Of a stretch of 64,000 nucleotides of DNA, positions 1 through 64,000 are shown piece after piece. Below the pieces are notes generated by a model that saw only the letters and a list, made by a program, of their open reading frames with translations, was not told the origin of the DNA and ran no database searches. The translations under genes and the position numbers were made by a program. This stretch comes from Pisolithus tinctorius (taxonomy: Eukaryota; Basidiomycota; Agaricomycetes; Boletales; Pisolithaceae): the NCBI GenBank assembly GCA_024663395.1, contig JANFAH010000055.1:62001-126000 (forward strand), read 5' to 3'. How positions within the stretch are numbered: position 1 is the stretch's first letter; the number at the start of each line of letters is the position of its first letter.

Positions 1-3000
1 GAGAGACGCTTCCAGCACAGAAATACTCTGCAGATGTCATGCACCTCGTCGCCATAATTCGTACAAGGGTGTTGAATGCTGGCATCTCAGGATCCTAGAA
101 GCATGCGAGAATTATTGAGCGCCACAAAAATGGGTGGTCGGAATGGGTGTGGATGATAGGTGATGGTAAGAACGCGACGTACCACACATCTGTCCAAGGA
201 GGCGGCAAGCGCACCCGAACTAGACACGTCTAGAGTGAAACCCTTGCGTTTCATCAACATATCTTGCAATTTTTCGAAATTCGTTTTGGGAGGGGCCACG
301 TGACGCCTTTCATCATGTCAGTGAATGCATTTCACTTTCGAGTAGGGATCAGTACGCACCGTAAGACCGCCGTCTGCGGGAATGCCTCATTTATGCGCAT
401 AGCAACACTAATGTTGGCGAGAAGCATGAACTCCTCAACAAGGCTGTTCGTCGCAAGGAGAGCTTTCTGCATGACACCGATCGTCTCTCCATTCTTCTTG
501 TCCTTTGAATTGGACGATGTAGTGACGTTTGGCGAGTTAGATGGAGCAACGAGGGGATCGGATGATTCAGGTGATGCCAGATTTATCCGTACCTCCGGTG
601 AGGCGAGGTCCAGCGCACCAGCTGCCATGCGTTTCGCTTTCAGTTTTTTGGCAAGGGAGTTGAGCAGACGTATAGATGAGGTAAGGGGATCTGTGAGAGA
701 ACTGTAGCAAAGATGTCAAGTCCCGTTAGAACTCAGAGCGATGAAAACGAGGGTCCAGGCAGGCTCACGAATCGTCCAGACGCATCTGGGCTTCCGAGTA
801 CTCCAGCGCCGCCTTAGAAGATATGACAGATTTCGTGAACCGAACGTTAACGATGTTAGCATCTTCTGTCAGCTCCTAAAATGGCAGTGTCTATCAGTCA
901 TTTGGGCGTCCATCGTTCAAGGGGAAGGGCGACAGCATGGCCGAGTACCTAGAACGTGCATATACTCACCCAGATCACGCTGAAGGCGAGTCTCTCTACG
1001 CCAGCACGAAGCGAACACAAATTCGTTCCTAATAGCGATGGCAACATGTCGACGCGCTTGTCCGCAAGGTATACAGTTGTACCTCGAGAGGCAGCTTCCG
1101 TATCCATTGGTGTGTCAGGGTGCACGAAGTGGGAAACGTCGGCAATGTCTAAATGGAATTCAATGTGCGTGCATGAAAATGAACCGTACAAACCATATCG
1201 TTGTTCAGAAGAGTCATCAGATATGGGTAGGGTTATCAAAATGAAATACACGCACGCACGCCGGCCTCAATATTCCCGTTCGGCAACCGTCGCGCATGCA
1301 AAGCGTCGTCGATGTCCTGGCAACCTATGAACCGCCTCAGAAGCACGCTGTTAAGAATTGCGCAGCACACATACCAGGTGGATCAATACTACACACGATG
1401 AGCTCCCTTAAATCTTCTCTGTCCCTCCACACCGGACCGCCACCGCTCTTTGGCGGAACGATCCAGGCATCACCCTCTGCGGGCAAGCAATCCAATATTG
1501 CCTTGCCGAATGGTCGATACGGTACGTCGAACTCAAGCAAAAGAGACTCTTGTTCTGCTTCTTTACTCTCGACTTTGCCAAGTGCTCTAACAAAGTGGCC
1601 GTCGGGATAGCGAGATGTGCGGTCCCATCGGTCAGGCGCAACGAGGATTTTCTGACCTACTAGGGAGGGTGCCTGACGTGTTCGGATGCGGATACGGGGA
1701 AGTAGACGAGAGACCGGAGAAGCAAAGATAGTTTGAAGGGCCAGTGAGGATGTGGACGACGACGTAAGGGAAGAGGCGTCGATATGACACACATATCTAT
1801 GTATTCAGCGTCCCAAAGAACGGTCGAATAAATTCCAGACACGGAACGAATCAACTCCAGGGCCAAGCCAACAAATGGAGACGACGTACGCACGCCAATT
1901 GCGCTTCACGATACCCACGACGCGTCCCGTGGGTTGTTTTTCTGCTAAAGCCTGCATGCTCTTCCGAATGGCGCGTGATTCTCGTGCCTGAACGAGAGTG
2001 TCATTTTCGTCGATTTCATCACCAGATTCCACGTCATCATTCTTGAGCGTCGCTGTAGTGAGATGTCAGCGAGACGCAGACATATGCAATCCATGGCATA
2101 CACTCAGCATCGACGACCTCATCTCCTGGGGATTTCCACTCGCTCTCGGGAAATATTTCTACGGCTACAATATCGCCATGGACGGCGCGGTTCATATTCT
2201 CGCGTCCAACGAGGAGCACAGGCTTCGCAAAGGCCGGAACAGGGACGGTTCCCTAGAATGGAGAACGTGAAGTAGATGGATAAGATGTACTGCGACTAAA
2301 TACCTCGAGGTAGTTATAGGAGTTGGCGTTAAAGTGGCCTTGATGAAGTTGACCGGCGTTCACTCCAGCAAGTAGCGCCGTACTAGGTAAATGCTAGGGG
2401 AATGGCGTCAACGGCGATCCGTGGGCAATTACTCCTGACTTACTTCTGCATAGAGAACGGCGCGTGCCCCAGTAGCTTTCGTGGGTTCTATCTCCTCTGA
2501 TCCCGCGGAAGCAAGCAGATCGAGAAGTTGTGCTGGATTTCTGGTGCCTTCTACATATTGGCGAACTAGTAACAAGGTAAGACAAGAAGGGATGTGGCAT
2601 TTATCTCCTGGCGACGTACTCGACATGCATGGAATGTTCGCGGATAATGCTTTTCCGCGATTACCCGCGTCTTCAGTAAGCAGGACTACTTGGGGAACCT
2701 TGGGCGGTTTCTGTCCTTTTGGTGGGCGCGCTAGCGGGATGTGAGAGTTGTACCACTTAGCACCTTCACGAATGCCTGTATAGATGGTGTGAATCTGAGC
2801 TGCCAGATGAAAGAGGTGTTGTGGTGACTAACTTCGGTCGTTACGGTCATTTGGCGTCTCGTCTTGATCACGTATGATGGCAGTCTCACTGCCAAGTTGA
2901 AGACAAGTTCATTTGGGGAACAAACGGCTAAAGAAAAAAATGCGTACCACCTGAATTCATTGTAGAATACCCACACTTGCTTGTCGTCTGATTTGACTAG

Positions 3001-3471
3001 AGCCTTCAGCCGGTTGTAGAGGGGAAGAGACCGATGACGGACCTCCTCCATAACAGTCTGGAGGAGGATGACTGGAAACGCAAATTGGTTCGATTCGAAC
3101 AAGTCCATCTGTATGGATTGAGGTGCAATAAAGAGGCGCAACGGTGAGGAGACGTGCCTGCGTCAAGAATATGTTGGTGTCAGGTAGGATAAAATGACCG
3201 CAAGGGAAGTCCTTGTGGGTCGTATCCCCCGAGGTAGGAAGTACTGCAGTAGTTCCATTTGTGCATAGCCTGCAGCCAATGATGCCGCAGTAGATATCGT
3301 CTCTGAGATATCGCTCTCGTATGACTGTATGGGATTCGACTCATGCTGGACAAGCTACAGAGCGGCAGACGCACTTTTGATAACCTTCCCTCGAGCGGTT
3401 TTCTTGAAGAACTTGCGCTGCGTGACGACGGCCTCGTTGTATGGTCGTTTCTGAATCGTAATATGGACCAT
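1..3471 (-). CDS. DIS3: DIS3/RRP44, catalytic subunit of the RNA exosome (3'-truncated by window edge)
   Basis: Processive 3'-5' exoribonuclease and endonuclease of the nuclear and cytoplasmic exosome. Translation through about ten exons gives, in order: an N-terminal CR3 motif ([12 protein letters not shown] followed by C-x3-C-x2-C, near 3300); a PIN endonuclease domain (LPDTNIFL, then [13 protein letters not shown] near 3060, and ETPNDRNDR near 2840); cold-shock/OB domains ([16 protein letters not shown] near 2200, [13 protein letters not shown] near 1910, [13 protein letters not shown] near 1600); and the RNB domain with catalytic [11 protein letters not shown] (about 1300), [15 protein letters not shown] (about 1130), [16 protein letters not shown] [13 protein letters not shown] (about 440) and [10 protein letters not shown] at the edge. 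The start at 3471 is the first ATG in frame before [12 protein letters not shown]. One PIN-domain intron uses a GC-AG boundary (CAG/GCACGT). No disabling change was seen. Roughly the last 200 residues (rest of RNB and S1 domain) lie outside the window. Confidence 0.93.
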
Positions 3472-3562
3472 CGTTACAGGGGATTCGGGAAAGCGTAGTT
3501 GCCGTGAGAGAAACGCTTCGAAACTGCCGCCACTCCCCAGTCTCGCCGAATGCATCTCAGAA

Positions 3563-5660
3563 TTGAAAATATCTCCAGCTAGTGGGGTGAAGGACAAGTT
3601 GCAATGTATAATATTGGCATGTCCCGTTTTGCGAGTGCGAGGGTGGTCTTCGACTTCCCCGGGGCAGCTTCAGTCTTGCCGTCTCTGCACCGTCCTCGCT
3701 CCTTACCGCGTTCATTTCGCGTTCCCTACTCCATTGCCACCCCGACCCGTTGGCCGCCACGTCGCGAGTTCTCTATCATGGCGCATCCTCTTTGAATATA
3801 CGTCAGGGCGGTGGATGTAAGTCTCATATATGTTATTCTATGGGGTGTATGTCTACCATATGTCCAGCTTCAACGATGGCCTTCGCCACGCAGAGCGCAG
3901 ACGTGTCTTCAAGGTCGATGAGCTATGTCGACTCGCAGCGGGGGCCGTCAATCGGAGTCCTGATGCTATTATGCATATGGAGAAACTAGCCGAGGGTGGG
4001 TTTAACCGCACCTTCCTCATTACCATGCGCTGTGGCTTCCGAATGGTGGCACGTATCCCGTACCCGGCTACGATTCCCAAGAACTTTGCTGTCGCCAGTG
4101 AGGTGGCTACTATGGCTTTCCTCCGTTCCTCTGGGCTGCCTATACCTGAGGTTTACGGATACTCACCTACGCCGAACAACGCGGCAGGGACCGAGTATAT
4201 TTTCATGGAATTCGTATAAGGCACCAATTTAAGTGACATATAGTTTGGCCTAGGAGAAGGGGAAATCATTTCAATCTCACACCAACTTGCTGAACTCGAG
4301 TCGAAGATGATGTCGATTGCTTTCCCCGCTGGTGGAAGCCTTTACTACACTGAAGACTTGGAGAATGCGGCCAGGAGCCCCTCTTGGCCTACTAGGTCGG
4401 GCATCACACTAGAAAACAAGTCTTTCTGCGTCGGCCCAGATACAAGTCTGCGTCTATGGTGTGGCAGGAGATCACAGCTCGACGTAGATCGAAGTCCATG
4501 TAGGCCGCTCACTGCCTTTTTCATTATTACTCTCTTAAACTAACTGAGAACTACAGACGAAAGTGCCGAAGCAGCCGTTTTAAGAGGGGCCGAAAAGGAA
4601 TTAGCTTATTTACGGCGGTTTGGTCGACCGCTGTTGCCGTTCCAGCGCATAAGGAGAGAGGCTTATAAGTACCAGGAGCAGCCGCCGTCAGATCACATCG
4701 AGAACCTAGACCGCTATCTTCTCATCGCGCCCTCACTCATCCCCAGGAACCCGGCCCTCAGTCATTTCCGCATCCGCCATCCCGACCTCCAGCCGAGCAA
4801 TATCATCGTTTCTAGGTCGCCGGACTCTAACTTGCACATCGTCGGCCTGATCGACTGGCAACACACCTCGATCCTACCCCTGTTTCTTCTTACCGGTATA
4901 CCCCAACAGCTACAGAACTACGATGATATTGGCTCGCAATCTATGACGCGGCCTTCGTTGCCGGAGAAGTTGGATGACTTGGACGAAACCCACCAAAGCG
5001 AAGAGGTGGAACTCTACCGTCGCCGCCTCGTCCATTACCACTACGTCAAAAGCACGGAGGAGTACACCGAACTTCATTACGCGGGGTTAACGGTGTAGTA
5101 GGGAGGCCTGGGGGCCGGAGGTGAGGACACAGCCACATTAGGCTTAGTCAGACGGAGGTAGACACGGACGTGGACATGTTCAGTAGATACATCTTCCCAC
5201 AGCTTGCCTCGAGCTCAGCTCATCGCTCGTGAGGCTCTCTCCCACTGCTCCAACGGACCCCATGGGCATGCTCCGCCACCGTCTGTTCTCCCATGCCAGT
5301 GACCCATGGGAGGGCGAAACTCTCGCGCTGAAGATTGCGCTGATACAAGCAACAGAGAGGTGGAAGACGCTCGCGGGGGGAGGCCTGCCATGTCCTGTTG
5401 TGTTCGACCCCGACGACGTACGCGAGACGATGAAGCTGGGTGCAGAACAGAGAGAAGCGGACGAGTGTCTAGAGGTGTGCCGGTTTGTGATCGGCTTCGG
5501 GCCGGAGGGCTAGATGCCCGCCGAACACTACGGAGAGGCCATGGCACTCAGCAAAAAGCTGAAGGAGAATGGATTGGCGGTGGCTGAGTCGGAGGAGGAA
5601 CGGGCTCAGATCGCAGCGCACTGGCTCTTGGACGACATGGACGAAGAGGAATACATGTGA
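3563..5660 (+). pseudogene. APH/AIM9-like aminoglycoside-phosphotransferase-fold kinase, inactivated
   Basis: Fungal member of the phosphotransferase (APH, choline-kinase-like) family related to mitochondrial AIM9-type proteins. Exons read FEYTSGRW (end of exon 1, near 3810), GGFNRTFLITMR and MVARIPYPATIPK (3990-4080), VYGYSPTPNNAAGTEYIFM (4150-4210), the catalytic HPDLQPSNIIV (about 4780) and metal-binding LIDWQHTS (about 4850), and a C-terminal part ending DDMDEEEYM. Introns of 50-57 bases at about 3818 and 4501 splice in frame. Three in-frame stops break the frame: TAA at about 4217, TAG at about 4240 where the family has Trp (SDIWF), and TAG at about 5513 where the family has Trp. Each is explained by one C:G to T:A transition from a likely ancestor. 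The N-terminal exon also appears split between two frames near 3620-3790, so the true start is unclear. Confidence 0.82.
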
Positions 5661-6572
5661 TGAGTCGAATATTCCGCGGTGTTGGATCTTATCTGCTGTA
5701 TTTATGACCGGCTGCCCCCCAGTCTTTCACTACTTACTCTTGGTGCCCGCCCGATGCAAGAAGCCGGATGTTGTGCGGTCATCGGTGTCTGAAGCTGATC
5801 AAGAGAAACCCGGATATTGTGCAAGCCTTAGAGAATGCAGTGGAGTCTGGTCATTATGAACAGATCTTATCCCCGCGTAGGCAGTTCAGAGACTTCTCTT
5901 GTTTTCCCCACTCACAGTCATTGTCAGCTGCTCAGAGCGAGGACCAAACCACTTCTGATGGAGCGGGTCAGTCCTATGCCCACTGCTAGCGAGTAGCAAT
6001 GGTATCTGTCCTATTTTCGTTGTGCAGTTGGTACTCAAACTAAATATTAAGCATACTAGGGTGGCAATTCAATTGTTTTTCTGCTCGTGATTCGGACAAA
6101 CATTCTCCCATGTGGCTACATCTGTCTGGCTTCGAGCTATTGCAACGCCCTTTTCGTGTTTGTTACTCCTTATCATTACCACAGCGAAGTGTTTGCATGC
6201 TATGTAGACTATCGATTGAGCTGTTGGCAGTAAGTCACCTACGCAAACTGCTGTAATTGTGGTGTTGCTGGCTGTATGCATGTCGTATTGATAGTACTGT
6301 ATCACCGTAATCTGGGGAGCTGACCGGGGGCGTCGCAATCGCCTTGTCGTCGTTCATATTCATGCTACATATTTGGGATTGATAACTCTCATGCTTGCCG
6401 TTTGTAGCCTCGTTCTTGGAACAACCTTACAGCCTCGTTTTCTAGAGGACAGCCATTTGGAATGATGCTCAGCCTTCCATGCACTTTCTCGGTTGTAGGT
6501 ACGTCTACTGAACATTCCGGCAATAGCTATTTTACATGTCGACACGTATCCTAGGTACATACCATGAACAGC
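5661..6572. other. Intergenic, no recognised gene
   Basis: Only short ORFs without recognisable domains. From about 6360 onward the sequence is alignable with 40850-41040, so the right half is the 3' flank shared by the two P450 duplication blocks. Confidence 0.6.
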
Positions 6573-8268
6573 TCAGCTTCCTCCCCCTACCAAGTTCAGC
6601 CGCACCATCACATCATGTTCTGCTTGCTGAACACCGACACTTTGTTTTTTCGCTCTGGGGGGCAACGGGTCCGTCAAACTGGGGCCGAACTCATGTTTAT
6701 CAGAGTCCGCGTGCGAGATGTGTAGGTGGTGCACGCAGAGCGCGATGAGGAGCTTCATCTCGTAGGCGGCAAGGTGCCGTCCCTTGCACTGCGATGAAAA
6801 GAGAACATTTCAGTTCCCCAACTGCCCAGACTATAACCATGGCGATCACCTACAATGTCACGTCCGCCTCCCCAACCAAAGAACGGCAGTTTGGTCCGCT
6901 TTTGCCGTGTCGAGTTGTCGCCATCAACCGTTTCCACTCCGCTCGCATACCTGCCCGCGACAAACCTGTCCGGCACAAACCTATCCGGCTGTTCGTACCA
7001 TCGCGCATCCCAGTGCGTGCCCATCAGATGTGCCATCACATATTCCCCCTTGCGTACCATCACTCGTCGACCCGCTCCCGCGTCCACCACCAATTCTGTA
7101 TCACATGATACCAGCCGTGAGGGAGTTGCTATTACCCTCAATCGTATCGTCTCCTGGATGACCGAGTCGAGCAGTGAGAGACCGGGCCCATCGAGCGCGT
7201 GTGCGTCCGCGCGAAGCAAAGCAGGAAGGTCAGTGACACAAGGAGCGTCGCCCCTCCCAATATCCCCGTGCGTGTGCAGCACATCATCAATCTCTGCACG
7301 CAGTTGTGCGGCGAGTTTCTTGTCCGCGAGAATTTCTGTCAGTGCCCAAAAGGTCATGTGCGTCGTATTCGCGTACATCCCCCAGAGGAAGACAAGCAAC
7401 ACCCCGGCCTTTTCTCCGGGCCCAAGCTTGTTTGCCCTGAAGATGTCGACTGTACTCGTCATAAGATCCCCCAATGCGATGCCTTCCTCCGCCTGAGCGA
7501 TATACGTACTGAATCGAATGATGAGGCGCTTGCGCGCCTCTGCGGACCGTCGCCAGTTGAAAGGAACCATGTGCAGTCTCGAGTAAATGCTCTCGTCCAA
7601 ACAGTTCATGTCGTCGTAGATATCGTCAGTGAACGACGCGCCAAAAAGTGTATGGCACAACGCTGCAAGCCGACATCTGCCCCCGATCTCCATCAATGAC
7701 ACCGCCTTCGTCCCCTTCTCGGAACGCGCGACAAACATGCTCATCTCTTGCAGCAGACGTTCCACGTACACCGTTGTAAACTTACGAATTGAAGTTTTGG
7801 CGAAGGTCCGTCCGACGATGGGGGCTAACTGGTGGTGTAGGATCTCTTGCAAGCGCGGGAGGTTCTCCTGGAGTCCGGCGATCGCTTGGGTCAGCTCGAT
7901 TTGGATAGAATCGCTTTTGAAAATGTTGTGCTGGTCTCGCAGGATTGCGGCGATGCCATCAGGGGAGGAGATGACAGTTAGCTGTCGGCCCCCGATAAGC
8001 ATTTTGAAGACCGGGCCATATTCGTTGCTGGATGCAAGAGAGCATTGACATTCTAGTAAGCACAGGTTCGACGAATGTGCACTTACAGACAGCTCCCCAG
8101 GAATTCGCTTGGGTTACGGACGTATTGAATGCCTGTGCCAATGTATGGGAGGAAGCTAGGCACCACAGGGGGATATTCTCCCGCACGGGGGCGACGGAAA
8201 TGAGATGACACGAACACCAGCGCGATGAACGCCGAAGCAAGCACCACGAGCATGTCAGAAAAGGCCAT
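6573..8268 (-). CDS. Cytochrome P450, CYP7/CYP8-like (copy 1, intact)
   Basis: Haem-thiolate monooxygenase, endoplasmic-reticulum anchored. Three exons (8268-8087, 8027-6854, 6788-6573) join across introns of 59 and 65 bases to give about 523 residues. The N-terminus MAFSDMLVVLASAFIALVF is a membrane anchor followed by RRPRAGEYPPVVPSFLPYIG, a proline-rich hinge. The I-helix reads WGMYANTTHMTFWAL; the Asn-Thr in place of the usual acid-Thr pair is characteristic of CYP7 and CYP8 enzymes. ETIR is the ExxR motif, PDRF the PERF-like motif, and splicing brings FGWGGGRDI next to CKGRHLA, supplying the axial Cys. No stop or frameshift. The substrate is unknown; CYP7/8 relatives act on sterols, bile acids or prostanoids, and a sterol-methyltransferase-like gene lies next to it, so a sterol or triterpenoid substrate is a guess. 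Start fixed by identity with copy 2. Confidence 0.9.
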
Positions 8269-11156
8269 GACATCAAAGTTAGGAGCCATAGCGAGAAATG
8301 CACAAAGTCTCAGACCTGGTTTTTGAACGGTACGATGCACAGCTTTTTGGGATCGAAGGTGGACAGGCAAGGGTGTGGACTGCCGGACATTTCGTTAAAC
8401 CCGTGAAACGCACCAAGGCGTGAAGTCGGAGCATGGGTCAGCGGCTCGGACATCTTAGGTTGCCCCACTTTGCCATCATTTGTGGCATCTAGCAGAAAGC
8501 CCTCGGTATTTTTCCTCCAAGATCATTGTGCTCAGCGGCAGTCAGCGGCTCGCCCACGAGTAAATGTGGCACGCACTTACCGACCAGACGATTCGGTAGC
8601 TTGCACAGTATCATTCCATGTGGCTTCCATCAGGCTGTGAAACAAAGGGAGACTCAAAATAGCGCAGTTGTTTCCATCGGCGTTCAAGCAAGCACCGTTC
8701 AACTGATTTTCGAACAGAACAATTTCAGCTTCTGCATACGACAGCACTAGCCATACTGGAAGAGCAGCGCTCGATCAACAGGCACAGCTCAACGCATATC
8801 TATCAGATGCACGGCCATAGTTTCACAGGAAGCTCTCCCTTCCTGGGCATTCCCTAACAGAATTTAGCACTGGCACGCCGCTAGAGTTGTAGAGCCGATG
8901 TTGGCGCCGCTGGCCGCCTCACGCAGATTGAGAACCAGGCGCAATGCCTTCCAGGGGGATCGTTAGCGAAGATTCAAGCTAGTGTCAGGTGCCGCAGGTT
9001 ACTTGCATTCAAAGAATATATGGAAACTATCCACCTGTTTTATTAGGATATGAACGGAACGGATTGGGTCGCCATACAATGCATGAAGAAAACTGTTACA
9101 TACGGCATGGGCAAGTTCGTCCTAAGCCTCGATAACTCTTATTGGCAATGGTGCTGACGATTAGGATTGCTGGATCAGGTGGAAATAGTGTTAGCCATCA
9201 ACTTGTCTATTACCAAATGAGCACAGCGAACCTCATGTCTTCAAACGAATAGTCTGCATCAAAGGAACAATGATAATAATGTGGATATGGTATGCAGGAA
9301 ACAGAGCAGCGTTCCGTCACCCACGAATGAAAAGATGAGAGGGCAGATGTGCTGGATCCCCGTCAAGCGCTTTGGAGTACCGTATCTGACGACTGCTGTA
9401 ATGCAAAACACAGCTGCGGACCACTAGGTTGTGACGTGACACTGACAACCTCCATACCAACACACCGACCAATCATAACGACGCAGGGCACCCCAATGAA
9501 AGCCAGGTTTTCGGTATAAACGCATTGGACGTTATGTTGGGAGACGTGGTACACCGGGTCAATGGGATGCTGACTGGCAAAGCAAAGACAGAATTGGTTA
9601 CTTCGATTTCCATTGCGATGCAGACGTAAAGTTTGAACTAAACAATGCATGTCCATGAAGATGTTGCGCCAGACCATAACGAAGGCTAACCGCGAATTCA
9701 CCTTTCGATGCGACTGATTAGTTCTCCATCGTCAGAAGTTAAACAGAACACACATACAAATAAGTATCGACACAAAGGAGACAAAACACGATGCATTTGG
9801 CGTCGACAAAAGCAATTCTGGATGTGTACATTTTTGCTCTTAAATCTGCGGTTCCGATAGAGTACATACGAATGCATACTAACGATCATACTCACAACGG
9901 TGGTGAACGAGATGTCTCCACTCCTGAAATTTTGTGAGCACGCAAAGCAAGTGCAGACCCGGGATAAACGTACAAGATGACAAGCCATCGGCGGCTGCAA
10001 TAGCGAGGTCAGTGGAGAAATCGAAGATCATGTTGTGAGAGGTGTGAACGTTCAACTAAAACTCAAATTTCAATGCGCCGTCCAGAGTATACATGTAGAT
10101 ATGTCATATCCTCGAAGGAAAGGCCAACCCTTGTGGTCACTGTAAAGAAGCAGATCGAGCTGTCAGTCATAGCTGAAAGGAGGTTGTCAAAGCACACCTG
10201 CGAATTAGCGCTACGCAGTCGCGGACGCAAATTCACACAGTAGATTTCCTGCTGACTTGCATGTTGAATGGCAGGTCATAATATCTTCCAAAGATGAACG
10301 AGACCTTGGAAACGGACGGTATGCTCTGTTGTAACAAGCGACATTTGAAGCCAATTCAAGTTATCCATACGTACTTGATGTAGTAACTTGAGGACGCGAA
10401 CAGATGAGACGCAACCGTGACTATTGGTACTTCCAGATATACCTGACCGCATGTAAACGCAGTCTCAGGTCTAACCCTTACTTAGTTCGAGAACTGACTT
10501 ACTGAGGCAGTTAACAGACGCTGCACGGTGACTCACTCTCCTTTATTTCGCACCCTGGTTTTTTCTATAATGCATCGACCCTCTTGCACCTGCGACGCCA
10601 TTTGAACTGCAATTGCGATTACAAGGTCAGTGCTGTATGGAAGCACGACGTGCGTTCCACAGCACTGTCTGATCAGGTTCGTTGTCACCTGATCACAGTG
10701 TTCACAGCTTGGTGGCGTTTCTGAAAAGTTCTGATGTGATTCGAACGAATTCGTGCTGTTTTGATCATCAAAGGCTGTAACTCTCCAAAGCCATCGGAGC
10801 TTGAAGCTGATGTTTAAGATCATTACGTAAATGATGGCTTTTCTCTCCACTCTGCTAAACCCGAAGCAGCCTTTGCTCGTTATGCAACGGAATCATGGCG
10901 CCACGCTATTGAGCGCAGATCAAGCGAATGGCAGCCCGGGCCGTGATCCTTCTTGCCGCCAGCTCCAAATGCTTTGATGGTCCAACTCACGCCATCATAT
11001 TCGGAGGTCCAACGAAACACATGGTTACCTTTGGTTCAGGCGCTGTGCGTTGATGCACGATTTTCAAGCTTTATCTCCCAATCAAGCTTCGTTATGGAAC
11101 GTGAATAAATAGTCAACGGTAAAAGAATACTTCGTTCACTGCACGACACCTACATC
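8269..11156. other. Long stretch with no recognised gene
   Basis: Minus-strand ORFs of about 100 codons (9363-9701, 9698-10000, 10533-10850) show no motif I can name. The first 150 bases and roughly 10.7-11.1 kb align with flanks of block B (42.78-42.9 kb and 43.5-43.97 kb). The central part has no counterpart in B and may be an old insertion or divergent DNA. Confidence 0.5.
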
Positions 11157-12404
11157 ATGCGTCCGTCCAGCCCATGCGAACATATCTGCAGCCGAAGAGA
11201 GCAGTTTGCATCACGCCTTGCAACAGGTAGGATCATTTGGACATCAACATCAGAGTCCAAAGACCCCTGCTCAACATTATCTTCCACTCAGTATCAGCAT
11301 TCTCCGGACTTTTCCTGCGTGGCTCCAACCGAGCTAGAAAAGAGCATTGTTCGTACGACGCCTTTCACTTCTCGAGGATCGAGCAAGGCGATAGCCTACC
11401 CAACGCAATGGCTCGCCATCAGCACATCCTCTTCGGTCAGCTTTTCCTGAGACCTAAGAAAAGAGTTCTCGCTGTGGCATGTGGCAGCGGCACCGTATCT
11501 CGACAACTCGTGCATTTCTCTGACGTCGATGTCATCGGGATCGACACAGACAGTCGCCTTGTCCGTAGCTTGTATCCTCCTTCTGCTGGCATCCCGCTAG
11601 ACCAACATTTAAATAGATTTCAAGGGCAAGGACCGCTGCAGAAGAGGCAGGTCTTACAGATCGACTCACCTACCATCACGGTCAGCGTCCCCACGTTGTC
11701 CTGTACATGATCTCGACTGACGATCGCCAACAGTCGGAGACCTTTGTGAAGCCCTTACTAACTTCCCGGACTGCTCTTTCGATGCTGTATTTGCCATTGA
11801 ACTTGGATATGTAAGAGGTTCATATGCTTGTCATGGTTTGGGCTAACATGTTGTCATAGCGAATCACTTCGCCAAAAATGTTTTATAAACATGTTAAGAG
11901 GATACTTAAGCCCTCCGGCAGAGTACATCACATCACCCCCACGCAGATGCACGTAAGCTTACGCTGTCACATGTTAGCTTGCGATCTACGAATGGTGTTT
12001 CACCGACGCAATGACTCCGACTAATCCAGAGCACGTAGTGGCGGCCCAGAACCTCCTGCAGAGCTTCCCAAAGACTGTACAGGAGAATCCCCTCAGTACC
12101 ATTGCAGATCTTATGGCCAACCTGAGGGCAGGGGGACTCGTGAATGTTACCGCCAGAGACCTCTCTCTACGTCACACTGACATTCCGTGGTACCGTCCCC
12201 TCGAAAGCCAGCAGAGCACTCGATCCAGCCCATCTGTGTCTCTCAGCTGGTGGTACGGGCAACTGTCCAGCAGGGCGTTGTTGACAGCAGGGCGTCTACA
12301 AGTGCGTGCATAACAGCTCTCGTCTTCGCTTGGCTGATTTTATTCCCGAGCAGATATTTAGTCCAATGGTGCTCGTAACGGGCGAGAAAGGACCATCATT
12401 TTAG
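11157..12404 (+). CDS. SAM-dependent methyltransferase, sterol C-24 methyltransferase (Erg6)-like
   Basis: Resembles sterol 24-C-methyltransferases, which transfer methyl from S-adenosylmethionine to the sterol side chain. Visible in order: FHFSRIEQGDSLPNAMARH (about 11360, matching the Erg6 substrate-region signature), KRVLAVACGSGTVSRQLV (SAM motif I; Erg6 has VLDVGCGVGG), VIGIDTDSRL, AAEEAGLTDRLTYHH, FDAVFAIELGY (motif II), RILKPSGRVH (motif III) and LAIYEWCFTDAMTPTNPEH (the Erg6 WCMTD block), ending IFSPMVLVTGEKGPSF. Introns with GT-AG borders at about 11554-11609, 11688-11733, 11811-11869 and 11947-11971 keep one open frame. Exon 1 (MRPSSPCEHICSRREQF) is conserved in copy B, which supports the start; joins near 11.22-11.34 kb and 12.2-12.3 kb are less certain. 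Motif I has Ala-Cys in place of Gly-Cys. Lies divergently from the P450 at 6.6-8.3 kb. Confidence 0.72.
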
Positions 12405-13283
12405 CGCACTCACGAGTCTTGCGATAGTTTCACATTTACGACAGTCCCCGAGTGCTCACTGCAGAAGTGATTCATACACCGTTTAGGTGATGCGGCCATG
12501 TCTTCTTGACATGGCCAGGGGTAGTGTGTACACAACCTACTTACCCAGACTGGACTGTGACTGCGGTGTGACGCCACAGAACCCAAAAACAAGCAGAAAT
12601 ATCGAGACACGATGTCCAGAAGTATAACATGGTTCAAGAGGGACAAAGAACGCTCGAATGAAAATCCTCTACTTCCTAGCAGCAAGAGAGCCGTTGGTTG
12701 TGGACGTCGCAGTCACTGAATTTGCTGAAGTCGTGGTTATGTTGGGGTGTGTGGCAACTCAGCGCATGTATTTTCGTTGTTAGATTCTAAGAAGAGAATA
12801 ACGGCCTCTTGTTGTTGCGGTACTCTTGAGAGGGCACGGCAGCAGAGCGGATGAGGGTAGGGCCTTCACATTCATCGAAGGTGGTGGCATATATAAATAA
12901 GGCGAAGGGGGGGAAAGCTTCCCCAACAAGTACTGGGTTGCAACGCCAAATAGAAGTATCCTAAGCTAATATGCATACTCTAGCATCACAATAAGCACCA
13001 TCGTCCGGAGCTGGATCACCACCGAAAGTAGAAAGGTCAATGGAGAGATCGTGGCAAAACCCCATCGTGCTTCCAAAAGTTCAAATTCTTACTCTGTGCG
13101 TAATTGTAGCGGCGTCCACTGCGGACGCCAATGATACCATGAACGTTGCACGACATAGCAATGGACGAAAACAGGAGTAGCTCCACGGTGATGATAGTTG
13201 AGTACTTGAGTATCGGACGAGCTTCAGGTCACCCAAAATGCAAGACCAGCAAGCTTCGCATTCCATATCATTCATTTTTCGTG
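12405..13283. other. Spacer between methyltransferase and P450 relic
   Basis: 12480-12700 aligns with 45220-45420 next to the intact second P450 of block B. 12700-13220 has no counterpart there and contains no recognised gene, so it looks like an insertion of about 500 bases. The relic's homology resumes near 13230. Confidence 0.5.
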
Positions 13284-13488
13284 CTACTCTCTAGTCTCCT
13301 CATCACAGAGCTCGACGTCGACTTTCCATTCACGCAAGAAATGCACCAAGAAAGAAGCCGTCTCGACCTGGGCGAGCTTGCACGTTGAAACGTCTCCGGA
13401 TTGTGATCTATGCGGACGTGTTAGATGAATGAAGTGAATGTGACACGAGCTCAACTTACGGATGGCGATCATGTTAATACTATGTAAA
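13284..13488 (-). pseudogene. Relic of second P450 (C-terminal fragment, haem region deleted)
   Basis: Minus-strand QVETASFLVHFLREWKVDVEL matches QVEAACFLAHFLRDWKIDVEL of the intact gene at 45410-47545, as do the adjacent intron and the codons for HNPETF. About 30 residues between HNPETF and the QVE segment, including the haem-binding Cys loop, are deleted with loss of frame, and a stop follows ETRE. Upstream exons are missing; homology ends at the gypsy insertion point. Confidence 0.85.
13484..13488. repeat. Target-site duplication, left copy (GTAAA)
   Basis: GTAAA immediately precedes the left LTR and recurs immediately after the right LTR, as expected for a 5-bp gypsy target duplication. 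Confidence 0.88.
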
Positions 13489-13764
13489 TGTGACGAAAGC
13501 GGTTTCGTTTAGGTCACACGGAGGTAGTCCGTTCTCGTAGGAGGATTTCTTACGGTCGCTCAAGAAGAACTGGCCGAAGGATTCTCTGTTCGAGGTAGAC
13601 TGGGGGAACTTGTACATCAGTAACTACGGTTTATATACGTTCAGAGTGCGGCGGGAGACAAACGAGTAACTAAAAAAGGGAGATATAAAGAAAGAGAAAG
13701 AAAAGGAAACAAAACATTATTATTCCGAGGTGTTAACGGTCGTGTAAGATCGTGAATCATTACA
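13489..13764 (-). repeat. 3' LTR of gypsy element
   Basis: 276 bp, identical in length to the copy at 38926-39201 and differing by six transitions. Begins TGTGACG and ends TTACA on the plus strand. Confidence 0.95.
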
Positions 13765-13780
13765 TTCGCCCTCCTGACCT
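13765..13780 (-). other. Probable polypurine tract of gypsy element
   Basis: On the minus strand the bases abutting the 3' LTR read AGGTCAGGAGGGCGAA, a purine-rich run in the place where plus-strand DNA synthesis is primed. Confidence 0.5.
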
Positions 13781-13956
13781 TCGACAAGAAGGTTAAATCA
13801 TTCAGTTCGTTACCGCGCTATCCATTGGAGTAGCGGCTGTGTAGATCATAAGTATAATCACGGAGAAAATGAAGACGATAGTCCAACCTGTGGATGGACC
13901 AGCGGTCTCTGAGCCAGCAGGGGTATTCTGAGATCCGTCGATGGTAGAGTTGATCT

Positions 13957-14280
13957 CTAGGTTCTGCAACATGGTGTTGACGTTTGCTGAGTAGTTATTG
14001 AATTCGCGGAAAGGGTCGCAAGGGTTATTAGATGAGAAAGGCGCATTGGATTGAGCTGGGGTCTGAGAAAGATTCTCGAAGGGTTGATTGCGGAAGTTGC
14101 GAGAGCGGTTCTTAAAGAAAGTAGCCCGCCCTCCTCGCTTGGGGTGACCATGGTTTTCACGCCCTCCGCCTCAACCCCTGGGTGCATAAGGTTCGTGCCG
14201 GCGGTGCCTCTGACTACCATGAGATACATTTGCTTGTTCTGTTCTATGGTAAGTGCGGTGTTTCTCCCATGAGGGAGCAC
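13957..14280 (-). pseudogene. Gypsy 3'-terminal ORF, function unknown
   Basis: 107-codon minus-strand frame (MLPHGRNTALTIEQNKQ...) between the pol 3' end and the 3' LTR. It may be the tail of the pol polyprotein or a small extra ORF. No domain recognised. Confidence 0.4.
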
Positions 14281-14353
14281 GCTTACGAGTGGCAGTATCC
14301 GCTGCGAAGCGATTGAAGATAACTCGAGTGAGGTATCCAGCTTGATTGTTACC

Positions 14354-16387
14354 TCATCGAGTGGATTTTCTCTTAGGTTTCACTGTTTGAGCTTGCCCGA
14401 AAGCAGGAGGAAGGGGGTATCGTAGGTACGGGTCAGGATCGTCTGCGTGAAGGACGCAGAAGTTGACATAGCCGGGGGGAACTACATCTCGTTTGATGTC
14501 GAACGAGCCATCGCAGATGGCTGTAGCAACGACACGGAAGCGTTCTAGTTCGAGCGGCGTGAAGTGCATGGTTGTTCGTGAGGTACTGGTCGACTGAGTG
14601 TTTGTAGTTCGCCTTTTATATGTCCTTGGGCTCCTCCTGGGGGTAGTCCTGGATGCCGAGGAGTAATCAGCGGACAGAGCTGGCGGAGTTGCCCAGCTGT
14701 CGCTCGTCGTGATTTTGTCGATGATGTCCAGTGCTTCACGACAGGCAGTGTGATTGAGCGCGGATATAGCCAACAGAGGCAGCTCCTGTGGGCCGCGGTC
14801 GCTCTGGTTCCTAAGTGTAAGGTTGTCAGCGCTAGATATGTTCAGCGCTTCTAGGTATTGGGTGAACGCTTCGAGGTGTGAAACCTCATGGAGGGGAAGC
14901 CACACCTTGTCACCGCTTGAGTATTCGATCTGAAAGAGGGCATCTCTTCCCTTTCCATGGTGATCTGTAATCTGCTTGACTGAAAGGTGTTCGACTTTCC
15001 CGAGGCTGATTATTTGAGGGAGTTGTCATCCGGGGAATCGTCGATCATCATTAGGGACGTGCAGACGTAACAGGTTGGCGTGAAAGGCGGGGTGTATCCC
15101 GCGCTGTTTGAGGTCATTCGGCAAATCGAGCAGGAACGTGTTGTTCCGGTAGTCATCTAAGATCTTATAGGGTCCGATAAACTTAGGCGCGAGTTTTCGG
15201 GCATGCCCTTTAGGTAATGCTATGTTGGCTGTAGATAGGTATACTAAGTCGCCTTTAACAAATGGCGCGTCCCTATGTTTCCGGTTTGCCATAGTAGTTT
15301 GTTTTATACGTGCAGCAATAATTGAATTGTGAGCTTGCATAATAGCATTTTTCATACGCTGGGCGAATACTCTTACACTGGGGAATTCCAAGTTGGTTTC
15401 CCAGATCATAGATCTTGGCGACCGCCCGTAGTTTAGCATAAATGGGGTAAACCCGGTAGTTTCCGACCAAGCCGAGTTCATTGCGAATTCAATTGCCGGT
15501 AATTTCGAGGCCCAGTCCTTTTGGTTTGGGGATATGCATGCGTGTAGCATCTGAGTAAACGTGCGGTTGGCTCGCTCAGTGATTCCGTCCGTTTGTGGGT
15601 GAAAGCTTGACGACATTCTTAGCTCAGTCCCTGTTAGTTCATTTAGTTTATTCCAGAAAGTGCTCATGAATAGTGAGTCTCTGTCACTAATTATATTTCG
15701 CGGCATTCCATGATGCTTGTACACTCTATCAAACATTACCTCGGCGATGTCCTTGGCGTGGTAAGTCTGTTTCGTAGGGACGAGGTGTACCATGACAGTT
15801 AGGTAATCGATTATGACAAGTGTCATATCGAAGGTTCTGTTAAGTGTACGTGATTCCAGCAAGGGGCCGACGAAGTCAATTCCGATGGTTTCCCAGGGGT
15901 ATGTTGGGACATCAAGTGTTTCTAATAGTCCGTAGCTGGGGTGATTACTAGGCTTAGAAGTCTGACATAGTGTACAGGATCTGCAGAATTCGTCTACATC
16001 AGAATTGATCCCTTTCCACCATACATTGTCTCGTAGGTAGTTGGTAGTTTTCCCGGGGCCTAGGTGAGCTAATATTGAATGTGCGTGCGAGATCAAGATC
16101 TCGCGCAAGCGGCGGGAACCCGAGTTTATGTCAGGAATACAAAGAATTCGCTGTCCTTTGTCCTTCAGGTAAATCAGACCGTTGTCTACTTCAAAATTTT
16201 TGTAGTTCTTAGGGTTTTTAACGATGTCAACAAAAAATTTGTCCCTATGGTATTGATGGCGTATGTCCTTGCATATGTCTAAGTCTGACTCTGCCATGGT
16301 GACTAATTCAGGCAATGAGGTTGGTTCCTGTTCGCCGGGTGTGTCAGCTATGATGTCATCATCTGGGCCATTGTTAACCAGACCCTT
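14354..16387 (-). pseudogene. Gypsy pol, 3' half: integrase and chromo-like C-terminus
   Basis: Continues the polyprotein interrupted at 33816. Contains an HHCC zinc domain (SHAHSILAHLG ... CRSCTLCQTSK, about 16070-15960), the catalytic core with GIDFVGPL, IISDRDSLF and HPQTDGITERANRT (D, D, E), and a C-terminal GPYKILDDY segment. At 15026-15028 a TGA falls in FPG*QLPQI where Arg is expected (CGA to TGA). Past the stop the frame stays open through QITDHHGKGRDALFQIEY and a Trp-rich stretch resembling the chromo-like domain of mushroom gypsy elements, ending at 14354. Confidence 0.88.
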
Positions 16388-16464
16388 CAGTCACATGTAA
16401 TCCAGAAAGTGGGTCATCCGACATGCACATTTGGTCCTGAAAGTGGGACTAACCGACATCGGCC
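16388..16464 (+). repeat. KDZ transposon left terminal inverted repeat
   Basis: 77 bp, inverted copy of 33739-33815 with eight mismatches. Inner end reads CCGACATCGGCC. Confidence 0.88.
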
Positions 16465-16506
16465 TATAGACCCTGATGGTGGATAGGCCGACATGTTGGA
16501 GGGAGG

Positions 16507-17870
16507 TCAGCCGGCCTCACTGGGGGATGGACCCACACCCTGGAAGTGGTGTCGGCCGACCTCACTGGACGATGGATCCACACCCTGGAAGTGGTGTCGG
16601 CCGACCTCACTGGACGATGGACCCACACCCTGGAAGTGGTGTCGGCCGACCTCACTGGACGATGGACCCACACCCTGGAAGTGGTGTCGGCCGACCTCAC
16701 TGGGCGATGGACCCACACCCTGGAAGTGGTGTCGGCCGACCTCACTGGGCGATGGACCCACACCCTGGAAGTGGTGTCGGCCGACCTCACTGGGCGATGG
16801 ACCCACACCCTGGAAGTGGTGTCGGCCGACCTCACTGGACGATGGACCCACACCCTGGAAGTGGTGTTGGCCGACCTCACTGGACGATGGACCCACACCC
16901 TGGAAGTGGTGTCGGCCGACCTCACTGGACGATGGATCCACACCCTGGAAGTGGTGTCGGCCGACCTCACTGGGGGATGGACCCACACCCTGGAAGTGGT
17001 GTCGGCCGACCTCACTGGGGGATGGACCCACACCCTGGAAGTGGTGTCGGCCGACCTCACTGGGGGATGGACCCACACCCTGGAAGTGGTGTCGGCCGAC
17101 CTCACTGGGGGATGGACCCACACCCTGGAAGTGGTGTCGGCCGACCTCACTGGACGATGGACCCACACCCTGGAAGTGGTGTCGGCCGACCTCACTGGGC
17201 GATGGACCCACACCCTGGAAGTGGTGTCAGCCGACCTCACTGGGCGATGGACCCACACCCTGGAAGTGGTGTCGGCCGACCTCACTGGGCGATGGACCCA
17301 CACCCTGGAAGTGGTGTCGGCCGACCTCACTGGGCGATGGACCCACACCCTGGAAGTGGTGTCGGCCGACCTCACTGGGCGATGGACCCACACCCTGGAA
17401 GTGGTGTCGGCCGACCTCACTGGACGATGGACCCACACCCTGGAAGTGGTGTCGGCCGACCTCACTGGACGATGGACCCACACCCTGGAAGTGGTGTCGG
17501 CCGACCTCACTGGACGATGGACCCACACCCTGGAAGTGGTGTCGGCCGACCTCACTGGGCGATGGACCCACACCCTGGAAGTGGTGTCGGCCGACCTCAC
17601 TGGGCGATGGACCCACACCCTGGAAGTGGTGTCGGCCGACCTCACTGGACGATGGATCCACACCCTGGAAGTGGTGTCGGCCGACCTCACTGGACGATGG
17701 ACCCACACCCTGGAAGTGGTGTCGGCCGACCTCACTGGGCGATGGACCCACACCCTGGAAGTGGTGTCGGCCGACCTCACTGGACGATGGATCCACACCC
17801 TGGAAGTGGTGTCAGCCGATTTCACTGGGGGATGGACACAGACCTCACCACCTGGAAGTAGGGTTGGCCA
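16507..17870 (+). repeat. Left subterminal array of 45-bp repeats (about 30 copies)
   Basis: Near-perfect 45-bp units carrying the palindrome GTCGGCCGAC. Variation is mostly GGAC/GGGC/GGGG at one site and rare T for C. Because the unit length is a multiple of three and contains no stop, all six frames are open; these are not proteins. The reverse complement shares GTCGGCCGACNCCACTTC with the right array, so the two arrays face each other, the arrangement expected of transposase-binding sites. Confidence 0.93.
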
Positions 17871-18132
17871 AACCCTGAAAATTCCCTTGGCATAATCAAT
17901 TGCTTGTCAATTTAGATGTTACCAGAAGTATTGACTCTGATGACACTTCCAGATGGACATACCCCCTGAGACCAGTGTTGGCCAACCTCACTGGGGGGTG
18001 GCCTTACCCCCTGAATCCATGGCCATTCTTCACCTCCAGGTGATGTCAGTGATCTCACAGGGTTTGAAACTTGCAATGAGCATGGGTAGCCATATATAGG
18101 GATCCTTTTGATTCACACCATCTACAGTTTAT

Positions 18133-20511
18133 TTATAGACCAAGACCCAGAGCTCTCTTGGTTGGTTGACGAGCTCTAGTTGATTTCTTGCTTGCCTCTT
18201 CACCCTCCTTTGCCATCTTCTGATCAACATCCCCACTGCCTCCCCTTTTTCTTTTCCTCACATCCTTTCTTGTATTCTGGGATTCCTTCATGCCACCCCC
18301 CTGGGTGGGACAGGAATCCCCTGCACTGACCCCAGTTGTTTCCTGTGCACCAATCCCTCTGCTTGAGCCACCAGAATTCTGCTGCAGTCTTGCAACTACC
18401 AGCCCCACTGCACCCATAACATCTTCCCCCTTGTGGATATCAAGACCTGAGCCTAGCAAAAAGCCCAGATTAGCAGCTTCAGGGTCATCTGATTCTATGT
18501 CCTGTGCTCTTTTGCACTCCCTCCACAACAAACCAAATCCCAGTACAATGGTAAGACCTTTTTGGGTGGATGCAAACTTTTCACTTTGCAATTGATACAG
18601 TGCCTTCCAGAAGGAATCCCCATTGCCATGCATCTCCTGGGGCAAATACTGGGCACTCCAGGCCCAAGATGCCCAGACAGGCAGGTTGACTGGTCCAGCA
18701 TCAGGTTCCTGTACAAAATGTTTGTTAACCTGGTATTTGAAGAAAGTTTATCACTTACTGTCTCTGGCAAGCCATCTACAAGCTCAACAAGTTCCTGGTA
18801 CCTGGGCATGATGCAAAGGGACTTTAAATATTTCACCCTGTCCCCATTGGCATGACAAGCAGGGCTGGATTCATGAGGGGTATCTTCAGATGGGGCCCTC
18901 CCAGAGTCAAGGATATCCTGGGCCCCTGATGAAGTTGCTATAGGGGTCATACCAGCCCCACCAATTTCTTCCCCTAAATCTGAGGGCTTGGCCTCCACCC
19001 CAGCTTCACTGTCCTCCCCAGGGCTCATCCACTCTCTCTTTTTGGATGGGGTTTTCCTGTTCCAGGGCCTTCCCAATGGCTCGTCCTCCTTTTTGCACTT
19101 GATGAATGAAACAATCACCTTATCCTCCTCCTCTTGGGAATTCCAATGATTCCAAAGCATCCACATGTCGGCCTTGGTCCATTTTGAAGGATCTTTCATC
19201 ATGAATCCTTCTGGGATGGAATCGGAACTCAGATACTCCAAATGGGACTTGATAAGCAGGCCCCAGGGAACCTTGGCCTTGGGCTTCCCTGTAAACTTTG
19301 CTATGTTTCCAACTTCCATCAACAACTGTAGATGCACTTGACAATCAAGAACATACCATAGGCAGCCTGGAAGACCATTCTTGCCAAACTCTGCTGGACC
19401 TTGAGTTTCTGACCAGTCCAAGCTGGTACCTCTGGGTTTCCTTCATCATCCAAGGCTATCTCCACCTTTGGATTCTCATCATTCAAATCTTCCTCAGCTG
19501 AGTATGGAATCAACCTAGGTACACATATTACATTGATCACCAATGTTTATCACTTACCAGCTTCAGTCAAAAGATAATTGGTTAACATTTGCTCTCCCTT
19601 TAGAACCCAATCCTTGGTGGGCTCTGAAGACTCTGAGAAGGCCTTCTTCCCATCAGGGGGTTGTGTTTCAAAGCTAGGTTTCTTCATTAGCATTAGATAG
19701 ACAAGGTAAAGGGGAACCTACACTGCCATCTTGATCTGAGAATCAGTAGTCTCATGAGCCAGAAACATCACTATATTTGACCCCATGGTCCTCCTGACTG
19801 TTTCAATAAAGTCTCTGGCCATGTTGGGAAAATTTTTTCTCCTGTACCTGAATTATTGCATGATTAGTATAAGACATTTGAAGTAGACCAGCACTGACAA
19901 TTCATGAGTTTCTTTTGGAGCTCCCAACTTATTCCACTTGGAAGCAGCCCTCCCTGCTTCAGCCTTCTTGTCATCTGCAAGAGACTCCCACCACTGTTGG
20001 ATGATTTTGGTCCTCTGACCTATGGTCTTGGGGTCCTTGGTGTCCCTCCTCTCCCTATCATAGGCATCCATGTCCTCTTTGAAGAGCTGCTGGGAGGCAG
20101 TAAAATCAGTGAAGGGTTTTCTGTAATTTCCAGCCTTGGTAGGTCTGGTCCTCTCCTCTCTGCCATCCTCATCCTCACCAGTCCCAGGCTGCTCCTTCCT
20201 CTTGTCTGTTGCAGCCAGGATGCTCTCAATGATGTGTTCCTCATCATCCTGGTCTTCAGGGTCTAGTTCTGGCAAAAACACCCTTCTGATGGCCTAAATA
20301 CACTTGAGATATGTGAAACTTGATGAAAAAGATACCCTACCACTCTCAAGTTCTGGGGCAATTCCACAGATCCTGAAGATGCTTGCTGAAGGATCTGGGA
20401 TTTCACATCAGCCAGGATCTGGGCCCTGAGGTCAGGATTCCCTTGGGCATCTGTGTACTGCTCCACATAGGAGGACAGCAGATCAGAGTAGACTTCAGAC
20501 CAATCAGCCAT
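18133..20511 (-). CDS. KDZ-transposon accessory protein with HMG-box-like region, basic C-terminus
   Basis: Several exons read on the minus strand from MADWSEVYSDLLSSYVEQY (ATG 20511). After the first intron (about 20340-20287) comes AIRRVFLPELDPEDQDDEEH, then a charged region and FTASQQLFKEDMDAYDRERR ... IIQQWWESLADDKKAEAGRA, whose Trp and Lys spacing resembles an HMG box. Further on are NFPNMARDFIETVRRTMGSN, a segment with FTGKPKAKVPWGLLIKSHLEYL, and a tail rich in Lys/Arg (RKRKRGGSG, KKSTRARQPTKRA) suited to nuclear entry or DNA binding. Proteins of this sort recur beside KDZ transposases in mushroom genomes, from memory, but their function is not known to me. Exon joins in 18.5-19.9 kb are approximate; the frame is open across most of the gene. 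Transcribed in the same direction as the transposase. Confidence 0.6.
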
Positions 20512-20744
20512 GAGAGAATAGAATCAGGGGGATAATTAGCAGCACAGATGATGGAGGTTGGAAGCAAGGTGAAAATTTTTCAGCCTTTCCCAATTTAGGC
20601 AGGAGGTTGAAGTTTTCGGCCATCACTCTTTTAGGAAAGGTACCATTATGGTATGATTGTTTTGATGTATTTGCTATTCACTTTGATTCAGATACCAAGT
20701 GCAAAGCAAGGGTAATCGGAAAACTATACACATATACCCATGTT

Positions 20745-23700
20745 CTAAATACAATCCATTTGTTTACCTTGGAACATCAATTGGGCCTTTTTGGAAAAGT
20801 CAGTCCACAACACTATCTGCTTATGAGCATAAGCCTTTTTCCCTGGTTCCAACAATTGTAGAGCCCTTTTCTCCCATATGTCCTTCTGGAACTCAAACCA
20901 TAAGATGGCCCAAACCATCTCATGCCTCACCAATGACAATTCTTCTTTCCACCTGTCCCTTCTTGCCCTTGCTTTGAGCCAGTTGATCCTGTAAACTGCC
21001 CCACAATTTATTGGTGAGATTTTTTCGAGTAGTATTAACACTTACACTCCTCCATTAAACCCCCCTTCTCAGCATTCAGTTGACCCTGTTCACCATCCAT
21101 CATCCAAAACCATGCCATTTTGCTGGTTCCCTGCCCAAACCAGTTCTCCTCTGTAACATCCTTACTCACTGCCAGGTCCTGGGGCTGAATAGCCTGATAT
21201 CTTTGTCCAATCTCTTGATTGGGTTCCAACTGGAGAATGGCCTGCCTTGCCCTCTGATAACTTCTGACCTGCTTGTTTATCCGAGCCACCACTTTTTGGA
21301 TGTCCTGCTTGGTTCTTGTACCTTCCCTAGTTGATTGTGCACTGCGGAAGTTCTGTCTGTATAACATTGCCTTGTGTCCAAGGTTGGTTCGGAGCTGGCC
21401 TAGACAATCATTAGCTTGCCCAATCCTGAGTTCCATTTCTTCTTTGAGGAGGTCATGAAGGCCAAGCTCCATCAGTTTGGTTGCTCCAATGGATGAGGGC
21501 ATCCATATACTCATGAGCTCAGCAGGTAGCTCCTCTCCTTCTTCTGTAGCCTCCCAATCCTCATCATCTTCCCAGTACTCTCCATTGTCATCAATTTCTT
21601 CACCTTGCCCAAGGAATGCTGGATCATCCTGGGGTATGAAGACATCATCCACCTCCAAACCTTTGAGAAATGCCTGGCTGGTGCCATGGAATTTGTCAAT
21701 CCTGGCAGAAAGTCTTTTTCTTTTCTCTGAGACTTTGATTTCTTGTCTGGTAGACATGTGGCTCTGTCTAAGCTCAGATCTTAGCTGGTCCCTGCAGGTC
21801 TGGTTAGCAACCTATTGCTTCTGGAAACCACAGACCATACTGTGCATCCTCTATGCTAATTCCTTCCACAAGCCAAGCCACAGAACCATGGCTCCCTGGG
21901 GACACAGGTGGATTTTTCATGAGCTTTAACTGCACTTCACCCATGGTAGGGGCTACAGGCCATCAGACATGCCCAGGGTTTCTTAGGAACATACTGACCT
22001 TTTTCCCCTTTCAACAAATAAATGTCTAGGGAATCACCTCGATTTGCTTCTGCCTCAAGAACATCTGACTCCCATTGGGCAAGTTGGCCAGGGTCTAGAA
22101 CAGCTGTCAACTGCTCATATGCCTGATTCATTTCTTCTAGGCACTTGTGTGAGGTCTTGTATTTTTTCAACAGTGCAGGAACTGAGATGTACAGGGTAAA
22201 TTAACTTCTCTTTGAAGAAAAGGTCTCTCACCCATGTTGACAATTTTTTTCCAGTTAGAATCTCTCATATGGTCATCATACACTTCTTGTCTGTGGGCCT
22301 GAGTCATAGACCTTGCAGTGGGAGAGATCTTATTGAATGGAGCCCACAATGTCTCCAATATTTCACCATCCAGATGACCAGCACCCTTGATAAAGTTGAG
22401 GCTATATCTTGGAAAGCAAGAGAGTTTGTGGGCAGCAAGATGAAACTTCCCCACAGCAGGAATGATTTCCAGGGAGGGAGGGAGATGGAGAGAGCAGCTG
22501 GATTTTACCCGACTCTGGAAGTTAATACTCCACTGGCACCCAACATCATAAATGACAAGGGCCTTTGTGATGCTTTCTGAATGATAATCAAGAGCACTGC
22601 AGATGGAGTAATCTGTGTTCATGTACCTAGCACAAAATGAGTTCCAAAGGCTTCCAGTACATCCATCAGGTCCACTCACTTTTCCCCTTTCTGAAAGTCC
22701 ACCACAGAATGGGGAACAAAGCAACCATGCCGAGCACAGGCTGTGGCACCAATCCCAGTGGACCGGAGATTGGACTTGTTAATATTAGCAGCATTGATTG
22801 CCCTGTGATTGCTGCAGGTGGATCTCTACCAGTACAGTGGGTCATTTAAACTCCATGACCTTGGGACAACTCACCTCCTTGTTATCCAAAGACTGCTCAA
22901 GATGGGCCTGGTAGGGCTTTTCAGCAACCATGTAACCAGTTCCATCTGATAATGACACATCCAACTCAGGCTTGTTCATTTTCATATGCTGAGCAGTGAA
23001 GTTGCCATCCATGACATATTGCCTCATTATGGTATCACTAAGGGGGGAGGGGAGTTAGAAATCAAAACCCTACAGATTATCACTCCATACCTGTCATATC
23101 GGGTTTTCCAATCTGGAGGTAAATTAATACCTGGTTGTGGGCAGGCAGGACAAAAGAGTGCAAGTTCTCCTTGTCTAGGATCTTGTTCTTTATCATGACC
23201 AAAGCCAAACCATTTCCTATGTTTCAAATCCCTCCACAGTCTGGAAACCCTCATCAGCTCTCGGTACCTGTCCTAATTGGAAATGAATGCATTAATAGAA
23301 CCCCCTAAGAGCAAATAGTGCATGGCACTCAACTGGTATACAGTCAGGAAATGCATTGTTGGTGAACCTCTTCAGCTTCTGATAGAAACTCATAGCTGAA
23401 GTCTTGCATTCCAGGGCATCAATGAGAAAGTGATTAAGAACATCAAAGGTGAAAGCAGTCTTGGGCTTTGTTATACTGGCTGGAAAGAGTCTTTCCCTGA
23501 GTAAATCAAGGTGCCAGTCCATTGGATCTGACCCAGGGCAATTGCACCAAGAAATCTCATGAGTGAAAATTCCTTCTGTGTGCACTATGGTCATTTTTGA
23601 TCTGAAGGATCTCCTGCTACCAGAGGTTAACATGGAGGCTACAGGATATGACTGCCATTGACCTGTAATTGGGAGGCCCTTCCCCAGAAGTATAGCCCAA

Positions 23701-24345
23701 CTCCTCTGAGTCTGGATCCTGATTCTGTCTGTTTTGAGGGCAAGGACGACCCCCATGGCCAATGTGCCAAAGGAACCCAAGTGCCATCAAAGAGGTAGCC
23801 TGGTAATGAGTAGCATTCCATCTTTGTACCTTGTGGAATGGAAGATTTTGATGCACTTTCACAGCACAAGGACCACACCAGGCATGCACACCAATGCAGG
23901 ACATGCATCTGATACTTCCTTCTGCCTGACAGCACTGCTCACATATCCCCCCCTTAGCCAGCTGCTCTCCCTCGAGAATGACTTTGAGATATTCTGCTCT
24001 CCAAGGCAGCCATTCTCTGATGAAATCATTTTGACTCTAGGGGATAATTTAGCCAATGCAGTATCAGGCAAAACTTCCCACCTTGGTAACCCTCCTAGTA
24101 TTTGGGGTATCTTCCTCATCATTCCAGTCCAAGGTAGGCATGTCAAAGGAGTCTGGGACAACATTTTGGGAGCCTATTGTCCTGGGGGTCCTTGGAGTTG
24201 AAGGTTGACTCTGAGATGGGAGGTAGAGGTGTCTAGCATCCACCTCCTTGTAGGTGTCCTTTCCTCTCCGGGTTTTAGTGACTTCAAATTTATACAAACC
24301 TCCTGCAGAGCTTTTGCCAAGGACTTTGGTTCTACGACGACGCAT
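20745..24345 (-). CDS. KDZ transposase (CxC2-type)
   Basis: Transposase of the Kyakuja-Dileera-Zisupton superfamily. From ATG 24345 (MRRRRTKVLGKSSAGG): a DNA-binding CxC2 cysteine cluster with CEQCCQAEGSIRCMSC, HAWCGPC and LPFHKVQRWNATHY (23.95-23.8 kb), followed by IFTHEISWCNCPGS and PKTAFTFDVLNHFLIDALECK; the RNase-H-fold core with YVMDGNFTAQHMKM (first acidic residue, about 23010), IYDVGCQW (second, about 22560), PAVGKFHLAAHK and GAGHLDGEILETLWAPFNK (Glu, about 22350); and a C-terminal helical region with NWLKARARRDRWKEELSLV and GKKAYAHKQIVLW. Many introns of about 50 bases are needed; no unavoidable stop was seen, so it may be functional. The 3' end could include one more small exon below 20745. 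Confidence 0.85.
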
Positions 24346-24489
24346 GATTGAGCACAGGAAGAGTCAAAAGCAAGGTTTTCAGCTGTATTGAAAAATTTTC
24401 ATCCCCAAAACAACACCACACAAGTCCAGAACAAGGTTATCAAATGTATTTAAAATATTTGTACCCAAAAATTGCCACTAAAATGTGTT

Positions 24490-25835
24490 TTAAGTGTATC
24501 TGACAGCCAACCCAAGAATGTCCTTTTGGGTAGTCCATGCTGGTCTTGTGACCTTGAGTCGGTCATGTACTTTGTCCTTCATATAATGCACCAATGCAAT
24601 TCTTTCTCCCTTCTCCCACTTTGGCACAGAATGTTGAAGGATTTTTCCTGATAGGAAAATCATGGTGCCTGGGGAATAAGCCAGTTCGGCCCCCAGATCT
24701 GGAATAAGGAATTTAGCATTGTGAGAACCCAGGCTCACTAATGAATCCAGAAGGGTTGGGGTGGATGTGACATCTCGGTGAGAGGGAGTTTCCTGATTGA
24801 CAATAATATCAATGTTGGTATAGACCGATGGCCAATCCAGGGATATCTCATTCTCCACCCTGCCAGCCTTGGCCAACATTGCTTGATCACCAGCCCTGGC
24901 CATATCTGGCAATGAGACCTTTGCTATATTGCTCCAGAAGTGTTCCACATAAGAAATCTTGAGCAGCCATTCCCTATTGGCTTTCTGTTTGAGGGATGTG
25001 CTTTGATAGAGTGTATCAACCAACCTCTTTAAATTTGTCAGCCCCTACCATGGAAATCACAGCACCTGGACAAACCTCATGAGCCTGTTGGAATGTGGCA
25101 GGAGACATGGAAATCCTGCCATGTCCATACATGACTTGGTCAACAGGCTGATGCTTATGGCCATATCGTTTGTTAAGCTTGCTTTTGTCTTTTGGCTTGT
25201 TCTTGGGCTCAGTCTGAAGATTGTCTTTTATGGAAAGGAGAAGGGAATTGAGAAGTTCCTATGATATAAAAGCTGTAGTGAAGGGTTGTCAGAGAATGAA
25301 AACACTCACTATCCGTGCATCTGGGACAATACCAGGCAGATACCATACTATCACCCTGCCATGCACATCCAGAACTGTGGCAGGAGCATTGATATACCCA
25401 ATTTTTGGGTTTTCAAAATGGATGGTCCTGTCCTTGGCATGCACCAATGGTTCAGAAAACCTGTCTGCATCCCAATGCATCACATCTATTAAGGGTCAGA
25501 CTTGGATCACTTGGAATTGTTGTGGAAATCACCTACAGGGATTGAGGATGGCATGTGTAATGACTGCAGATGCCAGCCTAACTTCCAAAGATGTAATAGC
25601 ATCTGAAGTTAGACCAGATTCCCCTTGCAATGTTGCCCTGACTTGGGTTAACTCAGCCAAGGATCGAAGTCTATTATCCAACTAAATACATAGCAAGTGT
25701 AGCATCACTGCTTATGGCTTACCTTGGCTTCCTGAGCTGGTGATTTGAGAAAATAGAGCTGGAAGAGATCATAGGGACTGTTCCAAAGGCAGCCTTCAGC
25801 ATTCCAACCACCATTGTATGCAGGGAATCATCCAT
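24490..25835 (-). CDS. TET/JBP-family 2-oxoglutarate/Fe(II) dioxygenase (5-methylcytosine oxidase)
   Basis: Members oxidise 5-methylcytosine (or thymine) in DNA using Fe(II) and 2-oxoglutarate. Seen in order: SPYDLFQLYFLKSPAQEAK (about 25780), LDNRLRSLAELTQVRATLQ (25.68 kb), KDRTIHFENPKIGYINAPAT and VLDVHGRVIVWYLPGI (25.43-25.33 kb), GRISMSPATFQQAHE (25.1 kb), and the double-stranded beta-helix with WPSVYTNIDIIVNQETPSHRDV, carrying the iron-binding H-x-D in HRD, then LGAELAYSPGTMIFLSG, distal His in LQHSV and the 2-oxoglutarate-binding Arg in KGERIALVHYMKDKVHDRL. Introns with GT-AG borders at about 25.7, 25.5, 25.3 and 25.05 kb keep the frame. The 5' end is unresolved: the frame of exon 1 meets TGA at about 25829 with no ATG after it. 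Closely upstream of the transposase and co-directional. Confidence 0.85.
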
Positions 25836-28040
25836 GATGATGTGGGGGGTGTTGGAAAAGTCAAAGGAAAATTTTTCAACCGTGAGAAAAATAGTTAAAA
25901 ATCACTCAGTACATAAGTTGGAAGTTATTCTCCACAAGGGACCTTGCTTGACTTGGGGGAAGATCCAGAAACCAGAAACCCAACTTAGTCTACTAGATAC
26001 ACCATGTTTCTTGAAACATCTAGTCATGTAAGCAGGGGCCTGGAATGGTGCAATCAAACTCAGCAGCAGTTGAACTCCAAGTCAATCCAGTCCAGCAATC
26101 TCTTGAGCATCATGGGAAACCATGGAACACCAATACTAATCTAGCAATCTAGCAACATCCAACAGCTAGGAACACATCCAGACAGCATTTGAAGGGAAGA
26201 TGTTGGGTTGCTAGTAATGCCATTGGCAAGCTCTTGAGCATCAAAGGGAAACCTTGCTTAAGAAGATCAGCCATGGAACACCAGTGCTAATCTAGCACCA
26301 TCCACCAGCCAGGCAGACTGACATGAAACAATACACCAAGTCATTTGCTAAGGTTAGGGTTAGAAGCAGACTTGCATGAAGAAATACACCAAGTCTTATG
26401 CTAGGGTTAGGGTTAGCACATGCTTCATTCAAAAAAAGAAGCATAGATTCCCACACAGCATTCAAATCCAATCAAAGCAGTGACATTTACAAGTCCATAC
26501 ATAAATTCAACTACAGTTACAATTTCAACTACAAAGGTATAATGGTTTCATAAGAAACCAAGGCTTGCCTGCATTCCAGAGGGGGCCCTCCTCCAGAAGT
26601 ACAGTTGGGCCAATAAAAACCGTCCTCAATTCAACCAAGTTCCCAAAAAAGCGCACAAAAGCAGATAACAAAGATCCTAAAAACACATTAGCATCAACAC
26701 AACTTTGCAAAGTTCACATACCTGAGGTGCACTATTTATTCACCAGGAGTCAAAGACAAACAGCTCTAGAAAGTTTATGTCAGTACAACATAGATTATAC
26801 AGAAGTTGAATACTCACTACACCAAAGCCTGACCAACTAGCTACTACCAATATATACCAACACATACCACACAAAAAAACGTCATAGGCTGACCCACACA
26901 GGTGGGTACAGACCAAATAAAACGTCATAAGCTGACCTACAATGTAGGTACAGACTAGCCCCCAGATCCCATGAGCTGGCCTACAATGTAGGCACAGACT
27001 ATTCCCCCAGACCCAACATATTACCCAACAACCAAAAATTGCGCTGGCCAAGCACAATCTAAGGTCAAGGGTAGCCCCTCCCTACATCCTGTAGCTGCAG
27101 ACTACAGTCAATAGTGAGGCGCCAAGGATGCTGCAAAGTAACGGTAATCAAGTAATGTGAAAATTCTGGGATCAGAGGTGCCACTTACCTTATGACAGCC
27201 GAGACGACGGGCTGAGATAAAAACGAAGATGACGTAGCACAGAAAACGGGAAAGAGAGAGGGGGAAAGGGAGAGGGAGATGGAGGGAGAGGGAGGATGAT
27301 GGAGGGGAAGCGTCACATCGCAGAGAAACGCAGTAAGGGAAAAAATATGCCACTGACTGGGGGGGATTTATATACTTGAGTCTTATGTACCGTTGTTTGG
27401 CCACAGTCCAACTAGCGAGGTTGCCGTCAATGTCACGTTCTCGGCCTCGGTGCGTGTTCAGTTGCCGTGAGTGCCGGCAACTTCCTCTGAGTCAGTACCG
27501 CGTGTCGTACTATACATCGCGAATAGCGATGTCACGTGACTCCACTGTCACCGGATTCGGCTTCTATATACTAAATACTAAATGTTCGCTTGACATTCTC
27601 GTAATTGCATTGTCGAGCCGAGCAAGCACTCCCTCGTGCCGTTGGCTGAGCGGTAGTGGTGGCTTACCCTTGGGATTTCACAGAAAATGTATTGTAGTAG
27701 CACTACCGGATCATTTAATACATGTAGTCACTTATTGAAACCGGAAATCGGCCTAGCGGCGACGGACCACTCCGTATATAGTCCTACGTAATGTTCCAGA
27801 GACGCATCCGAAGTACGGGTAGACACGTGTGATAATCATGACAGCCGTGACGTTGTTCATGTCACAATTAAGGTTGTGTCCAAGATTATCACAGGTCTCA
27901 CTACGTGACCTGTCCAAAATCGAGATCTGTGCATCCGAGTATCCGGATTGACACGGTCTTTTGCTCCTCTCCTCTTGCCACACAGTGTCTCCCTCACCGA
28001 CCGTCGTTGCATTATCCCACTCTCTGGCCCCGCTGCGTCT
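25836..28040. promoter_or_regulatory. Central divergent region of the KDZ transposon
   Basis: Separates minus-strand genes from the plus-strand H3-mimic gene, so promoters for both directions probably lie here. Contains an (A/G)-rich run GGGAAAGGGAGAGGGAGATG near 27270, TATA-like TTTATATACTTG at about 27367 followed by dense CpG, and short imperfect repeats of TGACCTACAATGTAGGTACAG type at 26.9-27.0 kb. No protein-coding gene was recognised. The part 25.9-26.5 kb is A+T-rich with small repeated phrases such as ACACCAAGTC and AACCTTGCTTAAG. Confidence 0.4.
26349..26418 (+). repeat. Two telomere-like TTAGGG pairs
   Basis: AAGGTTAGGGTTAGAAG at about 26349 and CTAGGGTTAGGGTTAGCAC at about 26401, about 50 bases apart inside a short imperfect duplication (both near TACACCAAGTC). 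Too short to be a telomere relic with confidence. Confidence 0.4.
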
Positions 28041-28046
28041 CAGCGA

Positions 28047-29580
28047 AATTTTTGGTACGTCGTCGTCCTCTGGATCTCTCGCGCCTCTCCCTCTCTAAAC
28101 ACAAAATAGGTACGTCGTGCCGCGTCTCCCTTCAAAAAAAAAACAAAAAAGGTATGTTGTCGAACCTCTCATGGCTTCAACACTCACATCACACACCAGG
28201 ACGCTGCCATTCTTCTCAGTCTATTGCGCGTTGTTCAGTGTCCCATACTACTCACAAAGCCCGTTCATTCAAAAAGAAGGTAAGTAGCTCGCAGCGTCCC
28301 TCTACAACTCACAAAACACCCCCCTCCTCTCGCCGGGTCTCATCCAAAAAACAGGTATGTCGTCCTACTTCCCGGCGTCCCTCTACCACTCACAAAAACA
28401 CCCCCTTGCCGTGCTTATCCAAAAAAAAGGTATGTCGTCCCAACTTTGCGGCGTCCCTCTACAACTCACAGAACACCCCCTCGCCGTGCCTTATCAAAAA
28501 AACAAAAGGTAAGTCGTCCCAGGTCGCGGTGTCCCTCTACCACTCACAGAACACCCCCTCGCCGTGCTCATCCAAAAAAAAAGGTATGTCGTCCCAGCTT
28601 CGCGGCGTCCCTCTACAACTCACAGAACACCCCCTCGCCATGCCTTATCAAAAAAACAAAAGGTAAGTCGTCCCAGGTCGCGGCGTCCCTCTACCACTCA
28701 CAGAACACCCCCTCGCCGTGCTCATCCAAAAAAAAAGGTATGTCGTCCCAGCTTCGCGGCGTCCCTCTACCACTCACAGAACACCTCCTCGCCGTGCCTC
28801 ATCCAAAAAAAGGTACGTCGTCCCAGCTCGCGGCGTCCCTCTACCACTCACAAAACACCCACAGAACACCCCCTCGCCGTGCCTTATCAAAAAACAAAAG
28901 GTAAGTCGTCCCAGGTCGCGGCATCCCTCTACCACTCACAGAACACCCCCTCGCCGTGCTCATCCAAAAAAAAAAGGTATGTCGTCCCAGCTTCGCGGCA
29001 TCCCTCTACAACTCACAGAACACCCCCTCGCCGTGCCTCATCCAAAAAAAAGGTACGTCGTCCCAGCTCGCGCAGCGTCCCTCTACAACTCACAAAACAC
29101 CCACAGAACACCCCTTCGCCGTGCTCATCCAAAAAAAAAGGTGTGTTGTCCCAGCTTCGCGGCGTCCCTCTACAACTCACAGAACACCCCCTCGCCGTGC
29201 CTTATCAAAAAAACAAAAGGTAAGTCGTCCCAGGTCGCGGCGTCCCTCTACCACTCACAGAACACCCCCTCGCCGTGCTCATCCAAAAAAAAAGGTATGT
29301 CGTCCCAGCTTCGCGGCGTCCCTCTACAACTCACAGAACACCCCCTCGCTGTGCCTTATCAAAAAAAAAAGGTATGTCGTCCCAGGTCGTGGCATCCCTC
29401 TACCACTCACAGAACACCCCCTTGCTGTGTCTCATCCTACAAAAGGTATGTTGTCCCAGTTCCTGGTGTCCCTGTACCACTCACAAAACACACTAGTAGG
29501 CTATCAATTCATATCTCCCTCCTGCCACACTGCATCTCCCTTGCTGTGTCTCATCCAATAAGGTATGTTGTTGGACTTCT
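28047..29580 (+). repeat. Tandem ~77-bp units resembling repeated mini-exon plus intron (leader of H3-mimic gene)
   Basis: About 20 units. A typical unit is AAAAAAGGTAAGTCG (5' splice-site-like), about 40 bases later ACCACTCACAG (branch plus 3' splice-site-like), then about 35 bases AACACCCCCTCGCCGTG...AAAAAAG and the next GGTAAGT or GGTATGT. Donor-like cores vary as GTAAGT, GTATGT, GTACGT; some units end CACAA and so lack the AG. A last, diverged unit (about 29790-29858) has GGTATGC...ACACTCAG immediately before the ATG of the downstream gene. All three plus frames are open because units lack stops, so a Lys/Arg-rich repetitive protein cannot be excluded. Confidence 0.7.
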
Positions 29581-29858
29581 ACTTCATGGTGTCCAGATGA
29601 TACTTACATATCACCCTCTTTGGTCTGCTTATCCAGTGCCCAGTGTTGTGTAGTTGCATACATTGGCTTGTCTTTTCCATAAATATGTAGATATCTATCC
29701 CTGCTGCATGATATATGTACTAAACTAAATGCATTTATTGTTATCTTACTGCTTGTCCCCTACACCTTTTGTGTCTTGTAAAGATAATAAGGTATGCTAC
29801 TGTTCCCTTCTGTGTCATATGTTGCTGCCACTCACTAATATTGGCATAATACACTCAG

Positions 29859-31446
29859 ATGGTGAAGACCAAGCAGACAGCTAAGAAGACCACTGGGGGT
29901 AGAGCTCCCAGGGTATCTCTTGCTGGTCTGAAAGCTAGGGAAAAACATGCTGCCAAGTCAAGCAAGGCCCATGCTAGGAAGGCTCCTGTTGCCAAGAAGA
30001 GAAGGATGAGGAACTTGGCAAGTCTCTTTTTATATTCCATCCATCTTTCTAACATTCTATGCAGTTCTGTGTGATGTGCAGGGATGGAGGGACATTGTGG
30101 CCTTGTGATCAGGCAGGATGCAGAAGGGTAGTGTGTAACAAGTGTGTTGTAGTACCTGAGGATTGCCTTGCAGAGGTCACCCAGCTTCCTGTGACCTTCA
30201 GGTGTGTTAACCTCCCTTTTATGAATTAACTCCATTGACTCAAACTCTGGATGAACTTCAGGTGTGTTGCCTGTCATTGGAAAATGACAAGATTTGAAAG
30301 TCCTCAGCCCTATTTTGTAAGTGCATATTGCTACCCCAATCACTTCTAACTCCAAGTACAGGGCTTCTACTTGTCAGGCAAGCCAGTCCTGAAACACCCT
30401 CTTGTGGTCATTGGGGGGTTTGAGCATGCCACCACCTCTGAAGTGGCTGGTAACTCTACTGCCATTATCCACCTCCACCTTGAGTCTCTAGAGCTTGGCC
30501 ATGCCCCTGTGCATATCCTTCACACCATGTTGCAGGGATATTTCAGACAAGACACCTACCACTTCTCACAACTGTCCTTCAACTTTGCCACCGAGGAGTC
30601 CAGAGCTGCCTATGACACTGCAGCATCAAAGCTAGCTTCAAGTCTGACTACCTTTGCTAAGGTAGTCATTTTCCTTACTACCCATACTGATGAAGACAGG
30701 GGGGATCTGTTCTCTGGAATGGAGAATAAGGTTCCAATAGCCACAGAGGTCTTTGAGGTAAGTCACCATTGTTTGACTGTCACTCCCATCTGACCAGTTG
30801 CAGTTTCTGCAAGGCCTTCTGTTACCCCTCTCCAACATTGTCAAGGGTGGAGACCTCATCTTCTTTGTATGTGGTTCTACTGTAAGGAAGGAGCAGAGCT
30901 TCCAAGGACTGGAGGCAGCTGTGCAACAGTAGGTTTTCTTTCAATGTTGGTGGTTATGGCTGACACCATATCAGTTTCAAGCCAAGGTCCATGTTGCTTT
31001 TTGATGCTGAGAGACTTCAACTAGTCACCACCATTCCCTTCCTCATGAGTGTCCTTGACTCCACCCTTGTTCAAGGCTTCCATGTCCAAAGTGCAGTCAG
31101 GTATGCCCTGAATGACTGTGGTATGTTGGGTAGGCACTCCAACATCATCCTGATGTTGTGGCAGGAGAAGGTAGTGGTGGAGAAATTTGTCTGGACTGAC
31201 AAGTTCATCAGGCCTTGGGGACAACAATTGCCTGCCCAGTGCCCTCAGTGTTATAGCATTCAGAAGTGGGAAGCTGGTTGTTCAGGGCAGACTTATTCCT
31301 ATGAGTGCAAGAATCCTGGCTGTGGGAAGGACACACAAGGCACATCTCAGCCTCCCCAAACCTATACTATCTGCATGTCCAAAGGGGCTACCAAACTGAC
31401 ACAGGGAAAGGGGCAAACATCATCCTGGCTGTTGGAATCTTTGTAA
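29859..31446 (+). CDS. Histone H3-tail-mimic protein with PHD-like finger and C-terminal zinc ribbon
   Basis: After the initiator Met the protein reads VKTKQTAKKTTGGRAPRV; histone H3 reads ARTKQTARKSTGGKAPRK. Lys4, Lys9, Thr3, Thr11 and Pro16-Arg17 are kept, and most changes are conservative. A basic stretch follows (KAREKHAAKSSKAHARKAP). A GC-AG intron (G/GCAAGT at about 30017 to CAG 30063) leads to a zinc finger CVMCRDGGTLWPC ... C-x4-C-x2-C ... CVACHW, PHD-like. Next come VVIFLTTHTDEDRGDLF and DLIFFVCGSTV, a strand-His and strand-Cys pattern reminiscent of caspase-like hydrolases (weak), and finally CPQC ... CKNPGCGK, a zinc ribbon. Introns at about 30.20, 30.32, 30.76 and 30.93 kb splice in frame to TAA 31446, about 450 residues. 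Sole plus-strand gene of the transposon. Confidence 0.8.
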
Positions 31447-31845
31447 AATACCCTACCTTGATACATATGATATGCATGTACTACAATCAAAAATAGCTGC
31501 TTTGTGTTTTCAAATTTCATATGACATTGAATGTTCAGAAAAAAAAGTAATTTCCTGCAGGACAATTCCTCCTTAAGTACTGATACACAACTGAGTAAAT
31601 TTGCCCAATGTTAATTCCAATACAATCGCCAGATTGGTAGAGTTAACTTCAATACCACAGGATAAGGATAGGATATAGGATTTTTCCACAACCATCTGGG
31701 TTCAGCCAGCTAACTACCAAGGAAGTAGTGTACTGAGTAATAAGATTGGCCAGCCCCACTAACCCACTAGCAAGATATTGGTCTTTCTTGCAAAGTGTCT
31801 GCCCAACCACAACTCCAGGTCATGGTTCATTCCCCCCAGCCACAT
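31447..31845. other. 3' region of H3-mimic gene
   Basis: A+T-rich, no ORF of note; presumably the 3' untranslated region, leading into the first diverged 45-bp repeats near 31750. Confidence 0.5.
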
Positions 31846-33700
31846 CAGCTGACCCCACTGCCAGGACATCATCCCTTCCCCCAGCCATGTCAGCTGGCCC
31901 CACTTCCAGGTCACTAATCTATCCCATAGCTGGTTTGGCCAACCCCACTTCCAGGTCACTAACCTATCCCATAGCTGTGTCAGCTGACACCACTTCCAGG
32001 TCACTAATTCATCCCATAGCTGTGTTGGCCAACCCCACTTCCAGGTCACTAATCTATCCCATCTGTGTTGGCTGACCCCACTTCCAGGTCACTAATTCAT
32101 CCCATAGCTGTGTTGGCCAACCCCACTTCCAGGTCACTAATCTATCCCATAGCTGTGTTGGCTGACCCCACTTCTAGGTCACTAATTCATCCCATAGCTG
32201 TGTTGGCCAACCCCACTTCCAGGTCACTAATCTATCCCATAGCTGTGTTGGCTGACCCCACTTCTAGGTCACTAATTCATCTCATAGCTGGGTCAGCCAA
32301 CCCCACTTCTAGGACACTAATCTATCCAATAGCTGTGTCAGCTGACCCCACTTCTAGGACACTAATCTATCTCATAGCTGTGTCGGCCGACCCCACTTCT
32401 AGGACACTAATCTATCTCATAGCTGCATCGGCCGACCCCACTTCTAGGACACTAATTCATCCCATAGCTGTGTCGGCCGACCCCACTTCCAGGACACTAA
32501 CCTATCCCATAGCTGCATCGGCCGACCCCACTTCTAGGACACTAATCTATCTCATAGCTGTGTCGGCCGACCCCACTTCTAGGGCACTAATTCATCCCAT
32601 AGCTGTGTCAGCTGACCCCACTTCTAGGACACTAACCTATCCCATAGCTGCATCAGCCGACCCCACTTCTAGGACACTAATCTATCTCATAGCTGCATTG
32701 GCCGACCCCACTTCTAGGGCACTAATTCATCCCATAGCTGCATCGGCCGACCCCACTTCTAGGGCACTAATTCATCCCATAGCTGTGTCGGCCGACCCCA
32801 CTTCCAGGACACTAACCTATCCCATAGCTGCATCGGCCGACCCCACTTCTAGGACACTAATCTATCTCATAGCTGCATCGGCCGACCCCACTTCTAGGAC
32901 ACTAATCTATCTCATAGCTGTGTCGGCCAACCCCACTTCTAGGACACTAATCTATCTCATAGCTGTGTCGGCCGACCCCACTTTTAGGGCACTAATTCAT
33001 CCCATAGCTGTGTCGGCTGACCCCACTTCCAGGACACTAACCTATCCCATAGCTGCATCGGCCGACCCCACTTCTAGGACACTAATCTATCTCATAGCTG
33101 TGTCGGCTGGCCTCACTTCTAGGACACCAATCTATCTCATAGCTGTGTCGGCCGACCCCACTTCTAGGGCACTAATTCATCCCATAGCTGTGTCGGCCGA
33201 CCCCACTTCCAGGACACTAACCTATCCCATAGCTGCATCGGCCGACCCCACTTCTAGGACACTAATCTATCTCATAGCTGTGTCGGCTGGCCTCACTTCT
33301 AGGACACCAATCTATCTCATAGCTGTGTCGGCCGACCCCACTTCTAGGGCACTAATTCATCCCATAGCTGTGTCGGCCGACCCCACTTCCAGGACACTAA
33401 CCTATCCCATAGCTGCATCGGCCGACCCCACTTCTAGGACACTAATCTATTTCATAGCTGTGTCGGCCGACCCCACTTCTAGGACACTAATCTATCTCAT
33501 AGCTGTGTCAGCCGACCCCACTTCTAGGACACTAATTCATCCCATAGCTGTGTCGGCCGACCCCACTTCCAGGACACTAATTCATCCCATAGCTGCATCA
33601 GCCGACCTCACTTCCAGGTCATCAATCCATCCTATAGTCATGTCAGCTGACCCCACTTCCAGGGAAGTTGATCCATCATCCTGTGACATAGGCCGACCCC
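31846..33700 (+). repeat. Right subterminal array of 45-bp repeats (about 40 copies)
   Basis: Units contain GTCGGCCGACCCCACTTCTA and a CTAATCTATC-type spacer. Outer units keep both CpGs of the palindrome; inner units (31.9-32.4 kb) often read GTCAGCTGAC, TTGGCTGAC or TTGGCCAAC, that is, CpG replaced by TpG or CpA. The 568-codon frame through the array is a by-product of the period. Confidence 0.93.
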
Positions 33701-33738
33701 ACCTTCACAGTCTGGCCTACCCAACCCTAGGGACCACC

Positions 33739-33815
33739 GGCCGATGTCGGTTAGTCCCAGTTTCAGGATGAAATGTACATGTCGGATGACCCACTTTTAG
33801 GACTACAAGTGACTG
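33739..33815 (-). repeat. KDZ transposon right terminal inverted repeat
   Basis: Inverted partner of 16388-16464. Ends with GTGACTG, then gypsy pol sequence resumes. Confidence 0.88.
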
Positions 33816-36800
33816 AATCATGTGTGTTAACACGTGTCGTAGGTATTTTTGTCTCGGCGGGTGTCTCGGGTACTGTTGGCACATCAGGTGATGTGTCAGG
33901 CTTTGGCATATTCCCGCCCTCCAGTGATTGTGTTGGGTCGCCAGGTAACTTCAGGATCACTCGTTTTGCATTAGGGAATGCTTCCCGTGCGCTAGACTGA
34001 CACCTTGTCGCTCCCAGGAATATGGGTGATCCCGTGTATAGCGGGGTGGTGATCAAGTTCAGCAGCAGTTTTGAAGGTGCGTGCTCTTCCTCAGCACTGA
34101 CATATTCTGAGGCTGATCGTACTGTCCCTTTAGGTTCATCCGAGTATATACGGCTTAAAGCATCGGCGATGACATTTGTCTTGCCTGGTATATGCACGAT
34201 CTCGAAATCGAAGTCACTCAATGTTTCGAGCCACCTAGCTTGCCGTGGGGACAGTTTCCGCTGCATCTGGATCCATTCAAGTCCCTTATGGTCCATGAAT
34301 ATGCGGAATTTCGTGCCTTGCAGTAGGTGTTGAAATCTTTTCAATGACTCTACTATAGCTAATAGTTCCTGTTCGTGCACGGGGTAATTCTGCTGGGCCG
34401 GATTAAATTTACCAGACCAGAACGCTACAATGTTTCCTTTCTCCATAGTTTCGCCCTGCCAGATTACACCGCTTCCACCTGACAAGCATGCATCGCATGA
34501 CAAGTTTATTGGTGCATGCCCTGGTGAGTAGTCGAGTGTCGTTCGTCGTATCTCGCGATGTGTTTGTACTAGCTCTTTTACTAAATCAAATGCTCGTTGT
34601 TCTGTAAACGACCAGCGCCAGGGTGTGCCGGCCGCTGCAGTCTTGTGCAGGTGCCCGAGGGGTATGCGAACACCTTCGCATCCGGGTGCAAGGTACCCAA
34701 CTGCTCCAATGAAGCCCATGAGTAAGTCTTTGTTAGTAGGCGTCTTCCAGTTAACAATTTTATCCACTTTGTCAGGGTCCATACGGATACCATCTGTGTC
34801 GATCACATGTCCCAGGATTCGTAATTCGTTCATAAAAAATTGAAGTTTGTGTTCGCTCAGATAGAATTTATGTGTCTGCAGAGTGTCAATAACAATTTTG
34901 ACATGCTTCACATGATCTTTGAGTGAGTCAGAGTAAATCACTATGTCATCTAGGTAAACGTCCATGAAGATTCCTATGTACGGCGTGAATATATGGTTCA
35001 TCAGCGATTGATAAGTTGCGCCTGCATTGCAGTCGCCAATTTGCATAACATGGCTGATCATAGTCCCATCCGGTGTTGTAAATAGTGTCTTAGGGACATC
35101 CTCTGGAGTGATACGGATCTGCTCGTAGGCATCCTTGCCATCGAGCAGAGACCTGTAGGGGCGAGATACCACATTGCGGAGGATCGCCTCCATATCTGGT
35201 AGTGGAGAGGCTAGTTTCCTTGTGTTGGCGTTCCGTTCCCTTGTATCTATTACCGTTCTCAGTCTTAGCGAGCCATCCTTTGTGGCCTTTTTAAGCATTA
35301 GCATAGGGATAGCATTTGTACCGCTGCTAAACTCCCAGCGTCCGGTTCGAATGTAGTCATCTCGCTTTGAGCGCCATAAAGGCTTGAGTGGTTCAGGGCA
35401 GCGGGATGGACGCCAAGAGTATACTTTATTATCATCTATCAGCGGGATAACATGATTAATGTCATGGAGTGGGGGAAGGGGGGTTTCAATGGCCTCCTTG
35501 CATATATCCCTTGCATATGCCCTCAGTTCTTCTCGACACCTCTCCTTCTCGTCTGCTAATAGCTCCGCTGCTCGTGACTCTAGCGCGATAGTTTGCGGTC
35601 CCCAGATGGGTAACGAGTTGTCGCTGCGGACGGTAATTTGAGACGGATTGAAACCAAGTAAAATCTTATGTTGGAACAAAAATGGCATACCGAGGATTAA
35701 GTCATATGAGTCAAGATTTGCGATGTCTAGTATGCGTTCTTCATGAATGTTCTGGTACGAGATCCAGGGCATCGTGGTAGCTTTTACTTTTCTGCGTGAT
35801 CCCGAGATGGCGAGCTGGAGGTTTAGGGGTTTATCGAGTAGATCGAGGGGGAGTTGTAATTGGTCTACGAGCGTGGTGGAAATAAAGTCTGACGACAATC
35901 CAGAGTCGAGCAATGCTCGGCAGGGCTTGTCATTGACACGGACTACGACGATGATGGGTTTGGGCAGGAGGCGAGTGGTACCTTTGACGCGTGCGGCACT
36001 TCGTTCAAGCGTGTAGGTTTCCTCTTCATGATCCCCCTCGGGGGAGTGCAGTCGAGCTGCTCTGCACTCCAAGGTATCGGTGCTGATGGGCTTAAGGCAA
36101 TTTGGGACTATGGGAGGGGGCCCATGCCATCTCGTTTCGCGTTTGTCAAAGACTAGTTCATCATAGTGCTCAGCTTTCTTCTGGTGGAGCCAATGGACGA
36201 CATCAAAATCGGGGTCAGCGAGATCCTCGTAGTAGAGGATGTGATTGTCGAGGGTATACTGATCTGTCAATAAGTATGTGTCTGGGCCACCGTAGTCTTC
36301 TAAGGTAAAACAATCACGCTGGTAGGGGGAATTGTCCGGGTCGATCTCCTGGTCGAGAGTCAATGGAACAGCGTTGTACAATGTAGCTATCATATGTGCC
36401 TTCAAAGTTTCTCGTTTTAACTGGAAAAGCTCAGGCATTTCCGAGTGAGTAATTCCTAGCGCAAAGAGGCCGAGTTCAGCCCCTTCTTCAATGGCTGCGA
36501 GGTGAGCTTCGGCGGGGGACATGTTAACAGTGTTAAGACGGACATGCGGTCCTTTCCGCTTGTCCCTGGTCTGCCAACGCTTGGGACAATTATGCTCTAG
36601 GTGGTCTGTGCCTTCGCAGTTGAAGCACTTACCTTCTGCTCGAAGGCGCCTCTTCCACTCTTTATCGGGGTTCTGCTCTTTGCGATGATGACGGTTCTGG
36701 TCCTGGCGTGTGCTATTATCTTTGTTATGAGCTGCGCTTCCCGCGTCTGTCGCGCCGTTAGTTTTTACAGAGGCTGCACTAAGTTGATCAGTGCTTATCC

Positions 36801-38805
36801 TGTGTGTGTATCTTTGGTCACGTGGGGGTTTGCGATTTCTGTCCTCATCGATAACGCGCTTGGCTTTTTCATACCTTACGCATTCGGATTCCAGGGTCAC
36901 GATAGAGACCGTTGTTGCATCGTAACCACTCTTGGTAAGTTCCGCTCTCAAGTAAGGTTGGCACCATCTCCAAAATGCGAGTACCACTTCGCGGTCACTA
37001 ATGTCACCCACAGTATCCGCGATTTCTTGTAATTTTCTCAAGAAATCTAGGACTGAGTGTCCTTCTTGACGGCACGCATCAAACTTGTCACGTTGTTGCA
37101 TTCGGAAGTCCGCAGGGAATATATAATCGAACAAATCCTCGAAGAAGATTGTGAGGTTATATTTTTTCTTCAAGTCAAGTACGTTTCGTTCGTAGAATTG
37201 GTAAGCGCGTCCTCCCAAGTACTTTCCCGCTAACCTAATACTCTTTTTACGGTCTAGTCGGGCGTGTTTTACCCAGTCGCGCAGCTCGCGACACCATTTC
37301 TTAAAGAGGCCTACTTGTACCTCGCCTCGGTAAGTAAATGGCGGGTCTTCCTTTAAAAATGCTTGTTGATACTTTAATTTATTTAGTTTCGCACGATAGC
37401 GACGCTTCTTCTCGCGCTTCCGCACTTTTTCTCTATCTGAGTCGTTGGTGCCAATTGTTGAGGGTTCTTCCCCATAGAAGTCTGAGCCAAACGACGAGTC
37501 CCCTTCTGAAGAGGAATCGCTGTCATTTGAGGATGAGTCGGATGGGTCGCTTGGGGCGATTGCTCGCCGACGATTGTGTTCTGTAAGTTTCTTACGTCCT
37601 TTATCCGTGCTGTCAGATTCCGATGAATTGTCGTCATCACCAGGATCTCCGCGCATCGCGCGCAGTACGGTACTTTCGCGTGGGAATACAGACGAGGCTC
37701 GAGCGTTGGAGGTTACCTTAATTGCAGGGGTCTTATCCTTATGGTGAGCCTTTCCGTCAATTATAATCTCTGGCGATTCTGATCATCTAGCTGGTTTAGT
37801 ACTGTCAGTAAATTTGTACTTTGTTGCATTCGCATTATCTGGTTCGCCCAAGCCAATATTCTTAGCTGTTTGGTTCACACGTTCTTTCTGTTCGACACTG
37901 AGTCCCAATGGTCCTGGGTTCAAGGACTCGCGTTTTGTGCGTCGTTTAAATGATTCAATAATTGCTTGCTGTTCACGGATCAAGGCCTCGGCACTATCGA
38001 GCTGCTCGATCAGGCCGGCTTCTTTCAGCTTCAGTACCAAGTATTTCATATTTTCATCTTGTTCCTCTCACTCCGAGATGGAACGTTGACTATTAACGTT
38101 TACAGGGTGTTCTTCTGGGGTTTCATCGCAGATAGGCGCTTTCCACTTTCCCTTTACTTCCGCGGTGAGCCTTGGAACACTTGTGTCCGAAGTTGGTTGA
38201 CCACATTTCGTACTACCAGGTTGGTCGTTATCACTCGTGACCACAGAATTCCCGAACCACTGCGGTACGGTTTTCCTTAATTCTTCGTCGTTCTCGACGA
38301 GTTCTGACCATACAATCTTAGGGCTGGGTTTGCTTTCATTTTTAGTGTTTACTTCGGGTTCGTCGCGCATCCATGCAGGCCATCTATTCTGGTCTAACAA
38401 GACAGACATCGGGACTAGTGAGACGTTGCTACAGGCGGGCGATTGCGGCTTAGCAAACTCATCACTACCTGCGTGCGCTATACTATCCACTCCAGTCGCT
38501 ACTGGGGGGTCTGGGGCACAGCCTTGCGGCGTGCTCCCGAGCTCGCGGACCGGCTGTGCGACGGCTTTACTTGGCACATCACTCGCATCGTCGATGCAGC
38601 CTTGGGCACCGCCCAGTGTCCTAACAGGTTCTACAGACCTGTGAGCTAACGGAGAGGTCGTTTCGTCAGGCGTGGTCTGATAATCATAATCAACCCCCCT
38701 CGTGACCCCTCCAAACTGGATCGAACCGACCCGTTCTGGCTCGATGGCCCAGAAACGGCGTCGGATTTCTTCGTTTATTGCTTTCGGGTTAAATGGAGAA
38801 GACAT
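33816..38805 (-). pseudogene. Gypsy gag-pol, 5' part: Gag, protease, reverse transcriptase, RNase H
   Basis: Starts at ATG 38805 just inside the 5' LTR. Gag ends with a CCHC zinc knuckle (CFNCEGTDHLEHNC, about 36620). Then come protease (LLDSGLSSDFIST, about 35900), reverse transcriptase (YLDDIVIYS, about 34950) and RNase H (LSCDACLSGGSGVIWQG near 34470; GKTNVIADALSR near 34160). Two TGA stops (38068 and 37783) interrupt gag; in both places CGA restores an ordinary Arg context (SE*EEQ, AR*SES). From 37656 the frame is open for about 1280 codons until the KDZ terminal repeat. Gag and pol are in one frame with no sign of a programmed shift. Confidence 0.92.
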
Positions 38806-38925
38806 AAGTATAAAAGGTTGACGTTGCTACTACGCACCGGTTGGCCAGACCAATAGCGAGCGGGCGACGTTGAGATCGAAGGCGGGTTAAGAGGGTAAGA
38901 GAAGGGTTATAGGCAGTTCAAAATA

Positions 38926-39201
38926 TGTGACGAAAGCAGTTTCGTTTAGGTCACACGGAGGTAGTCCGTTCTCGTAGGAGGATTTCTTACGGTCACTCAA
39001 GAAGAACTGGCCGAAGGATTCTCTGTTCGAGGTAGACTGGGGGAACTTGTACATCAGTAACTACAGTTTATATACGTTCAGAGTGCGGCGGGAGACAAAC
39101 GAGTAACTAAAAAAGGGAGATATAAAGAAAGAGAAAGAAAAGGAAACAAAACATTATTATTCCGAGGCGTTAGCGGTCGTGTAAGATCGTGAATCGTTAC
39201 A
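38926..39201 (-). repeat. 5' LTR of gypsy element
   Basis: 276 bp matching 13489-13764. A primer-binding site should lie just below 38926 on the minus strand; the first bases there (TATTTTGAACTGCC) do not match a tRNA I recognise, so priming is unresolved. Confidence 0.95.
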
Positions 39202-39206
39202 GTAAA
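39202..39206. repeat. Target-site duplication, right copy (GTAAA)
   Basis: Follows the last base of the right LTR and is identical to 13484-13488. Confidence 0.88.
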
Positions 39207-41041
39207 AGCCCTGCAGGCACTCCTGGATGCATGCGTTGATAGCACGTGAAAGCAGTGAATCAGTAATTACGAAGTTTTACAAACAGAAGGATCTTAAAGG
39301 ACTCAAATTTCTATTGGGCGTATGTACTTCTAGGAGGGAACTTAGAGTTTGTTTATGAAAGTGATGCAGCAAGATGGGGAACGTCGATGTCTATGGAAGA
39401 GGAAGAAAGTCTGTGCAAGCATCACAAATATGAACAGTAGCAAATGGGTTGTTGCATAGAGACAATTACACAGAGTGGTAGATCACATAACTGCGGAATG
39501 GAATGGGAGACTATTATATTTTTCGGCAAAGAAGGGCGTACAAGCGGTGTTCGATGATGTGGAGGATTGGTGGGATGTAAAATGAAGTAGAGCCGCAAAC
39601 TTGGCCACCGAGTGTCCAAAGAGAGTCGACGACACCCAGATACTAGAACGTGGTAATGAGGTTGTGCACGATGATGAGGAATTGTTGCGAAGTCGATAAT
39701 CAACCACGATCACTCGGAGATTGGACTTGAGATCTACAAGCAAAGGCGGGGTGGTGGGTTTCTTCCCAGGAAATGGAGCAGAAACCACGGGGTGCACCGA
39801 CCCAATACTGAAATCATTGTGCATGGTAACGTGCTCAAATGTGTACTCTCGCCATATAAACTCGTAACTGATCTCGTCACTGACACAAGCGACACGTCAC
39901 CCGCCAGTTTTAGGCATGTTTCGGGGTTTTTTTACAGTAGTTTATGTAATTGCCCTTTTAGGACGAACAAGAGAAGCAAGAAATCTCGGTGGTAGCAACT
40001 CCTGCCAATCACGAACTTGTTCGTCATTCCCTGTGAGTTGTCACTAGTCACTTCTGCCAACACTCTGCCGGGGTACTGAAGATGTGACGAAACCGACTCA
40101 TACATGGGCATGCTTTCAGGGAATGCACCGTGTGTCGTCTTTGATTCTGCGCTTGCTCTCAGTGTAATTGTATGGCAGTCAGCTGTGGGGAATATGCTCC
40201 TAGGAGGTTTCGATTTGATTCTACTTCTTCTTACAACCGATCGGCGTACATAGGCAATCTATGTATGGGAGGGTTTGTTCAACTGTGCACCAAGCCGGAA
40301 CTGCCTACTGTGCCTTGATCTGTTTCTAGTTGGGTGTATGCATCACTGATATCACCCTATTCGACGGTGTATACTTACTGATCTTCGTGACAGCACTTGT
40401 AGTCTCCCAACTGCACTCGAGTGAAGACGATCGCATCGTCAAATTGCAAAGGCTTGCGTTGCGCCTGCCATACCACCCCCATTACACTTCTCCAGTCCGT
40501 GTAGTTGGTTGCACAAGAGACACTTCACCGGGAAGTTCCCATGGCATCTTCGGAGCGGTTCCAGCGCTCCTATGCAGTGTGTGATTCGTTCAATGGTATC
40601 TGTGTGGGGATGGTATCGGTACGGGCGATTGGTACGGCCCAGACTATCTCGAGAACTCCTCTCAAGAAGCGCCTAGTGTGCTAGCTTTCACTGCTAGCGT
40701 TCTATATTAGTTTTCTTGCTGTTCCGAATAGGACAGGCATGTCTGTCGCGAACACTTTTCGGCATGGATACCAGGTACGTTGCTGCATTGGTGTTTTTGC
40801 TAGGACGAGCATCTGGGACTCAAGTACTCAGGGTTGACCCTGTGATTTCTCGCTTGTCGGTATTGATATACTCATGTTCGTCGTTTGTAGCCCTTGTGCG
40901 TGACACCCGATGGCCTCATTGTCTGGATGTGAGCCATTTGCAATGATGCTTAGTACTGCTCTCCATGCACTTTCCCAGTTTGTCTATTACAACAGCCACC
41001 TTACTTGTCGACACGTATCTCGGGGACATACTACGAACAAA
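39207..41041. other. Right flank of gypsy element, no recognised gene
   Basis: Short ORFs without domains. Sequence from about 40850 is shared with 6360-6570 and marks the left edge of duplication block B. The part 39.2-40.8 kb shows no counterpart elsewhere in the window. Confidence 0.5.
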
Positions 41042-42734
41042 TCAGTTTCCTCCCCCTGCCGGGTTCATCCACACCATCACATCATGTTCTGTCTGCTGAA
41101 CACCGATACTTTGTTTTTTCGCTCTGGGGGGCAACAGTTTCGTCGATCCGAGGCCGAATTCATGTTTGTCGGAGTCCGCGTGCGTGATGCGCAGGTGGTA
41201 CACGCAGAGCGCGACGAGGAGCTTTATTTCATAGACGGCGAGGTGCCGTCCCTTGCACTGCAGCGAAAAGAGAACATTTCAGTTTTCCGACTACTCAGAC
41301 CATAACCGTGGCGGTCACTTACGATTTCACGTCCGCCTCCCCAAATAAAGAACGGCAGTCCAGTTCGTTTTGGCCGTGTGGACTCGCCATCAGTCCCCTC
41401 CAGTCCGCTTGCATACCTGCTCGTCGCAAACCTGTCTGGCACAAATCTGTTCGGCTGTTCATACCATCGTCCGTCCCAATGTGCCCCCATCAGATGCGCT
41501 AACACATACTCCCCCTTGCGTACCATCACTCGCTGACCCGCTCCTGCGTCCACGACCAATTCTGTGTCGCATGATGCCTGCCTTATGGGTGTTGATATTT
41601 GCCTCAATCGTATCGTCTCCTGGACGACCGAGTCAAGTAGTGAGAGACCGGACCCATCAAGCGCGTGTGCGTCTGCGCGGAGCAAAGTGGGAAGGTCAGT
41701 GACACACGGAGCGTTGTCCCTCCCGATAACCCCCTGCGCGTGCACTACTCCATCGATCTCTGCACGCAGCCGTGCGGCGAGCTTCTCGTCCGCCAGAATT
41801 TCCGCGAGTGCCCAGAAGGTTGCGTTCGTCGAATTTGCGTACAATCCCCAGAGGAAGACAAGCAGCAGCCCGGCCTTTTCTTCCAGGGAAAGCTTATTTG
41901 CCCTGAAGATGTCGACTGTACCCGACATGAGATCCCCCAATGTGCTACCTTCCTCTGCCTGGGCGATGTAAGTGCTGAGCCGATCGATGAGGCGCTTGCG
42001 CGCGTCTGCGGACCGCCGCCAGTTGAAAGGGACCACGTGCAGTCTCGCGTAAATGCTCTCGTCCAAACAGTTCATGTCGTCGTAAATATCATCGGTGAAC
42101 GATGGGCCAAAAAGTGCATGGCACACCGCTGCAAGCCGACTTCTGCCCACGACCTCCATTAATGACACGGCCTTCGTCCCCTTCTCGGAACGCGCGACAA
42201 ACGTGTTCATCTCCTGCAGAAGCCGTTCCACATAAGTCGTTGTAAACTTGCGCATTGAAGTTTTGGCCAAGGTACGTCCGACCATGGGAGCTATCTGATG
42301 CTGTAGGATCTCTTGCAAGGGCAGGAGGTTCTCCCGGAGGCCAGCGATTGCCTTGATCAGTTCGATATGCATGAAATCACTTTTGAAAACGTTGTGTTGG
42401 TCTCGCAGGATTGCGTTGATGCCGTCGGGGGAGGAGATGACAATCAGCTGTCGGCCACCAATACGCGTCTTGAAGACCGGGCCATATTCTTTACTGGATG
42501 CAAGGTGGTGTTGGTATACTAGTCAGTACAGGTTCGACGAAGGGGCACTTACAGACAGCTCCCCAGGAATCCGCTTGGATTACGGATGTATTGGATGCCT
42601 GTGCCGATGTACGGAAGGAAGCTAGGTACCACAGGGGGATATTCTCCCGCACGAGGGCGGCGGAAATGAGACGATACGAACACAATCGCGATGAACGCAA
42701 AAGTGACCACGACGACCGTGTCCAATAAGGCCAT
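41042..42734 (-). CDS. Cytochrome P450, CYP7/CYP8-like (copy 2, intact)
   Basis: Paralogue of the gene at 6573-8268 with the same three-exon structure (42734-42553, 42493-41323, 41257-41042; introns 59 and 65 bases) and about 522 residues. Anchor MALLDTVVVVTFAFIAIVF, hinge RRPRAGEYPPVVPSFLPYIG, I-helix WGLYANSTNATFWAL with the CYP7/8-type Asn-Ser/Thr, ExxR in ETIR, PDRF, and haem loop FIWGGGREI joined by splicing to CKGRHLA. FI in place of FG at the loop start is a difference from copy 1. Last exon ends MNPAGGGN. The frame is clean. Membrane-bound monooxygenase; substrate unknown, possibly sterol-like by analogy with the family and the adjacent methyltransferase relic. Divergence from copy 1 is spread along the protein, so the duplication is not recent. 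Confidence 0.9.
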
Positions 42735-43980
42735 AACCTAAAAGTTAGAAGGCGCAGTGAGCATTACAGAGTCTCAGACTTTGCTTTTAAACAACACAGG
42801 GCATAGCTCTTTGGAATCAAAGGTGGTCAATCCAGGGTGTGACTTGCAGTTGAATTCCCGGAGATCTCGTTAAACCAGTGGCACACTCCAAATCATAGAG
42901 TTCAAGAATAGGTTGGTAGCCCGGACATCGTAGGTCACCGCATGATCACTGTGACTTGGCTAGTTTTTCGCTCGCAGCTTGACATCCAGCCCGGATCTTT
43001 CGGTGAGTGTATCAATTCATCAAGCACTTTCAAGGGCTTGCCACGAGAAAGGTTCACGCAGCTGCACTCTCTGCTTGGGACATTTCACTACAATAACTTG
43101 CAAGTTAAAAAGAGCAAACCCGTCCGGGTACTACAGGGGGCCCAAATTTCGCGAACCTACCTACCCCTAATTACATAATAATTGGTTTGCATCCGTTCGC
43201 AGCGCTCAGCTTTTAATAGTCCTTCTCCGTCGGTCAGTTTCGAAACGTCTGGCCACAAGACCTGAGCTCAGCAGCCCGCCCGCGAGAACCCAATCACCGA
43301 TCGGACGATTGGGTGGTTTGCAGCATTCCATCAAAGACATGTCGGTTAACTTGGGTAGGAACCAATGTAAGGGAACCCATGCCAAAATGGGATATCAAGG
43401 ACATCAACGGAGCGCCTGTGTCGCCTGCGGCATCTACTTACGACGGGGCCTGTGCTGGTATGACCCGCGCCATATGCCGAAGGGGCCACACTACTAGATC
43501 CCATTAACGATCACCGCCCTACGGTGGCGTTTCTGAAACAGACGAACGAATTCGTCCAAGACTGTAACATCGACAAACCCTCGAAGTTAACTTGAAGGCC
43601 GGCTGCCAGTGCGCACAACAGAAACACTGCATTCAAGATCAAAGATCACTGCGCAACTGACAACCTTTCTCTTCACACCGTTTACTAACCGTAAGTGTAA
43701 ATACCACTTGCTCATCGTGCAACGGAATCATGGACTAGCCTATCAAGCGCATGGCAGCCCGGGCAGTGACATGTGATTCTTCTTGCTGCAGGCTCCAAGT
43801 ACCTTGATAGCCTGACCCACGCCATCATATTCGGGCGTTCGACGAAACACACGGCTGCCTCTGATTCTGGCACTGCATCGTGCTCGATTTTCGAGCTTCA
43901 GTTCCTAATCAAGCTTCGTTATGGAACATGAATGAATAGTCAGCGTGAAAGAGCCTTCAATGACTACGCGACATTACTAC
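42735..43980. other. Spacer between P450 copy 2 and methyltransferase pseudogene
   Basis: Shared divergent promoter region for the minus-strand P450 and plus-strand methyltransferase relic; aligns at both ends with block A. No gene recognised. Confidence 0.5.
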
Positions 43981-45140
43981 ATGGGTCCGTCCAACCCATA
44001 CGAACATATCTACAGTCGAAGAGAGTTGTTTGTGTCACACTTTGCAGCAGGTAGGATCACCTGAAAATTAGAGTCCGAGGGCACTAGTGTTTTCCGGACT
44101 TTTTTACGTGGTTCCCAACAGAGCTGGAGAAGGGCTTTGTTCGTACGATGCCTTTCACTTCTCGAGGATTGAACAAGACAATAGCCTACCCAATGTAATG
44201 GCTCGCCATCAACACATCGTTTTCAGTCTCTTTTCCCTGAGATCTCAGAAAACTGTTCTAGCTGTAGCATGCGGTAGCGGCACCGTATCTCGATACCCCG
44301 TTCAATCGACCAATGTCAATATCGTCGGGATCGACACAGACAGTCGTCTTGTCCGTAGTCTTCATCACCATCCAGGCGTCCTGATTACCAGCATTTAAAT
44401 AGATTTCAAGGGCAAGAATCGCTGTGGAGAAGGCAGGTCTTGCAGCTGTTTTCACTTACCATCACGGTTCGCGTTCTAGTCCGTTGTTCCGTACAAGACC
44501 TTGGCTGACGGTCGCCGACAATCTGAGACACTTGCGAAGCCCCTACTAACTTTCCGGACTGCCCCTTTGACGCTCCATTTAACTTGGGTATGCAAAGGTC
44601 CTTTTGCTTGTCATGTTGGGGGCTAACTCATGACCACTGTGAATCACTTTACCTGAGACGTTCTATGAATGTATTGAAAGGATACTCAGGCCGTTCAGCA
44701 GGGTACGTAATATCACCTCCCACGCGAGTGCACAGAATCACACTGCCACGTGTTAGTTTGCGATCTATGAATGATGCTTTATCAACGCAATGGTTCCAGT
44801 TAACGCGGAGCACGTAGCGGCAGCCCCGAACTTCCTCTTGTGCTCAGGAGAATTCCGTTGGTACCATTGCAGATCTTATATCAAGCCTGAGAGCAGGGAG
44901 CTCTACTACCAAGGTCCTCTCTCCTCGTCACACTGACATATCGTAGTATCGTCCCATCGAAGGCGACCAGGGCCATCGATGCAACCCGTCTGTTTCTCTC
45001 AGCCGGTGGTACGGGAAACTCCCTTCATGGCGTTGACGACGGCAGGGTACCTGCCAGTGTGTACATAATAGCTCTCGTCTTCATTTTATTCCTGAGCAAA
45101 TTTTTTAGTCCCGTGGTGCTTGTAACCTGCGCGAAAGGAA
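43981..45140 (+). pseudogene. Erg6-like methyltransferase, decayed copy
   Basis: Matches 11157-12404 exon by exon. Exon 1 (MGPSNPYEHIYSRREL), YDAFHFSRIEQDNSLPNVMA and VLAVACGSGTVS are preserved. After GIDTDSRL decay sets in: the exon that in copy A reads FDAVFAIELGY has lost bases and its frame, the RILKPSG exon is degraded (YERILRPFSRV-like remnants), the WCFTD block is largely gone, and the C-terminal IFSPMV segment carries an extra T creating a stop. Not expected to make an active enzyme. Confidence 0.82.
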
Positions 45141-45409
45141 TCGTATTATTGAAGGGAGTTGTACTCATCATCTCGTGGTAGTTTCACGTCCACGATGGCA
45201 TTGAATGCTCACTGCAGAAATAATCATTGGTGATCCGCTACTTACACCCAGTGACTTTGTCTTATCGACATGACCAGGGATGGTGTGGACGCAACCTCCT
45301 TACCCACACTGGACTGTTCCGTGTGACGCCACGAAGTCAGAAAACGAGCAGAAATACTGAGATACATGTTCAGAAGTACAAAATGCCCAACGGAGACAGG
45401 ATGAATCCG

Positions 45410-47545
45410 CTACTTTCTAGCAATAAGCTTCAGGTCCACGGGTCCAACCCCGAAGGCAATACCAGTAAGCTTTGTAATCCCCATCACTCGTTCTTCGTGC
45501 TGCTCCCTGGTCTCTCCATTACAGAGCTCGACGTCGATTTTCCAGTCACGCAAGAAATGCGCCAAGAAACAAGCCGCTTCCACCTGGGTGAACTTGCGCC
45601 CTACGCATACACGTGGCCCAGCGCCGAACATGGTGAGATCATGCTCGGATACCCCGTACCAGCGCGAGGGACGCCACACATCAGGGTCAGGAAACGTCTC
45701 GGGGTTGTGATCTATGCATGACGTTTTAAATGAGTAAGTGCGCGTGACACAAGCTCCACTTACGGATGGCGACCATGTCGATAATGATCCTCGAACCCTT
45801 GGGAAACACGATAGTTCCCGGAGTAGGACTTGTTACATTTACCGTGACGTCATCAATGAAATCTCTTGGGAGCATGTTCCCCGCAGCTGATTGCCATACA
45901 TCATGCCGAGACTAAGCTCAGAATTAAAGATAACGCACGGAACATTCTTGCAGATTCATGGAAGCATGCCAAGGTATGAGTAAGTTTTGCGACATCTTCT
46001 GCGCCCTGGAAGAGCGCTGGTCAGAAGTCACAGTACATAGGGAATGACAAACTAGTCCACGATCGGCAGGAATTGCTGCCGATATTTCTTGATAGGCTTT
46101 CTCTTGTTCGTCCTGATGGATCGCCAGGAAACCCAAAGTCGCCGCTAGAACGTTCGCGGTTGTCTCTGAAGTGCAAGATGAATCAGCTAGATGGAGTCCC
46201 GGAGACAAGAAACGTACCATGACCAGCAAACATCAGCGTGAAAGTGTTCCCGATCTTAATGTCCACTATAAATTATAGTACATGGCGATCAGGATGAGTC
46301 AACTCACGACTTCCTGCTTTTCTAAGCCGGTCTTTCCGGAGCTGTCCATCGCAGTCACGAGGCGCGTGAAGATGTCGCCACGCTGCACATGATCATCACC
46401 GTCTATTATCCCAGCGAGCTCTTGCGCTTTTGTTTCGATAAACGTGTTCATGTGCACCGCTAATGATGACCAAGCATGTTCCATGTTGCGAAGCCTTTAA
46501 CCATTAATTTATCGAGAGAGCATAAGAACGGAATGAAAGATACCATCTGATGGGTAGTCGGTATGACCAACGCGGTAAGACGAGGCGCCATGGTATCGTG
46601 GTTGCGGAGACCCACTCCAGTGCAGTGGAAAAGGACATTTCTTCTTCAGCTGTTTCGGTATTTGGGTCCTTCCATGGCATTAGAAGGCCGAAACCACATC
46701 GCGAAATGATCATTAACGCGAACTGCGGAGACCACGGATAAGCCTCCATGGTATGACGGCATGTGAATTTGACGTACACTGCGGGTATACTGATTGATAT
46801 TGTGTACGGTGACCATTTGTTCATTCTCCCATTTAGCTGCTCTAACCATGTCCTGATAAAGTGCGGCGGCCTGCCGCCATACAAGATCGTATCTAATGGA
46901 TTGTCTCAGTACACGTTTGAGGATGGAAGAATGTGCCCACGTTTTATTTGTAAACGCAGGTCCAACGATCCTTCTATGGCGCTTCCATACATCTCCATTT
47001 GCAGTAAGAAGATTTTGGCCCCAGATACTTTAGAAATGTGAGCTGCAAAAAATACCCCATGATGAAATACACGTACGAGACCGCAGATGTCATTTCGGGG
47101 TGCTTGATGAGCCCCAACTTGCTTTCTTCTTTCAATAACTGCTTCATGACCGGAAGAGAACACGTGTAATACGCGGGTTGACCGATCAACGGAACCATCG
47201 AAATCACTTCGTGCTTGTAGTTGAAATAATCTGCAAGGAATGAATCCCCCCCGCCTTGAGCAAAAAGTGTTGCTGACTCACTAGTTTTCCTCCACTCCCA
47301 AGACCAATTGAGGCCAGGGTTCCACCAAGACGTGGGCATGAGGGCACCAAATATGCTAAGCGCAGAAAGGGGCGGTCTCATACCAGGCAAGTAGTTAACG
47401 CTCTGAAAGAGAAGTAAAAGAAAACATTGGCGTTGCAAGTACAGCTAACGGCTACTTTCAGTCCACTGACCTTTAGCTTCGATGCATAGTTCCATGTGCA
47501 ATACGCCGCTAGCAAGCACGCAGTAGTCACAACTGCGGTGAGCAT
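45410..47545 (-). CDS. Cytochrome P450, second family (AGHETT type), intact
   Basis: Distinct from the CYP7/8-like pair. ATG 47545 starts MLTAVVTTACLLAAYCTWNY, a membrane anchor; exon 1 is 47545-47471 and exon 2 47402-47077 (SVNYLPGMRPPLSALSIFG, LMPTSWWNPGLNWSW). Exon 3 follows a 49-base intron and gives WGQNLLTANGDVWKRHRRI (C-helix WxxxR) then VGPAFTNKTW. Later exons carry ISRCGFGLLMPW, FAGH/ETTANVLAATL (I-helix AGHETT, split by an intron), ESAR (ExxR), VFPKGSRIIIDMVAI, HNPETFPDPDVWRPSRW, and haem loop FGAGPRVCVGRKF with the axial Cys. About nine exons, all splicing in frame by eye. This looks like a basidiomycete P450 of the CYP4/CYP5000s type; I cannot assign the family. Together with copy 2 it may serve one oxidative pathway. 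Confidence 0.87.
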
Positions 47546-50166
47546 GATTTTGACGGGGGCACATCGACAAGAGGACTGAGAGAGTGATATTTGAAGGTGT
47601 AAAGCTAGCACGCATTGCCCAAGATCTATTCTGGTACAGCGTCTCGCCCATATTCAAACGTAGTGAAAATGAATTATGTACAGACTATATAGTTATGTAA
47701 GCTGATTGCGTAAATAGAGTTAGATAGAGTTGAACAAGTCCGTCGGGATGGCAGGCACCTTCGTTACCAGGGATTACACGCGCAGTAATCAACCGCAAGG
47801 AATGCTCAGATGTACTTAGATGAGATCTTGAGTGCGTCGCTACACCGCAATTGCAAAAATAATGGCCGAACCCACGCGCTGTTGCCAAAACAGGAAAATT
47901 AGCACACGTAGCACAACCTATTGCTAGTACACTAGGTACTGGTAGCAGGCACCTGCAGATCCAGTCCCCAATGGTAAACACGACATTTCTTTGATATCTC
48001 AATGGCACACTCGCAGACGACGATTACTTTGCTCTCCCTTGAAATGAGCCAACTGGTCTGAAAGTCATCCGGCCACGATGCCACTGACATCCTCGTCGAC
48101 AAGTGGGTCAAACACTAAAACAAAACAACGCATAATGGAAATGGCTGCGAGGCATAAGCCAACAAGCGCGCTGCAAAAACTGATCCGCCCCCGAGAACAT
48201 TTTCCATCGCACTGCTACAAAATAACAGCTGAGGCAGTTATCTACCATGGGAGTCCCTTCTTGCCGCTGTATGAGCCATCATGCATCAAGCCTGCTTTGC
48301 CATCATGTACGAATGCAGTGTATAAATAATGTTAAATTGCACGTGACCGGAGCCCTTGGTCTGGTATGATCGGTGTTCACAAAGAGTTTACAGAGCTCGC
48401 CTGACGGCATCCAGGAAGAGTGCGTTGGTATTACGAGGGTTACTACGAATACTAATCCCCCTATTTTGGAAGCGCGTGGGATTAGATTTCGTTCTGCCAT
48501 TATGTTCGTAAGCTACTGCTATACCTTCTTGCTTTGTTTATTTATCATATACATACATTATAGTGCAACAATATCTTACAGGCGTTCTTCTTGAATGGGC
48601 AGAGCTTGAACAGCATGTACTACGCCAAGACGAAATCTGTCCATGATATCACATGGCGTGATGGGCCAGTCTGCCCAGCCAATCACCGGCTGGGCTCCAA
48701 GTCTCTGCAGGGACAGGAGCACTTTATGACTTCTTATGATCTTGGAAACCCACATTTTGACCCGCGCTGAACAAAATGGGGCCCATCTAACTGGTTGACG
48801 TGGAGGATTGGAAGGAAGGGATGTTGTGTACTGCACGGAGGCAGGATGCATAGTAACATTTATATTCGAGCATGTATGTTCTTGGAGTGACTGTTGGAGC
48901 AATCTAGGCTAGTACTTCAGGTAGCGAGTCGTCTGTCCTTAGTTAGAGGCCCTCAGATGGAGTAATTACATTACATGGGAGGTTTCCCGCCGTCACGACC
49001 GTCCTGGACAGGCTGTGAACAGGTCATTTATTTTCGATAGGACCAAATCTCCAGGCATTCGGGTCGTCAGCGCGACAGCGGTGATGTTGAGAAAGGAAAT
49101 AGCGGCGTTGGCGTCGTGATCCCAAATATTCTTATGTATTAGTGTGTTTGAGCCATCCGACTGATCGCGCAGTAGAAGTGGGCTAACAATGGCACCCGGT
49201 TGTCTAATCTCACCCTCCCCCCCAAAAAAAACGTACCAACTGCGTCCTTCCAGTTCCGTTCAAATGTCTCCTCCCCCTCCCCCTCCCTCTCCACTGGAAG
49301 GCCCGATGATGTACAATGCCAGTCCTTATACGCGCTCGATACGCCCAGACAAGTTCTAGCGCTTTCGTCTGCTCGACATGGGACAAGAGTTCATCGGTGG
49401 AAAGGTGTCAAGGGAAGGCACGGTGATGTCCTGGCATGTAGAACTGCATCTTTCAGAGTAATGGCCATGTGTCTCCTTTCTACTTGTCGTCGTCCTCTGG
49501 TGTATATAGGGAGCATCGATTGCTTTATCATTCGGAAATGAAACGACTTACGTCCCTCACTTCCAACCGCTACACGTGGATCCATGACATTCGCCATGAT
49601 GGCTCGCTCTTTTCCAATACCAGTCCGGGGGGGGCATGAAGCCCGTTCGTGTGTTGACATCGGGATCCTGCACCGCATCGGCTATGTTCCCTTCCAAGTT
49701 GACGACAATGACGACAGGATAAGCAAGTGCCCTGACGGAGGGATCTCTTGTGAAGTCAGTCGTCTGGAAATGGGCAATAATCAAGGTGGTCTATAGTAGC
49801 AATAGTATAGGCCAGGCCAGCACCTTGTAGTCCACGGAAGGTCTGTCTCGCTGGCGGTCTCAGACGTGGCCTAGACTTGCAGGGACATTTGCTTCCGCAG
49901 TGGATTCCAAAAGCATCCGCGGCGGTGCATGCGCGTGAGAGGTGCCACGTGCGTGGGAGCCGTATCAGTGGGAAGCACGAGGGGTTGGCTTTCCCCATCG
50001 ACAAAGTCGTACTTACTGAAAGAAAAAAAGAAAAAAGAAAAAAAAACAGAAAGACTGCACTGCACACTACCAACGACTAGCAAAGTCAGACCCATCGTCG
50101 AGGCCCAACGCCAACGCCAACCAGCATCGCATCATCGGGACTTCAGTGGGTCCACCCCCGACGCTC
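47546..50166. other. Intergenic, no recognised gene
   Basis: Scattered ORFs under 115 codons on both strands, for example 48576-48902 and 49391-49784 on the minus strand. None has a motif I can name. The last part is the probable upstream region of the velvet gene, with a CT-rich tract near 49260-49300. Confidence 0.45.
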
Positions 50167-53100
50167 ATGGACGTTGCAAGCACGAGCTATGGCACGATCG
50201 CACCCGGGTATCCCTACCTAGACCGCGATCGTGCTTTCCATGACAGAGACAGACTGTAAGCCCCCCGTCCCCTCGTCCCCCCCTTCACCGTCAGTCCTGT
50301 CTGTCCCTCCGTCTTCTCCACTCTCAGCTCATCGCACCCGATATCCCTCCATCCCGTGTCGTTCTGCTCATACCCGTCACTAATCCTACTCATGTTTATC
50401 TTAGAGAGTATGAACTCACCGTCAGACAGGAGCCAAAGCAAGCCCGCATGTGCGGCGTGGGCTGTGAGCGCCTCTTTCTTCTCTCCACCCTCGTTCGTAC
50501 ACTCCAATTCACCCTGCTCTCATCCAGCCGACCGTCGCCCGATCGATCCCCCTCCCATCATCCAACTCCGTGTCATCGATAAACGAACCCGTCAACCTCC
50601 TGCTCATCCCGAAGCTGACGATGGCGACCTCCATTATGCTCATAGTTTCTTGCAGAACCCTTATTACTTCATGTTCGCCAGTCTCGCCAAGCCTGACGAC
50701 GACGCAGAACTACACTGGCTAAAGGTACATCCTCTTTCTATTTATTTATTTATTCGGTCAGCCAGTTCCGTGTAATTGACCTGGCTACAAGGATGGAAAG
50801 ACGCGTTGCACCACGGGTTCCGTCGTATCGTCGCTCTACCACCTCAAGGACACCGAAAATCGAAACGAAGACGCTGGATTCTTCGTATTTCCGGATCTTA
50901 GCGTACGAACCGAAGGAAGTTATCGTCTCAAGCTCAGTCTCTTCGAGGTCGTCGGGTAACGTCATTTCCTCTCTCACTTACAATCTCTCGTTCCGAACAT
51001 GCTTTCATCGCAGCAACATCGTTCGTCACTGCAAGTCTATCTACTCCATACCGTTCTACGTCTACACCGCAAAGAAGTTCCCCGGCATGGAAGGTCCGTT
51101 TCTCATTTGTAGGAGTTACCGTGGACTCACCAGGCACGTTTCGGCACTCGCATGTTTCCGCCCCACTCCGTCCCTATTTTAGAGTCCACGCCGCTGTCGT
51201 GCTCCCTAGCTGACCAAGGCATTAAAATACGCATTCGCAAGGACATCCGCGTACGCAAGAGGCCGATCGCCTCCCTCGCTGCACCTATCGACGGCGACAA
51301 GATCGAGGAAAACCAAGATGACGAACACGGAAAAGCCATCGCTCCTGCCAACGGCCCTGGCAAACGTCCCCGTCATGGCACGATTAATAATCCGATGACA
51401 CTGAATACCAGTGTACATGCCGGCGACCTCACAACACCACCGAGCGCTAATTCAGGCACCCTCAGCGGTCTTCCCCCTTGGCCTACCTCTACCACGCTCG
51501 ACCCTATGTTGGGCGTTGCGAGTGCTCCAGGGGGTATCGAACTCCCCTCGCCAGCACATTCCGGAACACCACCATCGGCATCCTCCATTCCTCCCCCACC
51601 GGGTGCAACCTATGAACTTCCCAAAGTACCTCCAGCGAATATCCCCCCGCCTCCCGGTGCGCACATCATGGCTCCACAAACGATAGCTTATGATGGGTCA
51701 GGGGCTCGCCAACAAGTTGGTGCTCAATCCAGCACATCGCATACACGCCAAGTTCAACCGCTCGCGACGTCGTACCAGTCTACCAACACCTCCCAGAACA
51801 TTTCACCAACGGGACCACCAGTGTCCCAACAAGCTGTATTCACTAACACGCCGACGCAGCGCGCCGTGTATGATCCACCTCCTCGTCAGGGTTACGATCA
51901 AACATCGTCTCGGGCGTACGACACTCGGGGGTACGACCAAACGTCCTCCCGCGCCTTCGACCAAACATCATCTCGAACGTACGAACAATCTTCGTCTCGG
52001 GCATATGACCAGACACCTTCTCGTGGATATGACCAAACATCATCTCGGACAGCTTACGAGGGCAGTCATCGATCGGGATATGATCCCAATGCTGCCGCAG
52101 CCGGCGCGGCTAGGTCTGCGACGTATGACACCCATGCACATCAACAACAGCGCTCATCGTTCGAAAATCCACGTCCGTCTTCCACGTTTGGCCAGACTTA
52201 CGTCTCGGACACGGCTACGACTTCAGGGTCGTACCACCATCCAGACACATCTTCCCATCCACATCATGCACAACCACATGGCGGTTACGGTCACCCCTCC
52301 GACGCCGGATATGTGGGGACGCAACAACAACATACCCAACCATCTCCCACACATGGGTATCCTCAACAGCAAGCATCCTCTTCCCAGCAACACCCTCAGA
52401 ACCATAGCCATCCTCTTCCCAATGTCCATCCTAATGTCCATACCCATCCCGGCACTCACAGCCATACCCATACCCACGAGTCGCAATACTCCTCGCATCC
52501 TTCCACAGCCCCTTCAAGGTTCCCAAACCAATTTGGGGCTTCCACGATACCGGGTTTTGGACATTCCCAGTCCCAGACGGGATATGCGTCTAGCCATTAT
52601 TCGTCTCAACATCAGCAGCATCAGTCGGGAGCAAATGTGGGTGGTGGAGCTGGGTCATATTACGAAAGTTCTCAGTCGCACCCGTCGACCCATCAGGGGG
52701 AAGGCTCGACGGCGCAACAGCAAGGCTATTTTGGCGCCGGACCGTCAACTCATCATCCCCAGCTGAATCCAAACCATAACCACGCAAGCGGCGTGACGTC
52801 GTCCCCATCGTCATGGGGCCCGCAGAGCAGTACGTACGACTACGGAGAGTTTTATGCCCATCCTGGGACGTCGACGGGTGCCCAGACCTCCAGGAGTGAA
52901 TCGACCCCCCCAGTGCATGGTCCGGGACCCTCTCCGACCTCAGTAGGCGCGAGATATGGGGGTGCGTCAGCGCAGGCGGGAGCGCCACCTACGCAAACAG
53001 TGTATGGTGGTCACCCACACGGCCATTCCCATCTTGTTCATCCCCCTTCGGTCCTAACGCACCGACGCCGTCTTACACGAATACAGGTCTTTCATCGTCT

Positions 53101-53490
53101 GCGAATGCAACCCACGAGTGGGCCACGGCTGCGGGGAATCAAGGCCAAGGACCTGCAAGACCCCCCTCGAATGCGAACGCGAATAATATGATCCATCTCG
53201 CACCGCTCCGGCACGTCGCCCATGCCGGTGGGTCGTCGGCGTCTCCCACGCCGTCGTCACCTGGAGTAGGTGGGGTTCGTGGAACGGGGACCTCTGGGTA
53301 TCCTTCCCTTGTACCGCACTCTCATCCACATGCGCAAGTGCACGCATCACAGGTGCATGGTCACGGACACGGTTCAGGTATCCCTTTCGAGCACGAAGGT
53401 GGAGGGAGAGGGGTACCCTCTGGTACTGTTGGGAGTGGTGGGAAGAAAAGCGTACTGAGCATTGGGAGTATTATTTCGGAGGGGGGGTGA
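50167..53490 (+). CDS. Velvet-domain regulator (one-base frame break in C-run)
   Basis: Velvet proteins are fungal DNA-binding regulators coupling development, light response and secondary metabolism. Exons: 50167-50255, 50405-50463, 50528-50724, 50792-50955, 51014-51093, 51183-53490. Domain residues: [107 protein letters not shown] and [20 protein letters not shown]. The very long tail (about 700 residues) is rich in Ser, Thr, Pro, Gln and His and contains a repeated [11 protein letters not shown] motif at 51.88-52.05 kb. The frame breaks at a CCCCC run (53042-53046): adding one base joins GHSHLVHPP to [14 protein letters not shown] and on to [16 protein letters not shown] sequencing slip is possible. 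VosA, VelB or VeA subtype not assigned. Confidence 0.88.
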
Positions 53491-55920
53491 CGCGTCCGTG
53501 CATAGTGTGTGGTTCGATCTGTTCACCGACCCTTTCCCACTCGCCTGTCTGTCCGCTGGCTTGCTCGGTGTCCATCGTTTCGAGGTTTTACGTGCTTCTG
53601 GTCCTGTTGTTGAGATATAGATTTGGGGTCATCACCGCTCGTTCGTCGGCTCCTTAATCGTCTCTTACATCTTCCCTGTCCTCCATATCCATATCTTTCA
53701 GTCTCGATCCTGCTCTACTACGCTTTCACGCCGGCGTACGTTGTGTATATATCTTGTCGTATTCGGATGTGTTATCGTGTTCGTCCTCGCTTCTCTTTGC
53801 ATCGTATGTGTACACTTCTCTTCGTTCGCTTAGTTCGGATTCGTTTGTTGGTTTCGCTTTCTCTCTTTCTGTTTTACTGTCTGTTTTTGTGCTGCGCTGT
53901 GGCCGGGGTCGAGCAGGTGCGTAAGGGCGGGTAGACAATTTCAAACACTGACTGATTAATGGCTAGGCCGTCGTTCACGCCGACGGATATGTAGGTTCGT
54001 AGCGGAATGTATAGGCAGGTGCTATGGCGTTGGCGTCCCCAAAGTCGCTCATCGCCTCGACCTCTCCACTCGACGCGTCAGTCGCTAACCCCCAGGCTTG
54101 CGCCACCACTGTGGGGTCAGTGGACTTCTGCAAGCACAGCCTAACACACAACTCTGAAGAACTGTGAACAAAACACACGCCTTGGTGCCCCCCCTACCCA
54201 CCTAACGTGGTGTCCGCTCGCCACTCTACTAGTGCGCGTCGACGTCGCATCACCTACCGCATACTCAAATGCTACTTCACGAGCCTGCCTTTTATCGCCA
54301 TCGGACATTGCATTTGCAGCTATACTCGTAGACATAGTTTTCGGTGTGCTATTTGTACAGTCATCATAAGTTCCGCTCTGCGTCATATGAATGTGATATA
54401 ATGTGTTTATATGTTCATCCCTCCATCTAGTGATGATCGCAACTCGACACTTGCGAATTATGGGTTGCATGACCCGAAAGCAGCATGTCGCAATTTGGCG
54501 CACCTTCAAAAGGGAACGGCTAAGTCTCCAGGAAGGCGTTTCCTGCAAGCAAGAAGAGAATGCGAAAATAACCAAAATGGCTAGCCAAAACCAAGGAGAA
54601 CGTAACGAGTGACTTCTGCCTGATGTTGTTTCCTGACGTACATTCTTGTACGTCGAGTCACCGATTCGAGTGGTGGACATTCGCTCCATAGCCTAAGTGA
54701 TTTCAGTAACGTATTTGATGACTACCAGAAAATGTGCGGCTACAGTCTGCGGCAAATGGTGTACTAGGGGTCTCGCATCTTCAGATGGGGTAGTTCAGTG
54801 TACTTGCGTAAGAAGGCGAGCAACCGCTGAACAACAAAACGAACTGGTTTACCCCCTTTCGTGGATCTTGTACAGTACTTGGATAATGAAACAAGCTGTT
54901 AGGACTGCAAAATGGAAGGAAACCGAATATCCGTGCTTAGCCGGGTCATCAAGTCTTTTGTTCCAAGTTCACTGCGGAGCAGCAGTCGGTCCTATTGTGA
55001 ACATCCTAAGGTATTCACCGGTATGGCAATGTTGTACATTGATCGCCAAGGAGACGCCGAGTCCAATAACACTGACGGTGTTCAAAGGTTCTTCTTGGAA
55101 TAGTGTGTCTACACGGGTAGGGTTGCCGGTGAGGCAAAGCAGTACCGTCAAGGAACGCCAGCGCACTCACTAGTAAAGCACGCCCGCACGTATATGTCGG
55201 AGTAGTAAGAGTGCCAGTTATAAGATACCTTGCCACGTTCCCTACCCTAGTAGTTCGTGGCCGAACAAAGTGGTTATCCAACACTTGTTTGATCGAAACT
55301 TTAAGGAAAATGCACGATGACGGAAGTTGAAAGCACTGTTGATATTTAGACGACGCCAACCGTTGCACTCGCAAGGTAGTTACAAGAAGCCCCGAACTTG
55401 GTGAGAACTCACTGCTTTTCAAACATACGCTGGAAACATTTCGTCGTCATCGCGTAAAGAGCCGCCACGATAACGTCAGTCCGTGTGCTGGTGTGCCTTC
55501 AGCGTCTCTGTATCAAGAGCTTCTTTGACACGTTGGAAGGCAGCACCGCGCGGCGCGGATTCACGGGACCAGTCCCAGGTTGGGGGCGCAACTTGATTGG
55601 GGAACGGGAAAGGATTGGCCAGCTTACATAATGCCGTCTTCGTGCGACCTGACTTGGCGACGTGGTCAGCCAATCAACTGCAGTTCCAGTTCCAACCTGG
55701 CCCTGATGCTAGGGTTCCATTTCCCATCCCAGGCGTGTTGTTCACACTCGATTTCATTTGTCTCCAAAAAGGCAGTCCGCGATGGCCTAGACTTTTCATA
55801 TGTTCAGCAGATAACCAATCATGAGAGTGACCACGGCCGTCTCAGAACCGGCGTTGCACCGGTATAAGTATCAGGCCATTTGTACTGGCAGCATCCTACG
55901 GCTCAGATTCACGCCATCAC
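53491..55920. other. Intergenic, no recognised gene
   Basis: 3' flank of the velvet gene (pyrimidine-rich) followed by short ORFs on both strands without recognisable domains, such as 54141-54689 minus and 55015-55422 minus. Confidence 0.45.
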
Positions 55921-58216
55921 GATGAACGTCTTCAATCCTCGCATTCTAGAAGCTTGCATACGAGATGTAACGGCGCGCCTGACTGACCATCAGAAAGCGT
56001 CTGTACTATTGCATGCACTCGAGCGACTGCCTGCAGAAGGAGGGTGAGTGCAACACAGGCATTTCACGAGAGATCCACTTTTGAACGGAAGACTAAAGCT
56101 CTCGGGAGATCATGGAAAATTCCGTTCAAGCACTCTTAAAGACCAATGGATTACCGTGTGTAGATCTCACCAAGGCACTGATTCTGCGTGCCAAAACGAG
56201 GCTTGTCGCTGGTTATCGGACCTCTGCGCAACAGGGTACGTGGTCGCAAATAATTGTCGTTGTTACTATGACGTAGGTCTCTACGGGTAGATCTTCATTC
56301 GGTCTTAACGCTGGACCCCGACAATCAGGACGTCAAAGACATCATTCATTCTCAACATCTTCGCCCTGAAATGGTGAGTAGATGCGGGTAGCTCGAGGGA
56401 ACAACTAGGTCAACTACGATCATCTTAAGCTTCTCAGAGAACCCAATGGTCCTCCTCGTTTCTCCATCGAAGTATGGACACAGATTGCCCTCTTCCTCCC
56501 AAAACGAGATTTGAAATCTCTCCTCCTAGTTCCCCATCCGGTCTCTCGCATCGCTAGTCAGCTTCTGTTTCGGGAGATAGATCTTCATCTAACCCCGTTA
56601 CACGAACCAACTGGGATAGATTCGGGTGTTTCATTCGACGATGCATCGGACGTAGACCGAGATCTTGACAATTGGCACCATCAGCGTAGTGCTGATATCC
56701 TCACTCGCATTCTTGTTGACCCCCAATTTGCAGGGCAAATTCGCACCTTGGGCATTCATGCCGCATCGCACGACCTTTCGCAATCGTTGGCATTCCAAGT
56801 TGGTCAGTGGATTACATTCTCCGTGTGGAAAAAATTTGGTTATCTTATCAATTCATTTGTCTCCGTATCATGCTAGGCATGCTCCTCAATGCGCTCCCGA
56901 AATTGTCAAATTTGAGAAAGGTGCACTGTTCTGGGAGCAAGAATCTTATTTTGCGTGCCGTCCGATGCATGCACAAGTGTATTCCCAAAATTCAAGAGTT
57001 ATCACTCGAGTACGTCCGTCCAGCTCTCTGTTTCATGTCGCCGCAGTGGTATGACGAACCCCCCCCCCCCCCCCCCCCACAGACTCGCGGACCCTTCGGT
57101 AGATATCGACATACCAAGATTCAAGCATTTGACGCACTTCTCTCTAACTTCCGAAGGTGGCGATCCCACTACCACCCATATCTTCATTGCTCAAAGCCGC
57201 GATACCCTCCGTGCACTTGCCATTCAAAACAGCTGTTGGCATTTCCCGGCGGATGCCCTCTCACTCCGCCAACTCTCGAATCTTGAATTCGGAGGCCACC
57301 TCACGACGGAGATGTTTTCAGAGATCCTGTCTAACGGGTACCAGCTTGACTCCTTGAAACTGTCGGGATCACTGGAGTGTTCGCCGTCACCACTGTTTCG
57401 GCAACATCGATCCGCCCTCCCGTTCCTCCGCCATCTTCATATCAGGATTACTTCTCTAAATCGGCACGTCCAAGATCGTGACCTATGTCCTTCCATCTCT
57501 GAATTTGTAAGACATCGCACCCAGCTACGTACTTACCACCTTTTCCTTCCCTGTGGCGCGGAGAACCGCCGTATCGGATTTGACGCGTCAGCGTGGGGTG
57601 TCCTACCAGCATTGTCGCAGCTGAGGAGTTTGGCGATGACGATTCCAGGCGACTTGTCATTAGGCTTGGCGGGATGGCTCGTCCCAAGGAACGTCAGTGC
57701 GCTGGTGTTAGATATGGAAGGGGCAGCGGTAGACGTGGTATCATTTTTGAAGGTGCAATTTTTCGTGCCGTTTGTCACTCCAATGTCGGTGTCTGACGTG
57801 TGGTGTTGATTTGTTTCTGCCGTCTGTCTTCCGCTTTGATCGATCGCGGGGTGGACCGGATACCTTTTTTGTTTGTTCGTATGATCCAGCAAATTCGCCC
57901 CGGCATCCCCACTTCGTTGAAGTATGTCGGTATCACGAACATGCGTATTCGATCTGCACAAGTCGTCGTCGAGCATGGGTTTCCACAGGTACGTGTCGTC
58001 GCGATCGGGCAAAACGTGTGGAGCGTAATCAAGGGCCGTTCTGCTGAATTTGGGAGCTCCGATGCATTACGTGCTGGGAGGAGTGTAGAGGAGGCAGGGC
58101 AGGTATCCGATATAAGCGTGGAACAGTGGCCCTATCGCAGGGTAAGGTTCCATCGGAAGGAGTGGCTAGAGTTGATGGAGTGCGGGGATGCGGTATGGAG
58201 GGGTGTCGGTGGCTAA
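55921..58216 (+). CDS. F-box protein with TPR-like N-terminus
   Basis: Substrate-recognition subunit candidate of an SCF ubiquitin ligase. Starts MNVFNPRILEACIRDVTARL (exon 55921-56043). A second region reads MENSVQALLKTNGLPCVDL then ALILRAKTRLVAGYRTSAQQ and LTLDPDNQDVKDIIHSQHL, which looks like a TPR-type helical pair. The F-box is FSIEVWTQIALFLPKRDLKSL (about 56460) followed by RIASQLLFREIDLHL. The remaining 450 residues form LRR-like repeats without strong consensus (MLLNALPKLSNLRKV, HLTHFSLTSEGGD, LRQLSNLEFGGHLT, LPALSQLRSLAMT). Introns at 56815-56875, 57003-57079 and 57753-57889 splice in frame; the last exon begins QIRPGIPTSLKYVGITN and ends at TAA/TAG near 58216. The 57003 intron has 20 consecutive C bases before its acceptor. 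Agaricomycetes carry very many such F-box genes. Confidence 0.82.
57059..57078 (+). repeat. Poly-C run in an F-box-gene intron
   Basis: Twenty consecutive C bases form the polypyrimidine tract just before the acceptor ACAG. Likely length-variable. Confidence 0.85.
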
Positions 58217-59401
58217 GATGTGTTTGTATGATGTGATAAGTTCGCAATGGATAATGATACTAATCTGGAATGAGCAGAGGGCCTGGCGAATAAAGTTTGA
58301 AGCGTGTGCTATGTGGACGCTGGTTTCTTATCCGAGAGAGACGGTCTTCGGCTTCTAGTAAACGATAAGGAGGCGCGGTCCCTCGTGCCTGGCTTATCCC
58401 CCTGACCGAAGGACTGATATTATGACGTGACGACTTCGAAGACAGCATGATGCGGTTCACCAATGCAAAAGGAATGTCAAGTACTCTTTTTGTCTGATCT
58501 CAGGGCTCTAAAAGGCGCAGCGCGTACAACCCCGGGGTAGATATAATCATGCGAGTATTGAGCAGGAGTTAGCACTTGCAGCGACAGATGTAGCACCTGC
58601 TTATATAGAAACTATGAACTCACATAGTTACAATACGTGCAGGTTGCCGACCACAAGACTCCAGGGGGGATCAACACTCTCAGTCTAAACGTGGGAGTAA
58701 TGCGCCAGAGGGCAGAGGTCAAGAGCTTACCGGATGTGGTAGAGTGGTGTAGTTCGGGCACCCGTGAGATGTCCATGTGCAACACCAATTACGTGTCACG
58801 TGGGGAGGGCCAGGGAGAACTTACAGGATGCCCATTGCAGCACCTGTACTGGTGGACTCAAGCAGTCTATTCTCCCAGTGACTATTCTGGATACCATCAG
58901 CTTCAACTATGACGGACACACTTGGGTAGAGTTAGCGGGGGGATGGTAGAGTCCGTGCTGGGCCGCCGATCACAATGATCTTGTTTCATGAAATAGCACA
59001 TTGATCACATGATGTACATATATGGCGGCTGGCCGAAAACCAGAGGTAGATGCGCCTATTCGTTCCTAGACATGTATGCTTATCCTGGTTAATTTTCATT
59101 TATCAGTCTCAGGTCAGTGCTTGATGAAGCGATGATACACCACCGAAGGATCCGTGCTGGATGTCAAGCTGCATACCAGCCAAATTACAGTAGCGAGGCG
59201 GCGACCGACGATGTCCAGACCACCAAACTATACTTGAACTCTACATCTTGGAACGCCCCACTGGTTTAGCAAGATCTCCAGCGATCCGAATGCAAGCCAC
59301 ACCCTGGTTTGTCCGCCTTGATTCTGAAAAGCTATGCCTTGTATCGTTGAAATGCCAAGTCTGAGACTATATCTCTCGCTGCGGCTCCTAACCTTTATCT
59401 C
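58217..59401. other. Intergenic, no recognised gene
   Basis: No supported gene. The last 150 bases (from about 59230) align in inverted orientation with the upstream flanks of the two CYP7/8-like P450 genes. Confidence 0.5.
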
Positions 59402-60870
59402 ATGACCTTACAAGGCGTGCTCGTTGTGACTGCTTCAGCGTTCGTCACGCCTGCATCTGTATCGTCTTATTTCCGGCGCGCCCGCGCAGAGGAATGCCCC
59501 CGTGTGATGTCCAGATTCCCCCCGTACATCGGCACAGGTATCCAATACGTCCGAAACGAAACTGGATTCCTGGAGAGCTATTTGTAAGTGCACGTCCGTC
59601 GAACCTGTGCTGACTAGTATGCTGACATCACCTTGCATCCAGCAATCAATACGGCCCAGTCTTTAAAATGCTTGTTGGTGGCTGATACCTAACTGTCATC
59701 TCCTCTCTCGATGGCATCGCCGCAGTCTTGCGGGACCATCACAACATTTTCAAAAGCCATTCCATCCAAATCGAGCTGACCCAAGCGATCGCCGGACTGC
59801 GGGAGAATGTCCCGCGCTTACAAGAGATCCTACAGCATCAGATAGCTCCCATGGTTGGACGTACCTTGGCCAAAACGTCCCTGAATAAGTTTACGTCGAC
59901 ATACGTAGCATGGCTGCTGCGAGAGATGGACGTTTTGGGGGTACGTTCCGAGAGGGGGGCGACGGCAGTGTCATTAATGGAGGCGGTGGGCAGATGTCGG
60001 CTCGCAGCGTCGTGCTATGGATTGTTTTGGCCCATCGTTCACCGATGATATTTACGACGACATAAACTGCTTGAACGAAAACGTTTATGCAAGACTGCAT
60101 AAAGTCCTATTTAACTGGCGGCGACCGACAGAAGCGCCTCATCGGTCGACTCTACATGTGCATTTCTCGGGCAGAGGAAGGCAGCGCATCGGTGCACGTC
60201 ATGGAGGGTACACTCCACATCTTAACTTACGATGAAAGAAAAGGCCTGGCTGCTGCTTGTCTTCCTCTGGGGTTCGTACGCAAATTCGGCAAACACGACT
60301 CCTAGGCACTGACAGAAATTCTTGAGGACGAAAAGCTCGCCACGCAGCTGCATGCAGACATTAATAACATGCTGCACGCACACAAGGATATCGGGAGGCG
60401 CGACACTCCATGGATTATCGAGCTTCCTGCTTTTCTCCGCACAGACGCACACGCGCTCGACGGGCTCTCGCTGGCTGACTCGATCGTCCAGGGGACCATA
60501 CGATTGAGGCCAATATCAACTCCCTTATGGCAGGCGTCATGCGATACAGAACTGGTCGTGAACGCAGCAGCAGGTTGACGAGTGATGACACATAAGGGGA
60601 AGTATGTAGTGGCACACCAGATGGGGACGCATTGCGACGGGCGATGGATTGAGCAACCGGACAAGTCTGTGTTGGATTGGTTTGCAACGGGGAGGTACAC
60701 GAACGGACTGGACGGAGCTGATGACGACGACTCGACACGACCAAAGCGAACCAAACTGCCGTTCTTCGGTTGGGGAGCAAACGTGAAATCGTAAGTGACC
60801 GCCATGGTTATGGTCTGGATAGTCGAAGAACTGAAATGTTCTCTTTTCACCGCAGCGCAAGGAAGCTGAT
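59402..60870 (+). pseudogene. Cytochrome P450, CYP7/CYP8-like (copy 3, dead)
   Basis: Third copy of the P450 at 6.6 and 41.0 kb, in the opposite orientation. Exon 1 (MTLQGVLVVTASAFVT ... YFRRARAEECP ... YIGTGIQYVRNETGF) and the 59-base-class first intron are retained. Damage: TGA at about 59682 in GG*YLTVIS; frame loss at about 60030 (SFTDDIYDDINCLNE continues in another frame); further frame changes around 60100-60300 through the I-helix; TGA at about 60577 where Arg or Gln stood (AG*RVM); a one-base loss in FFGWGA at about 60775; and Cys to Arg (TGC to CGC) at the axial position after the still recognisable intron, beyond which homology ends. Confidence 0.92.
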
Positions 60871-63174
60871 TTGTTCGTGGTGCTGTACCCCAAGACAAGC
60901 ACATGTGTCGACAAGCAACTTCTGCAGGAATCACCATTGGTTGCTAAGTCAGCTTCCTAGTACTTACTGCTCACAGATAGTAGATAGCGTACAGTGGGTA
61001 CCAGCAATGCACCACCTCCATCGTCGAGTCGCATAACTTCGCTTGATCTCTTTTTCAACAACTTGAAACATTTGCGCTTTATCCTCTCCGTCGTCCGAGA
61101 ATATCGCAGTCCCAACGCTCCCTAGATGTTGTATCCGACGCCAGCCCCGAAGACATGCGATGAGGAGTCAGTCGCCCATTGTGAGGCTGGCTGTAGAAAT
61201 AGAACTTGTCCCCATCGCGCCAACGGCGTAGAGAATGGGGATGAGGCAATCTGTGTATCTCAAGCAGGTTCAAGAGCCAACCTTAAAGTTGCTATCAGGA
61301 GGGAAATGGGTGTTAAGGAAGTAACCGTAGAAGTCCGCCTTGGAAGGATTTGAAGGGATGGGCCAAAATATGGTGGCGGTTCGAAAACAAGGTGCATGGC
61401 CGTTCCCTTGGGAATTGAATCAGTCCACCACGTGTAAGTACTTCATAAGTGTTCAACAATCCAATCCAACGGAATGAACGATTTGTCCCACCGCCGAGGT
61501 CTCAGTCTACAGGAAAATCCTACCTATAGTGAAATATACCAGGGACCGATCCCTTTCCCTATTCTCTCCGAACTGGTGCCATGCACTGCAGGGTCCTGGC
61601 ATCGAAGTTCTCCGACACCAGCCCTCCTCCCTGGATCTCGGGACTCCACTTCCTTGCGGAGAGTCGGGCGCGAGTCGCATGTGTTTCGGATACTGCTCGT
61701 GGTGTTGCCGTTGCACCGTGTTCCAATGGCAAGGTTAAAAGGAACTATCTCAAGCTCCAAATCTCCCATTCGAACGAGTACCGGTAAGTTGGTTCTCCTT
61801 GTCCTCATGGACACCTTTGTATCCGTTTCAGAAGTCCATTTAGAAAGTTCCGTTGTTTTTATGTTGATACTGCCACGGACGGCAACCTTACTGCGCGAAC
61901 AAACTGCCCTCGAGCTTCAATTCTTCCAATCAAATGCGCGTCCCAGCGTGAAGTATAACGTTATGCATGTGTTGCAAACGTACGTACTGTAATCGTAAAC
62001 GTCTGATTGATGGCAGTATGAGAAAAATTCAGCTGAATGGCAACGTTCTGAGACAAGCAGGACAAAGCAAGGACTGCGCCTGTAGAGATCCAGTTACTTG
62101 ACGTTATTACCTCCCACCCCGTGTCAGTCTAAGGCAGGAATTCTACACGACGCCAAACGTCGGAGCGTAATGATCTCCTGATGGCAAAATCCGGTTCTAC
62201 CGTGACCTGACAAAGGTGAAGCAGGCAGCGCCTTGTAAGTGTTATCGCCGTGTATGTACGCAGATAAGGACTTGCATGCTTATTTGCAATCAGTCTTGTG
62301 CCCAGCCACAGCTAAATGAAATCAATCCAGGAAATTTTCAATCCACGGGAACAGATCCTGATCCACCTCTTTCCGTGTCGCGTACACCTCATGCACCGCA
62401 TCAACTCGTGCGTTGTACACGTAGGAAGCAGTGGGACATGAAGCCCAGTGAAAACTCGACATGTCCGGGCGTGGCCAGACATGACCAAATATGAGTCGGA
62501 GCGGACGTCGGAATTATACCACGAGGGAACATGTTCCGAAAGAAAACTGGACGATTCTTATATTTGCAAAATGTTGGGGCAGTACTTGGCATGACCATAT
62601 GTTAGAATTTTACCACCAAAATAAATTGTCACATTCCAACATATTCTTCAGTGCACGCTGCATGTTCATGAAATCTACTCAAATCTTGCTGGATATGGTT
62701 ATTACTGGCTTTGCAGTTTATACAAAATATTGCCATACATGCACCAATATCATTTGCATTGCTACGATAACTAGTATACATTACCCCCTACCAGCTGTCC
62801 ATGGAGACGACTACGGGAGAGTAGGGAATGACGAGAGCAAGTCTAACATGGGTAAACGAATGCAGAATAAATTAACGAAAATGCCTTGAAAGCGAGACGC
62901 GTGCGGGGGAATCATTGCGACACAAATGTGAGTGCAGAGACATGAAAGTGAGATGGGCGGGTGCGAGAAGCGTGCGAGTGCAGAGACATGAAAGCGAACC
63001 GAATGCGAGTGAGGCGGTATGCGAGTCCGAAGTGATATAGCGATTGCTTGAGTGCTTGAATGCGAGACGAATGCGAGTTGTCCTCAGTAGACGGTGCCAT
63101 TGCATATAGTCTTTGGGTCCCAGCCACCGCTTTTAACCTATACTCTGTTAGTGCGAAATCATCACAACTAACAG
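60871..63174. other. Mostly unannotated stretch with small direct repeats
   Basis: A 172-codon plus-strand ORF at 61474-61992 has no recognisable domain and no clear gene context. At 62926-63010 a GAGTGCAGAGACATGAAAG phrase occurs twice about 50 bases apart within GCGAGT-rich DNA. Otherwise nothing seen. Confidence 0.45.
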
Positions 63175-64000
63175 CTACTTTACCAAACTCACAGCCTCGT
63201 CAACATAGGACTAGAATATGACCTCTGTTAGTGGTGAGGGCAGTTGGAAGAAGTAGACAATACCTTGACTTTGTCGGCAGAAAGCGAATTGTAGTATTTC
63301 TGGAAGTCCTCCGTGGTTCCGTTCGGTTGAATTCTCTTGAGCCATCGGAGTGCGCAGAGGTTTCTGATAATCCAATATGTCAGACCAAAAAATAGTAACG
63401 ATTTAAACATACCGTCCGTTCTTGGTTGGACTAGGTCGCATCCTCCCGGGCACCTTCACATTGCCCTTGGCAGACTTGGTGGTCGTCGATGGAATCACCA
63501 ATCCTTCATTCTCTATCTTGCTGCCATTCGGGTCACTTGGGAGCTCGGGTAGGGACTCCCGAGCCTTGTTGGCAGCGATCGCCAAGCATGCTCTAAGAAA
63601 CATCGTCAGAAAAGGTTCCTATTCACGTGTATACTCACAGTGGGTTAACTGATATCTTGGTAGGAATGACAGTGACTGGCTCTGGCTCCGGTTGGGGTGT
63701 GCATGGCACAATCTCCTTCTCATTTGTGCATGTCATTTCCTCTGCGACAGAAGGGAGATGGGACGTGTTGCTAAGAGGCGGAGACGGTAACGCCATTGAG
63801 GCTGCGCCCTCTGCGATAGACGGAAGATGGGACGTGTCGCTGACAGCCGGAGACGGTAACGCCATCAAGGCTGCGCCCTCTGCGATAGATGGAAGATGGG
63901 ACATGTCGCTGACAGGTGGAGACGGTAACGCCATTGAGGCTGCGCCCTCTGTGATAGATGGAAGATGGGGCGTGTTGCTAAGAGGCGGAGACGGTAACGC
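63175..64000 (-). CDS. Hypothetical protein with 23-residue tandem repeats (5' end beyond window)
   Basis: Exons on the minus strand: 64000 to about 63647 with repeats of ALPSPPVSDMSHLPSIAEGA type, then TCTNEKEIVPCTPQPEPEP; after an intron (GTGAGT...TTCTTAG) ACLAIAANKARESLPELPS and SAKGNVKVPGRMRPSPTKNGR; after a second (GTATGT...TCAG) NLCALRWLKRIQPNGTTED and YYNSLSADKVK; after a third SYVDEAVSLVK and stop at 63175. Exon joins keep one frame and have good splice consensus. Family not recognised. The repeat part is Pro/Ser-rich and likely disordered; the last 100 residues contain the only folded-looking segment. The repeat number may vary between strains. Confidence 0.6.
63757..64000 (-). repeat. 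Coding 69-bp tandem repeat
   Basis: At least three and a half copies of a 69-bp unit (GACGGTAACGCCAT...GGAAGATGGGACRTGT) run to the window edge, in phase with the reading frame and encoding 23 residues each. Confidence 0.85.

Follow-up and report, generated by a model that had tools for sequence, protein, structure and literature searches.

A Kyakuja-type transposon of Pisolithus tinctorius carries a gene for a protein with a histone H3-like N-terminal tail

A gene located inside a KDZ DNA transposon of Pisolithus tinctorius was found to encode a predicted protein that begins, directly after the Met, with a sequence resembling the N-terminal tail of histone H3, and the tail is conserved in related proteins from three orders of fungi. 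The gene was found in a stretch of 64,000 nucleotides (positions 62,001 to 126,000 of contig JANFAH010000055.1, assembly GCA_024663395.1), which is referred to as the window and from which all coordinates are counted (Table 1). Histone mimicry is known in viruses, bacteria and host proteins. A sequence-only reading of the window had noted such a mimic at the start of a transposon gene, with 12 of the 18 residues after the Met identical to H3. This observation was confirmed, and its interpretation as a lure for H3K4 or H3K9 modifiers or readers was supported in part. The PHD-type finger and the predicted caspase/CHAT-fold domain of the same protein, and the TET/JBP gene of the transposon, were not part of that reading.

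The ATG at 29859 is followed by VKTKQTAKKTTGGRAPRV in the window sequence, and residues 2-19 of the encoded protein were identical to residues 1-18 of histone H3 at 12/18 positions and to those of an H3 gene of the same genome (ARTKQTARKTTGGKAPRK) at 13/18. When the exon-1 protein was shuffled and compared in the same register (200,000 trials) the top score was 9/18 versus 12 for the real protein, and when any register was allowed (20,000 trials) a score of 11/18 was obtained once and all others were 10 or lower. A phmmer search with the 449-aa model against PDB chains gave 133 matches at E ≤10; each of the 60 matches listed among these is an H3 chain or a peptide derived from H3 (best E 0.0024), and the alignments begin at the N-terminus, in register from residue 1-3. 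A search of the whole genome for the tail pattern identified 55 places, consisting of 42 of the codon type seen in the window, nine of other types and four in host H3 genes, and the reversed pattern was found at none. A chance origin of the tail was rejected on the basis of the shuffles and this genome-wide search. The 42 places of the window codon type were inspected in part, and C63:179790 was without support from other genome searches. Eight of the nine other-type places were fetched, among which L047, L050 and L051 show the zinc finger described below in frame with the tail and the remainder were too short or frame-shifted to display it. The places L047-L050 (on C3, C11, C17 and C6) represent an additional tail gene family of the same genome, MARTKQTAKKSACGTATRV, and L047 and L050 show its finger and a His motif.

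Table 1. Positions of the transposon, its genes and the parts of the H3-tail protein in the window.
Feature	Position	Strand	Remark
Kyakuja-type (KDZ) DNA transposon	16379..33824	.	complete, 17,446 bp; ends CAGACC..CATGTG
Target-site duplication, left copy	16372..16378	.	TGTTAAC
Target-site duplication, right copy	33825..33831	.	TGTTAAC
Subterminal array	16506..17844	.	45-bp unit, 29.8 copies
HMG-like protein gene	18133..20511	-	several exons; matches 19346-20511; frames 18133-19442 partly by eye
KDZ transposase gene	21035..24036	-	open frames
TET/JBP dioxygenase exon	24490..25044	-	PF12851 3.2e-9
H3-tail protein gene	29859..31446	+	449 aa, six predicted exons
Exons of H3-tail gene	29859-30017, 30065-30201, 30262-30316, 30362-30757, 30798-30928, 30975-31446	+	predicted
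H3(1-18)-like tail	29862..29915	+	residues 2-19
Basic linker	29916..30017	+	KKRRMRNL at its end
PHD-type zinc finger (C55..H104)	30068..30277	+	intron 2 interrupts
CHAT/caspase-fold domain	30308..31130 (approximate)	+	fold from predicted models of homologues
His225 codon; Cys274 codon	30683-30685; 30870-30872	+	
C-terminal zinc ribbon (CPQC .. CGKD)	31240..31330 (approximate)	+	
Subterminal array	31898..33663	.	different 45-bp unit, 39.3 copies

The predicted introns of the gene span 40-60 bp. Of the range initially assigned to the mimic, 29859..30065, the tail-coding exon 1 takes up 29859-30017; what follows is intron 1 plus a single base, the first one of exon 2. Intron 1 (30018-30064) is apparently GC-AG, a reading selected by eye from two donors because it keeps the finger in frame. 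The gene model agrees with annotated relatives, 87 of which were found by protein search, and the five top homologues (Pisolithus orientalis) are 88-89% identical over 100% of the query. The 449-codon frame is intact in 9/10 other genomic copies and the tenth has a 7-bp deletion; the nine intact copies differ by 1-4 changes each in the CDS, which is too few for an informative dN/dS.

To place the ends of the transposon, other copies were fetched and compared with the window by BLAST; homology starts at 16378-16379 and stops at 33824. In the four copies whose alignments were listed, long stretches are 98.1-99.6% identical to the window. Ten further copies were fetched, and a perfect 7-bp duplication with its own sequence in each case was present in all nine with both ends read; for the tenth the left end was not found. 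For the 207-bp stretch containing exon 1, at least 40 scored matches were obtained in the genome, with identities of 96-100%. Within the transposase gene, the frame at 23295-23786 matches CxC2 (PF18803, 5.3e-24) and the frame at 22170-22778 matches KDZ (PF18758, 1.9e-28), and no match was obtained for the other two frames in the Pfam search. The TET/JBP match (24493-25044) scored 36.7 bits with a cut-off of 34.9 and lies between the element ends, and an H-x-D plus a distal His are visible by eye. TET+ KDZ transposons of Agaricomycetes have reportedly been described by Iyer et al. in 2014. No Pfam match was found for the HMG-like gene, whose label follows the KDZ literature, in which an HMG-like gene is reportedly described by Iyer et al. 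2014. Judged by its transposase, TET/JBP gene, CA..TG ends and 7-bp duplications, the element is of the TET+ Kyakuja (KDZ) type and in these features is like those of Agaricomycetes (Kojima 2025, PMC12730594); Kyakuja elements are described in the same source as having 7-bp duplications, 5'-CA..TG-3' termini and no terminal inverted repeats. The two subterminal 45-bp units are unlike in sequence and both contain GTCGGCCGA; the arrays are possibly transposase binding sites.

Three protein searches, of which one listed 120 of 470 matches, gave at least 139 homologues after two true H3 proteins (P0130 and P0131) had been taken out. These belong to Boletales (Pisolithus, Suillus, Scleroderma, Paxillus and Chiua), Polyporales (Ganoderma, Dichomitus and Earliella) and Agaricales (Mycena and Coprinopsis). 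Among the 139 homologues listed, likeness to H3 1-18 was at least 9/18 in 110 and at least 10/18 in 106, and the best score in 417 whole-protein shuffles of homologues was 8. With a threshold of 8/18 the tail was absent in 29/139 of those listed, including the Chiua protein; some of the tailless homologues are truncated models, and among the Suillus members there are several whose tails are worn or shortened. When the protein bodies were clustered at 75%, the tail was present in 43/55 clusters. To avoid finding tails merely because tails were searched for, a query containing only the body (residues 112-555 of a Ganoderma protein) was also used, and among its 14 matches, including the query, were ten new Polyporales proteins, nine of them with the tail. 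The tail of Ganoderma sinense (MARTKQTARNSTGGKAPRK) is identical to H3 at 17/18 positions, and those of Earliella and Coprinopsis read MARTKQTARRSTGEKAPR and MARTKQTARKSQGASAPR, respectively.

Conservation of the tail above the rest of the protein had been suggested as a check on the mimic, and this is what was found: for 18 hand-chosen representatives from four groups the mean identity between groups was 0.64 for the tail and 0.74 for its residues 1-8, compared to 0.34 for the finger, 0.23 for the CHAT part and 0.25 for the body, and the tail was more identical than the body in 109/109 representative pairs. For residues 1-9 of two other tail families of the same genome, 7.0 synonymous and zero non-synonymous steps were counted. 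When residues 1-18 were compared with one host H3 gene, pS was 0.63-0.78, a value that, with 18 codons, gives a direction and not a precise rate. This divergence of silent sites from the host gene speaks against H3 of the host as a recent source of the tail, be it through re-capture or through gene conversion. We are nearly certain that the H3 mimic is kept by selection.

The positions kept within the tail were examined using the majority tail of 42 clusters, i.e. the 43 tailed clusters minus the Mycena cluster P0125, where the tail is interrupted by an insertion. The counts omit the 12 clusters that lack a tail at 8/18 (P0066, P0076, P0081, P0084, P0087, P0095, P0113 with P0120, P0114, P0116, P0117, P0122 and P0135), and P0096 and P0086 were assigned to groups by likeness. 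Gly12 was found in 41/42 cluster tails, Lys4 in 40/42, Ala15 in 39/42, Arg17, Thr3 and Gln5 in 37/42 each, Ala7 in 36/42, Lys9 in 31/42, Lys14 in 11/42 and Lys18 in 1/42. Residues 1-5, 7 and 8 match H3 in all 11 clusters from Polyporales, where position 9 holds K once and otherwise Q, V, N, D, H or R. Of the 30 Pisolithus and other-Boletales clusters, 29 have K at position 9 and one has R. The sequence-only reading had noted the contexts of both lysines in the window protein; across the homologues it is the Lys4 context that is conserved. This natural variation, with Lys4 fixed and Lys9 and Lys14 free in Polyporales, indicates which half of the tail matters. In the Mycena proteins P0125, P0127 and P0128 a glycine-rich insertion divides the tail into MARTKVTAR and AQKSTGGKAPR, so that the Lys4 module and the Lys9/Lys14 module are both retained, and in Suillus P0114 and P0122 the tail is cut down to MARTKI(K/Q)STGGSAR by deletion of the residues between Lys4 and position 9.

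Among the 110 tail-bearing homologues listed, 97 have a Met immediately ahead of the tail, and the initiator at 29859 is supported by this conservation. An A or V occupies position 1 in 99/110 of the tails listed; the initiator Met is normally cleaved off before A or V, and the pockets of PHD, LSD1 and BIR proteins (for BIR, PMC9253516) use a free amino end. Of the tail-bearing homologues listed, 53/110 are annotated such that the tail begins with residue 2, and 57/110 such that it lies farther inside the protein; if the upstream starts of the latter models are real, the free N-terminus would be gone. In the window, an ATG at 29729 opens a frame (29729-29859) that by eye could be spliced in frame onto the tail, with a candidate GT near 29793 and a CAG before 29859. 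Such splicing would mask the H3-like end, and the P. tinctorius models P0006 and P0010 resemble that arrangement. A 76-bp tandem array (28289-29491) is located directly upstream of the gene, and several Pisolithus orientalis models (P0001 and others) seem by eye to splice repeats of this type onto the front of the protein.

The linker is followed by a finger with eight zinc ligands in PHD spacing (C55, C58, C67, C72, C77, C80, C100 and C103 in the window protein). A pattern demanding these Cys picked 27 distinct homologue fingers, 14 of which were aligned with that of the window (alignment A5), and Cys invariance in this alignment is therefore by choice. A profile of the 15 fingers matched PHD and ADD chains in PDB with E down to 3.5e-8. 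The nearest were readers of unmodified H3K4 (CHD4, SP140, ATRX, AIRE and PHF21A) and the lower-ranked ones included MLL PHD3 and DIDO1, which read methylated H3K4. With Pfam, weak matches were obtained to PF00628 (PHD) in 5/15 fingers (best 3.3e-4) and to DNMT3_ADD in 6/15 (best 3.6e-4), at a level similar to that at which the unrelated zinc-binding model CK_II_beta matches 10/15. For the whole 449-aa model, as for nine homologues scanned singly, no Pfam match was found. The absence of PHD rows from the structure-search lists described below carries no weight regarding the finger.

AlphaFold models of two homologues show a caspase fold behind the finger, and the TM-scores of the top row in Foldseek were low (0.27-0.28). 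In alignment A6 the residue H224 was present in 56/56 and C276 in 55/56 homologues (one gap), and in the model of P0080 the His and Cys end neighbouring core strands (216-222 and 268-274); the 56 members of A6, and also those of A3, were chosen by hand. Neither CHAT nor C14 (peptidase) was among the 20 Pfam families obtained for the 56 members at E 0.1. Considering the predicted fold and the two conserved residues, the domain is probably a cysteine protease. In both models the tail is ordered from H3 residue 12 onward, with its second half anchored, and ARTKQT is left free; residues 1-11 have pLDDT below 50 and the tip was not placed on the finger in these single-chain models.

The H3-tail gene is also associated with the HMG-like gene of the element. 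Among the 41 HMG-like places listed, 30 lie within 20 kb of one of the 51 tail-pattern places, with 0.02 per place expected by chance; 39/41 were entered, and the two left out (C4:505565 and C24:646680) are not near a tail gene. One of these HMG-like places, C42:426257, has a tail gene from a different family at a distance of 9 kb, and one of the other-family tail genes (C2:1202445) lies 5 kb from a TET match. Five annotated Suillus proteins fuse a family member to an HMG-like protein that is 27-34% identical to the Pisolithus one, and of these P0091 and P0102 have clear tails and three have worn ones. The proximity and the fusions together indicate that the gene accompanies this type of transposon beyond one species. 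Most KDZ and TET places, among the genome matches listed, were not shown to have a tail gene nearby.

The conserved H3 tip suggests that the transposon employs the mimic against host chromatin. The best explanation, which is based on the sequence, the element and the conservation, with the domain folds by prediction, is that the gene is cargo of a Kyakuja-type TET+ transposon and encodes an H3 mimic within a PHD-CHAT protein acting on silencing, a reading that is plausible and still tentative. The target of the mimic is rather probably a pocket for the H3 N-terminus, and its coupling to proteolysis is a possibility that we put forward with more reserve. Removal of the initiator Met would yield a free A/V-R/K-T-K-Q-T end, and the second half of the tail (GGxAPRVxL) would pack on the protein body and hold the first half outward, comparable to the H3 tip held out by the nucleosome. 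The tip could then fill pockets for unmodified H3K4 in PHD/ADD readers, in an LSD1-type demethylase or in the finger of a second molecule of the protein. The finger on the same molecule might dock on silent, H3K4-unmethylated chromatin. The caspase-like domain, held at or activated by the captured partner, would cut this partner or nearby H3 tails, and along with the TET enzyme of the element such activity would let the transposon escape silencing. As a complete scheme, the protein would be a programmed antisilencing protease of mushroom transposons that baits readers and erasers of host chromatin by imitating the H3K4 end. At silent chromatin it would then degrade the partners it has caught, or trim H3 tails. 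We consider this scheme unlikely; if true, such a bait-and-cut protease would be the proteolytic counterpart of the element's TET demethylase, and a selfish element would make its living from an almost exact imitation of the H3 tip.

Several alternatives were considered. Since ligand and matching class of reader are found within one protein, the tail might bind the PHD-type finger of the very protein that carries it, either within one molecule or from one copy to the next, and keep the protease off or drive assembly until it is outcompeted by H3K4-unmethylated nucleosomes, with activity only at silent chromatin. The weak DNMT3_ADD matches, at a level shared with CK_II_beta, point the same way, and a similar autoinhibition is known for the DNMT3A ADD finger. 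However, neither single-chain model confidently sets residues 1-11 on the finger and some Suillus members retain the finger despite worn tails, and we consider this possibility somewhat unlikely. The anchored second half of the tail could instead be a pro-segment like a protease substrate, with GGxAPR-V near the active site of an enzyme that clips H3 tails. Several caspase-fold proteases cleave after Arg or Lys, and Arg17 is well kept overall; yet it is retained in just 7/12 clusters of the other-Boletales group, the models give no docking place for the segment and the conservation of ARTKQT is left unexplained, which makes a substrate mimic quite improbable. The tail might also serve purely for docking, so that an LSD1-type demethylase or a BIR protein of the Survivin type is recruited and the caspase fold is a scaffold. 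The SNAG and Sgo1 precedents both use a free H3-like N-terminus, and the prevalence of A or V at residue 1 fits with this, but the His and Cys are near-invariant while the rest of the body drifts, and we regard mere docking as distinctly improbable.

A general lure for H3K9 methyltransferases or HP1, as had been suggested together with one for H3K4 modifiers, was abandoned on the basis of the per-site counts. The K or R at position 9 in all 30 Pisolithus and other-Boletales clusters would agree with it, but given that Lys9 is lost in ten Polyporales clusters that keep residues 1-5, 7 and 8, mimicry of methyl-Lys9 cannot be the common function and mimicry of the Lys4 end can; we give the Lys9 lure very little credence. 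Hardly credible at all is an accident, either a passively inherited fusion to the end of an H3 gene or a basic nuclear or DNA-binding stretch. The region is indeed basic, but it is conserved across three orders with far diverged silent sites, and since the uncharged T3, Q5, T6, A7, G12 and A15 are kept and the basic K14 and K18 are not, a mere basic patch was rejected.

SNAG peptides resemble H3 only loosely and belong to host transcription factors, whereas here the mimic is on a transposon protein whose family matches H3 at up to 17/18. They have in common an N-terminal H3-like peptide on a non-histone protein, which in GFI1/SNAI1 occupies the H3 pocket of LSD1 (PMC5896174). The N-terminus of Sgo1 is H3-like, free and recognised in the H3 pocket of Survivin (PMC9253516), with a likeness of four residues and on a host protein in contrast to the longer mimic of the transposon protein, and LIG1 is a host protein with an H3K9-like mimic bound by UHRF1 (PMC6316679). 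The finger has significant profile similarity to the PHD/ADD readers of H3K4 and shares their eight zinc ligands, but is joined to its presumed ligand and a caspase-fold domain. Compared with SAVED-CHAT proteases and caspases, the predicted fold and the location of His and Cys after the expected strands are alike, while the protein is without a sequence-family match, has a PHD finger and H3 tail ahead of the domain and is cargo of a fungal transposon. Unlike the element in the window, the TET+ Kyakuja of Kojima 2025 (PMC12730594) are described in the main text with no mention of an H3-tail PHD-CHAT gene; PHD and HMG are absent from that text and histone occurs four times, on other matters. No report of transposon-borne histone mimicry was found in the portions of the open-access literature searched, nor was anything found there on a CHAT domain with PHD in a fungal transposon; Iyer et al. 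2014 could hold an earlier description. Purifying selection has kept this long mimic in three orders of fungi, and it shares a protein with a reader-type finger and a caspase-fold domain, in an element that also encodes a TET/JBP dioxygenase. The gene makes transposon defence against histone-based silencing directly testable, using a peptide of 18 residues and a single recombinant protein.

The transposon is inserted in a Gypsy-like pol frame (13957-16390 and 33763-37782, minus strand), of which reverse-transcriptase and integrase-like parts flank the element by eye. Farther out, two closely alike long frames on the minus strand (6755-8113 and 41224-42522) are cytochrome P450-like by eye.
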